A stretch of 64,000 nucleotides of DNA from Panopea generosa (Eukaryota; Mollusca; Bivalvia; Adapedonta; Hiatellidae). The notes under the pieces were generated by a model. The model searched no databases. It saw nothing but the letters and a program-made list of their open reading frames with translations, and was not told the DNA's origin. Location: the NCBI GenBank assembly GCA_029582155.1, contig CM055895.1, positions 49,101,417-49,165,416 on the forward strand, written 5' to 3'. Shown piece after piece: positions 1 through 64,000 of the stretch. Position numbers and translations under genes: made by a program. Each line of letters begins with the position of its first letter. Within the stretch, counting starts at the first letter, position 1.

Positions 1-213
1 CAAAATAGCTCCAATAATGTCCGACGCAGTTTTAAATAATGACTTAATGGATAAGCTCCCCTCTGTTATATCAGTGACTTAATAACATTGTGGATAGATC
101 ACTGGTTATATTTTATCCTTTTATATTATTTTCATTATTACTCAAATCATTGGCTTTCATCGTTTGTTACTTTAATTTAATACAATAAAATATAAGGATA
201 TTAATGGTGTTAG

Positions 214-354
214 ATTTATGAGAACTATGCAAATTACAGAAAAGAGCCGCCTTGTCCAAGAAGCCAGTGGATTCCATGCAAGTCTGACAGAAAAGGCAAA
301 ACGCCTTGAGTCGGAGGAACAGGACTACCAGAACTTGGCCAAACAACTCAAATT
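214..354 (+). CDS. Possible internal exon (A), unrecognised coiled-coil protein
   Basis: An open stretch lies between a TTAG acceptor and a GTGAGT donor. Read with ATG at 218-220 it encodes a charged, helical segment (EKSRLVQEASGFHASLTEKA, then KRLESEEQDYQNLAKQLK), typical of a coiled coil. Its codon content is more GC-rich than the surrounding AT-rich DNA, which supports real coding sequence. It would be part of a gene starting left of the window. The donor leaves phase 2 while the next candidate exon needs phase 0, so a microexon, a sequence error or a decayed gene must be invoked. Family not recognised. Confidence 0.4.
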
Positions 355-673
355 GTGAGTTGTTTATACTCTAGAGGACAACTTACAATCTCCCATTGTT
401 TAATTCTTACATATGTTAATAATATACGATTTGGTGGTACATACACAATAATACTGTTTTTCAGTATGTTTCGAACATACACCGTACCGTAAAGTCCATG
501 TTAAAGTCACACTCCGAAATGGTCTATCTGTCCTAAATGCATGCTTACATCTTTCAAACGTCTGTAACCAATACATCTTAAATTTATACTTACAGCTGTC
601 AAATGTCTTTGGACAATGAATAAAACCATGTTAACATATAGATGTTTAGTTTGCATATACTTGTTAAATTTAG

Positions 674-792
674 CTATCTGCTGATTTTGAGAATGCGTAC
701 CTGGCCAGAGAGGAGGCTCGAGCCAGGGTTGTGATGACTGGCATACATAGGAACATTGACATCACCAATACGTCATTCACAGTGAGCAACAG
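674..792 (+). CDS. Possible internal exon (B), unrecognised coiled-coil protein
   Basis: It is bounded by ATTTAG and a GTAAAC donor. In the frame starting at 674 it reads LSADFENAYLAREEARARVV followed by MTGIHRNIDITNTSFTVSN, a continuation of the charged helical style of the exon at 214-354. The other two frames contain stops. It ends in phase 2 (AG before the donor). No continuation was found downstream before the repeats begin, so the gene's 3' end is not identified. Confidence 0.4.
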
Positions 793-812
793 GTAAACCG
801 TTTATAAATTGT

Positions 813-1669
813 AACAAACACATTTTCCAGTCTTCTATGAGGAACCATAATTTCCAAACACATTTTCCAGCCTTCTGTAAGCAATCTTAATTTCCAAACA
901 CATTTTCCAGTCTTCTATAAGCAATTATAATGTCCAAACTCATTTCCAATCTTCTATAGGTCTCACTCAAGAATTACCTCCCTTACATGGCGGTATCAAG
1001 ATTCTAACGACCAAGAAATTAGAGCTGTGTAAAGCGGTTGGGCAATTTTTTGGATGAAAATGCATAAAATTTCATATTTCTTTGTACATATGGGAACATT
1101 GGAACATTTTCATGATTTCTGCCAAGTTCGGATGACATTGGGAACTGTTTGATGAAGCTATAACAGTTTAAAGATGCGTAGTGATACACTGCAACAAATG
1201 GTCAGAATTGTCAAAAATGAATGGGTGCCATCAAACCATCTAAATTGTGAAAAAGCAACCTAGCCAACCCCATGTTTTTCTCTACATAATTGGACCAACG
1301 AAGGACCATCTATTAATGGCCACAATGCACTTTTATTAGAACCATTGGTAATGTATCCAGTGTTCCAGACGTGCATTTCCCTATATGTAGAACAGTACAA
1401 AATTAATTGTTGTGTGAGACGTATAGTACAAGAGCAAACAAATGTATAAGAAATCATAATTTCCATACTTAATTTCCAGTCTAGAATATCCAAACACATT
1501 TTCCAGTCTAGTATAAGCAATCATTATTTCCATACACATGTTCCAGTCTAGTATAAGCAATCATTATTTCCATACACATTTTCCAGTCTTTTATAAGTAA
1601 TCATAATTCCAAACACATTTTCCAATCTTCAAGACATATAAGTAATCTTAATTTCCAAAATATACTGTC
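813..1669 (+). repeat. Degenerate ~40-bp repeats around CACATTTTCCAG
   Basis: Two clusters, at about 813-950 and 1461-1660, repeat the pattern 'tttccaaacacattttccag' followed by 'tcttctataagcaatcataa'. Unique AT-rich sequence of about 500 bp separates them. No gene is seen here. Confidence 0.7.
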
Positions 1670-2020
1670 AGCGGATTAAATATTAACACTTGGCGGGTGC
1701 TGGAGGGGTTAGGAGGCGAGTCATACTTTAAATTTGATTTGTGCATATAATATTCAACCTCCGATTTTATCAAACAATTGAATAGTATTTTACAGATAAA
1801 ACTAAAATAGATATCTTCAGTAACAGTATAACATTAGTATATCGATTTTTAAAAAAATAAATATATATTTGATGATTATTTGTAATATGTATATTGTTGA
1901 ATACATATTCTCTGTTCAATATGTTGTGGAGGACCTCGAGAAAGATTGGATTTACTCCAATATTCAGAGCTATTTTGTGAAATTAAGCCATTATTAGTTT
2001 TACTATTATCATTACTATTA

Positions 2021-2023
2021 TCA

Positions 2024-2084
<61 letters not shown>
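2021..2084 (+). repeat. (TTA)n microsatellite
   Basis: A nearly pure ATT/TTA run. It produces a poly-isoleucine reading frame on the minus strand, which is not a gene. A roughly 125-bp segment including the end of this run and the flank 'gattattaccaaccacc' is repeated once more, so copies start near 2100 and 2225. Confidence 0.9.
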
Positions 2085-2085
<1 letters not shown>

Positions 2086-2304
2086 ATTATCATTATTATG
2101 ATTATTACCAACCACCTTTCAAAATAATGTATGTCAATTTTCCATTATTATTATCAATTATTATTATTATTATCAATTATTATCATTATTATTATTATTA
2201 TTATAATAACATTATCATTATTATGATTATTACCAACCACCTTTCAAAATAATGTATGTCAATTTTCCAGAAACATTTCCCATGACCAAATAAACGGGAC
2301 CTTT

Positions 2305-5140
2305 GCCGGTGTAACGTTGTAAACTGACCCCCATAGAATAATGACCCCCGGTCATTATTTTGTATAGAATAATGACCCCTTTTCTATAAAATACTGACAC
2401 CCCTTATAAAATAATGACCCCCCCCCCCCCCCCCCAATTTTATCTATACAATATTGATCCCCCCCCCCCCACCTAACCTATTACTAATATACTCTATATC
2501 AATTCAAGCAACTGTCGTGTTTCTATTGCTTATATTTGTTGTTGTTGTTGTTTCTGCTGCTGCTGCGTCTACAGCTGACACAACAGCAGTATAACTTAGA
2601 GGCCCCGCTAAGAAATAAACGTACATCTATTGAAAAATGAAATTTAAAAGGGTTTTCATTTGAATTATTATTATTGTACTTAAAGAGAAGTATTACAATA
2701 ATAGAAGATATACCTAAGTCGTTTTAAGGTTACTATAGAAATAGAGAGAACCAATATTTAGGCTGGAGGATAATTTGGTTTTGTGTACAAACAGTGTATT
2801 ATCATCTTTTATTAGTCATCTGAAATGATTCTGGTCATGAAATATTTCACGGAAAGACCCCATTTTTTATTTCATAAACTTGTTCGGAATTTTCCTAGCA
2901 AAAAGACTGCGTTAGTCGTTAGTAAATTGAATCGATTTCCGTCGACCAAATCGTTCACCGAAGCTCGTATGGTGCTACTCTAAGATCAAAAGAATCGCGC
3001 ATTTTTTAAAACATTTAACGCCCATCATAGTGACATTTTATGTAATTTCCGATTGACAAAACTGACTTATATCATTCTGTTTCCCTTGTCAAGAGCATCC
3101 GAATGTTGTTTTTGAAATTAATCCAGCGAAAAAAATAAGCCAATTTTACTCAAATACTTCAATTTTTCATTAATTAATTGTACGAAACAGCCCTTTGCTA
3201 AACAAAAAAGGAATATGAAAGATCTGAATCGTACAAAATGAAGGGGAGGTGTCCTTTATATGAATACCAAATATCAGGACAATACGATATCTTTACTTTT
3301 CGACCATTATTACGTCGACCGACGTCAAAGAAGACTGGCAAGCCACCTTAATTCACTCTATTCTTCGAATTGCGGTGGCATAACAACGCATCTTAAAAAC
3401 CAGCTATCCCGGTTGAGGCCGAACTACGCATCCTCTTTTAAATACTTACCACTTTTGTGAGCCTCGGTGGCGCAATGGTAGCGCGCTTGCTTATTAAAGT
3501 GGATAGGTCTCACCAAAGGGATATAGTTTCGCCGTATCAAACCTTTGCCAATAGAAACAGATGACCTAATGGAAGAGAGATACATAAAGGAATCCTTTTG
3601 CAACTTGGAACCCCTGCAACTTTTAAGATACACGGTAGAACATACTTAGAACATAGATCACGAAACTCCTGCTTTAAAGGTGCATGACTTTTTGTTTAGA
3701 ACATGTTTTAGATCTAAACCTTTTTGTTACCTATAAAAGTTTCATGCTTCAAGTATTTCAACAGGCTTTAGTTTTATTTTTCCAAGATTTTTCCAAGATT
3801 CGGTGAGATAGTACCTTTAACAGCCTCGTAACTTTGTGACATCGCATTATATTCAAGGTATAACGTATAATTATGTTACGCATACATGTATATACTTATT
3901 AATTTACCTTCTGTACAATGTAGTGTAAGCATTCTGGAACTTATAGTAATGGTGATTTTGTCCGAAATTTTAGAGGAAACATCATTTTGTTATTGCATCC
4001 TTCATGTTGCACTAATTGAAAAAATGCTATTGACGGTAAAATAGTTCATTTTCTGGAGTGCAAGATTGTAAAAAGGCAATTTATACGTGGAAAAGCACAA
4101 TGTTTTATGCCACCCCTGAAAGTAATGTCAAATACCCTTAACGTTCATTATGTCACCTATATGTCACTCATATATACCTCCAAAAATAGGCGAAACGGGT
4201 GTGGGGTAGCCCAGTGGTTTTATTACCTGTGACGCTCCTCGTCATTAGAAATTATTCAAATTTCAGTATATTGTTGAATAGACATCCTTCTTTGGATTTT
4301 GGGTATTTTTGTCACTTTTCAGTCGTTTTTAAGTAGACAATTATATCAATATAAGGCATAAAATATGCAAATCGGTTGTGGGGAAGTCCCATGTTTTATG
4401 ACCTGTGACGCCCATGACAATAAGATGTTGTTCGAATTTCAGTATAATAATGAAATATAGGCATTCCCCTGGAGGTTTGTGTGATTTTTGTCACTTTTCA
4501 AGAGCTTTTAAGTAACACGTCTTGAGCAATAAGTATACCCCTTTATAACAGTCAAAGCCATTGCACAATATGTTAACTAGGTTTCTGTTACGATACCCGT
4601 CACGACTTATATATAAAGTTGTAATGTGTTTTTAAAGAAACCAGGAAAGCCAGGACCACTTCTTAGAAGAAAACAAGGGCTGCAGTCGAATGACAGCCAT
4701 ATCTCCCGCCGATGCCATTTGAAAAAAGGACCATAACTCCAGAACGGGTTGAGCAATTCTAAGATTTTTTCTTCCTCCACAACTAAGCATTAGTAGTAGT
4801 AATCCCTGAAAGTTTGAATCGATTCCATCCAATAATGAATGAGGAGTTGCGGTCACAAAAATGTTGCACGGACGCACGCACGGACGCACGCACGGACGGG
4901 TGCCATTACCATATTATCCTCCGATGTCTATCGGCAGGGGATAATTATGTTGTAAGTGTACCTTAGATGGGTTAGGGTTAGGGTTTGGGTTAGGGGGTCG
5001 TTATTCTATAGGGGGTCACAATCCTGTGTGAGGGTCATTTTTCTACGTGTGGGGGAGTCATAATATTATGACCCCCGGTCATAATATTATGACCGGGGGG
5101 TCATTATTTTATGGGGGTCAGTTTACAACGTTACACCGGC
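2305..5140. mobile_element. 2.8-kb element with long terminal inverted repeats, non-autonomous
   Basis: The left end begins GCCGGTGTAACGTTGTAAAC and the right end is its reverse complement. The match is perfect for about 31 bp and continues with few differences through 'aataatgaccccc' modules. Both ends carry repeated AATAATGACCCC-type modules, with C runs at 2418-2435 and 2459-2470. On the right, an internal palindrome is built around TAATATTATGACC. No transposase-like reading frame is seen inside, so it looks non-autonomous. I saw no convincing target-site duplication and cannot assign a superfamily. A short tRNA-like string near 3462-3510 and GGACGCACGCAC repeats at 4863-4897 lie inside it. 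Confidence 0.7.
4969..4996 (+). repeat. Short interstitial TTAGGG-type telomeric tract
   Basis: About four units of TTAGGG with one variant TTTGGG sit directly inside the right G-rich terminal region of the 2305-5140 element. This matches the animal telomere repeat on the + strand. It could equally be a chance by-product of the G-rich modules next to it. Confidence 0.6.
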
Positions 5141-5756
5141 TAATTGCACTATACTGATGTGCTCTTGTTTTGTTAAGTAGGATATGATTCTGGTATATAA
5201 TACAACATATATGTAGGTGATAAACAGCATGAACACTACTACTAACAATGCATATTTCACAAACTGTTTGTATCTTTAAAACAGAAGCAAGTTTTATCGA
5301 CATGTGTTATAGTAACATACACAAGGACCTATAGATTTCTCTCAATCTATGTTTATATGTTATTGGTATTTGAAGTAAATTAAAAAAGGTAAAGGGAACA
5401 TAATGAGTATTTATCAAAATTTTAAAATTGGTTGTAAATATATAAATCAAGCAGTATGATAGATACTGATTGTGTAACATTTTGGAGGATTTAACATATG
5501 ACTGTTTGTCAGTCATTCTTTAATTTGTCATATCTGGTAGTAATTGTTAACCTTTCACTTGTACCTTGTACAAATAAAACTTCCTCAAACTATCTTAGAC
5601 AAATTACAAATTAAAGATGGCCTTCTGTAAGCAATTCCGTAATTCATCAATATGGTCCTAAACGTAATTTGTCGTCCATTTTCTTCATTTCATAAGTCAT
5701 TTAATACGTTATTGTCGGCTGCATCGTCCATGTTGACCAATTCTGGTTCAGGCAGT
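5141..5756. other. AT-rich sequence, nothing recognised
   Basis: Short open frames on the minus strand lack any recognisable domain, codon pattern or splice context. No RNA gene or repeat was identified. Confidence 0.6.
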
Positions 5757-5768
5757 CTGCCGTCTATA

Positions 5769-6079
5769 AGACCGCGGCGTGGTCTAGTGGTAGAGCGTCC
5801 GCCTCGCATGCGGAAGGTCGTGGGTTCGATCCCCGGCCGGGTCATACCAAAGACTTTAAAAATGGTACCAGAAGCTTCCTCGCTTGACGCTCAGCTTTTA
5901 GAGGAGAGTTCTAGGTCTGGTCGGCCCGGTGTCAGTATAATGTGACTGGGTGGGGTATCATACCATGTGTCTGCGGCATGGTACTCCAGTGTGACAGCGC
6001 TCAGAATACTGTCTCAAGTAGACACCGTCGCGATATGACTGAAAAATTGTTTAAAGCGACGCTAAACACCATACAACAA
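5769..6079 (+). mobile_element. Full-length tRNA-headed SINE (family A, Ala-like head)
   Basis: The head resembles a tRNA. It has an A box (GTGGTCTAGTGGTAGAGCG), an anticodon-arm-like CCGC/GCGG pairing around loop CTCGCAT, and a B box GGTTCGATCCC. The acceptor stem pairs poorly, so this is a SINE head and not a tRNA gene. A body of about 240 bp ends with 'gctaaacaccatacaacaa'. A 12-bp target-site duplication, CTGCCGTCTATA, flanks it at 5757-5768 and 6080-6091. A 5'-truncated second copy lies at 36453-36728. Confidence 0.85.
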
Positions 6080-6091
6080 CTGCCGTCTATA

Positions 6092-6624
6092 CTATTGTTG
6101 TGTAACCTAATACACGCAGCCACAACATGTGCACTATTGCCAGCCTTGAAAGGTAAACACCCACCTGTCTTGTGTAAACACCTGAAAAAAAACAACAAAA
6201 AAAAACATTGTGCTTCCATTGGCAAATAACATCCAACCCATCAAATCAATATATTTATAATTAGCTTTATTTGTTCATGTGCTCAATAAATGGCTTCTCA
6301 TACAAAATGGAAAAAAATATGTGCACAATTATTTGCGTTTATATCTTTGCACATATGAAACTGCTGTTGTCAATATGCAGAAGGCAAGGAAAATTCAAGA
6401 AAATATTTGTCAATTATAAATAAGTAAGTTGCTGGTTATGACGCTTTAAATATTTATACAAATTCTATTATATACTGTAAATATTTGAAAATCATGTTTG
6501 TATTTGTTATTATAATTATAATGTTGTGTGTTGCTTTTTTAAGGGAGTGTGTCATATTTTCCCTCATTCGAGCTCCATGTAATGATAATAAAAACAAGAG
6601 CAATCGGAGGGCATAATACTGTCA
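6092..6624. other. AT-rich sequence, nothing recognised
   Basis: Low-complexity A and T runs with no sustained reading frame, RNA gene or inverted-repeat element that I could support. Confidence 0.6.
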
Positions 6625-7390
6625 CAATTCCTTTTGCTTTTTCTTGTGGTTAGGGGTAATACTGACACAATTCCTTTTGCTTTTCCTTATGGTAAGGGGT
6701 AATATTGACACAATTCCTTTTGCTTTTCCTTACGGTAAGGGGTAATATTGACACAATTCCTTTTGTTTTTCCTTATGGTAAGGGGTATTTTGACACAATT
6801 GCTTTTGCTTTGCTGTATGATAAGGGGACTCTTGACACAATTCCTTTTGCCGTTCTTTATGGTAAGGGGTAAATTGACACAATTCTTATTGCTTTGTCTT
6901 ATGGTAAGGGGACTCTTGACACAATTCCTTTTGCTTTTCCTTATGGTAAGGGGTATATTGACACAATTCATTTTGCTTTTCCTTATCGTAGTGGGGACTC
7001 TTGACACATTCCATTTGCTTCTCCTTGTGGTAAGGGTATTTACTTTTCCTGATGATAAGAGGACACGTTGGTCTTGATTTTCCTTATGGCAAGGGAACTC
7101 TTGACACATTCATCTTGATTATCCTCATGGTAAGGGGATTCTTTACACATCATTATGCTTTCCTCATGGTAAGGCAACTCTCTATATATCCCTTTGCTTT
7201 TCCTTATGGTAAGGCAACTCTAAACACACTCCTCTTGATTTTCATTAAGATCAGGGGATTATTGACAGGTCCTTTTGCTTTTCTTTATGGTAAGAGGACT
7301 CTTATAGCGTCCTTTTGTATTTTTTGTTTTGGAACTGGGACTCGGATATAATTATCCACTTGATGTTCCTTCTTGTAAGGGGATTCTCCA
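6625..7390 (+). repeat. 43-bp minisatellite (TTATGGTAAGGGG type)
   Basis: The unit starts 'aattccttttgcttttcctt' and continues 'atggtaaggggtaatattgacac', 42-43 bp long. It is regular at the left and progressively degenerate to the right, with roughly 17 units. Open frames on both strands here are products of the repeat. Confidence 0.9.
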
Positions 7391-7613
7391 ACATTAATAG
7401 TCTTACATTATAACTAACACACAACATATATTTTACAAGCACTGTTTTATTATTTTTGCTTACTTGCCATTTTAAATAGATTTGGAATGCATTTAATTAA
7501 AATATTCAATACAATGTACACAAATAGCTGAATCATGAGATGTAAAGTAAGTGCCTCGCACCGAATCGTTTTATGAATAAATAAATATTTTATATTATGG
7601 TGTTGTTGTTTTT

Positions 7614-10600
7614 TTATTGATTTGTTGTTTGAATATTTAGCGTTATATTTTTGTCACCCAGATCTAACAGACTAATAGTTAACCACTCTTGCGATGTTAA
7701 ACAGTAGTCCTGTTCACTCATCGCCATAAGTTACGCATGACCGCCCTTGGAAGGTTAACCAGAAGTCCTGTTCTCTCATCGCCGCAAGTTACGCATGACC
7801 GCCCTTGGAAGGTTAACCAGTAGTCCTGTTCACTCATCGCTGCAAGTTACGCATGACCGCCCTTGGAAGGTTAACCAGTAGTCCTGAACACTCATCGCCG
7901 CAAGTTACTCATAGCCACCCTGGGAATGTTAACCAGTAGTCCTGTACACTCATCGCCTAAAGTTACTCATAGCCACCCTGGGAAGGTTAACCAGTAGTCA
8001 TGAGCACTCATCGCCGCAAGTTACTCATTGCCACCCTGGGAAGGTTAACCAGTAGTCCTGAGCACTCATCGCCGCAAGTTACTCATAGCCACCCTGGGAA
8101 GGTTAACCAGTAGTCCTGAGCACTCATCGCCGCAAGTTACTCATAGCCACCATGGGAAGGTTAACCAGTAGTCCTGAACACTCATCGCCGCAAGTTACTC
8201 ATAGCCACCATGGGAAGCTAAACCAGTAGTCCTGCACACTCATCGCCGCAAGTTACTCATAGCCACCCTGGGAAGGTTAACCAGTAGTCCTGTACACTCA
8301 TCGCCGCAAGTTACTCATAACCACCCTGGGAAGGTTAACCAGTAGTCCTGTACACTCATCGCCGCAAGTTACTCATAACCACCCTGGGAAGGTTAACCAG
8401 TAGTCCTGAAAACTCATCGCCGGAAGTTACTCATAGCCTTCATGGGAAGGTTAACCAGTAGTCCTAAACACTCATCGTTGCAAGTTACTCATAGCCACCT
8501 TGGGAAGGTTAACAAGTAGTCCTGTACACTCATCGCCGCAAGTTACTCATAGCCATCCTGGGAAGGTTAACCAGTAGTCATGAACACTCATAGCCGCAAG
8601 TTACTCATAGCCACCCTGGGAAGGTTAACCAGTAGTCCTGAGCACTCATCGCCGCAAGTTACTCATAGCCACCCTGGGAAGGTTAACCAGTAGTCCTGAA
8701 CACTCATTGCCGCAAGTTACTCATAGCCACCCTGGGAAGGTTAACCAGTAGTCCTGTACACTCATCGCCGCAAGTTACTCATAGCCACCCTGGGAAGGTT
8801 AACCAGTAGTCCTGAACACTCATCGCCGCAAGTTACTCATAGCCACCCTGGGAAGGTTAGCCAGTAGTCATGTACACTTATCGCCGCAAGTTACTCATAA
8901 CCACCCTGGGAAGGTTAACCAGTAGTCCTGTACACTCATCGCCGCAAGTAATTCATAGCAACCCTGGGAAGGTTAACCAGTAGTCCTCTACACTCATCGC
9001 CGCAAGCTACTCATAGCCACCCTGGGAAGGTAAACCAGTAGTCCTGAACACTCATCGCCGCATGTTACTCATAGCCACCCTGGGAAGGTTAACCAGTAGT
9101 CCTGTACACTCATCGCCGCAAGTAACTCATAACCACCCTGGGAAGGTTAACCAGTAGTCCTGAACACTCATCGCCGCAAGCTACTCATAACCACCCTGGG
9201 AAGGTTAACCAGTAGTAATGTACACTCATCGCCGCAAGTTACTCATAGCCACCCTGGGAAGGTAAACCAGTAGTCCTGAACACTCATCGCCGCAAGTTAC
9301 TCATAGCCACCCTGGGAAGGTTAGCCAGTAGTCATGTACACTTATCGCCGCAAGTTCCTCATAACCATCCTGGGAAGGTTAACCAGTAGTCCTGTACACT
9401 CATCGCCGCAAGTAACTCATAACCACCCTGGGAAGATTAACCAGTAGTCATGTACACTTATCGCCGCAAGTTACTCATAACCACCTAGGGAAGGTTAACC
9501 AGTAGTCATGAACACTCATCGCCGCAAGTTACTCATAGCCACCCTGGGAAGGTTAACCAGTAGTCATGTACACTCATCGCCGCAAGTTACTCATAACCAC
9601 CTAGGGAAGGTTAACCAGTAGTCATGAACACTCATCGCTGCAAGTTACTCATAGCCACCCTGGAAAGGTTAACCAGTAGTCATGAACACTCATCGCCGCA
9701 AGTTACTCATAGCCACCCTGGGAAGGTTAACCAGTAGTCATGTACACTCATCGCCGCAAGTTACTCATAGCCACCCTGGGAAAGTTAACCAGTAGTCATG
9801 AACACTCATCGCCGCAAGTTACTCATAGCCACCCTGGGAAAGTTAACCAGTAGTCCTGAACACTCATCGCCGCAAGTTACTCATAGCCACCCCGGGAAAG
9901 TTAACCAGTAGTCATGAACACTTATCGCCGCAAGTTACTCATAGCCACCCTGGGAAGGTTAACCAGTAGTCATGTACACTCATCGCCGCAAGTTACTCAT
10001 AGCCACCCTGGGAAAGTTAACCAGTAGTCATGAACACACTCATCGCCGCAAGTTACTCATAACCACCCTGGGAAAGTTAACCAGTAGTTCTGAACACTCA
10101 TCGCCGCAAGTTACTCATAACCACCCTGGGAAGGTTAACCAGTAGTCCTGTACACTCATCGCCGCAAGTTACTCATAACCACCCTGGGAAGGTTAACGAG
10201 TAGTCCTGTACACTCATCGCCGCAAGTTACTTATAACCACCCTGGGAAGGTTAACCAGTAGTCCTGAACACTCATCGCCGCAAGTTACTCATAACCACCC
10301 TGGGAAGGTTAACCAGTAGTCATGTACACTCATCGCCGCAAGTTACTCATAACCACCCTGGGAAGGTTAACCAGTAGTCACGTACACTCATCGCCGCAAG
10401 TTACTCATAACCATCCTGGGAAGGTTAACCAGTAGTCCTGTACACTCATCGCCGCAAATTACTCATAGCCACCCTGGGAAGGTTAACCAGTAGTCCTTAG
10501 CACTCATCGCCGCTAGTTACTCATAGCCACCCTGGGAAGGTTAACCAGTAGTCCTGAACACTAATCGCCGCAAGTTACTCATAGCCACCCTGGGAAGGTT

Positions 10601-13600
10601 AACCAGTAGTCCTGTACACTCATCGCCGCTAGTTACTCATAACCACCCTGGGAAAGTTAACCAGTAGTTCTGAACACTCATCGCCGCAGATTACTCATAA
10701 CCACCCTGGGAAGGTTAACCAGTAGTCCTGTACACTCATCGCCGCAAGTTACTCATAGCCACCCTGGGAAGGTTAACCAGTAGTCCTGAGCACTCATCGC
10801 TGCAAGTTACTCATACCTACCCAGGGAAGGTTAACCAGTAGTCCTGTACACTCATCGCCGCAAGTTACTCATAACCACCCTGGGAAGGTTAACCAGTAGT
10901 CCTAAACACTCATCGCCACAGGCTACTCATAGCCACCCTGAGAAGGTTAACCAGTAGTCCTGTACACTCATCGCCGCATGTTACTCATAGCCACCGTGGG
11001 AAGGTTAACCAGTAGTCCTGAACACTCATCGACGCAGGTTACTCATAGCCACCCAGGGAAGGTTAACCAGTAGTCCTGAACACTCATCGCCGCAAGTTAC
11101 TCATAGCCACCCTGGGAAGGTTAACCAGTAGTCCTGTACACTCATCGCCGCAAGTAACGCATAACCACCTTGAGAAGGTTAACCAGTAGTCCTGAGAACT
11201 TATCGCCGCAAGTTACGCATGACCATCCTGGGAAGGTTAACGAGTAGTCCTGAACACTCATAGCCGCAAGTTACTCATAGCCACCCTGGGAAGGTTAACC
11301 AGTAGTCATGTACACTCATCGCCGCAAGTTACTCATAACCACCCTGGGAAGGTTAACCAGTAGTCCTGAACACTCATCGCCGCAAGTTACTCATAGCCAC
11401 CCTGGGAAGGTTAACCAGTAGTCCTGAACACTCATCGCCGCAAGTTACTCATAGCCACCCTGGGAATGTTAACCAGTAGTCTTGTACACTCATCGCCTCA
11501 AGTTACTCATAGCCACCCTGGGAAGGTTAACCAGTAGTCATGAGCACTCATCGCCGCAAGTTACTCATTGCCACCCTGGGAAGGTTAACCAGTAGTCCTG
11601 AGCACTCATCGCCGCAAGTTACTCATAGCCACCATGGGAAGGTTAACCAGTAGTCCTGAGCACTCATCGCCGCAAGTTACTCATAGCCACCATGGGAAGG
11701 TTAACCAGTAGTCCTGAACACTCATCGCCGCAAGTTACTCATAGCCACCATGGGAAGCTTAACCAGTAGTCCTGCACACTCATCGCCGCAAGTTACTCAT
11801 AGCCACCCTGGGAAGGTTAACCAGTAGTCCTGTACACTCATCGCCGCAAGTTACTCATAACCACCCTGGGAAGGTTAACCAGTAGTCCTGTACACTCATC
11901 GCCGCAAGTTACTCATAACCACCCTGGGAAGGTTAACCAGTAGTCCTGAAAACTCATCGCCGGAAGTTACTCATAGCCTTCATGGGAAGGTTAACCAGTA
12001 GTCATGAACACTCATCGCTGCAAGTTACTCATAGCCACCCTGGGAAGGTTAACCAGTAGTCCTGTACACTCATCGCCGCAAGTTACTCATAGCCACCCTG
12101 GGAAGGTTAACCAGTAGTCATCAACACTCATAGCCGCAAGTTACTCATAGCCACCCTGGGAAGGTTAACCAGTAGTCCTGAGCACTCATCGCCGCAAGTT
12201 ACTAATAGCCACCCTGGGAAGGTTAACCAGTAGTCCTGAACACTCATTGCTGCAAGTTACTCATAGCCACCCTGGGAAGGTTAACCAGTAGTCCTGTACA
12301 CTCATCGCCGCAAGTTACTCATAGCCACCCTGGGAAGGTAAACCAGTAGTCCTGAACACTCATCGCCGCAAGTTACTCATAGCCACCCTGGGAAGGTTAG
12401 CCAGTAGTCATGTACACTTATCGCCGCAAGTTACTCATAACCACCCTGGGAAGGTTAACCAGTAGTCCTGAACACTCATTGCCGCAAGCTACTCATAACC
12501 ACCCTGGGAAGGTTAACCAGTAGTAATGTACACTCATCGCCGCAAGTTACTCATAGCCACCCTGGGAAAGTTAACCAGTAGTCATGAACACTCATTGCTG
12601 CATGTTACTCATAGCCACCCTGGGAAGGTTAACCAGTAGTCCTGAGCACTCATCGCCGCAAGTTACTCATAGCCACCCTGGGAAGGTTAACCAGTAGTCC
12701 TGTACACTCATCGCCGCAAGTTACTCATAGCCACCCTGGGAAGTTTAACCAGTAGTCCTGAGCACTCATCGCCGCAAGTTACTCATAGCCACCCTGGGAA
12801 AGTTAACCAGTAGTCCTGTACACTCATCGCCGCAAGTTACTCATAGCCACCCCGGGAAGGTTAACCAGTAGTCATGTACACTCATCGCCGCAATTTACTC
12901 ATAGTCACCCTGGGAAGGTTAACCAGTAGTCCTGAGCACTCATCGCCGCAAGTTACTCATAGCCACCTTGGGAAGGTTAACCAGTAGTCCTGTACACTCA
13001 TCGCCGCAAGTTACTCATAACCACCCTGGGAAGGTTAACCAGTAGTCCTGTACACTCATAGCCGCAAGTTACTCATAACCACCCTGGGAAGGTTAACCAG
13101 TAGTTCTGAACACTCATCGCCGCAGGTTACTCATAACCACCCTGGGAAGGTTAACCAGTTGTCATGTACACTCATCGCTGCAGGTTACTCATAACCACCC
13201 TGGGAAGGTTAACCAGTAGTCCTGAGCACTCATCGCCGCAAGTTACTCATAGCCACCCTGGGAAGGTTAACCAGTAGTCCTGAACACTCATCGCCGCAAG
13301 TTACTCATGACCACCCTGGGAAGGTTAACCAGTAGTCCTGAACACTCATCGCCGCAAGTTACTCATGACCACCCTGGGAAGGTTAACCAGTAGTCCTGTA
13401 CACTCATCGCCGCAAGTTACTCATAACCACCCTGGGAAGGTTAACCAGTAGTCCTGAAAACTCATCGCCGGAAGTTACTCATAGCCTTCCTGGGAAGGTT
13501 AACCAGTAGTCCTGAACACTCATCGCTGCAAGTTACTCATAGCCACCTTGGGAAGGTTAACAAGTAGTCCTGTACACTCATCGCGCAAGTTACTCATAGC

Positions 13601-16600
13601 CACCCTGGGAAGGTTAACCAGTAGTCATGAACACTCATAGCGCAAGTTACTCATAGCCACCCTGGGAAGGTTAACCAGTAGTCCTGAGCACTCATCGCCG
13701 CAAGTTACTCATAGCCACCCTGGGAAGGTTAACCAGTAGTCCTGAACACTCATTGCCGCAAGTTACTCATAGCCACCCTGGGAAGGTTAACCAGTAGTCC
13801 TGTACACTCATCGCCGCAAGTTACTCATAGCCACCCTGGGAAGGAAAACCAGTAGTCCTGAACACTCATCGCCGCAAGTTACTCATAGCCACCCTGGGAA
13901 GGTTAGCCAGTAGTCATGTACACTTATCGCCGCAAGTTACTCATAACCACCCTGGGAAGGTTAACCAGTAGTCCTGTACACTCATCGCCGCAAGTAACTC
14001 ATAGCAACCCTGGGAAGGTTAACCAGTAGTCCTCTACACTCATCGCTGCAAGCTACTCATAGCCACCCTGGGAAGGTAAACCAGTAGTCCTGAACACTCA
14101 TCGCCGCATGTTACTCATAGCCACCCTGGGAAGGTTAACCAGTAGTCCTGTACACTCATCGCCGCAAGTAACTCATAACCACCCTGGGAAGGTTAACCAG
14201 TAGTCCTGAACACTCATCGCCGCAAGCTACTCATAACCACCCTGGGAATGTTAACCAGTAGTAATGTACACTCATCGCCGCAAGTTACTCATAGCCACCC
14301 TGGGAAAGTTATCCAGTAGTCATGAACACTCATTGCTGCATGTTACTCATAGCCACCCTGGGAAGGTTAACCAGTAGTCCTGAGCACTCATCGCCGCAAG
14401 TTACTCATAGCCACCCTGGGAAGGTTAACCAGTAGTCCTGAACACTCATCGCCGCAAGTTACTCATAGCCACCCTGGGAAGTTTAACCAGTAGTCCTGAG
14501 CACTCATCGCCGCAAGTTACTCATAGCCACCCTGGGAAAGTTAACCAGTAGTCCTGTACACTCATCGCTGCAAGTTACTCATAGCCACCCCGGGAAGGTT
14601 AACCAGTAGTCATGTACACTCATCGCCGCAATTTACTCATAGTCACCCTGGGTAGGTTAACCAGTAGTCCTGAGCACTCATCGCCGCAAGTTACTCATAG
14701 CCACCTTGGGAAGGTTAACCAGTAGTCCTGTACACTCATCGCCGCAAGTTACTCATAACCACCCTGGGAATGTTAACCAGTAGTCCTGTACACTCATCGC
14801 CGCAACTTACTCATAACCACCCTGGGAAGGTTAACCAGTAGTCCTGAACACTCATCGCCGCAGTTTACTCATAACCACCCTGGGAAGGTTAACCAGTTGT
14901 CATGTACACTCATCGCTGCAGGTTACTCATAACCACCCTGGGAAGGTTAACCAGTAGTCCTGAGCACTCATCGCCGCAAGTTACTCATAGCCACCCTGGG
15001 AAGGTTAACCAGTAGTCCTGAACACTCATCGCCGCAAGTTACTCATGGCCACCCTGGGAAGGTTAACCAGTAGTCATGAACACTCATCGCCGCAAGTTAC
15101 TCATGACCACCCTGGGAAGGTTAACCAGTAGTCCTGTACACTCATCGCCGCAATTTACTCATAACCACCCTGGGAAGGTTAACCAGTAGTCCTGAACACT
15201 CATCGCCGCAGGTTACTCATGACCACCCTGGGAAGGTTAACCAGTAGTCCTGTACACTCATCGCCGCAAGTTACTCATGACCACCCTGGGAAGGTTAACC
15301 AGTAGTCCTGTACACTCATCGCCGCAATTTACTCATAACCACCCTGGGAAGGTTAACCATTAGTCCTGTACACTCATCGCCGCAAGTTACTCATGACCAC
15401 CCTGGGAAGGTTAACCAGTAGTCATGAACACTCATCGCCGGAAGTTACTCATGACCACCCTGGGAAGGTTAACCAGTAGTCCTGTACACTCATCGCTGCA
15501 ATTTACTCATAACCACCCTGGGAAGGTTAACCAGTAGTCCTGAACACTCATCGCCGCAAGTTACTCATGACCACCCTGGGAAGGTTAACCAGTAGTCATG
15601 AACACTCATCGCCGCAAGTTACTCATGGCCACCCTGGGAAGGTTAACCAGTAGTCCTGTACACTCATCGCCGCAAGTTACTCATTACCACCCTGGGAAGG
15701 TTAACCAGTAGTCCTGTACACTCATCGCCGCAAGTTACTCATAGCCACCCTGGGAAGGTTAACCAGTAGTCATGTACACTCATCGCCGCAAGTTACTCAT
15801 AACCACCCAGGGAAGGTTAACCAGTAGTCCTGTACACTCATCGCGCAAGTAACTCATAACCACCATGGGAAGCTTAACCAGTAGTCATGTACACTCATCG
15901 CCGCAAGTTACTCATAGCCACCCTGGGAATGTTTACCAGTAGTCCTGTACACTCATCGCCGCAAGTTATTCATAACCACCCTGGGAATGTTAACCAGTAG
16001 TCCTGTACACTCATCGCCGCAAGTAACTCATGACCACCGTGGGAAGGTTAACCAGTAGTCATGTACACTCATCGCCGCAAGTTACTCATAACCACCCTGG
16101 GAATGTTAACCAGTAGTCATGAACACTCATCGCCGCAAGTAACTCATAACCACCCTGGGAAGGTTAACCAGTAGTCCTGAACACTCATCGGCGCAAGTTA
16201 CTCATAGCCACCCTGGGAAGGTTAACCAGTAGTCCTGTACACTCATCGCTGCAAGTTACTCATAGCCACCCTTGGAAGGTTAACCAGTAGTCCTGTACAC
16301 TCATCGCCGCAAGTTACTCATAGCCACCCTGGGAAGGTTAACCAGTAGTCCTGTACACTCATTGCCGCAAGTTACTCATAGCCACCCTGGGAATGTTAAC
16401 CAGTAGTCCTGTACACTCATCGCCGCAAGTTACTCATAGCCACCCTGGGAAGGTTAACCAGTAGTCATGTACACTCATCGCCGCAAGTTACTCATAGCCA
16501 CCATGGGAAGCTTAACCAGTAGTCCTGTACACTCATCGCCGCAAGTTACTCATAGCCACCCTGGGAAGGTTAACCAGTAGTCCTGTACACTCATCGCCGC

Positions 16601-17120
16601 AAGTTACTCATAGCCACACTGGGAAGGTTAACCAGTAGTCCTGTACACTCATCGCCGCAAGTTACTCATAGCCACCCTGGGAATGTTAACCAGTAGTCCT
16701 GTACACTCATCGCCGCAAGTTACTCATAGCCACCCTGGGAAGGTTAACCAGTAGTCATGTACACTCATCGCCGCAAGTTACTCATAACCACCCTAGGAAG
16801 GTTAACCAGTATTCCTGTTTCTCCGCAAGTAACTCATAACCACCCTGGGAAGGTTAACCAGTAGTCCTGTACACTCATCGCCGCAAGTTACTCATAACCA
16901 CCCTGGGAAGGTTAACCAGTAGTCCTGTACACTCATCGCCGCAAGTTACTCATAACCACCCTGGGAAGGTTAACCAGTAGTCCTGTACAAATCACAAATT
17001 ATCGGTGAGAGACCAATAAAAATGAGACGCAATGTTATATATAAATCATCACAGAAATTGTGACCAGACGAGAATTCGAACTCACAGCCCCTAGATTGAT
17101 AGTCGTACACACCGCAGCTT
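7614..17120 (-). repeat. SINE (family B) with its core expanded into ~160 x 58-bp satellite
   Basis: The left edge (7614-7690, TTGTTTGAATATTTAGCG) matches the 3' tail of reverse-orientation family-B SINEs such as 44766-45058. The right edge (about 16990-17120, including GATTGATAGTC) matches the tRNA-like head of the same family. Between them a 58-bp unit (GGTTAACCAGTAGTCCTG, then TACACTCATCGCCGCAAG, then TTACTCATAGCCACCCTGGGAA) repeats about 160 times. Most copies differ by a few substitutions. The unit's reverse complement aligns with the SINE core at 27300-27370, for example GTTACTTGCGGAGATG and CTACTGGTTAA. There are no spacers and no open frame. Confidence 0.9.
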
Positions 17121-17587
17121 TATTTATTGAACATTGCCGTGTATTTTAGACAAACGAAAAGAAAATTACTCGATGAACTTTTGAACAAAGGGGACATCAG
17201 ATAATTGATGACGCGATCACTGGGAAAACCTCAGATTAGATGTTTTACTTATACAATTACAACAGCAAGAATGGTGTTTAATGCTGTTTTTATATCGTAT
17301 TATAATAGTTATAATGTTTTATTTCATAATGTTTATTAGTTTATTTAAGCCAAACATGGCCCATGAAACATACAACAACACACACAGACATAGTATACAG
17401 GTACATGACATACATTTATGATGAGATGTAATGCATTCAAGAATATATCCATCAATGTTTGTAGACATTAAAAAGGGAAAATACAATTTGAAGATGAAAG
17501 ATCACAGGAGAGATCAATTCTTGTAATTTTGAATGGTGCGTTGACAATAAGCACGAAATAACAACAGACTTAAAAAGTATTGTTTTC
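17121..17587. other. AT-rich spacer, nothing recognised
   Basis: Unique-looking AT-rich sequence between the satellite and a retrotransposon fragment. No gene or repeat is supported. Confidence 0.6.
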
Positions 17588-18625
17588 ATGACGGGGGCTG
17601 TAGACCTATTTATTATACTTTTTGACAGAGTTAAATTAAATGTAAAAACCAAATTATCTATATTTGATAGTATGGTGGTACCTATTATTTTATATGGTTC
17701 CGAAGTGTGGGGAGTCTATAACTACAGGAAGTTGATAAATTACATATTAAATTCTGTAAATACATATTGGGTGTCCGTCACCTAACATGGCCGTCTATGG
17801 CGAATTAGGGAGACTACCATTATCAATTATAAGTAAGGAGCGTTCAATAAAGCTCTGGTTAAAAATTATGAAAAATGTTAACTCACCTTTACATACAATG
17901 TATATAGATCAATGTGAAAATATAAATGGTATCTGCTGGGATAATCGTATGAATTCAACAATTGAGCACCTTGGGTTCCCAAATGTACTAAATTACGATT
18001 ATGATATTAACTATTTGCCATTATTAAAGGGACGATTACGTGACCAATTCATCCAAGAACGGAATGCCTGTATACATAATATGTCTAAAATTGATTATTA
18101 TACAAACTTTAAGACCTCTTTTTGTTACAAAGATTATATTGATAAAATAGATAATGATGCATTGAACAAACAGTTTTCATGTCTTAGGTTAAGTTCACAC
18201 TCATTAGAATTTGAATTTGGTAGTTTTAACGGAATCGATAGAGAAAACCGTTTATGTAAATTGTGTATCAAAAATGTAATTGGATCTGAGTATCATTTCA
18301 TCTTATGTTGTACAATGTATACTGATAGTAGGAAAACATATTAAGGGCATATATCATGGACTTCACTACACAAATTCAATACTTTTATATCAACAAAAAA
18401 AAAAAAGATGTTGTTTAAACTTTCAAAATTCATTAAAGAAGCATTAATCGTTAGAAAAACTACTCTTGAAACTTTGACAGTTTCTTAATCTATATTCTAC
18501 TTTCATCATATATCTATTTCCATTGTATTTAACTGTATATTCTGTGTCTTTGCCATATTTCTGTAATCATTGTAAATGGCCAAAGGCAAATGTCTTGCCG
18601 AGTTACTTATAAACTTTGAAACTTG
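17588..18625 (+). pseudogene. 3' end of a non-LTR retrotransposon (reverse transcriptase C-terminus), broken
   Basis: Two successive frames resemble the C-terminal part of a non-LTR retrotransposon polyprotein. The first, about 17588-17785, includes LSIFDSMVVPIILYGSEVWG, a typical thumb-region string after the polymerase domain. The second, 17787-18344, ends with a zinc-knuckle-like cluster (RLCKLC, then H and CC). A frame disruption near 17760-17790 separates them, and the 5' part is missing. The following 3' UTR ends in a CTTTGAAAC-type tail near 18625, as in CR1/Jockey-like elements. The element is dead. The clade is not assigned. Confidence 0.75.
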
Positions 18626-19504
18626 TTAATCTATATCTGCATTTAAGGCTTATCAAACAGATCAGCGTTGTGTCTTTTCATTTCTATGACAACAGTTTTA
18701 ATACAGTCTACTATACAACATAGTATCGATACATTACATTCTAATTTCGGCAGTCAAAGAGTTCGGACGTAATTTAAGTATACCGTCTCTTAGAAGACGA
18801 TATTTTCCGTTCTTGCTAAGATTTCAAAATCATTGATATATTCTAAATGTAAGCTGGATAAACTTAACCAACTTTATTACATTTATTTCAATTGAAAACA
18901 ATTAGAAAAAAAACTCCTATTATTTAATATTTTTATAAACTTCGTTACTGGACATCGATACTACTGTACATTCATCACGATTATTGGACTTAAACAAAGT
19001 ATTGTGCTGTTCTACAGCTACACGTGTTACTATTCAGTATAATTCGTACTTTGTGCTTGCCTTACTGGATATATTAACATTTACAAATAACGAATACAAT
19101 TTATAAAATTCATAAAGTGGTGATTATTTCTTCTATAAACCAAAACAGTACAATCACCGTTCGATTAATATACCTGTGCATTTTTAAGATATATCAAATC
19201 ATACTTCTTGCCATGAAGTTTGATTGAAAAAAAAATTATACGGTTTGTTAATAGGCACATGGGTACATGTTTATCAGATTTGTATCAGTGTTACAAAGAG
19301 TATTATGTATAGAATATATTTGGGTTTTCTAAATTAAGGTAAACTCTTCTTCGCTACAAAAAGCTTTGTTTTACTGCAATTACTTCTTTAATATTTTACC
19401 AACCAGATAGCTCAAAATCATATTACTTTAAAGTTAAAAAACAATAATGTATTAAAATTATCTTTGAATGGATAATTTCATTTAGGTAATAAAACAATAA
19501 TTTG
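18626..19504. other. AT-rich upstream region of the ceramidase gene
   Basis: No gene or repeat unit recognised. It probably contains 5' flanking or untranslated sequence of the downstream gene, but no TATA box or transcription start can be fixed by eye. Confidence 0.5.
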
Positions 19505-19842
19505 ACAATTGAATTTTCTGAAAATACACATGTAAGTTAAATTAAATATTCTTTTCAATAAAAGCATAATAGAAAATATCACAATAAAGAAATGTTGATT
19601 CAATCGCTCCTTTTCTTAAAAAAGTCCTTTTCGTAAAACCAATTCCCCAATGGATACAGTTATTTTTGTAATACAACATTTATTTAACAATAGAATTTTC
19701 TGAAAATACGCATGCAAGTTTTATATAATGTTCTTTTCAATAAAACAATAGAATTGTGCACTATAATAAAGAAATGTTGGTTTAATCTCACCTTTTTGTA
19801 AAGAAATTTCCTTTTCAGTTCTTTTCGTAAAAAAGTCCTTTT
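19505..19842 (+). repeat. ~181-bp tandem duplication just upstream of the ceramidase start
   Basis: Two adjacent diverged copies begin 'gaattttctgaaaatac' at 19511 and 19692. They share 'ttcttttcaataaaa', 'aataaagaaatgttg' and 'aaaaaagtccttttcg'-like segments in the same order. The second copy ends about 65 bp before the ATG at 19908, so the duplication probably lies in promoter or 5' UTR sequence. Confidence 0.75.
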
Positions 19843-19870
19843 CGCTATTTAAGATAACCGTAAATATAGT

Positions 19871-19882
19871 TATCACGTGATA
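19871..19882. promoter_or_regulatory. Palindromic E-box / M-box-like site TATCACGTGATA
   Basis: A perfect 12-bp palindrome with a CACGTG core and the TCACGTGA context favoured by MITF/TFE-type bHLH-Zip factors in animals. It lies 25 bp before the ceramidase start codon. Function is inferred from sequence and position only; it could sit in the 5' UTR. Confidence 0.4.
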
Positions 19883-19907
19883 CATAAAGAAATCATATGA
19901 GGTAAAA

Positions 19908-20048
19908 ATGGCCTCGGGTATGCTGCTGAAGACTGGCTTTTTGTTTGTTGTTTCTGTATTTATCTCTACCGTTTCAACATTATCGACTGATTACAATGTT
20001 GGAATAGGAATCGCTGACATCACCGGCCCGGCGGCGGAAGTAAATTTG
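19908..20048 (+). CDS. ASAH2: Ceramidase exon 1: start codon and signal peptide
   Basis: Residues 1-47. MASGMLLKTGFLFVVSVFIS is a hydrophobic signal peptide, followed by the conserved N-terminal core motif YNVGIGIADITGPAAEVNL. The ATG at 19908 is chosen because it opens the signal peptide; a second Met at residue 5 is possible. It ends in phase 0 before GTATGG. Confidence 0.93.
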
Positions 20049-23000
20049 GTATGGATCATTTAGCGTTAACTAGTGTAGTAAATAAACAAATGTAAAATTT
20101 TGGAAAGTTCAAAGTCCAATGTTTAGTTAATATAATTATTACTGACGATGCTATATATATTAAACAGCACCTTCCAGTCACACAGTGCACACTTAATTTG
20201 CTATTTTATTGCAAATACTGCGGCACAAATTACTGACCAGGAAAAGATATAAAATCTTCCTGGTATTAACAATTGTATATACATGTATATTCACGAGAAC
20301 AAAGATTCGTCTTAGTTTGACGTCAGTAAAATCATTCAACTCTGATGGGCATCTTGTTTACTATGAGCACCTATAATAATGTCTACTCTCGTGTGTACAG
20401 TACAGTAAAACTAGGTAACAATTGCATTTATAAATCACATGAGATGTTTAATGATTTTTTTTCTTCATTCATGAATGATGGAACATTCAAGACAAAGATA
20501 GATATGTTTGCTGCTGATGATTGCCATAGGTTTTCATATGGGTAACACCGCTGGACCCAGTTGTTCAAAGCTTGGTTAAGTGAACTTTTTAAATCACGAT
20601 ATTTTGAGATTTACAGCAATTTAGATTATTATTTTATTGAAAATTATAAAAATATGCCATATTGTTTCTAAAAATGCATTTAAATTGCCAAAAAATCATA
20701 AAGTATAGAAAATAATGCAGTTACAAAATTTCACTTAACCCAGGGTTAAGCTAACCAAGCTTTGAACAACTGGACCCAGAAGAGTAATAGTAATCTTAGA
20801 TTATTTGAGAATAGTGCAGAGATACAGCAGAACTTTTATAGTATCCATGGTTCTTTTACATGCCGGTTTAAAGCAATGATACACGGGACCTTGATTTTTG
20901 TTAAAGTTTCATCCAAATGTCTGATAGGTTTTTCGGTTGAAGGAGCGGGATATTGAACCTTTGACCTCTGGGTTAACAGTCCAAGGCCTTAACCACTGGA
21001 TCACTAATCTTTTCTTGGTGCATGCTTAATCGGGATACCTGATTTTACCATTCAAAAATAAATTTGAACTAGTAACAGATGCAAATTGTTACTGGTTTAC
21101 AAATAGGCCATGTTTCTAGAGGGATGGCAGAAGAGTTAAGAGAACATATCTTGTAACACTGTATGGTAGTAAAATATTTTGTAACTCATGTTGAAATCCT
21201 GTGCCCAGTTTTGTATCTTAGCCTATGCCACGAGAAATACTCTTTCTACCCACAAACTATAACAGTTACAGCAGGTAGGGCATTCCATTTACAATATATA
21301 ATATATTGTAAATGGAATGCCCTACCTGCTGTAACTGTTACGGCAGAAACAATGGAGCTGTTCAGGTCACTGTTAACCATACCCGTGCCTGATGTGCTCC
21401 CATACTAAGGAGGATCTGGAAATATACATAACTTCAAACAAAATTTACATTAATTTCTTTTTTTAACCATGTATAGATATATAGATATTTTATATTCATT
21501 CTAAATTTGCATGTCCACACATGATATAAATGGTCAAGTATGACAAAGCTCTGAAAACCTATAGGTACGAGGGCAAGGATGTATAAAGAGAAGGAAAGCA
21601 ACTGATTGGTATGATATGAGCGCTCGCATATTCACACAAATTCCTGTGAATAGTAAAAATAACTGAGAGTCTGTCTATTTCTCTGTAACTACTCATCGTC
21701 CCTTCTTAAAAATTTGGCTATGAGTTGATTTAATATTTTCTTTTTTATTTCAGATGGGCTATGCCAACCCAGGCCAGACAAGCCATGGGTTACATCTACG
21801 GCAGTTCAGTCGCACATTCATCATTTCTGACACCGAAAGCAAAAGCACTGTGGTATTCATCAGTATTGATGCCTGCATGTTCTCCCAGGGACTGAAGCTC
21901 GAGGTAACTAAAAGAGGAATATTTACTTTACACATTTCATTTTGAACTCTGTGCATGTTGATTAAATATTTTGTAACTCATCAGTAAATTGAAGCTAAAT
22001 GAAGAGCGGTGGTAGTGTAGTGGATAGAGTGTTGGCAGCTCATGTCAGAGGTTGTGGTTTTGATCCCTGGTTTCAGTTGATGCCTCTTAAAAAACTGCAC
22101 TTAGAACTGGTTCTATCCAGAAAGTGGGCTCGATATGAGCGGTTCATATAAGCATTGAGCTTTTATCGCATATAAGCTTAAAAAATAAATATAAACTAAT
22201 CTAATTAGGTTTTATATTTAAGTCTTTGCTTGTATTGTAGGTTATAATGTTTGCATATTAAATCTAAATTTTTAGTGCTAATTTGTGTATATCAGGAAAA
22301 ATCAGTTTGAATATATTGAACTGCAGATAAATTCGGTTTTATAACTTTAATCTTGCGATTTATGTGTTAGTTATGATTGTAAAAATTGATGATATTGCAA
22401 ATATCTTCAAAGCTGGGCAGTGGTGTTTGAATGTTTAGCATCATTTTTAGTCAATCTGTTAACTTTACCACTCTTTCCTGGGTTCCTGGAAGGCAATTCA
22501 GTACTCCAGCACACTAGTAAATAACTGCTAACTTTCTCACTTGAATCAGCAGTGAGAGATGAAAGACAATGAGATGAATGTTGTATAATCAATCATTACA
22601 GAGACTGTGGCTTGTATTCGAACTCATGACCCTTGGATTGCTAGATTGATAGTCAGACACTGAGCAGTGGTGTGGTGGAACAATTCACAAGGCTGTGAAT
22701 TTTCTTTGGTATTGAGCTAAACAAATGTTTAAAGAGACACACAGCAATTTTAAGATCTTTTTACTTAATTTTATATTCTAAATTATATCTACATAAAACT
22801 AATATGAAATTAGAATATCGCAGCATGTGTGCAGACTGCTTAATTTTATATCTATTTTGTAATGGGGCATCTTTCCAGAAAAAAGAGGAATGTCATAATT
22901 TGCATAACTAACATACAAGTGGATAGAATTTTACAAGTGAGTCAATGCTTACAAGTAAGTGGAAGTTTACAAGTGCATGGAAGCTTACAAGTTGGTATGA

Positions 23001-26000
23001 TGCTTACAAGTAAGTGGAAGTGCCTGTGGGTATGATGTTTACAACTGATTCAATGCTTACACATGAATGGAATCTTACAAATGGGAGGGAGCTTAGAAGT
23101 GAGTGGAGGCTTACAAAAGGATATGACACTTACAAATGGATGAAGCTTACAAGTGGGTGGGAGCTTATAAGTGAATGAAGCTTACAAGTGGATGAGGGCT
23201 TACAAGTGGGTGGGAGCTCACAAGTGGTTGGGAGATTACAAGTGGTTGAAGCTTTACGTGATGGAAGTTTATAAGTGAGTGGAAGCTAACAAGTGTGTGG
23301 AAGCTCAAAATTGACTGAAACCTTACATGTTGGAATGAAGCTTACAAGTGTGCGGAAGCTTACAAGTGATTGGAAGCTTACAAGTGTGTGGAAGCCAACA
23401 AGTAGGTATGAGCTTACAAAGGGATTGAAGCTTGCAAGTGATTAGAAGCTTGTACGTGGATTGAGGCTTACAGGTGGGTGCAAGCTTACAAAGAAATTAA
23501 TCTAACAAATGAATGGAAGGTAGCAAGTGATTTGAATCTTACAAGTGAGTGAAACTGCTCTGTGTGGAGCGTGTTGTCCAGTGGTAGAGCACCGAACCTA
23601 TGATCAGAGGGTTGTTGCATGGATCCTCCGTCACAGCTATGTGTGGTGTCCTTGAGCAAGACACCTTTTCCGCATGTGCTTAGTACTTATACTAGCTTAA
23701 CTCAGGAATACTTTGATCGTGATTTATCTAAGTTGTAAGAACTTGTTTCGCAATCAAAGTGAAATAAATAAGTGGTTGAAAGCTTACATGTGAATGAAAA
23801 CTTACAAGTGGATGGTAACTTACAAGTGAGTGGATGTTTACAGGTGGGTGGAAGCCTACTAGTGGGTGGAATCTTACAAGTAGGTGAAAGCTTACAAATG
23901 GGTGATAAGCTTACAAGTGGATGGAAGCTTACAAGTTGGTGGAAGCTAACAAGTGGATGGAAGATTACAAGTTGGTGGAAGCTTACAAGTGAATGGAAGC
24001 TTACAAGTGGATGGAAGCTTACAAGTGGGTGGAAGCTTACAGGTGGGTGCATGCCAGGAAGCTTACAAATGGTTGAAAACTTACATGTGAATGGAAACTA
24101 AGTGAGAGCGAAATACAAGTAAGGGGATGCTTGCAATGGGTGGAAGCTTACAAGTGGTTGCTAAATAAAAATGACCCAGCTAAGACAGATTTGGTTGTAT
24201 ATTTCAGATAGTTAAACAATTGCAGAAGAAATATGGCAATTTATATACAGAGAGGAATGTATGTATAAGTGGCACCCACACCCACTCTGGTCCTGCAGGG
24301 TTCCACCAGTACATCCTGTATGATATAACCTCTCTTGGATTTGTGAAAGAGACCTTTGATTCTCTTGTTGATGGAATTGTCAAGGTAAGTGCAGTGCCTT
24401 ATTGGCAGTTATTTATACTGTGATATTATAAGGAGTTTATTTATTTAAAAAACTATATATATATATACGATTATGAAGGATTTTGTAAATTGATCTTAAA
24501 AAAATGTTTGTTTGCCGTGCTCCTACCTACCCATTTAAATTGCAGCTACCAGTACCCAATCTTTTTTTATATCTTTTCATTGATTATTTTCCCTATGATT
24601 TTTTTGTTTAAAATGACAGTAAAAACTCAATATCTGGTTAAAAAATAGATAGATTGGCCACTCTTAACAAAAGTCTGTTTGCTGTGCTCAAACCCAGTAA
24701 TTTTCATGTTTGTAGGTAGCTTATTATTTATTTTGGCCAGTTTTTTAAATTGCATACTTTAGTAATTTTAATAAAAAATGGACAGAATGCATGAATTTTT
24801 TTTTCAATGCTTTGAAAGTCAATAAAAAAAGTTATGGTAGCTGCAATATAGCAGCACAGCAAATAATGTTTTTAAGGATGGCTCTACCTACCTACCCACA
24901 TGAAAAATACTGGGTCTGAGTACAGCAAACAAACATTTTTTAAGGATGCCCTTATTGTAATGAGAACCAACAAACTCAATATTAATGCACACAGTGTAAA
25001 ATAAAATGAACAATAACTTCTCCAGAGTGTTGACATTGGAGCTGTTAGGCTGTTGGCATATTTCTGGTTATCTCCAAAAATTTAATTTATTTATTTTACT
25101 TTGTGAAACAAGTTTTTACAATTTATACAAATCACGCTCAAAGTCTTCATGGGTAGTACTAAAAATATGCAGAAAAAGTAACTTGCCCAAGGACATCATT
25201 ACACATGGGGGAAAGATGAGTCCCAGGACTCGCCGAACCACTAGACCATGCACTCCACACTATCTTGTGCATATACCTGGATGAAGTTGTAAGTACATGT
25301 AGCAATCAAAGCACAATACAGTCAAACCTGTGAAAGCAGTCACTTGCATTAAACAGCCACTTGTCTCGAGCAGACACATTTGCTATTCCCCTTTTCTATG
25401 CTTTCAGAGCAAATTAATCTGTTTTAAACAACAACCTGTCTGAAAAGACCACCTTTTCTCTTTCCCTTGACTGGCTGCTTAAGACAGGTTTGACTGTACT
25501 TGCATTTAAATGGTTCAGAATAATTTTTCACATGATAAAACATTTCTATATTAAAAAAAAAAATAAAAAATTAGCACTAACTTGTTGTCATATAGAGTGT
25601 GGAGAGGGCCCATGATAATATCCAGCCTGCCAACATGTATGTGAACACAGGGGAGCTGCTTGAGAGCAACATCAATAGAAGTCCCTCCGCCTACCTCTTC
25701 AATCCTCCAGAGGAAAGAGCAAAGTAAGCATTTATATAGAACTCTGTTTGTTTTGTAAGAAATTGTAAAAAAAAAACTTGGTAGAAATGACACAAAGTTA
25801 GTGTAATAACCAACGGATGTTGAATGGAGAGTATCAGAATGGATTATGCGTGGGTATCTGATGATGTACTCAAGCATAATTGTGTTTCATTTCAATTCTG
25901 TATGGTGCGAATAAAATGTATCAAACTTAATGCTTTTTATATAATTACAGATACAAGTATGACACAGACAAGAACATGACTCTGCTGAAGATAGTGGATG

Positions 26001-29000
26001 CAAATGACACACCTATAGGCATGATCAGGTATAGTATGTTAGTTGTGATTACAGCAAGTGTCAGAGGTTAGCAGTAGTGCAGTGGATAGATTGTCGGCTG
26101 CTCATGATAGAGGTTGAAGGTTTGATCCCCAGTCTAACCTGATGGCCTCTTGAAAAACAACACTAAGCAGGAAGCGGGCTCAAATGCATTTCGTATAAGC
26201 TCTTAGTTTTTTTGCAATCAAGCTAAAATAAATCCGTATATAAATTAGGTACGAGGATTTGAGATTATAAAACTTTGTTTCATGCTGAACTTAAGAGGTA
26301 ATGCTTAACTCAAAGACTCTTATCACAAAATGAATATAAATACCTTTTGTACTACAAATGTTTGACCTTTAATGTGTGTATTTATATGAATGTGGGAATT
26401 CTGTTCGAGTATGAATTTGAGTGAGCATAAAACTGTTTTATAACCTCAGCATAAATGGGTTGTATACTCTATTGCTAATATCACCTTTCTAAAACTGACA
26501 TATACATAGTAGAGGTTGGTGAAAAAAGTATCTTGGTACACTGCGATTTTGTAGTGATTACTGCGTTAAGTTGTAACATAAATACTAAATAAAACTTATC
26601 TAATAATGCAACTCCCAGTTACGAAAATTGCCAAAAAACTTGTACCATGGTATGTATTGGTGCAGTTCAAAAATGGTATACTGGTTTTACCATGCAGCTC
26701 TTATACACATGCACTGCTGGAGTGACATCAGAATATTACTGTAAAATACTAGACTACTGTAGGACTACAAGAGATTCATTGATCCGCATGCCTCAGTCCA
26801 AACAAACATCTTAACAATGTCATGCTAGATAGTTTTGATTCTGGGTTGAAAACATGTTTTGGTGCATTTTCCATTTTTATAAGAAAATGAAAAGTTTACG
26901 ATATTAATGCTTGTTTTGTTACCAATTTCTAAAAGTGTTAAAAAAAAGAAGAAATATAATGAACCTCATTATTATAATGTAAATTTAATGACCTCATTCT
27001 GCATGTGATAGAAAAATCTTCATTGCAACTGATGTGGATTTTATGAATGCTCAGGTATTCATGCAAAACGTTACCAAATCTGGTTATCAAATATCCTTAC
27101 TTCCATTCACATCTCAGAAATACAAATTAAAATTCTTTCTTTGCAGCCGGGCCCGATTAGCTCAGTGGGTTACGCGTCTGACTATCAATCCAGGGGTAGT
27201 GAGTTTGAATCCCCCACCCGGCAACAGTCTCCATGATGATTGATATATGACATTGTGTCTCATTATCATTTGTCTCTCACCACTGATTCAATTGGGAAAG
27301 TTATCAGTTACTTGCGGAGATGGGGTGTGCTCGACTACTGGTTAATCCCAGGAAACAGTGGTTAGGTTAACTGATCATCTGTTAGCCCTCGATGGCATAA
27401 AAATGATGCTAAATATTCAATCAATCAATCAATCTTTCTTTGCATGGTGGAATTCTCAAAACAAGACCATTCCCATCAAGTTGTGTTTAAAATTGTTGAA
27501 GTATTTATGATTGCAAAATTTGTATACTGCAACTAAACAATCAAGGAAAGAACAATGAATTTTACTTCATACTGCATTATTTTAAATTCAAAATAATTTT
27601 GCATGATCAAAACAGTATAAAACATTTAAGGTTATATCTGCTTACATTTATGTAAAATAAATCGGTTGCCTGTGTGATTTGAATGGTTAATTTGCCAAAT
27701 TATTGATTCTTGGCATGCTATTTTATAAACATTTGGTAGAGTGATGCAAGTTTCCTATCCTCCTATATATAAGTCCTTGGAGAAATGAAACGTCGTTTTT
27801 ATGCATTGCTTTGAAAGCTCAGATGAGTTTTTGAAGTTGCTATATTGGACCAGAGCGAACAATGATGGCTCTCAAATGATGAACTGAACAAGTGCTGATT
27901 TTTTGTCTCATAAATACTATATTGCCTTTAGTATTCATTAAGTATGTAGAACAAACCCACTCTCTGGATTGGGTCTATTAAATAGCAATGTTGGGAAAGC
28001 CACATTCGAGCACATTGATTGGTCAGTTGCTTCAACTGAAAGTTTGAATTACGTCACAGTTAGTAAGCGTTCAACTGCTATGAATTGTGAGATAAACATG
28101 GAATTCCCTCCTTTTTCATTGCGGGTTAGTTGACCTGATTTGGCAGATATCAGGTTCTGGGACAGACTAGTTTTCATTGAATCATGGCTAGATCAGAATT
28201 TTTACAAAAATGACAATAAAAGCTGGGACAAGGTATCGAAGCAGCCAATATTGTTCTAAAATTGATTTGCTGCATGTATTTTAATCCTTTATTTGAGTTT
28301 TCAGCATGTGCTTTTTGTTAGTTATCTGTTTTTAACTATTTATTCATATAAGTAATATGTAGTGGTTTTGAAACATAAACTAATATATATATGTTTAGGT
28401 GATATTTCATTTGTCCTGACTGTTATGTTTTTGTTGACTTTCTATCAATAAAGTTCACTGACATACCGGTATATTACTTGCACCAGCCTTTTAAATTGCA
28501 GCCATACTGTTTTAAATTTTAAATGCTACCTGCTATTGAAAAATAATGTATTGAAAGAAACAGGGTTGTGTTTGTTCAAAAACTGCCCAGCATATTTTAC
28601 TAGATCAGTCACATGATAACATTTGGCAAACTAAACAGTAAAAATATTTAGAACTATGAACCTAAGCATAAATGAAGACTTCTAACATTTTACATTAACA
28701 TAATATAAGCATAACTGTACCTATGAGTGTATAGTGACATTAAAAGAGAGCTTTGCTCCTTAACAAGCTCCTATTTAGTGAGCAACACCGGTATATGCAC
28801 ACCTCAAGCTTGCATTATTATGTTTTGTTATATTTGGATGTGGCCACCGTATAGCCTGTTATATTTTGGTTGGCGTTTTACTCTAATTTTACATAATCTA
28901 TTTATAGTTCATCAAGTGCAGTTTTTTTATTACTCAGAACAATTATTTACCTGGAATTTTTTATTTCTACGATTTCACATCACTTTCTTTTGCTGACAAG

Positions 29001-32000
29001 TTATTGGTCAGCTGAACCAATCTGGTCATGTGACAACTGTCATTCAAATGAACAAATCGATGTGGTATCGTTGAAATTCCACTTTAATAAAACAAATGTT
29101 GTGAGTGATAGAAAACTCTGCTAGGTATGCATCAAGAACATGGAAACAAGCGTTTTAGTGATACATGTATATTGTAGTTGGTTTGCAGTTCACTGCACTA
29201 GCATGAATAATACCAATCAACTGATTAGCAGTGACAACAAGGGTCTCGCCTCCATCTTGTTTGAAGCTGACATGAACGGTGATGGATTTTTCCCAGGAAA
29301 GGTATGGGTAGCTCCCCCACCCCCACTGATTGTGCCCATGTTGCCTGCCTCCACCATGTTGACATTATGATGTTGGTAGACAGGACCTGTACAGTGTTTG
29401 TAACATTTAATGGGACACCAGGGGTCATATTCACCAACCATTTTTGAAAATATTCTAAGATTTAAGCTTAAAAATCCAAATGTCAGCCTTAGATGTCTAG
29501 TTAACCATGACCAGATAGAATAATCGTGAGAGTTTACTTGACTAATATTTGGTGTCTCTACATGCTTGCAAATTTTGGTCTCAAAAATGGTCTCTAAGTG
29601 GGTTTTTCAAAATTCTTTCTTGATTTAAGAATAGTTGGTGAATACCACTGCTTACAGTGTTCAGGGCTTGAAACTTCTTATAAAAACTACTTGCCCTCCC
29701 CATGACTACATTTTTTATTGAGTGCTTACAGTCAAAGAAATATTAAGGTCAGTTTCTGAAACATTAAATATGGCCAGCAGACTAGTGGAATTTTCCAGTC
29801 CTGAATGTTGATGTCGACTTTTACACATTTTCTCACAAAATAAAAACAAATCAATCTCTACATCTATAAAGGTATAACCATATGAAAATATTCATCCCCC
29901 AAGTTTTCATACGATCTAAAATTTCATGGTTAAGAAATTATTTACAGGTTATAAAACGCACGCTGTCGTGCTAGTTTTGAAAAATATGAGTAAATATCAA
30001 AGATTACTTTTTTCTATCATACCAATAAAAACTGATGAAAATAAAATAAATTTTACACTTTCTGTCAGAGATGATTTAACATTTTTGAAATGGGGTGTCT
30101 TTCAACAATTTACAGTAGTTAAGTCCCTTTTCAAAAATAAGCTGAATTTAAGGCTAAGGTATTTTGATTTCATATTTGCATCATGCAGCTGGTACTGAAT
30201 TTATTGCTTGCAATATGCAATTGGCTTGTTTTTAGACATAAATAGCAATTTTTTGATCTTTTGATTATTAAAGAAATTGAAATCCATATATAAAAATGGG
30301 AAAGTCATGAAGTTGATTTGTAGCAGCAATTATTGAGAGGAACCATACATTACCTTGTAAAATTGATTACACAAGGATATGATTTTTACAATTGCTTACA
30401 CAAGGATATGTTTTTTATAATTGCTTACACAAGAATATGTTTTTATAAAATTATGCTGGCCAACACTTTGTGGTCAAATTCTTTTCATAGTTTGAATATT
30501 CATTTTGAAAATTAATAATTAGATAAAAAAAGTTTTATTTTATTTAGGCATTGGTTGTTAATTGTAGAGAATAATAAATTAACTGTATAATATTGTGCAA
30601 GGCTCCTGCAGTATTTGAGCATGACAACAGTAACAATAATTGCAATATTTATCTGCTTTTAACATGCATGGAATAGCACAACTGTTTAATATATGTATGC
30701 ACTATATTACTGTGAATAATAAAAATACACAATTTCCTTCAGGGCAAGTTTGTAGCTGCATTCGCTCAGGCCAACTTGGGTGATGTGTCCCCAAACACAA
30801 AAGGTCCACACTGTATGGATACGGGGCTACCATGTGACACCAACACAAGCACATGCAATGGAAGGGTAAACCACATCTTCTTTCCTTTGCAAGATTGACT
30901 GAATCCTATAAGATATTCTGTCATTTCTCTTCTTCTGATCTGATTCAGGTTCTCCCGCATGGGAGTGACCTATGTCTTCTGGTAGTTATCACTTTATATT
31001 AGTTGTGTGTATAAGTTATTTGTGTACATAAGTTATTTGAGTGTTTATAAGTTAGTTTTGTATACATGTATGTTAGTTAGTGTATATAAGTTATTTGTGT
31101 ATACAAGTTATTTATGTGTATATAAGTTATTTGTGTATATTAGTTATTTATGTGTATATAAATTAGTTTTGTATACATGTATGTTAGTTGTGTATATAAG
31201 TTGGTTGTGTATATAAGTTAGTTGTGTCTATGTAACTTAGATGTGTGTATCAGTTAGTTGTGTATATAAGTAAGTTGTGTGCATATCAGTTGGTTGTGTA
31301 TATAAGTTAGTTGTGTATATAAGTTAGTTGTGTGTATATAAGTTAATTGCATGTATAAGCTAGTTGTGCATATAAGTAAGTTGTGTATTTACGTTAATTA
31401 TGTGTATATAAACTAGTTGTATATATAAGTTAGTTGTGTATATAAATTAGTTGTGTGTATATAAGTTAGTTGTGCATATAAGTTAGTTGTGTATTTAAAA
31501 AGAAAGAAAGGAAGGTTATGGTGAAGTGGATAATGTGCCAGAGGTCCCAGGTTTGATCCCAGACTTGACTTGATGGAAGGATTGTTGTGATAGAATATAT
31601 TTAAATTGTACATCATTCATGTATATGTTTAATCATAAATATTCTGTGTTTCCTGGGTCTTCCATGGCTGACAGGTCTAAGGTACTTTCGTCTAGTGACC
31701 ACTTACTGCTGAGGTAGTGGATTCTGCCATTGGTTTAGAGGTTCCAAAAACTTTGAGAATGTATGCTGACGAACGGTGTTTATATTTATTGATTTTCATT
31801 ATAAGACCAGTTTTCCAGTAATTTCTAGAATGAAAATGCGTAGGTACATTGGCTATATGTTTGGAGTATATTGCTGTGGTTAGGGAAATTAAGTACTCAG
31901 TCCTCAGTCCTGAGTAGACATGTAGTAATAAAAATAATATCTTTATTTATAGACGGTAACACATTACGACATAATACAACATTGAAAACAAGGTACACAT

Positions 32001-35000
32001 CTTATTTTCAATGTGGCTTTCTACAACAACATTAAAAATATCTCCGCCCAACAGTCTCCTTGATGATTGATATATGATATTTGCTTCATTGTCATTTGTC
32101 TTGTGGAGATGGATTTGCTCCAGTGTTGGCTAACCTTCAGGAACTTAGGTTAGTTCATCTGTTAGATCTTGATGGCTTAATAATGATATTGCATTATAAT
32201 AATAACAGATTAAAATGTATAAATAACACCATGCTTATGACAGACACTCAATTAGTAATGCATGCATCTTAAATGCTTAAGTAGCATTTATACATTATTA
32301 TATTATACTATTTTATACAAATAACAACAAATATCATTTGTCTGGTGATTGGTGAAGGTATTTTTATACTGACATTTAAATGAGTGGATATGCTGTTGAT
32401 TGATAGGACCAACCTATATTTTGATCAATTCTGTTATTATTGTTTTTCTAGAATGAGATGTGTGTATCCCCAGGACCGGGAAAGGACATGTTCGAGAGTA
32501 CACAGATCATTGGTACCAATCAGTATAAAAAAGCCATGGTAAGGACTGAGATTTTCAGGCTTTGCAATTTTTAGATTTTCATGAAAATGTAAAGCTGGTA
32601 CATGTATCTTAAGGTCTTGTCATACAAGTTATAATAGCTTTCACCTGAATCCTGGTCACTTGTTACTTAATGTGTATATTGAATGTATGACTGCCATGTA
32701 TATTGTGGATAAAATATTGTGTAAACCAACGGCCTTGCCTATATATAAATTGCATTCATTGAGTTTTATTCGGCAAATTGGTTTATTTGTCAGAACTTGT
32801 AGTTCTTGCATTACCAGAAAAGCTTATATTTATACTTCACAATGGGATGTGACTAGTGTGTGGTAAGAAAAAATTATTGGTAGGTCTTTTTTAATACTAG
32901 TGTATCATATACCTGGTAAATATGACATCTGTTGAAAAACAGAAAAATATATCATTTTCAGCCATTTTCAAAAGCATAGAATGATGACAAAATTAATATG
33001 GTCTCGGGTTTTGTAAAATTCTGGAAATTGCTAGGAAAAATGTTAGCATATCTGACTATTGATCAAGAGGTTGTGAGTTTGAATCCCCTTCCTGCCACAA
33101 TCTTCGTGATGGTTGACATATGATATTGCATCTTATTATCATTCACTTCCATCGCTGATTAAAAGTGGGGAAATTATCAGTTATTTGCTGAGACAGGGTG
33201 TGCTCGAGTACTGGTTTACCTTCCAGGATCCCAGGAAACAGTGGTTAGGTTAACTGATCATCTGTTTGCCCTGAATGGCATAAAAATGATGCTAAATATT
33301 CAATCAATCAATCAATCAAGCTACAAACAACTTGAGTGTGGGAGATGAAGCTTCGAAACAGTAAGTGAGCGTTCCATCAGAAGCATCATGTGACTTTTTG
33401 TAAGCATGAGATAGGCTACTGAAATGTGTCTTACATTGCATTAATGAAATGGCTGCATGATTTATTTGTTCATATGAAATTCTTATACTTACAATGGTGA
33501 GTGTACTGGTCAATAGGTTACTGACTTCTGTGGCCAGAGTGCATAGTGCAGGGTCCAAATAGTCAGTCAAGGCAACTTGAATTTGCTCATCTGATAAAAC
33601 ACTTTTTTTTTTTGTTATATTCTTGTAAAGGTCCTCCATGGTGGACTTGTCTAAGGCGATGTCTCAAGATCGCTTACCTCTCACCACTAAGGTTATAGGC
33701 TTGAGTCCCGCTCGCTCCAAAAACATTTTGTGCCAGTTTGCAAATTACTTGCGGGAGGATGGTGGTTTTACTCAGATTCATTCTGATGTTATCCGCCTCC
33801 AATAAAAAACTAGATATGTCATAAATATAACCTGAAATGTGTTGCAAATGGCTTATAATCCCATTCGGAAAAAATTCATGTTAAATGAAGTTAAAGGCCA
33901 ATGATATTGACTATTTACATATACAATGTATAATGAAAGTTTTCCTTTTTTATTTATTTCAGTTCATGGTTTTCATTTCAGGATCTGTTCAATTCTGCCA
34001 AAACTCGTGTGAGCGGACCAGTAGATTTCAGACATACATACACAGATATGACCAAACAGACTGTGGGAGAGGTATTTATATTATAAGTACACTTTTTCTG
34101 TTGAACTTAGAGTTGTAGTGGGTCTTATTTCATTTGTTTTGCATCTTCATTTAACTTTGTTGTGAGCTTGTGAACTTTATGTTATGTTAAGCACCCCCTT
34201 TTAAGTTCACCAGGTGAGCTATTCTGGTTATACTGTGTCCATCATCTGTCCATTAAATTAGGTAGTGTCAACTGAGGTTATAACGGTCACATTTTTTTAA
34301 TGGCTTTGATGTCATTAAAATAATTATGGGATCATTTAATACCTCATAATTATACAGTTGCAAATTTCAAAATTACAGTATTCTTAACCCTATTTGAACA
34401 TACTTAAATGGTTTATTCTTAAAATTTGCTTGCTGATAGTAACTAGTAATCAACTTGAACTTACCATTTAGCCAAATGACGCATATCAGCAATTGATATG
34501 CTATAAAAGTAGTTCCTCTTAAAACTAAAACTAAGGTCAAACTGTTCAAAATATTCTATACATCTTTATATTTTATAAATAAATAGTAAATTCAAATTGA
34601 TAAACAGATTTGGTTGTCTGTTTTAACTACTGCTGACGCTGTTTATGGCTGCATTCGCCATTGTAAACAAAGAACATAATAATTCATAGAACATGAAAAT
34701 GTGGTGATTTTACAGATGATAGATGCAGTTTTTGATACCCACAAATCTAAGAGCACCAAAAATGAAATCACAGGCAGTTTCTCAAAGGTGTTAGAATATA
34801 TGTTCATATGTCTGTTATCTCTTTAGAATTAATACTTGACAATTGACAAAATAAACATTATAACTTTTTTTTATGATAAATGTGTAAATATTATAACAAT
34901 AACCAATTATCACATAGTTTAAGGTGCAGGAATGTAATAAACTAATGACATAATTTTTTAGCTCGCCGGGACAAATGTCCAAGGAGAGCTTTTGCCATGA

Positions 35001-38000
35001 ACTTGGCGTTGGCGGTGCCTCTGTTGACACCCAGGTTAAACTGTTGCATTTTAAGTTAAAGATATCTATGCAACCACTCATTGGATATGAATGAAACTTC
35101 GCATGTGTGTTCAGCATCATCAATGGAACACACAGAGACAAGAACCATAACTGTGGCTTGCATTTTGGCAGAGTTATGGCCCTTTTTGGACTTAGTTACC
35201 CAGGCTAAACTTATGCATTTAGTTGCGTTTAAGTTTAAGATATCTATGCAACCACTTATTGGATATGAATGAACATTGCATGTGTGTTCACCATCATCGA
35301 GTTATGGCCCTTTTTGGACTTAGACATCCAGGTTAAACTTTTGCTTTTAGTTGAGTTTAAGTTTAAGATATCTATGCAACCACTCATTGGATATGGATGA
35401 AACTTCACATATGTGTTCACCATCATCGATGGAACATCAAAGACAAGAACCATAACTCAGGGTTGCATGTTGGCAAAGATATGGCCCTTTTTAGACTTAT
35501 TTTTTGTCTGTAGACACCCAGGTTAAACTTTTGCATTTAGTTGCGTTTAAGTTTTGGTGTTTGCCTCCAATCTCAATCTTTGCATGGGTGGTGAGTTTTA
35601 TCCCACCGGCGAGCTTTGTTGTCATCTGACAACTCTTGTTATATCAACAAGATATATCACTTCACAAAATATCACTTCTGACTCAGCGCTCGTTGTTTTC
35701 CGTATAACTCAGCTCTAGTATGTAAATTGCCGAAGTACTTTCTGAATATATAATAATGACTTACAGAATCAAATATGCTAAATTTTTTCTCGTTCCTTAT
35801 AGACCTGATCTGTTAAATGTAAACTTTTTCTGAGTTATGTGATAAAACGAATCTTACATTCATGCTAATTTATTATTTAATTTATTAAACTTGTTGGGAA
35901 AAATGATATAATAATCGGAAGTGCCTCACATTTTTAAATTTTTTGCAACTTGTTTAATATATTCAATAATAAATACACATTCATGTAAGATCCTCTTTTT
36001 ATGATATTACAGGGCAAGCATACATGTAAACCTGCCATGGGTTACAGCTTTGCTGCAGGCACAACAGATGGACCGGGGGCATTTGACTTTGAGCAAGGTA
36101 TGCATTTGATACAAACATTTGACCTGACTGTTTTTGATATAAAAAACAACAGTTTCTGAAGAACAAACAATCTAATTGTGTTTATTTGTGAACACATACA
36201 GTACAGTGTTTTACAGAAAGTATGATTTTGTCTATTCTTACATTTTCTATTTGTCCAATACTTTATGTATTAAAGTAATGAATCAACATGGCTCAAAAGA
36301 GAATGCACAATAGCATTACACATGGCCGATTCTTTCTTACTACATTCTCCAGAAATCACCTATTAAAAAACGGACACACTTTTTTTTTAACAAATCATTA
36401 GTGTTGCTAAGATAGATAATGAATAAAGAAGTGATTTCACTATAAACAAGCATGCGGAAGGTCGTGGGTTTGTTCCCTCACCATGACATACCATAGACTT
36501 GAAAAATGGTATTAGAAGCTTCCTTGCTTGGCACTCAGTATTTTGAGGATAGTTCTAGGTCTGGTCAGCCCCGGTGTCAGTATAATGTGACCAGGTGGGG
36601 TATCATATCATATGTCTGTGGCATGATACTCCAGTGTGGCAGCGCTCAAAATAGTGTCTCAGGTAGACACCTTTGCGACTGAAAATTTGTTGAAAGTGCC
36701 GCTTAACATGATACGATTACAACAACCATAAACAATGTGATAACATAATGCACACTATCTTTTTTTACATTATTCAAGGTTCAACAAAGAGCAATCCATT
36801 CTGGAATTTAGTCAGTGGTCTTCTGCATGAGCCATCTGTACAGCAGATTGCCTGCCACAGTCCCAAACCAATCTTGCTTGATACTGGCAGTGTAAGAAAT
36901 GTCTTCTGCAATATTTCCATGCACTGCTGCTGATGTAATGTTTGCCCTAATGCCCTAAACCAATCCCACTTGATACTTGCTGTGTAGACTATATCATATT
37001 ATCATACATTTGGTATATTGCATTTGGGATATTACATTATATATGCGTTACATATGTTAGTTGGGCCTGGTTAGTTCAGTCTGTAGTGAGTCTAATGAAT
37101 CCATGGGTTATGAAGACGAATCCTCGCCAAGCCACAGCCTCCTTGATGATTGATATATGACATTTGTTTCATTGTCATTCGTCTTGTGGAGATGTATTTG
37201 CTTCAGTATTGGTTAACCTTCCAGGATCTTAGGTTAGTTCATCTGTTAGACCTTGATGGCTTCATAATGATTCTAGATATTCTATCAACCAATGAAAGTG
37301 TTAGATTTACACTTTCAATGCACAAATCTCATGTACCTCTTTACTGTTAAAATGACCCTTACTGTTCCCACCAGGGGTCGCCACATAGCATTGTACAGGA
37401 CCCCTTTTCTACTTAATTTTTTTGTAAAATATTGGTTTCAAATCAATAGTGGGTGCATTCCTGTCGACAGCCACATTTCTAGTTTCAGTATGTGTATTAC
37501 CAATAACAACAATGGAATTTGAGCCTAATGTTAATTAAATGCTGTATTAGAGTCAAATCAATTACAAGGGTTGTACGTTCAAACCCACGTTCGGCCACAA
37601 TCTCCGTGATGTTTCATATACAACATTATGTCTCATTATCATTACACTCTTCGTCTGTTAGCCATCGATGGCATAAAAATGACACTAAATATTCAATCAA
37701 TCAATAAGTCTTTCACCACTGATTCAAGTGAAAAAGTTATCAGTTACTTGCAAAGATGGGGTGTGCTCGAGTACTGATTAACCTTCAAGGATCCCAGGAA
37801 ACAGTGCTAAGGTTAACTGATTGTCTATTAGCCCTGTATGTCATAAAAATGATGCTCAATATTCAGTCAATCAATCAATGTATTTGGGTCTATCATGGCC
37901 GAGTGGTCTAATGTGTTGTCTCATTGTCTCTTACCTTGCACCACTGATGTGGATTTGAGTCCATCTCAGCACCGCTTACCTCTCAATAAGTCTTTCACCA

Positions 38001-41000
38001 CTGATTCAAGTGAAAAAGTTATCAGTTACTTGCAAAGATGGGGTGTGCTCGAGTACTGATTAACCTTCAAGGATCCCAGGAAACAGTGCTAAGGTTAACT
38101 GATTGTCTATTAGCCCTGTATGTCATAAAAATGATGCTCAATATTCAGTCAATCAATCAATGTATTAGGGTCTATCATGGCCGAGTGGTCTAATGTGTTG
38201 TCTCATTGTCTCTTACCTTGCACCACTGATGTGGATTTGAGTCCATCTCAGCACCGCTTACCTCTCACTACTGATGTGGATTTGAGTCTATCCCAGTGTC
38301 ACTTACCTCTCATTACTGATGTGGATTTGAATCCACCTCAATACCATCTCTCACTCCTGATGTGGATTTGAATCTATCTCAGTATCACCCCCCACTACTG
38401 ATGCAGATTTGAGTCTATCCCAGTGTCACTTACGTCTCACTACCGATGTGGATTTAAATCCACCTCAATACCACCTCTCATTCCTGATGTGGATTTGAAT
38501 CCACCTCAATACCACCTCTCAATCCTGATGTGGAATTGAATCTATTTCAGTATCACCTCCCACTACTGATGTGGATTTGAGTCTATCCCAGTGTCACTTA
38601 CCTCTCACTACCGATGTGGATTTGAATCTATCTCAGTATTACCCCCCACTACTGATGCAGATTTGAGTCTATCCCAGTGTCACTTACGTCTTACTACCGA
38701 TGTGGATTTAAATCCACCTCAATACCACCTCTCACTACTGATGTGGATTTGAATCCACCTCAATACCACCTCTCACTCCTGATGTGGATTTGAATCTATC
38801 TCAGTATCACCTCCCACTACTGATGTGGATTGAAGTCTTTCTCAATATATCACTTCTCACTCCTGATGTGGATCTGAGTCCATCTCAGCATCATTTACCT
38901 CTAACTGACCCATCCTAACCTGTTGTTTCCTGTTGTACTGTAGGTAACACCTCCTCCTCCCCTTTCTGGAACTTTGTTAGTGGATTGATCCACAAACCAT
39001 CACCGCAACAGAAGGATTGCCATAAACCTAAACCAATCTTGTTGGACACAGGGGAGGTAATACATACATCCTTATTCTAGTAACTGCTTAATATATTTTC
39101 ATTAAAAGTATTAAACAGTAACTTTGAAAGTATTGAACTGTTATATAGGAACGTGAAGTATTATTTTAACTCATCTTTTTCATATTGGCAGGGTATATTT
39201 GCTACTAAATTTCTAAATGCTGATTCAGGCCTAAATTAAAATATTGTTTGTTTGTCGTTTACCTACCCATCATTTTCATCTTGGGTAGGTAAATTATTGT
39301 CATTTTGTCAGACATAACATCTAATTATTACCTTTTCCTTGCACATTATCTCTTTAAAACAGCATAACCAGTAACTCAGCTTACAATTCCATCAAACCAT
39401 TGGAAGATACGTGTATGTGTAAAGATATTAATGCATACATGGACATTTTTTTTTTGTTGGAGCCTTATTTTAAGGATATCAGAAACCATTTATGTTGCAA
39501 TGTAGGAAATAAAAGTGTTGCCAGGGAAATGAGCAAAAAAGTTTAATTTTTGTCATGGGATTTGGACTCAAGCGACAATTCACAGATATAACAGAAACAT
39601 TGAATATTATTCATCATTTTAACAACAACAAATAATAAAATTATTTCTTTGAAAGTTGCATAAAATTTATTAGAGTAAGGCAATATTGTCAGGTAGGTAG
39701 GTAAGTATGGACAGACAAACATTATTTTTTTTTCGACCTCATATATAAAATTCATCAAATAGTTATTAAATATTAACAGTAATACATGACAAGGATTGTT
39801 GTTCTCAATTTCTAATTAAAGTTATTGTAAGTAAAAATTTTATATTATTTTGCCATCATTTTGTATATTACAGATACATTATCCTTATGTTTGGGAACCA
39901 TCCATACTAGATATTTGTATATTACAGATAGAATATCCTTATGTTTGGGAACCATCCATACTAGATATTTGTATATTACAGATATATTATCTTTCTTTAT
40001 GTTTGGGAACCATTCATACCAGATATTTATACAGATAAGTTTTATTTATGCTTGGATACCATTCATAGTTGATATTTGTATATTACAGATAGATTATCCT
40101 TATGTTCGGGAACCATTCATACTAGATATTTGTAAATTACAGATAGATTATCTTTATGTTTGGGAACAATTCATACTATTTATTTGTATATTACAGATAG
40201 ATTATCTTTATGTTTGGGAACCATCCATACTAGATATTTGTATATTACAGATAGATTATCCTTATGCTTGGGAACTATCCATTGTTGATATTTGTATATT
40301 ACAGATAGATTATCCTTATGTTCGGGAACCATTCATACTAGATATTTGTATATTACAGATAGATTATCTTTATGTTTGGGAACAATTCATACTATTTATT
40401 TGTATATTACAGATAGATTATCCTTATGTTTGGGAACCATTCATACTATTTATATGTATATTACAGATAGATTATCCTTATGTTTGGGTACCATCCATAC
40501 TAGATATTTGTATATTACAGATAGCTTATCTTTGTTTGGGAACCATCCATTGTTAATATTTGTATATTACAGATAGATTATCCTTATGTTTGGGAACCAT
40601 TCATACTATTTATATGTATATTACAGATAGATTATCCTTATGTTTGGGTACCATCCATACTAGATATTTGTATATTACAGATAGCTTATCTTTGTTTGGG
40701 AACTATCCATACTAGATATTTGTATATTACAGATAAATTATCTTTATGTTTGGGAACCATCCATACTAGATATTTGTATATTACAGATATATATCTTTAT
40801 GTTTGGGAACTATATATACTAGATATTTGTATATTACAGATAGATTATCCTTATGCCTGGGAACCATCCATACTAGATATTTGTATATTACAGATAGATT
40901 ATCCTTATGTTTGGGAATCATTCATACTATTTATATGTATATTACAGATAGATTATCCTTATGTTTGGGAACCATCCATACTAGATATTTGTATATTACA

Positions 41001-44000
41001 GATAGCTTATCTTTGTTTGGGAACTATCTATACTAGATATTTGTATTTTACAGATAAATTATCTTTATGTTTGGGAACCATCCATACTAGATATTTGTAT
41101 ATTGCAGATAGATTATCCTTATGTTTGGGAACCATTCATACTATTTATATGTATATTACAGATAGGTTATCCTTATGTTTGGGAACCATCCATACTAGAT
41201 ATTTGTATATTACAGATAGCTTATCTTTGTTTGGGAACTATCCATACTAGATATTTGTATATTACAGATAAATTATCTTTATGTTTTGGAACCATCTATA
41301 GTTGATATTTGTATATTACAGATATATTATCCTTATGTCTGGGAACCATCCATAGTTGATATTTGTATATTACAGATAGATTATCCTTATGCCTGGGAAC
41401 CATCCATAGTTGATATTTGTATATTACAGATAGATTATCCTTATGCCTGGGAACCATCCATAGTTGATATTTGTATATTACAGATAGATTATCCTTATGC
41501 CTGGGAACCATCCATAGTTGATACACAGATTCTCAAGATTGGTCAGGTTGTCATGATAGCAGTACCAGCAGAATTTACGTAAGCTGATCAAAGTGCAACA
41601 ATTTTTAGATCTTGAATTATAAGATTGAATGAGTTTCTTTTAAAATTTTATATTCTTTTAAAAACAATCTACATGATGTCTCACAAGGCAAGAAATGACT
41701 TTCTGATTTTTAATTGTTTAAAATTGCCTATTTCTGCAAGCAAAATTACACAGAAGATCTCACATGAGTGCTTATTCATTATTGAAATTATTTTCATTTT
41801 CAACAGGTACCTTTATTCTCTCATTACATTTATGCCATCCATAAAAAATAAATGTTTTGCTCTGCTTCTACCTACTCTCTCAAAATTGCAGCTACCCAAA
41901 CGTTTTTTTTATTGACTTTCAAAGTGTTTTTTTTCTCATGATTTTTGTCCATTTTTCTTTTTAAAATGACTATGCAAAATCCAAATTTGGCAAAAAAAAA
42001 AATTACCTACCTACCCATTTTAGAAAATACTGGGTTAGAGCAAAGCAAACAAATATTTTTTTATGGATAGCCTTACATGTAAAAATAAGGAAAAAGTACA
42101 AATTTTATAGTACAATGTAGGTAGTGTTAATTGTGTTGGCTGGTCCTCTCCTATCACATGCGTTGTAACCCAGTCTGGTCAGCACATGAATTATGTTAAT
42201 ATTAACTGACAGAGTGGAAAACAGTGCAGGAAGTGTTCAGATTGCACTGTTTTCAAAATCCTTCTGTGATTGGTGCAGGAAATCGCGTATCTATGGAGTA
42301 AAGGGTTAACTAAGCACACACTGATCTGGATAATACACTGGCAGAAGACATGGTGAGGTAGCCTCCAATTTTATCATTATAATTTTGAATTAAAGTGTAT
42401 TAAATCAGGGAAGAAGTGTGAAATACATGTTGAAAAAAGTATATTATGCGAGACTATTCCGAGCATTATATCATTTCTCCCAACAAGTTTAATAAATTCA
42501 ATAATAAAAGAGCATGAATTTAAGATTTGTTTCATCACATAACTCAGGAAAATTTTACATTTACCATTTATTTAACAGATCATATAAGTTTCCTTGAGGC
42601 AATTCATATGAGGTAATGTCTCAAAATAATGTCATTCAGCCATGACAAATCACCATTATTTATATAATATTCGAGCAAGATGTAAAATACTTTGGCAGTT
42701 TACGTATGAGAAATGGAAAATACTGGGTGATGAATTGGATGTGCTATTATAATTACACTAGGTTAATATAAAAAATATGGCCTGGGATTATTACACGCCT
42801 GCACCGTTACTTATGTGATAATACTTGTTGTCATATGTATGGCAATGCTTCTAACATAAAGGAACTACATGTTTATAATAATACACTTTTATATGTATTT
42901 TTATTAATATTTTACATGTTCAAAACATCAACTTGTAGCACAAATAATGAATAAAAAGCAAAAGGGTCGGGCTACAAGTTTTAGCAACATTAGTTACATT
43001 CTTCCCCAATGCGTCAAAATGCACATACAAATTAAAGTGACAATATTTTTGCAATACAAACAAACACATATACTTTTGAACAAGCATATCACTGTGTTTC
43101 ACACATATAAAAACATGCATGCGTGTATATAAATTAAAGTGACAATATTTTTGAAATCATTTACATGGAATTCACTTTACTGGGTTACATTTGTACAACT
43201 GAGTTCAATTCTGTTACAGCACAATGTCTGGTAGGAGAATGCGAGAAGCTGTAGAACAGGTAAAATGCATTAAAATATAGGATAAATTACATGTTTGTTT
43301 GTTTGAATATTAAGCACCATTTTAAGCCATTAAAAGCTAACAAATGATCAGTTTACCTAACCACCCTTTCCTGGGATTCTGGAAGGTTTATCCTTACTCA
43401 AGTACCCCCATCTTCACAAGTAACTGATAACTTTCTCACTTTGAATCAGCGGTGAGAGACAAACGACAATGAGATGCAAATGTCCTTTTTCAGCTGTCGA
43501 GGAGGCTGTGGCCGGTTGGGGATTTGAACTCATGTCCCCTGGATTGATAGTCAGACACACTACTGACTGAGCTAGCTTGGCCTGACCTAAATTAGATGTA
43601 AAACAGGACTGTTGAATAATGCAGTATCTTGATATTATAAGATATTTTGATATCAAGATTAGAACAATCAATAAAAATATTAGATATAATAAGATGAGTG
43701 TATATACGTCACTGTTAAAATTTCATGTAAGAGAATTGAAAATAAAGAAAATAATAACAAAATTAAATGCTTTTTTCACAAATGATAAGCAACACCTAAC
43801 ATAAGTACATAATTATTTAAAAGATAAATTTTATCTGATATTCATTTTAAATTTAAAAAAAAATCACTTCAAATTTTTATTCGATTCTTGTACTGTATGT
43901 ATTGGTATTACATATTGGTCCAGCAGTATATAAAATGTTCTATGAATGAGAAACTGCTGGTCTGCTGGTCTGGTTTTTTGTTTAATTGCGTTTAACGCCA

Positions 44001-47000
44001 CTTTCATCACATTTCCAGTTATATATCATGGCATATCCAATTTAATTGGTAGAGGAATACTTCAGAATTAAAACCAACATCTTTCCACAAGTAATTGGCA
44101 AACTTTTTTCACAAAAAGATTTTGGCGCGAGTGGGACTTGAACTTACAACCTTAGCAGTGAGAGGCAAGTGATCTTGAGATGGCGTGTTAGACTGTTCAA
44201 TCACGGCCCGAGGACCAATATGAATCTACAATGTTTACATTGATTTGAAAATTATAAAGGCAGAAAACAAATATGGTATAAAATTGAAAATAAATTTTAC
44301 TTGATAATTTCAGAGCTTTGTGGAGGGAGGAGCTAGTGAACGACCAATCACAGTGATTGCTGGCCTGTCCAATGACTATTCTGATTATGTGACAACATTT
44401 GAAGAATACCAGGTGTGTTTAGAAAGTAGATATTGATATATAATGTATTGTACAGTTCAGAATGACTGTCAACTACATTTCTTCTGTCATGATACATACA
44501 GGCACATTATGATGAAGTCAGACAGACTGACCACTCTTGACAAACCAAGAATTTATATAAAACGATAAGAAACTTGCTCCTCCTGACTGAATGTTGATAA
44601 AATAGCATGCAAAGGATTAATTATTCGGCAAATTGATCATTAAGAATTCACAGGCAATGACTTTCTTATCCATAATACAACCTTAGATATTTTATAATGT
44701 TAAGTTAAATTTCAGTTCATCTACTCAGATTATATCTTGATATTTTTTCATTGTACATGTTAGATAGATTGATTTATTGATTGATTGAATATTTAGCGTC
44801 ATTTTTATGCCATCGAGGGCTAACAGATGATCAGTTAATCTAACCACTATTTCCTGGGATTAACCAGTACTCGAGCACACCCCATCTCTGCTATTTACTG
44901 ATAACTTTTCCACTTGAATCAGTGATGAGAGACGGATGATAATGAGACACAATGTCGTATATCAATCATCACGAAGTCTGTTGCCGGGCAGGGGATTTGA
45001 ACTCACGACCCCTGGATTGATAGTCAGATGCATAACCGACAGAGCTAATTGGGCCCAGCTTGTTAGATAGAAGGATTACTTAAATAATTATTCAATATTT
45101 GAAAGCCTGGTGAATATCAAAAACGTTAATAAGAATTCTTCTTTTGTTTATATTTTTTTGCTTCTTTGGCAGACAATATAAATTAGATTTTATATACAGT
45201 GAAAGAAAAAAGAAAGTATACATACCTATAAACGTCGACAGGTCAAGAAACAATAAATGTATTGCATATAAATTTTGTATATTTATATTTCATCATATTG
45301 TTGAATCAAAAAAAAAAACATTTAATTCATTTCAAAGCAAGACAAAAAGAAAAAATCAGTTCATTTTCCATCACATGAATAAACTTAGCCAATAATGTAA
45401 TAATTTTAAAAACCAAAATGTATACTTTCTTTTCTTTTCAGTGTAGTTTCATTGTTATATAAACAAACACAGTCAAACCTGTTTAAGCTGTAACATCTTT
45501 GGAATAGCCACTATTCTTAAGCAGCCACATTTGCTATTTCCCACTTGTTTATTTTTCCCAGCAAATTCACCTACATGTATTAAGCAATAATCTGTCTTAA
45601 AAGGCTGCTTTTGTTGGCTCAATTTGCAGGCTCCTTAAGACAGGTTTGACTGCATTTCAATACTTATATACACGTATCAATAAAATAGCAAAATTTCATT
45701 GTTTTATTCTATAGCAACAACGGTATGAAGGAGGGTCTACCATCTTTGGACCTCACACTCTGGAAGCTTACATACAAGTATATAAGAATATGTCAAATGC
45801 TATGGCAAAGGTAATTTGTCAGTTTTCATCATGTATTTCATTAAAATCAAGATTTGTTCAAAATAGATGAACCAAAACAGTATCAAAATTATTTTTCTTA
45901 AGTGGCTAAAAGTCAGATCCAAGCTTCTTTGCCTGTAAACTACTAACATTTTTTTTCGTCTCTGTTTTGTTTTTCTCCCTGAAACCACGGACCAAATAAC
46001 TCCACATGGTTACCATTGTTAAAAATGCTTTCTGATTGGTTGAATGTTTTAACAACATCTCTGATACCACTGAACTAAAAGTTGCTGGTAATGTTCTCTG
46101 ATTGGTCCCCTACAATATTTTTTTTTTGTCCAGAAAGCAACATTGTTAGCAGATTTTTATTTGTTTGGTAAGTTTGTAATTTAAAAAATGTTCATTCCAC
46201 AACCTGTTAAATCAAACTTTGCAGGAATATTCCATAGATAAATGTACACAAAGAACATATTGTTTGTTGGTCAGTCAGTCAATCTGTCAACCACTTTTCA
46301 AACTACTTAAACAATTTTCTGACGATTAACTTGAACATGTGTGTGAAGCCTTTCTTTAGACTCTGAATTAATTCCATATAGAGTTATTGCTCTTGCACTA
46401 AGTAAAATTGCTGTTTTTACCATTTTGCAATTCTTGTGGAGAGAATTTCTTTCACAGTTTTTAAACTGTGTCAGTTAAACTGGGTGAGTTAATACATGTA
46501 CAGTCCCTAGTACAGTTCTAGTTTCACTTTCCAGCAATACAATAGAATATTGCCACATAAATACGTTACTTTGATTTGTTAACCAATTATGCCATCCTTT
46601 CAAATAATCTGTCACATTTAGATATCAGCTCATCATACAGTTAATGTTTTTCTTTTCTATGGCTTAACGTACATATCTTTTTCTGCATTGTTTTTCATTT
46701 ATCTGTATTCTAGTAGTGTTTTATGTACTTCCTGGGCAATCATGAAACATCGGGTATTTCCGTATCCTCTGTATAATACACCTCGTGTATAGCTCTAGAA
46801 TACACCAACGCTATTAGCCTGTGTAACAAGTCTGTTCATTCGCGTGAAAGTAACAAATTATGTATCTGTCATTAAGTTAAATATATGGCATTATTATAGC
46901 GATTTTTTTATTTATACACTCGACATGGGTCATGTTTATAGGGAAATTCAAAATATCAGTCTTGCTTAACCAACGTTTATATTTTCAACGTACATGTATA

Positions 47001-50000
47001 TAAGGTGGCATAAGGGAGCCACCATTTTATCATGTGACAGAAAGAAGTTCCAAAATGGCGCCTTGTTATGTCAGAGGTCTATTGTGTTGCATAAAGGCCG
47101 AGGTGATCAAATTGCTTCCTGGGATGATTCATTGACTTTGGCTCAAATCTTAAACATCAAAATTAAATGCAGCTTATTCATTTTCCTGTTGAACTTTATG
47201 ACAATACTAGTATGTAGAAAATATACAGTTGAAATGTTCTTTATATCAAATATCTTACTCTTTACAAGTTATGATCAAAATTAGATAAATCTACTACTTG
47301 AACAAATTTTAGCTCATATTTTCATGAAATCCAAACAGCTGCCATCACTAAAAATGGATTAATTCATCTTTCAGGGAAGTCCGATTGCCCTAGGTCCAAA
47401 TCCTCCAAATCTGATTTCGGAACAGTTGAGTTTCCTACCTCCTGTAGTATTTGATACAACTCCTTTTGGTAAAAGCTTTGGTGATGTTATAAATCAACCA
47501 GCAAAGTCATACACTATGGTAAGTAACTTTCTTTTGTAATATTAATATTGGATACTAATTTTATTTGTTTGAATGTTCAAAAGATGTACACATGTACCAT
47601 GTGGGTGGAGAAATTGAATCCCAAAGGTGTATACACAATGTTTGCATGTTAGTTCTTATATAAACGTTTAACAAAAATAGTTCATTTTTTGTATTTATAC
47701 AGGCATATTGTCGATACCCACATATCACATTTTCCAATTATTCTCAAAAACATGTATTTATAGCATAGTCTACCTTGCATATGATAGTCATGGATATCTT
47801 CTCTACACATGATAGCTATGGATTGTCCTCTTTACATATGATAGCCATGGATCATCTTCTCTACACATGATAGCTATGGATTGTCTCTTCACATATGATA
47901 GCCATGGATTGTCTTCTTTACATATGATAGCCATGGATTGTCTTCTTTACATATGATAGCCATGGATTGTCCTCTTTACATATGATAGCCATGGATTGTC
48001 CTCTTTACATATGCTAGCCATGGATTGTCTTCTTTACATGTGATAGCCATGGATTGTTCTCTTTACATATGATAGCCATGGATCGTCTTCTTTACATATG
48101 ATAGCCATGGATTGTCTTCTTAACATATGATAGTTATCAATTGTCTTATTTACATATGATTATCATGAACTGTCTTCTTTACATATGATAGCCATGGATT
48201 GTCTTCTTTACATATTATAGCTATGGATTGTCTTATTTACATATGATAGCCATGGATTGTCTTCTTTACATATGGTAGCCATCAATTGTCTTATTTACAT
48301 ATGATAGCCATGGATTGTCATCTTTACATATGATAGCATGGATTGTCTTCTTTACATATGATAGCCATTGATTGTCTTCTTTACATATGATAGCCATTGA
48401 TTGTCTTATTTACATATGATAGCCATTGATTGTCTTCTTTACATATGGTAACCATTGATTGTCTTATTTACATATGATAGCCATTGATTGTCTTCTTTAC
48501 ATATGGTAGCCATGGATTGTCTTCTTTACATATGATAGCCATGGATTGTCTTCTTTACATATGATAGCATGGATTGTCCTCTTTACATATGATATTCATT
48601 AATTGTCTTCTTTGCATATGGCAGTTATGGATTGCCTATTTTATGTATTATCTTCTTTCCATATGATACGTAGCTATGGATTGTCTTCTTTACATAATTT
48701 TTATGAGTCTTGGACCTTATATCTTTACACAATTTATGATAGCAATGGTTGCCTTCTTAATATATGATAGTGATGTGGTGTTTCTATTACATAACTATTC
48801 CTCCTTACACATGGTAGTCGTCATAACCAGTATAACTTTGTTACAGAACCAAAGAGTAGAAGTGAAGTTTGTTGGTGCTAATCCAAGGAATGACAGAAAG
48901 GTTAGTGTACTGGCATTATGACTTAATTAGTCCACCTTATGGGGTGGTGTAGTGGATCAGGTGTTGGCTATTTATACTGGAGGCTGTGGGTTTGACCCAC
49001 CAATTGACAAAGTGGCCTCTTACCAGGCCGCAACACTCATTACTGGTTCTACGAAAGATATAGAGTCCAAATTGATTTATAAAAGCTCTGACATGACTTT
49101 GTATTCTAGCTAATATTTATAAGTATTAATCAAATTTACATAAATTGTTAAGATTTAGTCACCAATAATAAGCTGGGTCAGTCTAGCTCTGTCGTTAACA
49201 GGTTTGACTGTCAATCTAGGGGCTGTGAGTTTGAATTCCTGGCTGGCCGCAGTCTCTGTGATATTTGGTTATGAAATATATTCTATGGACATGAGTCTTC
49301 CACCCCTGAATATGTGGGGAAGTAGTCAGTGACTTGCAGAGATAAACTGTTTCATGCATATGTATAGGTTAACCACATATGGAATTCCAGAAACCATAAT
49401 TAAGTGTACAGACCACTGTTAAATAACTAAAATGCTGTTGAACAAAAGGCAAAAAACATGGAAGTAAACAAATCAACAGGCATTTAACTATATTATAATT
49501 TTATAATTTACTTGTACTGGAAAAAGTATTTGTATTTGCAATTTTTTATACACAAAATGAATATATAACCTAGCTTTTTATGTTACTTAAACCTTAATTA
49601 TGCTAATCGCATTTCATTTAATTCTATTAAAGAAATGAATGGATGTTTATAAAGCTTGATTTTGTTTTATTTCCGTTTCCCTACATTAAACTTATTTCAT
49701 TTGAATCATAGAAATGGTGAAACCTTACTATATCCATTGTGATATTTTTACACTTATTAAGACAGAAATGGAATATAGTACATGTAAATTTCACCTTGAC
49801 CCTACAATATTTCTAGAACATGTACATACACTGGTTTGTAGACATATTGCTTCATTTATAATCAATATTATACAAAATATATTTTAGGCTGAGTCCTCGT
49901 TTCTGGAAATTTTATTCAAAGAACCAAGCGGAAACTGGACTGTTCAGTTTACTGATGCAAACTGGGAAACAAGGTTGGTTCTATGTTAACTTTGATATTT

Positions 50001-52441
50001 TTTTATTATAAGAACTGTGAAACAAATTAGTACAACCTATGCAAATCAGAGGCACAAAATATGCCATGGGGGATAGGAATAAAACCTCTAGGTGTGATGA
50101 TCTACCATATGACCATGTTGTTCTATGTTGAAAACAATATCAATATGTAATTACTACAGTTAAAACTGTGTTAGTAGTCAACTTTATTAAGCAACACTTG
50201 CCTGTAATTCTGGTTTTAAAGAAACAAAATAAAAAATCAGATAAAATAAAAAAAAATATAGAGTTATAGACATTTAATTACTACAATACTTACTGTAATA
50301 TAAGGATATTTGTCTCAAGATTATGTTAATAAATTAGATTGAATCTGTCTATGTGTTATGACTGTGTCTCAAAGAAAAGTTTGTATTCTTGTTAACTTCA
50401 AATATAAGCCTAGATATAATAATGGGCCTGATGGCAGTCATGGTGCAGATGATAGAGTGCTGGTCACTGATCTTAGATAAGCATCCAAGTGGTCATGATT
50501 TTAGACTGGTTCCAGTATAATTATTTAAGTAAAACTTAGGAAATGTTGTTGAAACAGAAGCCGGGTTTTAAGTGTATAAAACATGATAATGAAGCTTATT
50601 GCAAGTAAACAGAATCTCCATTTGGTGAAAAGTTTTAGTAAGAAAATGGCTTTTGTTTAATTTTGGGTTGGTCAAGCAAAGGTGGATTTGAAGGTTTCTG
50701 ACAATTGACCTGATGCGGGTTGTCATTCAAACAAGTTGATAATCCAATCAGCGATTGATATTGGTTGCTAAGCTGCCATTTTCCTTAGAAAAGCTAACTA
50801 TGTCTAAGTAAACACTACATTGTATTTACTTGGACAAACAATGCCATGTGGGCAGTGGGCGTAGCAATAGGCAGAGCGAAAGTGGTTCTTGCGCCAGGTC
50901 AATTGAATATACTGAAGTTGATTGTCCTTAAATAGCTCACTTTTGTTGAGTTTGTGTAAGCTGATTGTCCTCCAATAGCTCACTTTTGTTGAGTTTGTGT
51001 AAGCTGATTGTCCTCCAATAGCTCACTTCTGTTGAGTTTGTGTAAGTTTAATTGTCCTCCAATAGCTCACTTTTGTTGAGTTTGTGTAAGCTGATTGTCC
51101 TCCAGTAGCTCAGTTCTGTTGAGTTTGTGTAAGTTGATTGTCCTCCAATAGCTCACTTTTGTTGAGTTTGTGTAAGTTGATTGTCCTCCAATAGCTCACT
51201 TTTGTTGAGTTTGTGTAAGCTGATTGTCCTCCAATAGCTCAGTTCTGTTGAGTTTGTGTACGTTGATTGTCCTCCAATAGCTCAGTTCTGTTGAGTTTGT
51301 GTAAGTTGATTGTCCTCCAATAGCTCAGTTCTGTTGAGTTTGTGTAAGTTGATTGTCCTCTAATAGCTCAGTTCTGTTGAGTTTATGTAATTTGATTGTC
51401 CTCCAATAGCTCACTTTTGTTGAGTTTGTGTAAGTGTATTGTCCTCTAATAGCTCACTTTTGTTGAGTTTGTGTAAGCTGATTGTCCTCCAATAGCTCAG
51501 TTCTGTTGAGTTTATGTAAGTTGATTGTCCTCCAATAGCTCACTTCTGTTGAGTTTATGTAAGTTGATTGTCCTCCAATAGCTCACTTTTGTTGAGTTTG
51601 TGTAAGTTTATTGTCCTCTAATAGCTCACTTTTGTTGAGTTTGTGTAAGTTTATTGTCCTCTAATAGCTCACTTTTGTTTAAATTTGTGTAAGTTGATTG
51701 TCCTCCAATAGCTCACTTTTGTTGAGTTTGTGTAAGTTTATTGTCCTCTAATAGCTCACTTTTGTTGAGTTTGTGTAAGTTTATTGTCCTCTAATAGCTC
51801 ACTTTTGTTGAGTTTGTGTAAGTTTATTGTCCTCTAATAGCTCACTTTTGTTGAGTTTGTGTAAGTTGATTGTCCTCCAATAGCTCAGTTCTGTTGAGTT
51901 TGTGTACGTTGATTGTCCTCCAATAGTTACTAATTGCACAGATTAAATGTAATATGTTCAGTTATTTTATTATTCAATTTGTTTGAAAAGAGGAGATTGA
52001 CATAATTTTAGAAGTTTGATGCAGATAATTTGAGTCTGTCAAGTCTAATTTGATATACCGATATAGGAATACCCTTAGTTTGATAATCAGGCAAAATATT
52101 TCTCTTTTGTTTCCAGGTTTGCTTGGAAATCTGTGAGCATAGATGGCCAAAGTGAAATTACAATAACATGGGACATTCCCGCAGACCAGAAACCAGGCAG
52201 TTATAAGATAGCTTATTATGGCAACAGCAAAGCTTTCTTTACGGGAGACATCACTCCATTCAGCGGCATGACCAACATGTTCGTTGTTGCCAGTGCTCCT
52301 CAAAATGTCAAATCTGCAAAACTGATGAAATACCTGCAGAAACAGAAACTGGCTGCGATGCAAAATGAGAACTTGCATAACAAGAAGAATTATGATTTTT
52401 ATTCCAAGTTGCTCAAATATAAAAGTCAGAATGATATTTAG
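19908..52441 (+). CDS. ASAH2: Neutral ceramidase (ASAH2 family), whole gene, 21 coding exons
   Basis: The predicted enzyme hydrolyses the amide bond of ceramide to sphingosine and fatty acid, outside the cell or in the secretory pathway. The exon set gives 744 residues; family members are about 700-780. Residues 1-24 form a signal peptide, and the Ser/Thr mucin stalk of vertebrate forms is absent, suggesting secretion. Visible motifs are GTHTHSGP (119-126, zinc His), WFAVH (226-230, zinc His), GDVSPN (279-284, nucleophile Ser282), AEFTTMSGRR (Glu462) and NDYSDY (Tyr502 zinc ligand by alignment). A C-terminal immunoglobulin-like domain follows, with a Lys-rich tail (699-744). Exons 12 and 13 are alternatives (36779-36891 or 38944-39056). 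Coding exons are listed separately. Motif roles come from the known family; exon joins are read from splice sites and phase. Confidence 0.95.
20560..20770. mobile_element. 211-bp hAT-like MITE with 8-bp target duplication
   Basis: The ends GTTGTTCAAAGCTTGGTTA and its reverse complement form terminal inverted repeats, with inner AAGTGAA/TTCACTT symmetry. It is flanked by an exact 8-bp direct repeat TGGACCCA at 20552-20559 and 20771-20778. The 8-bp duplication suggests hAT-type transposition, although the terminal bases are not the classic CAG ones. It lies in ceramidase intron 1. Confidence 0.8.
21260..21340. repeat. 81-bp near-perfect palindrome (40-bp arms, 1-nt centre)
   Basis: The left arm starts TAACAGTTACAGCAGGTAGG. 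The right arm ends with its exact reverse complement CCTACCTGCTGTAACTGTTA. The arms run to the centre at 21300 without a mismatch. It can form a cruciform or a long hairpin RNA. Confidence 0.9.
21309..21408 (+). pseudogene. Small fragment resembling the C-terminal end of a LINE reverse transcriptase
   Basis: The frame KWNALPAVTVTAETMELFRS then LLTIPVPDVLPY, ending in a stop, resembles the closing 'WN.LP...v.a.sl..Fk..L' segment of many non-LTR or Penelope-like polyproteins. Only about 30 codons are left. Its first part is also one arm of the palindrome 21260-21340. Confidence 0.4.
21754..21903 (+). CDS. ASAH2: Ceramidase exon 2
   Basis: Residues 48-97, phase 0 at both ends (TTTCAG acceptor, GTAACT donor). 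It encodes MGYANPGQTSHGLHLRQFSR and IDACMF, both characteristic of the family: MGYA..GQ.a.GIH.RQ.AR and the D.cm loop of the catalytic domain. Confidence 0.95.
22010..22200 (+). mobile_element. tRNA-headed SINE, family C
   Basis: The head 'gtggtagtgtagtggatagag' carries A-box-like sequence, and 'ggttgtggttttgatccctgg' is the B-box region. The body contains 'gatgcctcttaaaaa', 'agaactggttc', 'gtgggctcgatatgag' and 'ataagc', with an A-rich tail. Related copies lie at 26062-26245, 31507-31580, 48935-49130, 50430-50600 and, reversed, 52570-52745. Confidence 0.7.
22425..22690 (-). mobile_element. SINE, family B, reverse orientation
   Basis: It has the reverse-strand body TTTAGCATCATTTTTAGTCA, then CTTTCCTGGGTTCCTGGAAG, and a decayed head with GATTGATAGTCAGACAC. 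It is diverged relative to 27146-27432. Confidence 0.65.
22912..24160 (+). repeat. 18-bp minisatellite (GCTTACAAGTGGATGGAA) interrupted by a SINE
   Basis: The unit repeats from 22912 to about 23550 and, after a SINE insertion, from 23771 to 24160. Being 18 bp long, it leaves six-residue repeat frames open on both strands, which are not genes. The right end stops 47 bp before the ceramidase exon at 24208. Confidence 0.9.
23556..23770 (+). mobile_element. tRNA-headed SINE, family D, inserted in a minisatellite
   Basis: The head 'ggagcgtgttgtccagtggtagagc' has a clear A box. The body includes 'gtgtggtgtccttgagcaag' and 'acaccttttccgcatgtg', then an A-rich end 'caatcaaagtgaaataaa'. Reverse copies lie at 25085-25262 and 54712-54892. 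The 18-bp array resumes on both sides. Confidence 0.75.
24208..24384 (+). CDS. ASAH2: Ceramidase exon 3: zinc-binding GTHTHSGP
   Basis: Residues 98-156, phase 0 at both ends. It contains NVCISGTHTHSGPAGFHQY, the most diagnostic ceramidase motif, in which one His binds the catalytic zinc. The minisatellite of 22912-24160 stops about 47 bp before the acceptor. Confidence 0.97.
24497..24948. mobile_element. MITE-like element, GTTTGTTTGC terminal inverted repeats
   Basis: The left end TTAAAAAAATGTTTGTTTGC and the right end GCAAACAAACATTTTTTAA are inverted. CTACCTACCCA motifs lie inside each end. A second internal half-copy (about 24655-24710) suggests nesting. Relatives are at 39236-39735 and 41834-42075. 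Confidence 0.6.
25085..25262 (-). mobile_element. SINE, family D, reverse orientation
   Basis: It shares 'aaatcacgctcaaagtcttcatgggta' order and 'aaccactagaccatgcactcc' (A-box complement) with 54712-54892. Confidence 0.65.
25319..25496. mobile_element. 178-bp MITE, CAGTCAAACCTGT ends, TA target site
   Basis: The terminal inverted repeats CAGTCAAACCTGT and ACAGGTTTGACTG are flanked by TA on both sides, as in Tc1/mariner-derived MITEs. The inner 'gcagacacatttgctattccc' recurs in the copy at 45470-45652. Confidence 0.75.
25596..25723 (+). CDS. ASAH2: Ceramidase exon 4
   Basis: Residues 157-198 plus two bases of codon 199. It reads SVERAHDNIQPANMYVNTGE then LLESNINRSPSAYLFNPPEE, matching the family's 'A..N...G.l...g...nl.NRSp.aYl.NP..eR' block. 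Acceptor TATAG, donor GTAAGC. Confidence 0.95.
25951..26028 (+). CDS. ASAH2: Ceramidase exon 5
   Basis: It completes codon 199 and encodes YKYDTDKNMTLLKIVD then ANDTPIGMI, the 'Y..dvDk.m.lLk..' strand leading to the second zinc histidine. It ends with AG of a Ser codon (phase 2). Confidence 0.95.
26062..26245 (+). mobile_element. SINE, family C
   Basis: The head is 'agtagtgcagtggatagattg', the B-box region 'ggtttgatccccag', and the body has 'gatggcctcttgaaaaac' and 'gaagcgggctcaaatgc'. It lies 33 bp after ceramidase exon 5. Confidence 0.7.
27146..27432 (+). mobile_element. Full-length SINE, family B (reference copy)
   Basis: The tRNA-like head GCCCGATTAGCTCAGTGGGT has an intact A box, and GAGTTTGAATCCCCC serves as B box. 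The core has GTTACTTGCGGAGATGG and CTACTGGTTAA. The 3' tail is ATTCAATCAATCAATCAA. An exact 12-bp target-site duplication TCTTTCTTTGCA lies at 27134-27145 and 27433-27444. This copy identifies the origin of the 58-bp satellite of 7614-17120. Confidence 0.9.
27445..29177. other. Intron 5 remainder, nothing coding recognised
   Basis: AT-rich intron sequence. Short frames near 28727-28996 and 29140 are not supported by domains or splice context. The piece at 29010-29060 resembles dispersed repeats elsewhere in the window. Confidence 0.5.
29178..29301 (+). CDS. ASAH2: Ceramidase exon 6: second zinc His (WFAVH)
   Basis: Residues 225-266: SWFAVHCTSMNNTNQLISSD then NKGLASILFEADMNGDGFF and PGK. The His of WFAVH is a zinc ligand in characterised ceramidases, and TSMNNTN is invariant-like. 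The acceptor is preceded by an open stretch, but the TTGTAG boundary fits the phase from exon 5. Confidence 0.95.
29428..29644. mobile_element. ~217-bp MITE, TATTCACCAAC ends
   Basis: TATTCACCAAC at the left and GTTGGTGAATA at the right are inverted, with further inner symmetry (ATTCTAAGATTTAAG against TTGATTTAAGAAT). No target duplication is obvious. It lies in ceramidase intron 6. Confidence 0.65.
29645..30742. other. Intron 6 remainder
   Basis: AT-rich. It contains three copies of a roughly 31-bp unit 'acacaaggatatgttttt' near 30350-30450 and an unsupported 90-codon frame at 29926-30198. No gene recognised. Confidence 0.5.
30743..30865 (+). CDS. ASAH2: Ceramidase exon 7: GDVSPN nucleophile
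   Basis: Residues 267-307. FVAAFAQANLGDVSPN carries the catalytic serine hexapeptide, with Ser282 as predicted nucleophile. The Cys-rich segment CMDTGLPCDTNTSTC follows and probably forms disulfides. Confidence 0.96.
31000..31495 (+). repeat. Degenerate GTGTATATAAGTTAGTT repeat
   Basis: About 17-20-bp units of 'gttgtgtatataagttagtt' with variants. It starts about 135 bp after the exon 7 donor. Confidence 0.85.
31507..31580 (+). mobile_element. SINE family C fragment
   Basis: Only head sequence remains: 'ggtgaagtggataatgtg' and 'caggtttgatcccag'. Confidence 0.5.
31660..31760 (+). mobile_element. SINE family E (Leu-like head) fragment
   Basis: 'tccatggctgacaggtctaagg' resembles the Leu-type A-box arm seen at 33633 and 37894. 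The B box has decayed. Confidence 0.45.
32040..32190 (+). mobile_element. SINE family B fragment
   Basis: 'tctccttgatgattgatatatga' and 'ttcatctgttagatcttgatgg' match the family-B body. The tRNA-like head is missing. Confidence 0.6.
32452..32538 (+). CDS. ASAH2: Ceramidase exon 8
   Basis: Residues 308-336: NEMCVSPGPGKDMFESTQII then GTNQYKKAM. The C.a.GPG.DMF.st.iIG pattern is conserved across the family. CTAG acceptor, GTAAGG donor, phase 0 at both ends. Confidence 0.95.
33045..33320 (+). mobile_element. SINE family B, 5' truncated
   Basis: It has the B-box region 'gttgtgagtttgaatcccc', the core 'cagttatttgctgagac' and the tail ATTCAATCAATCAATCAA. Confidence 0.75.
33633..33815 (+). mobile_element. 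SINE family E (tRNA-Leu-like head)
   Basis: The head 'catggtggacttgtctaaggc' followed by 'cttacctctcaccacta' and B-box-like 'ggcttgagtcccgctcg' resembles a class II (Leu) tRNA. The body has 'aaattacttgcgggaggatgg'. A reversed copy lies at 43976-44215. The segment CTTACCTCTCACCACT also heads the minisatellite at 38218-38905. Confidence 0.65.
33982..34071 (+). CDS. ASAH2: Ceramidase exon 9
   Basis: Residues 337-366: DLFNSAKTRVSGPVDFRHTY then TDMTKQTVGE. It corresponds to the region before the CKPA.GYSFAAGT block. Acceptor TTTCAG, donor GTATTT, phase 0 at both ends. Confidence 0.93.
34716..34787 (+). CDS. Possible in-frame cassette exon (24 codons) between exons 9 and 11
   Basis: A 72-bp open segment flanked by TTTTACAG and a GTGTTA donor, phase 0 on both sides. 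It would insert MIDAVFDTHKSK and STKNEITGSFSK. The family alignment needs no residues here, so it is not part of the main transcript model and may be chance. Confidence 0.25.
34960..35615. mobile_element. Element with AGCTCGCCGG ends and internal ~125-160-bp tandem repeats
   Basis: The left end AGCTCGCCGGGA and the right end CCCACCGGCGAGCT are inverted. Inside, a unit containing 'gatatctatgcaaccactcattggatatg' and 'gttatggccctttttggactta' is repeated about four times. Such satellite-bearing non-autonomous elements are common in molluscs; the family is not assigned. Confidence 0.65.
35800..35990 (+). repeat. Dispersed repeat, inverted copy at 42470-42590
   Basis: 'gatctgttaaatgtaaac', 'gagttatgtgataaaacgaa' and 'attaaacttgttggga' occur here. 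Their reverse complements occur in the same order at 42470-42590. Confidence 0.6.
36013..36097 (+). CDS. ASAH2: Ceramidase exon 11 (family core CKPAMGYSFAAGT)
   Basis: Residues 367-394 plus one base of codon 395: GKHTCKPAMGYSFAAGTTDG then PGAFDFEQ. It is strongly conserved in the family. It ends in phase 1, which fits either of the two alternative exons that follow. Confidence 0.96.
36453..36728 (+). mobile_element. SINE family A, 5' truncated
   Basis: It starts within the anticodon arm (GCATGCGGAAGGTCGTGGG) and matches the body of 5769-6079 to 'acaacaacc'. It ends about 50 bp before alternative exon 36779-36891, so it forms part of the upstream splice environment. Confidence 0.8.
36779..36891 (+). 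CDS. ASAH2: Ceramidase alternative exon 12 (mutually exclusive with 38944-39056)
   Basis: 113 bp, phase 1 in and phase 0 out. It reads GSTKSNPFWNLVSGLLHEPS then VQQIACHSPKPILLDTGS. Ungapped against the other copy, 27 of 38 residues agree. It ends in TGS where the family usually has TGE, and has CHSPKP where CHKPKP is usual, so this is the more diverged copy. A good pyrimidine tract precedes its acceptor, and GTAAGA follows. No stop or frameshift is present, so it looks functional. Confidence 0.85.
37060..37290 (+). mobile_element. SINE family B, diverged
   Basis: The head 'gggcctggttagttcagtc' is followed by 'ctccttgatgattgatatatga' and 'gttagaccttgatggc'. It lies in the intron between the two alternative exons. 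Confidence 0.65.
37558..38264 (+). repeat. Clustered SINE B/E pieces with a near-identical 282-bp tandem duplication
   Basis: A family-B piece (37558-37701) is followed by a composite of family-B body and family-E head (37701-37982). That composite is repeated almost without change at 37983-38264 (offset 282 bp; one visible difference, TGTATTTGGG against TGTATTAGGG). It lies between the alternative exons. Confidence 0.85.
38218..38905 (+). repeat. 41-45-bp minisatellite derived from the SINE family E B-box region
   Basis: Units such as CACTACTGATGTGGATTTGA followed by GTCTATCCCAGTGTCACTTACCTCT repeat about 15 times. The first unit is continuous with the family-E SINE at 38175-38257, so the array grew from it. 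It ends about 38 bp before the acceptor of exon 38944-39056. Confidence 0.85.
38944..39056 (+). CDS. ASAH2: Ceramidase alternative exon 13 (canonical copy)
   Basis: 113 bp, same phases as 36779-36891: GNTSSSPFWNFVSGLIHKPS then PQQKDCHKPKPILLDTGE. CHKPKPILLDTGE is the expected family sequence. Its acceptor (TACTGTAG) lies about 38 bp after the end of the 38218-38905 minisatellite. Confidence 0.93.
39236..39735. mobile_element. MITE-like element related to 24497-24948
   Basis: The left 'attgtttgtttgtcgtttacctacc' arrangement and the right 'ggtaggtaggtaagtatgg' with 'cagacaaacatta' are inverted. It lies in the intron after exon 38944-39056. Confidence 0.55.
39861..41483 (+). repeat. ~31 tandem copies of the exon-14 splice acceptor and exon start (54 bp)
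   Basis: The unit is ATAGATTATCCTTATGTTTG, then GGAACCATCCATACTAGATA, then TTTGTATATTACAG. I count 31 TTACAG-type acceptors up to the last one at 41483. The first 39 bases of each unit copy the start of ceramidase exon 14, encoding IDYPYVWEPSILD, and the last 15 copy its intron end. Most units are 54 bp. Some are 52 bp and break frame. The last four full units before the real exon remain in frame and open. Confidence 0.93.
41484..41578 (+). CDS. ASAH2: Ceramidase exon 14, at the end of a 54-bp splice-site array
   Basis: Residues 433-463 plus two bases: IDYPYAWEPSIVDTQILKIG then QVVMIAVPAEFT. Glu462 of AEFT is a predicted zinc ligand. This acceptor (TATTACAG at 41476-41483) is chosen because it gives the length expected between TGE and the 'W.P.IVD.Qi' motif. 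Four identical upstream acceptors (before 41268, 41322, 41376 and 41430) are in the same open frame and would add 18, 36, 54 or 72 residues. Confidence 0.93.
41834..42075. mobile_element. MITE-like element related to 24497-24948
   Basis: 'ccataaaaaataaatgttttgctctgcttctacc' order at the left is inverted at the right as 'gagcaaagcaaacaaatattttttta', with CTACCTACCC inside. Confidence 0.55.
42076..43219. other. Intron 14 remainder
   Basis: AT-rich. Apart from the dispersed repeat at 42470-42590, nothing is recognised. Short frames on both strands near 42920-43132 overlap each other and have no support. Confidence 0.5.
43220..43259 (+). CDS. ASAH2: Ceramidase exon 15 (40 bp)
   Basis: It completes Thr464 and encodes TMSGRRMREAVEQ, the conserved 'EFTTMsGRRlR.av' helix following the zinc-binding Glu. 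Acceptor TTACAG, donor GTAAAA, ends in phase 0. Confidence 0.95.
43305..43590 (-). mobile_element. SINE family B, reverse orientation, near complete
   Basis: The tail-side 'gaatattaagcaccatttta' is followed by 'aaccaccctttcctgggatt', 'cttcacaagtaactgataac', 'gatttgaactcatgtcccc' and the head complement 'actgagctagcttggcc'. Confidence 0.8.
43976..44215 (-). mobile_element. SINE family E, reverse orientation
   Basis: 'gttttttgtttaattgcgtttaacgcc' order at the 3' tail, then 'cacaagtaattggcaaac', 'gtgggacttgaacttacaac' and the head complement 'agactgttcaatcacggcc'. Confidence 0.7.
44314..44412 (+). CDS. ASAH2: Ceramidase exon 16 (zinc Tyr region)
   Basis: Residues 478-510: SFVEGGASERPITVIAGLSN then DYSDYVTTFEEYQ. 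The family motif is 'i.GL.N.Y..Y.tT.EEYq'. Tyr502 aligns with the zinc-coordinating Tyr. Phase 0 at both ends. Confidence 0.95.
44766..45058 (-). mobile_element. SINE family B, reverse orientation, full length
   Basis: It starts with the inverted tail TAGATTGATTTATTGATTGA, followed by GAATATTTAGCGTC. It then has 'taaccactatttcctggg' and 'tttactgataactttt', and ends with the head complement 'gacagagctaattgggccc'. This copy shows the order of sequence that flanks the satellite at 7614-17120. Confidence 0.85.
45470..45652. mobile_element. MITE, CAGTCAAACCTGT ends (second copy)
   Basis: The same terminal inverted repeats and inner 'agccacatttgctatttccc' as 25319-25496. It lies 62 bp before exon 17. 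Confidence 0.75.
45715..45810 (+). CDS. ASAH2: Ceramidase exon 17
   Basis: Residues 511-542: QQRYEGGSTIFGPHTLEAYI then QVYKNMSNAMAK. It matches the family's 'QrYEgaSTiyGPHTL.aYiq'; the usual Tyr before GPH is Phe here. Phase 0 at both ends. Confidence 0.95.
45811..47374. other. Intron 17, nothing coding recognised
   Basis: AT-rich unique-looking sequence. A short GC-richer patch near 47000-47110 includes 'ggtggcataagggagccacc' (a small hairpin) and an unsupported 96-codon frame. Confidence 0.5.
47375..47518 (+). CDS. ASAH2: Ceramidase exon 18
   Basis: Residues 543-590: GSPIALGPNPPNLISEQLSF, then LPPVVFDTTPFGKSFGDVIN and QPAKSYTM. This is the 'G..PP.l...q.sl.p.V..D..P.G..FGdV...' linker into the C-terminal domain. 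Confidence 0.95.
47770..48715 (+). repeat. 29-bp minisatellite (ACATATGATAGCCATGGATTG)
   Basis: The unit 'acatatgatagccatggatt' plus 'gtcttcttt' repeats about 32 times with substitutions and a few 28-bp units. It lies in intron 18, ending about 130 bp before exon 19. Confidence 0.92.
48847..48900 (+). CDS. ASAH2: Ceramidase exon 19 (54 bp)
   Basis: Residues 591-608: NQRVEVKFVGANPRNDRK. It corresponds to 'G....v.FvgANPRNd' of the C-terminal beta-sandwich. The 29-bp minisatellite at 47770-48715 ends about 130 bp upstream. Confidence 0.94.
48935..49130 (+). mobile_element. SINE family C
   Basis: 'ggggtggtgtagtggatcag' head, 'ggctgtgggtttgaccc' B-box region, and body 'gtggcctcttaccagg' and 'actggttctacgaaag'. 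Confidence 0.7.
49170..49440 (+). mobile_element. SINE family B, diverged
   Basis: 'gctgggtcagtctagctctg' head, 'ctgtgagtttgaattcctgg' B-box region, and core 'cagtgacttgcagagat'. It lies directly after a family-C SINE. Confidence 0.65.
49888..49973 (+). CDS. ASAH2: Ceramidase exon 20
   Basis: Residues 609-636 plus two bases of codon 637: AESSFLEILFKEPSGNWTVQ then FTDANWETR. It matches 'TFl.ve........W.vv..DasWeTrf'. Acceptor TTTTAG, donor GTTGGT, phase 2 out. Confidence 0.94.
50430..50600 (+). mobile_element. SINE family C, diverged
   Basis: 'ggcagtcatggtgcagatgatagag' order at the head and 'gaagccgggttttaagtg' in the body resemble family C. The B box is decayed. Confidence 0.5.
50905..51930 (+). 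repeat. 43-bp minisatellite (TTGATTGTCCTCCAATAGCT)
   Basis: The unit 'ttgattgtcctccaatagct' plus 'cacttttgttgagtttgtgtaag' repeats about 24 times. Two variants (CACTTTTG or CAGTTCTG) are intermixed in runs. It lies in intron 20 and ends about 190 bp before exon 21. Confidence 0.93.
52117..52441 (+). CDS. ASAH2: Ceramidase exon 21: C-terminus and stop
   Basis: Residues 637-744 and TAG. FAWKSVSIDGQSEITITWDI and GSYKIAYYGNSK form the last beta-sandwich strands ('W.ip....G.YRir.fG..k'). Family proteins usually end near the position of FVVASAP. Here a 46-residue Lys/Asn/Gln-rich tail continues (QNVKSAKLMKYLQKQK and so on). Confidence 0.95.
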
Positions 52442-52494
52442 TGTCAGTTTTACTTAAATGAAAAAAAATGTGCATTGTACGTGTACCTTTTTGG

Positions 52495-52500
52495 AATAAA
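52495..52500 (+). terminator. Polyadenylation signal AATAAA
   Basis: A canonical AATAAA lies 54 bp after the ceramidase stop codon, implying a short 3' UTR of roughly 75-80 bp. Confidence 0.7.
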
Positions 52501-52569
52501 AAAATATCATGCATTGATTTAATGATATTGTTGTTATAATTTACATAGCTCTAGATAAAACGTAGTTTA

Positions 52570-52745
52570 TACAGATTTCTTTTAGCTCGATTAATATGAA
52601 GAAATCACACAGTTTATCTGCCCTCGAGACCACTTCCTGGGTAGAACCAGTACTGAGTGGTTTTTGAGAAGCTTGGGATCGAATCTGCAACCTCTGGCAT
52701 CAGCAGCCAATACTCTATCCACCACACTTCATGCACCATTTAAAA
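52570..52745 (-). mobile_element. SINE family C, reverse orientation
   Basis: 'gggatcgaatctgcaacctc' is the B-box complement and 'actctatccaccacacttc' the A-box complement. It lies shortly after the ceramidase poly(A) signal. Confidence 0.7.
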
Positions 52746-52999
52746 ACTATATTTAAACCTGATTATCAATATTAAAAAAGATAATAAAGAAAATATAGTG
52801 AGGACCTTGCTATTGTCAACTAGTCAGTTAAGCGTTAGGCATTCAAAGTATTTTGCCCTTCCATTTAGCAAAGATTTTTTTAGAAATAAACTGCAAAGGT
52901 AGTTGGTGAGGGTGGGTCTCAGATGTAAAATCTTGTGTGATTGATCCACAGTCAAATCGTACCAATGACTTGAAAATAACATGGAAGATTCTTCACTTT

Positions 53000-54150
53000 G
53001 ATCATAACAAGAGGATAGATTCAGGACTGGTATCTAGCATTTAGAGGATAGATTAAGGACTGGTTTCTAGCATTTAGAGGATAGATTTCTGACTGGTATC
53101 TAGTATTTAGAGGATAGATTCAGAACTGGTTTCTAGTATTTAGAGGATTGATTCAGGACTGATATCTAGTATATAAAGGATAGATTCAGGACTGGTATCT
53201 AGCATTTAGAGGATAGATTCAGGACTGGTTTGTAGCATTTAGAGGATAGATTCAGGACTGGTTTCTAGCATTTACAGGATAGATTTCGGACTGGTATCTA
53301 GTATTTAGAGGATAGATTCAGAACTGGTTTCTAGTATTTAGAGGATTGATTCAGGACTGATATCTAGTATTAAGAGGAAAGATTTAGGACTGGTATCTAA
53401 CATTTAGAGGATAGATTCAGGACTAGTTTCTAGCATTAAGAGGATAGATTTAGGACTTGTTTTTAGTATTAAGAGGATAGATTCAGGACTGGTTTCTAGT
53501 ATTTAGAGGATAGATTCAGGACTGATATCTAGTATTAAGAGGATGGATTCTGGACTGGTATCTGGTATTTAGAGGATAGATTGAAGACTGATATTTAGAG
53601 AAAAGATTCATGACTAGTATTAAGAGGATAGATTCAGGACTGGTAATTAGAGGATAGATTGAAGATTGGTATCTGGTATTTAGAGAATAGATTCATGACT
53701 AGTATTTAGAGGATAGATTCAGAACTGGTTTCTAGTATTTAGAGGATATATTGAGGACAGGAATCTAGTATTTAGAGGATAGATTCAGGACTGGTATTTA
53801 GAGGATAGATTGAAGACTGGTATTTAGAGAATAGGTTCATGACTAGTATTAAGAGGATAGATTCAGGACTGGTATCTGGTATTTAGAGGATAGGTTGAAG
53901 ACTGATATCTGGTATTTAGAGAATAGATTCATGCCTAGTATTTAGAGGATAGATTCAGGACTGGTATCTAGTATTTAGAGGATAGATTCAGGACTGTTTT
54001 TTAGTATTTAGTGGATAGATTTGGGACTGATATATAGTATTTAGAGGATAGATCCAGGACTGGTATCTAGTATTTAGAGGATAGATTTAGGACTAGTATC
54101 TAGTATTAAGAAGATAGATCCAGGACTGGTATCTAGTATTTAGACTGGTC
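53000..54150 (+). repeat. ~33-bp minisatellite (GGATAGATTCAGGACTGGTA)
   Basis: The unit 'aggatagattcaggactggt' plus 'atctagtatttag' repeats about 33 times with frequent partial units (for example 24-bp units lacking the middle). It lies downstream of the ceramidase gene. Confidence 0.9.
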
Positions 54151-54711
54151 TCAGTAGTATGTACATGATAGTGTATCAGTCATTGCCTAATGTATGGAAC
54201 TCCAGTGCGGGTTATTTCCCTTGAAGTGTTGAAAGAAATGCATTACAATATAGTATTTATTTTCATGTCGCCATATTTTCGTGATATGATACCAAGCAGA
54301 AAGTACTGTTTCTTGTTAAACACTTATGTTATGAGCATGATCGTGATATATGCTTACATTTAAGTGATACCCAAACTGAAAAAGAAGAGTAATTAAACAA
54401 CAACAAAGAGTTTATACTAATTTATTTTGGCTTGATTGCGATGAAAGCTCAGAGATTGTATGAACTGCTCGTGAGTCAACCGCACTATACTTTGCCCTGT
54501 ACTTGTTTTGGCTTGGTGACTGTTGTCCAAATTAAAGCCCTGCATTTGTCAAAACTGAACTTTTTTTGCACCATCCTTGTTTTTGGTCTGCTGTATATCG
54601 CTTCTTGTGAAGTTGTAAATACTATCTGAAACACAATCTTGTTACAGGACAGACTAAGTTGGATTTTGCTTGATGGTTGTCAACAGATTCTTTAAGCTTG
54701 TTTATTTTACA

Positions 54712-54892
54712 TCGATTGTGAAACAAGCTGCTATTACAAATCATACTCAAAATCTTCATGGGTAAAACCAGTACTAGACATATGTGGATAAAGTGTCTTT
54801 CACGAGGACACCACACATAGCCGTGACAGAGGATCAAACCCATGATCCTCTGATCCTGGGACTGACACTCTACAACTGAACCACACACTCCG
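54712..54892 (-). mobile_element. SINE family D, reverse orientation
   Basis: 'gaggacaccacacatagccg', 'ggatcaaacccatgatcc' (B-box complement) and 'acaactgaaccacacactcc' (A-box complement). Confidence 0.7.
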
Positions 54893-57219
54893 TTGTCAAC
54901 AGATACTGGGTTAAGGGAACTACATAAATTTCATTTCTCATTGGATTTTAATGAAACATATTTAGTTATACATATAGTAGTACTGATGAAAGAAGAACCA
55001 TCCGAAAAGTTTTAGGATATTTTGAAAATGTCATAAATGTTATGTTCACTCTAAATGCGTCCTTCTGCATGTAACAGCATGACTAGAGGCCAAAACAACT
55101 GCCCTTCCAACATACCTTGTTGAGAACACCAATTGGTCTAACGCAGATTGTCAATTAAGCAAGTTGATACCCCAATCAGCGTTCGATTTTGTTTTCAATG
55201 CTGCCGTAAACACTACTATGTATTTACAAGATTTGTATTGAAGGATAGGAAACTTCAGTTTCCTGACTTAATGTTGATAAAACAGCTCACGAAGGTTTCA
55301 TTATTTGGTAATTAATCATTCATAGTTTTCATGCAACTGATTTCTCATACATTATTGGTAAGTTTAGTTGTATGTAATCTTAGATGATATAAAATGTTTC
55401 GATCATGAAAAATGAACTAGAACTATATTGAGATTTGAAGTAAAATTTCTAGTAATTCGTTGTTATTTTAGCTGCAGTATACACATGAATTCAAAAGCAC
55501 TTCAACAATTTTAAACACAAATTGCTAGGAATGGTATTGTTTTAACGAGAATTTAATACTGCAATGTACGAATTTTGATGTGTTCCAATGATGAATGGAC
55601 GTTGAGATAATTAAAAAACAAGATATTGCGAGAATTTGCGTGAATATGCAAACGTTCACAAAATCTCAATCAGTTGCATTTCCTTCTCTGTATAATTCCT
55701 TGTATTTACAAGTGGGCAGAGTTATTGTGACCTCTTGTATCGGGTCAATCGCCTGCATTGTAATATTTTAGAAAAGTTGAAATTCCATTACGTTTCCTTT
55801 GCATTTTCATAAAAGACGTCAGATAGAGCAAGATGCACGTGACTTTATTCCATGCTTGAACATGGTAAAACATTTGTAAACTTTGATATTCTTGATTATA
55901 TTTTATGACCTTTCACGGTGACAAACCCACGCGACTTAATGCTATGAAGTGGTGCAGAAATTTGGAGATAAAGTGCACTCCTTAGTAACATTTTTGCAGA
56001 TCACTGACCTAATCAATTCATAGCACAAAGTCAAGTGGGTTCGCAAACATGTTTGTTTGAGTGTGAATATCTGAGTTTTCAACATATTTTTTCATTTAGC
56101 TACTAATGTCAGCCATAACAACGGTTTTGCAATGCAACTGCATGTGCTCTTATGCAGACAACTGGGATTATTTTGCGTACAAATGACAAACTAAGACCGG
56201 TGACTGATACATATTCAATAATTCTCAATCGTTTCCAGTCTGGAGACGGTTGATACAGGGAATTAATCACATTCATCAATATTGATATGTGTGTATCCTT
56301 GACAGGCTGTTAAACAAAACAATGTTTGTTACATGTCAAAACAGTTTACAGAGCATGACATATTGGTTAATATAGCGTTTTGTATCAGGTTACGATGATG
56401 CATGTTGTCTTCCACACCCGTTACAGCGGCTGAAACAAAGACTTACATGGGCGCAATCGGGATTTCAGTTAAGCGCCCCGCAACACAAAATCTGAATGGG
56501 CACACATGTTTCTTTGTAGATTAATATAATGGATTTTTAATAAAATATAGGAATTAAGTAGGGGTGTACGCCGTTTGATTTTAAAGAGATGGTCCGACAT
56601 TGAGTTATATAAATTTCACTTCAAACTTTATGTTTTAAATGCAAAATCATTTTAAATGTTTAAAACATTCTAAAATATCTAACGATACATACAGCTTACG
56701 TTTTATGTTTAAGAAGCAGTTGCCTGTGAAATATAAAATCGATGCTAGATTAATTGCCATTATCTAGTTCTTCGCGTTCTATTTTATCAACATTTAGCAG
56801 AGAGATACATTTGTATAATTAAATGACTTTAAAGATTTTGTTTATAACTTGGAGCTGACTTTGTTTAAATTTTCACCAAAGCATTATTGGGTCATTATTA
56901 AGTTACTGATTTGGTCAAGGAGATTTAGATTTGTTAAAATAATTGAATTTCCTAGTCCAGAGTCAATGCTTTTTACTATAAATGTAAACAGAAAAGTTTG
57001 AAATGAATATAAAGCATCTACTTATCAAGTATTAAGATTGATAACGTGGAATTTCAAATTTGTCCAAATCTCTGTAATTTGTTTAAATCAAAACGGAATC
57101 CTAATTCTAAAAATAGATATCGCTGCTTGACGACCTTTGCATTGTCATCCAGACTCTTTCTAAGCGGAACCAAATTTACGTGTCTCTTTTTATACATCCA
57201 ATCAGGTAAGACTAAGATA
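54893..57219. other. Intergenic AT-rich region
   Basis: No gene recognised. The part at 55120-55390 is a dispersed repeat: 'caagttgataccccaatcagc' recurs near 50740, and 'tgacttaatgttgataaaac' with 'attatttggtaattaatcatt' recurs near 44585-44640. Confidence 0.55.
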
Positions 57220-57649
57220 ATATACCCGCTTAAAATTACAGTGCAATTTTGGGATCAAGGACTAATACAAGTAAAATTACAGTGCAGTTTTGGGATCAAG
57301 GACTAATACAAGTAAAATTACAGTGCAGTTTTGGGATCAAGGACTTATACAAGTAAAATTACAGTGCAGTTTGGTGATCAAAGACTTATGTAAGTAAATT
57401 TGCCGTGCATTTTTGGGATCAATGACTTATGTAAGTAAAATTGCCATGCATTTTTGGGATCAAGAACTTGTGTAAGTAAAATTACAGTGCAGTTTTAGGA
57501 TCAAGGACTTATGTAAATAAAATTGCATTGCATTTTTGGGATCAAGGACTTATATTTAATATGTAAAATTGCCGTGCAATTTGGGCTCAAGGACATTTTT
57601 ATAAGTTCTTTACCCCCAAAAAATACACTGTAATTTTAAGCGGGTATAT
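57220..57649. mobile_element. 430-bp element: perfect 24-bp inverted ends around tandem ~41-bp repeats
   Basis: The left end ATATACCCGCTTAAAATTAC plus AGTG is matched exactly by its reverse complement at 57626-57649. The interior is about eight units of 'cagttttgggatcaaggact' plus 'tatacaagtaaaattacagtg'. Each unit ends in a copy of the inner terminal repeat (AAAATTACAGTG), so the array appears to have grown out of the inverted repeat. No coding sequence. Confidence 0.85.
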
Positions 57650-59212
57650 TAATTATGTTTAACCTGGCCAAACGCCTCAGCCAAATCGTTTTGCATGCAG
57701 CTGTGGATAAGGATTGTGTTAAAAACCTCAAGTGTTGTAAATTGTAAAAAATATCACGGTCTGGTCTTAAACGAAATGATGGGTAACTTTTCTTGAGAAT
57801 TGTTAAATCTTAATTATTTCAGTATAAGTGAGTATTATCATTTATCTAAATTAATCTTGGAGTGTAATACACAAGGGTACATTATTCACAAACACGCAAA
57901 TAATTTGTCTTCTATGTAATGATTAATGCATTACGCACCGCCTGCTACAAACGACAGACATTTTCTCTTCCGTCAAGTGACAAATATCCGCAGAATCGTG
58001 TGTTAATTATCTGTCTTCGTTTGCAAAAAGAAATAAATCATCGATATCCACCTTTATGAGAGCACAGCGGTGGCGTACAGAGACCTTGAACCTTTTGTGA
58101 TTTTGCCTTGTTCCAGATTTACTAAATGTTTGTAATATGAAAGTTTAATGAACAGAACAGTTGACCTGTCACGTGACATTGTATGTGCCTGGCGTTTTAT
58201 GTAAGGTCTCTCAAAAAGTATTAAAGCAATTTCTGTTTCAATTTGGAGTCGAATAGGAAAGAATATTGGTATGTAGATCAATAGATAATTGTCTGGTTAT
58301 GTTGTGAAGAAATTTTAATGTCGCTACTCAATATACAAAAGTGGCGGATACGCTGTTCCGTTTAATACAGAGGGGGTGAGTGAGATATGTGTCTATTTTG
58401 ATTAATTACAGGTCACTCTAATGTTTGACCAACTCACTGTCAATTGCATCCTTATCACATGAACCGTAAAAAGTGGAATATGTTTTACAAACTTTACAAA
58501 TACAGTCATGTAATTAGTATGTGCTAAATACACAGTCGGATAAAAAGTAACTTGTGATATCCTGAAGATGTCCACTCTGATTTCAGTTCTAACTCCAAAA
58601 CTAATGTCCAACTGTTCCAATATACTGTAAGCTATAAGTGTAACAATCAGTAAGTCTGGATGGCGTGACGCAGAGATAGCGAGGAAATTGCCGGTGGCTA
58701 GAGCGCTTGCAATGTTTAAATCTTTTTTAGTGTTTCCATTACATGCTGGATTAACATACGTAATACTCTCGTGTATATTTTACTTTGAAATAAACCGCTG
58801 ATTACGAGTCTTTACATTTTAATTTTCCGAATTTCCGAACATAGCTGGTTATTATTGCGTTTTAATGTTATGTACTTGATTAAACGAGTATTTTTATTGT
58901 ATTGAATATTGCGTCACAAGTTTAATGATCGAGTTTATATCACATATTTTATTTGGTTCCAATTTGTTGGTCTATAAAGTAGTATATTTGTGTTCAACGC
59001 TACTGATTTTTTTTCTCATGTGTTTGACTTTATAACTTACACGTTTTTTTTTTTACAAAACTTGAAAGAATTTGTTTCTAAGACAATAATTAAGCAATTA
59101 TTAAGTAAATTACAAATGTAACAGTTTTAATGTTCCCCCAAAGCGACTCTTGAACAATATTAGTAAAGTTGTATTGGTCTCTTTGGGGAAGCACGTATAA
59201 ATTGTACTTTAG
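57650..59212. other. Intergenic AT-rich region, nothing recognised
   Basis: No sustained reading frame, RNA gene or element is supported. Minus-strand frames at 58054-58281 and 58402-58620 lack recognisable features. Confidence 0.5.
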
Positions 59213-62200
59213 TATAAATCAGTTAGATCTTGTCGTTGGTAAAAGAGAAATATAAATCAGTTGTGCTAGATCTTATCGTTGGTCAAAGAGAAGTATAAAC
59301 CAGTTGTGTTAGATCTTATCGTTGGTCAAAGAGAAGTATAAACCAGTTGTGCTTGATCTTGTCGTTGGTCAAAAAGAAGTATAAACCATTTGTGCTAGAT
59401 AGTGTCGTTGGTCGAAGAGAAGTATAAACCAGTTGTGCTTGATCTTGTCGTTGGTCAAAGAGAGGTATAAACCATTTGTGCTAGATAGTGTCGTTGGTCA
59501 AAGAGAAGTATAAACCAGTTGTGCTTGATCTTGTCGTTGGTCAAAGAGAAGTATAAACAAGTTGTGCTTGATCTTGTCGTTGGTAAAAGAGAAGTATAAA
59601 CCAGTTGTGCTAGATAGTGTCGTTGGTCAAAGAGAAGTATAAACCAGTTGTGCTTGATCTTGTCGTTGGTCAAAGAGAAGTATAAACCATTTGTGCTAGT
59701 TAGTGTCGTTGGTCAAAGAGAAGTATAAACCAGTTGTGCTTGATTTTGTCGTTGGTCAAAGAGAAGTATAAACCAGTTGTGCTAGATCTTGTCGTTAGCC
59801 AAAGAGAAGTATAAACCAGTTGTGCTAGATCTTGTCGTTGGTCAAAGAGAAGTATAAACCAGTTGTGCTTGATCTTGTCGTTGGTCAAAGATAAGTATAA
59901 GCCAGTTGTGCTTGATCTTGTCGTTGGTCAAAGAGAAGTATAAACCAGTTGTGCTTGATAGTGTCGTTGGTCAAAGAGAAGTATAAACCAGTTGTGCTAG
60001 ATCTTGTCGTTGGTCAAAGAGAAGTATGAACCAGTTGTGCTTGATCTTGTCGTTGGTCAAAGAGAAGTATAAATCAGTTGTGCTAGATCTTGTCGTTGGT
60101 CAAAGAGAAGAATAAACCAGTTGTGCTTGATCTTGTCGTTGGTCAAAGAGAAGTATAAACCAGTTGTGCTAGATCTTGTCGTTGGCCAAAGATAAGTATA
60201 AGCCAGTTGTGCTTGATCTTGTCGTTGGCCAAAGAGAAGTATAAATCAGTTGTGCTAGATCTTGTCGTTGGTCAAAGAGAAGAATAAACCAGTTGTGCTT
60301 GATCTTGTCGTTGGTCAAAGAGAAGTATAAACCAGTTGTGCTAGATCTTGTCGTTGGTCAAAGAGAAGTATAAACCAGTTGTGCTTGATCTTGTCGTTGG
60401 TCAAAGAGAAGTATAAACCAGTTGTGTTAGATCTTGTCGTTGGCCAAAGAGAAGTATAAGCCAGTTGTGCTTGATCTTGTCGTTGGTCAAAGAGAAGTAT
60501 AAACCAGTTGTGCTAGATCTTGTCGTTGGCCAAAGAGAAGTATAAGCCAGTTGACTTGATCTTGTCGTTGGTCAAAAAGAGGAATAAATACGCTGTGTTA
60601 CATCTTGTCTTGGTCAAAGAGAGGTATAAATAAGTTGTGTTAGATCTTGTCGTTGGTAAAAGAGAAGTATAAACCAGTTGTGCTAGATAGTGTCGTTGGT
60701 CAAAGAGAAGTATAAACCAGTTGTGCTTGATCTTGTCGTTGGTCAAAGAGAGGTATAAACCATTTGTGCTAGTTAGTGTCGTTGGTCAAAGAGAAGTATA
60801 AACCAGTTGTGCTTGATTTTGTCGTTGGTCAAAGAAAAGTATAAACCAGTTGTGCTAGATCTTGTCGTTAGCCAAAGAGAAGTATAAACCAGTTGTGCTA
60901 GATCTTGTCGTTGGTCAAAGAGAAGTATAAACCAGTTGTGCTAGGTCTTGTCGTTGGCCAAAGAGAAGTATAAATCAGTTGTGCTAGATCTTGTCGTTGG
61001 CCAAAGATAAGTATAAGCCAGTTGTGCTTGATCTTGTCGTTGGCCAAAGAGAAGTATAAATCAATTGTGCTAGATCTTGTCGTTGGTCAAAGAGAAGTAT
61101 AAACCAGTTGTGCTTGATAGTGTCGTTGGTCAAAGAGAAGTATAAACCAGTTGTGCTAGATCTTGTCGTTGGTCAAAGAGAAGTATGAACCAGTTGTGCT
61201 TGATCTTGTCGTTGGTCAAAGAGAAGTATAAATCAGTTGTGCTAGATCTTGTCGTTGGTCAAAGAGAAGAATAAACCAGTTGTGCTTGATCTTGTCGTTG
61301 GTCAAAGAGAAGTATAAACCAGTTGTGCTAGATCTTGTCGTTGGTCAAAGAGAAGTATAAACCAGTTGTGCTTGATCTTGTCGTTGGTCAAAGAGAAGTA
61401 TAAACCAGTTGTGTTAGATCTTGTCGTTGGCCAAAGAGAAGTATAAGCCAGTTGTGCTTGATCTTGTCGTTGGTCAAAGAGAAGTATAAACCAGTTGTGC
61501 TTGATCTTCGTTGGCCAAAGAGAAGTATAAGCCAGTTGTGCTTGATCTTGTCGTTGGTCAAAGAGAAGTATAAACCAGTTGTGCTTGATCTTGTCGTTGG
61601 TCAAAGAGAAGTATAAACCAGTTGTGCTTGATCTTGTCGTTGGCCAAAGAGAAGTATAAGCCAGTTGTGCTTGATCTTGTCGTTGGTCAAAGAGAAGTAT
61701 AAGCCAGTTGTGCTTGATCTTGTCGTTGGCCAAAGAGAAGTATAAGCCAGTTGTGCTTGATCTTGTCGTTGGTCAAAAAGAGGAATAAATACGCCGTGTT
61801 ACATCTTGTCTTGGTCAAAGAGAAGTATAAACCAGTTGTGCTAGGTCTTGTCGTTGGTCAAAGAGAAGTATAAACCAGTTCTGCTAGATCTTGTCGTTGG
61901 TCAAAGAGAAGTATAAACTATTTGTGTTAGATCTTGTCGTTGGTCAAAGAGAAATATAAACCAGTTGTGCTTGATCTTGTCGTTGGTCAAAAAGAGGAAT
62001 AAATACGTCGTGTTACATCTTGTCTTGGTCAAAGAGAGGTATAAATAAGTTGTGTTAGATCTTGTCGTTGGTCAAAGAGAAGTATAAACCAGTTGTGCTA
62101 GATATTGTCGTTGGTCAAAGAGAAGTTTAAACCAGTTGTGCTAGGTCTTGTCGTTGGTCAAAGAGAAGTATAAACCAGTTGTGCTAGGTATTGTCGTTGG

Positions 62201-64000
62201 TCAAAAAGAAGTATAAACCAGTTGTGCTAGGTCTTGTCGTTGGCCAAAGAGAAGTATAAACCAGTTGTGCTAGATCTTGTCGTTGGTCAAAGAGAAGTAT
62301 AAACCAGTTGTGCTTGATCTTGTCGTTGGTCAAAAAGAGGAATAAATACGTCGTGTTACATCTTGTCTTGGTCAAAGAGAGGTATAAATAAGTTGTGTTA
62401 GATCTTGTCGTTGGTCAAAGAGAAGTATAAACCAGTTGTGCTAGATATTGTCGTTGGTCAAAGACAAGTATAAATAAACTGTGATAGGTCTTGTCGTTGG
62501 TCAAAGAGAAGTATAAACCAGTTGTGCTTGATAGTGTCGTTGGTCAAAGAGAAGTATAAACCAGTTGTGCTAGATCTTGTCGTTGGTCAAAGAGAAGTAT
62601 GAACCAGTTGTGCTTGATCTTGTCATTGGTCAAAGAGAAGTATAAATCAGTTGTGCTAGATCTTGTCGTTGGTCAAAGAGAAGAATAAACCAGTTGTGCT
62701 TGATCTTGTCGTTGGTCAAAGAGAAGTATAAACCAGTTGTGCTAGATCTTGTCGTTGGTCAAAGAGAAGTATAAACCAGTTGTGTTAGATCTTGTCGTTG
62801 GCTAAGAGAAGTATAAGCCAGTTGTGCTTGATCTTGTCGTTGGTCAAAGAGAAGTATAAACCAGTTGTGCTTGATCTTCGTTGGCCAAAGAGAAGTATAA
62901 GCCAGTTGTGCTTGATCTTGTCGTTGGTCAAAGAGAAGTATAAACCAGTTGTGCTTGATCTTGTCGTTGGTCAAAGAGAAGTATAAACCAGTTGTGCTTG
63001 ATCTTGTCGTTGGCCAAAGAGAAGTATAAGCCAGTTGTGCTTGATCTTGTCGTTGGTCAAAGAGAAGTATAAGCCAGTTGTGCTTGATCTTGTCGTTGGC
63101 CAAAGAGAAGTATAAGCCAGTTGTGCTTGATCTTGTCGTTGGTCAAAAAGAGGAATAAATACGCCGTGTTACATCTTGTCTTGGTCAAAGAGAAGTATAA
63201 ACCAGTTGTGCTAGGTCTTGTCGTTGGTCAAAGAGAAGTATAAACCAGTTGTGCTAGATCTTGTCGTTGGTCAAAAAGAAGTATAAACCATTTGTGTTAG
63301 ATCTTGTCGTTGGTCAAAGAGAAGTATAAACCAGTTGTGCTTGATCTTGTCGTTGGTCAAAAAGAGGAATAAATACGTCGTGTTACATCTTGTCTTGGTC
63401 AAAGAGAGGTATAAATAAGTTGTGTTAGATCTTGTCGTTGGTCAAAGAGAAGTATAAACCAGTTGTGCTAGATATTGTCGTTGGTCAAAGAGAAGTTTAA
63501 ACCAGTTGTGCTAGGTCTTGTCGTTGGTCAAAGAGAAGTATAAACCAGTTGTGCTAGGTATTGTCGTTGGTCAAAGAGAAGTATAAACCAGTTGTGCTAG
63601 GTCTTGTCGTTGGTCAAAGAGAAGTATAAACCAGTTGTGCTAGATCTTGTCGTTGGTCAAAGAGAAGTATAAACCAGTTGTGCTTGATCTTGTCGTTGGT
63701 CAAAAAAAGGAATAAATACGTCGTGTTACATCTTGTCTTGGTCAAAGAGAGGTATAAATAAGTTGTGTTAGATCTTGTCGTTGGTCAAAGAGAAGTATAA
63801 ACCAGTTGTGCTAGATATTGTCGTTGGTCAAAGAGAAGTATAAATAAACTGTGATAGGTCTTGTCGTTGGTCAAAGAGAAGTATAAATAAGTTGTGCTAG
63901 ATCTTACCGTTGGTCAAATAGAAGTATAAATAAGTTGTCCTAGATCTTGTCGTTGGTCAAAGAGAAGTTTAAACCAGTTGTGCTAGGTATTGTCGTTGGT
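59213..64000 (+). repeat. 43-bp minisatellite array, runs off the right edge
   Basis: The unit 'tataaaccagttgtgctaga' plus 'tcttgtcgttggtcaaagagaag' repeats about 111 times. Variant units (TAAATACGTCGTGTTACATC type, shortened) recur in the same order. The block around 61500-61800 is nearly repeated about 1370 bp later at 62870-63170. The minus-strand frames are produced by the repeat. Confidence 0.93.

Follow-up and report, generated by a model that had tools for sequence, protein, structure and literature searches.

An intron-exon boundary of a neutral ceramidase gene has been turned into a minisatellite in the clam Panopea generosa. The array comprises about 31 units of 54 bp, each straddling the boundary with 14 intron and 40 exon bases, and CAG is kept at all 31 located acceptors (CAG/ATA in each, the slash marking the splice site), so that every unit presents a 3' splice site. 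We consider it probable that the minisatellite was seeded by chance across the exon edge and is tolerated because splicing favours acceptors near the donor, mainly the one at 41484. The array sets up a natural 31-way competition between 3' splice sites, in which the first acceptor after the branch point is pitted against the one that pairs with the nearest donor to give an exon of normal size. Should the last acceptor be the one in use, the intron would have grown by about 1.6 kb of exon-derived sequence with the frame preserved. All positions refer to the window, the whole 64-kb stretch of contig CM055895.1 that was analysed, and the features are collected in Table 1.

Table 1. Features of the ceramidase gene and its boundary minisatellite (positions in the window).
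Feature	Position	Strand	Basis
Neutral ceramidase gene, start codon to stop codon; 744 aa from 19 coding exons, counting one of 11a/11b	19908..52441	+	Gene model, Pfam, PDB
Exon 11a, alternative copy, 113 bp, same phases as 11b, ...ILLDTGS	36779..36891	+	Gene model
Exon 11b, 113 bp with end phase 0, ...ILLDTGE	38944..39056	+	Gene model
54-bp minisatellite, ~31 units (14 last intron bases + 40 first exon bases each)	39860..41523	+	Tandem Repeats Finder, unit list
Upstream units with acceptors that run into a stop; include degenerate unit 40035 (stop predicted), 52-/53-base units and 214-bp higher-order repeats	39874..41267	+	Tandem Repeats Finder, translation, unit list
Four upstream units, acceptors 41268/41322/41376/41430 in frame and open (+72/+54/+36/+18 residues)	41268..41483	+	Translation to the donor
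True exon (95 bp; coding exon 12 of the model), encodes IDYPYAWEPSIVDTQILKIGQVVMIAVPAEF(T)	41484..41578	+	AG/GT ends; no insertion in 20 aligned homologues
Donor (5' splice site) GTAAGC of the exon, proposed to determine which acceptor is chosen	41579..41584	+	Sequence

The gene model was built from open frames joined at AG/GT ends. Its product matches the profiles Ceramidase_alk (PF04734; E 3.6e-231, profile positions 1-509 of 509) and Ceramidse_alk_C (PF17048; E 1.4e-53, profile positions 2-169 of 169), the N- and C-terminal ceramidase domains both being present in full as in the ASAH2 family, and it matches the neutral ceramidase structure PDB 4wgk (E 3.9e-211); the host gene is thus a neutral ceramidase. 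Within the best 120 of 5560 protein matches, the highest identity to the gene product is 68%, and no entry was recognised as the clam's own protein. Among named relatives of normal length, bivalves have the top scores there, with Ruditapes and Mercenaria at 68% and Dreissena and Mya at 66%, and higher scores belong to two longer proteins, one from a beetle and one from a fish, at 47-49% identity.

Tandem Repeats Finder, run on the window, resolves the array with a period of 54, 31.0 copies, 88% matches and a score of 2466, which bears out the preliminary description of a boundary amplified into some 31 acceptors. The unit length of 54 bp given there also holds, while its division into 39 exon and 15 intron bases has to be shifted by one to 40 and 14. 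Likewise, the acceptors of the proposed row of near-identical units are indeed uniform in their CAG, and their spacing is not: 24 of the 30 acceptor-to-acceptor steps measure 54 bases, four measure 52 and two 53, and the acceptor at 40035 sits within a degenerate unit. A period of 214 is a second solution with an equal score, corresponding to a higher-order repeat of four units. Neighbouring units share a mean identity of 0.874, and mean unit identity peaks slightly at lags 4 and 10 (0.893 and 0.892, vs 0.857-0.878 at the other lags printed).

The exon is flanked by TTACAG and GTAAGC, and the array ends inside it, the first 40 exon bases forming the last repeat of the unit's exon portion. This stretch is found unchanged (100% identity) in the two nearest units, which match over all 54 bases, and unit 41322 has two differences; the exon-proximal end therefore looks like the youngest or most recently homogenised part of the array. 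The match between exon and unit extends through GATA, and that of the intron flank begins only at TTTGTATATTACAG. Where exon end and intron tail join in the array the flanking bases differ, and no microhomology was seen there by eye.

How the array bears on the protein depends on the acceptor used. For 30 of the 31 acceptors, we translated the stretch up to the donor at 41579, with the phase set by the preceding exon. Only the last five (41268, 41322, 41376, 41430 and 41484) give an open frame and the other 25 meet a stop; 40035, lying 54 bases before 40089 and in its frame, would run into the same stop. The preliminary description had proposed that the four acceptors upstream of 41484 add 18, 36, 54 or 72 residues to the enzyme, and the translations agree with it; its numbering of the exon as the 14th gives way to that of the gene model, where it comes 12th among the coding exons, or 13th along the genome when 11a and 11b are counted separately. 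An insertion at the junction was absent from all 20 aligned homologues from other species (20 of the 120 listed). By this comparison between species, the exon starting at 41484 alone appears to be the ancestral form, the clam's own mRNA being a separate matter.

The choice between the acceptors would hardly be made by their strength. In a weight matrix trained on the 18 other acceptors of the gene (median leave-one-out score 6.2), 41484 scores 12.1, a value reached by one of 1395 other intronic AGs. Thirty of the 31 units fall between 9.2 and 13.7, and the degenerate 40035 scores 1.3. With all but one of the copies nearly equal, acceptor strength cannot distinguish between them. A difference is found further upstream, where TTGAT, a match to the branch motif YTRAY, precedes 41322, 41376, 41430 and 41484 by 17 bases, which is close to the AG. 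Among the remaining 27 array acceptors, three (40089, 40305 and 40573) have YTRAY at 12-60 bases. The enrichment of TTGAT at the last four acceptors has a Fisher P of 0.001, a value that treats neighbouring units as independent although they are mutual copies. TTGAT stems from the exon allele AGTTGAT, in place of which most of the distal units have ACTAGAT or ACTATTT. YTRAY is not required in this gene, since it is present at 12-60 bases before nine of the 18 other acceptors and absent before the other nine. GGG occurs within 45 bases past the acceptor in 29 of 31 units; the 844ins68 insertion of human CBS is controlled by G runs and hnRNP H.

We therefore favour an explanation in which the position of the donor decides. 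The array would have started as a 54-bp tandem duplication across the 3' splice site of this exon in the neutral ceramidase gene and may have spread to about 31 units through unequal exchange or slippage. Spliceosomes would mainly use the last acceptor, 41484, with 41430 as the likeliest minor site, and the array would be excised as the terminal 3' part of a lengthened intron, leaving a normal enzyme. Under exon definition, the acceptor would be chosen for its nearness to its own donor and not for its strength. Exons beginning at the last five acceptors, from 41484 back to 41268, measure 95, 149, 203, 257 and 311 bases, and the internal exons of the gene measure 40-177 bases, so that 41484 and 41430 would be favoured; the TTGAT before the last four acceptors perhaps aids this choice. 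Because such splicing would make the array nearly neutral, it could persist while its distal units decay freely. Simple scanning that starts at a branch point ahead of the array, on the other hand, would reach 39874 first and end in a stop, which would count against this explanation, and if that acceptor dominated the gene would be broken.

The presence of one such array is not surprising in its setting. Tandem arrays occupy about 23.7 kb of the window (37%), a total from a Tandem Repeats Finder list merged by hand, with short rows dropped and an overlap of 47 bases counted twice. Ten arrays, with two short intragenic ones left out, make up 20% of the coding span. When they were placed at random at full length, 7 of the 38 internal exon edges were covered on average vs one in the gene (P(<=1) 0.005), which suggests that exon edges are kept free of arrays. 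Random placement of first units only gave an average of 0.63 straddled edges (P(>=1) 0.49), and a single case therefore needs no special cause. The event behind the present array is thus not improbable, and the array itself seems to be a survivor that was tolerated.

Foremost among the alternatives is a possible but doubtful reading in which the array generates isoforms, several of the last acceptors being used to add 0, 18, 36, 54 or 72 residues, with a copy number that varies between individuals. It is consistent with four upstream acceptors that are open, in frame and of about equal score, with exons of 149-311 bases, and with TTGAT upstream of three of the four. The place of the insertion bears on it as well. 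The preliminary description had put it next to the active site, which fits the sequence inasmuch as Glu462, invariant in the homologue alignment, is the 30th residue of the exon and presumably matches a zinc ligand of the human enzyme. In structure, the claim leads to a low-confidence stretch near a predicted coil. In the model of the Ruditapes homologue (P0003; mean pLDDT 80.3, 32 sequences), the junction at residues 429/430 lies between a single bridge residue and a coil leading into a strand at 440, in or beside the coil and ten residues before the strand, which speaks for the isoforms. Against them, confidence is low at this very point, residues 424-427 having a pLDDT below 50 and the block 421-430 averaging 54, and from the model an insertion there is just conceivable. 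The pocket residues of human ceramidase are catalogued in PMC6952831.

The units themselves argue against isoforms. In 23 of the 30 intervals between acceptors, namely the intact 54-base units (excluding the degenerate interval and the six of 52-53 bases), we counted 24 distinct substitutions, of which 6 were synonymous (5.4 expected), 18 missense and none nonsense. No coding constraint was found in these 23 units by substitution class, a test of low power; the absence of stops (0 vs 1.6 expected, P 0.2) is of equally low power, and both are as expected of an untranslated array. None of five array peptides was found in 181 fetched homologues, which are from other species or sources, none of them known as the clam itself. 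The form with 72 extra residues, used as a query together with the downstream exons, retrieved ceramidases of other sources at no more than 52% identity (best 120 of 838). We also considered whether selection holds the last four units in frame and found no evidence of it. These four are not special, because eight consecutive 54-base units lie upstream at 40089-40467; in-frame runs of at least four units thus occur far upstream as well, where they lead to stops anyway.

Selection for keeping the acceptors received no significant support either. Across 30 of 31 units (all but the degenerate one, with gaps ignored), 4 distinct substitutions fell in the 14 intron bases vs 25 in the 40 exon bases, and an equally quiet block of 14 bases occurred in 6 of the 54 rotations of the unit. 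Variable columns numbered 4 of 14 in the intron part vs 19 of 40 in the exon part (Fisher 0.35), and with gaps included the count of substitutions was 4 vs 33, with 4 of 54 rotations. The nine-base core TTACAG/ATA ties for least variable, which leans towards conservation. The last units together with the exon were no more stable as RNA than shuffled sequences (z 0.83; 81 of 100 shuffles at least as stable). With no coding constraint, an unspecial in-frame run and acceptors that are not significantly quieter than the rest, we did not retain the earlier proposal that length isoforms or buffering of splicing are a function of the array. An unlikely extension of it is that the exon-proximal units sharing TTGAT are used in turn as a tunable splice-site bank, in which changes in copy number would alter the ceramidase in steps of 18 residues beside what we take to be a zinc-binding segment; exon definition would meanwhile keep the decayed distal units from disturbing the frame.

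Still less probable, in our view, is that the array disrupts the gene, the upstream acceptors competing so well that most transcripts carry stops and are degraded, with the allele hypomorphic or the gene decaying. The stops met from 25 of 30 tested acceptors (and probably from 40035 too) would have this effect, and nearly all acceptors score like the true one. However, a single open frame runs through the other exons when these are joined at AG/GT ends, and both Pfam profiles are matched almost end to end, which argues against a long-standing loss and leaves room for recent damage. Moreover, splicing stays normal in the comparable human insertion 844ins68 (PMC2630376). A mis-assembly of the copy number or of the entire array is very improbable: tandem arrays are often mis-sized in assemblies and the copy number could be off, but the units are not identical to each other and show a higher-order pattern of 214 bp.

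The situation recalls known systems without being identical to any of them. Acceptors that compete in a row and change the protein by whole residues are familiar from NAGNAG and other alternative 3' splice sites; NAGNAG acceptors are 3 bases apart, whereas those of the clam are 52-54 bases apart and about 31 in number. A 31-bp VNTR lies at exon 13/intron 13 of human CBS, and its length is said, in work attributed to Lievers (2001), to be linked to lower activity. In PMC2630376, this VNTR is listed with 16-21 copies and allele frequencies as c.1444_1467+7(16_21), a name by which its unit comprises 24 bases of the exon and the 7 that come next in the intron. In both cases the unit of a minisatellite straddles an exon-intron boundary, which is thereby multiplied in tandem. 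In CBS, however, the multiplied site is the donor and the unit is not a multiple of three, whereas the clam array multiplies the acceptor in a longer unit that keeps the frame and has more copies. The clam array is thus a variant of the exon-boundary VNTR kind and not the same form as the CBS VNTR.

A closer parallel on the acceptor side is CBS 844ins68, a duplicated intron 7/exon 8 junction. Splicing there strongly prefers the downstream copy and yields normal mRNA (PMC2630376), which makes it a precedent for the explanation favoured here; the wording of that paper is 'splice donor', and the title of the reference it cites speaks of 3' splice site selection. In both, duplication of the junction has multiplied a splice site in front of the exon, but the human polymorphism consists of two copies of a 68-bp piece vs about 31 copies of 54 bp in the clam. 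The clam array combines the acceptor side of 844ins68 with more copies than the CBS VNTR. Tandem duplication is also described as a source of splice sites and introns of the AGGT type in PMC3443670. Extra intragenic splice sites arise from tandem duplication in both; the AGGT type gains a new intron, whereas the clam array lengthens the 3' end of an existing one. In the open-licence literature we found no earlier account of a boundary minisatellite that is this large and multiplies the acceptor side, which is weak evidence of absence.

The exon preceding the array is itself present in two homologous copies, 11a and 11b, about 2 kb apart. As to whether they are ancient alternatives, 71 of the 181 fetched homologues are closer to 11a, 102 to 11b and 8 tie, a split that carries no information on age. 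The copies are identical at 68 of 113 bases and 26 of 37 residues, with 16 of 27 codon differences silent. Both run from phase 1 to 0 at equal length, and since 113 is not divisible by three their joint inclusion would shift the frame, so that 11a and 11b look mutually exclusive.

The neutral ceramidase gene holds two copies of an exon, 11a and 11b, whose encoded residues are identical at 26 of 37 positions, and 16 of the 27 codons that differ between them are silent. The pair are candidates for mutually exclusive splicing. At its end exon 11a reads TGS; the majority of the 20 homologues in the alignment have TGE there. A short stretch at 36951-36985, read as CPKPIPLDTC, looks like the end of the 11a/11b exon present a third time, in degenerate form.

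Alternative exon pair of the ceramidase gene
Exon	Position	Length	Relation
11a	36779-36891	113 bp	homologous to 11b, phases identical
11b	38944-39056	113 bp	homologous to 11a, phases identical

The intron separating 11a from 11b contains a 282-bp tandem duplication (37701-38267, 99% matches), probably of recent origin. Very long tandem arrays lie elsewhere in the window, at 7696-16989 (58 bp x 160) and at 59224-64000 (43 bp x 111), the latter running up to the window end.
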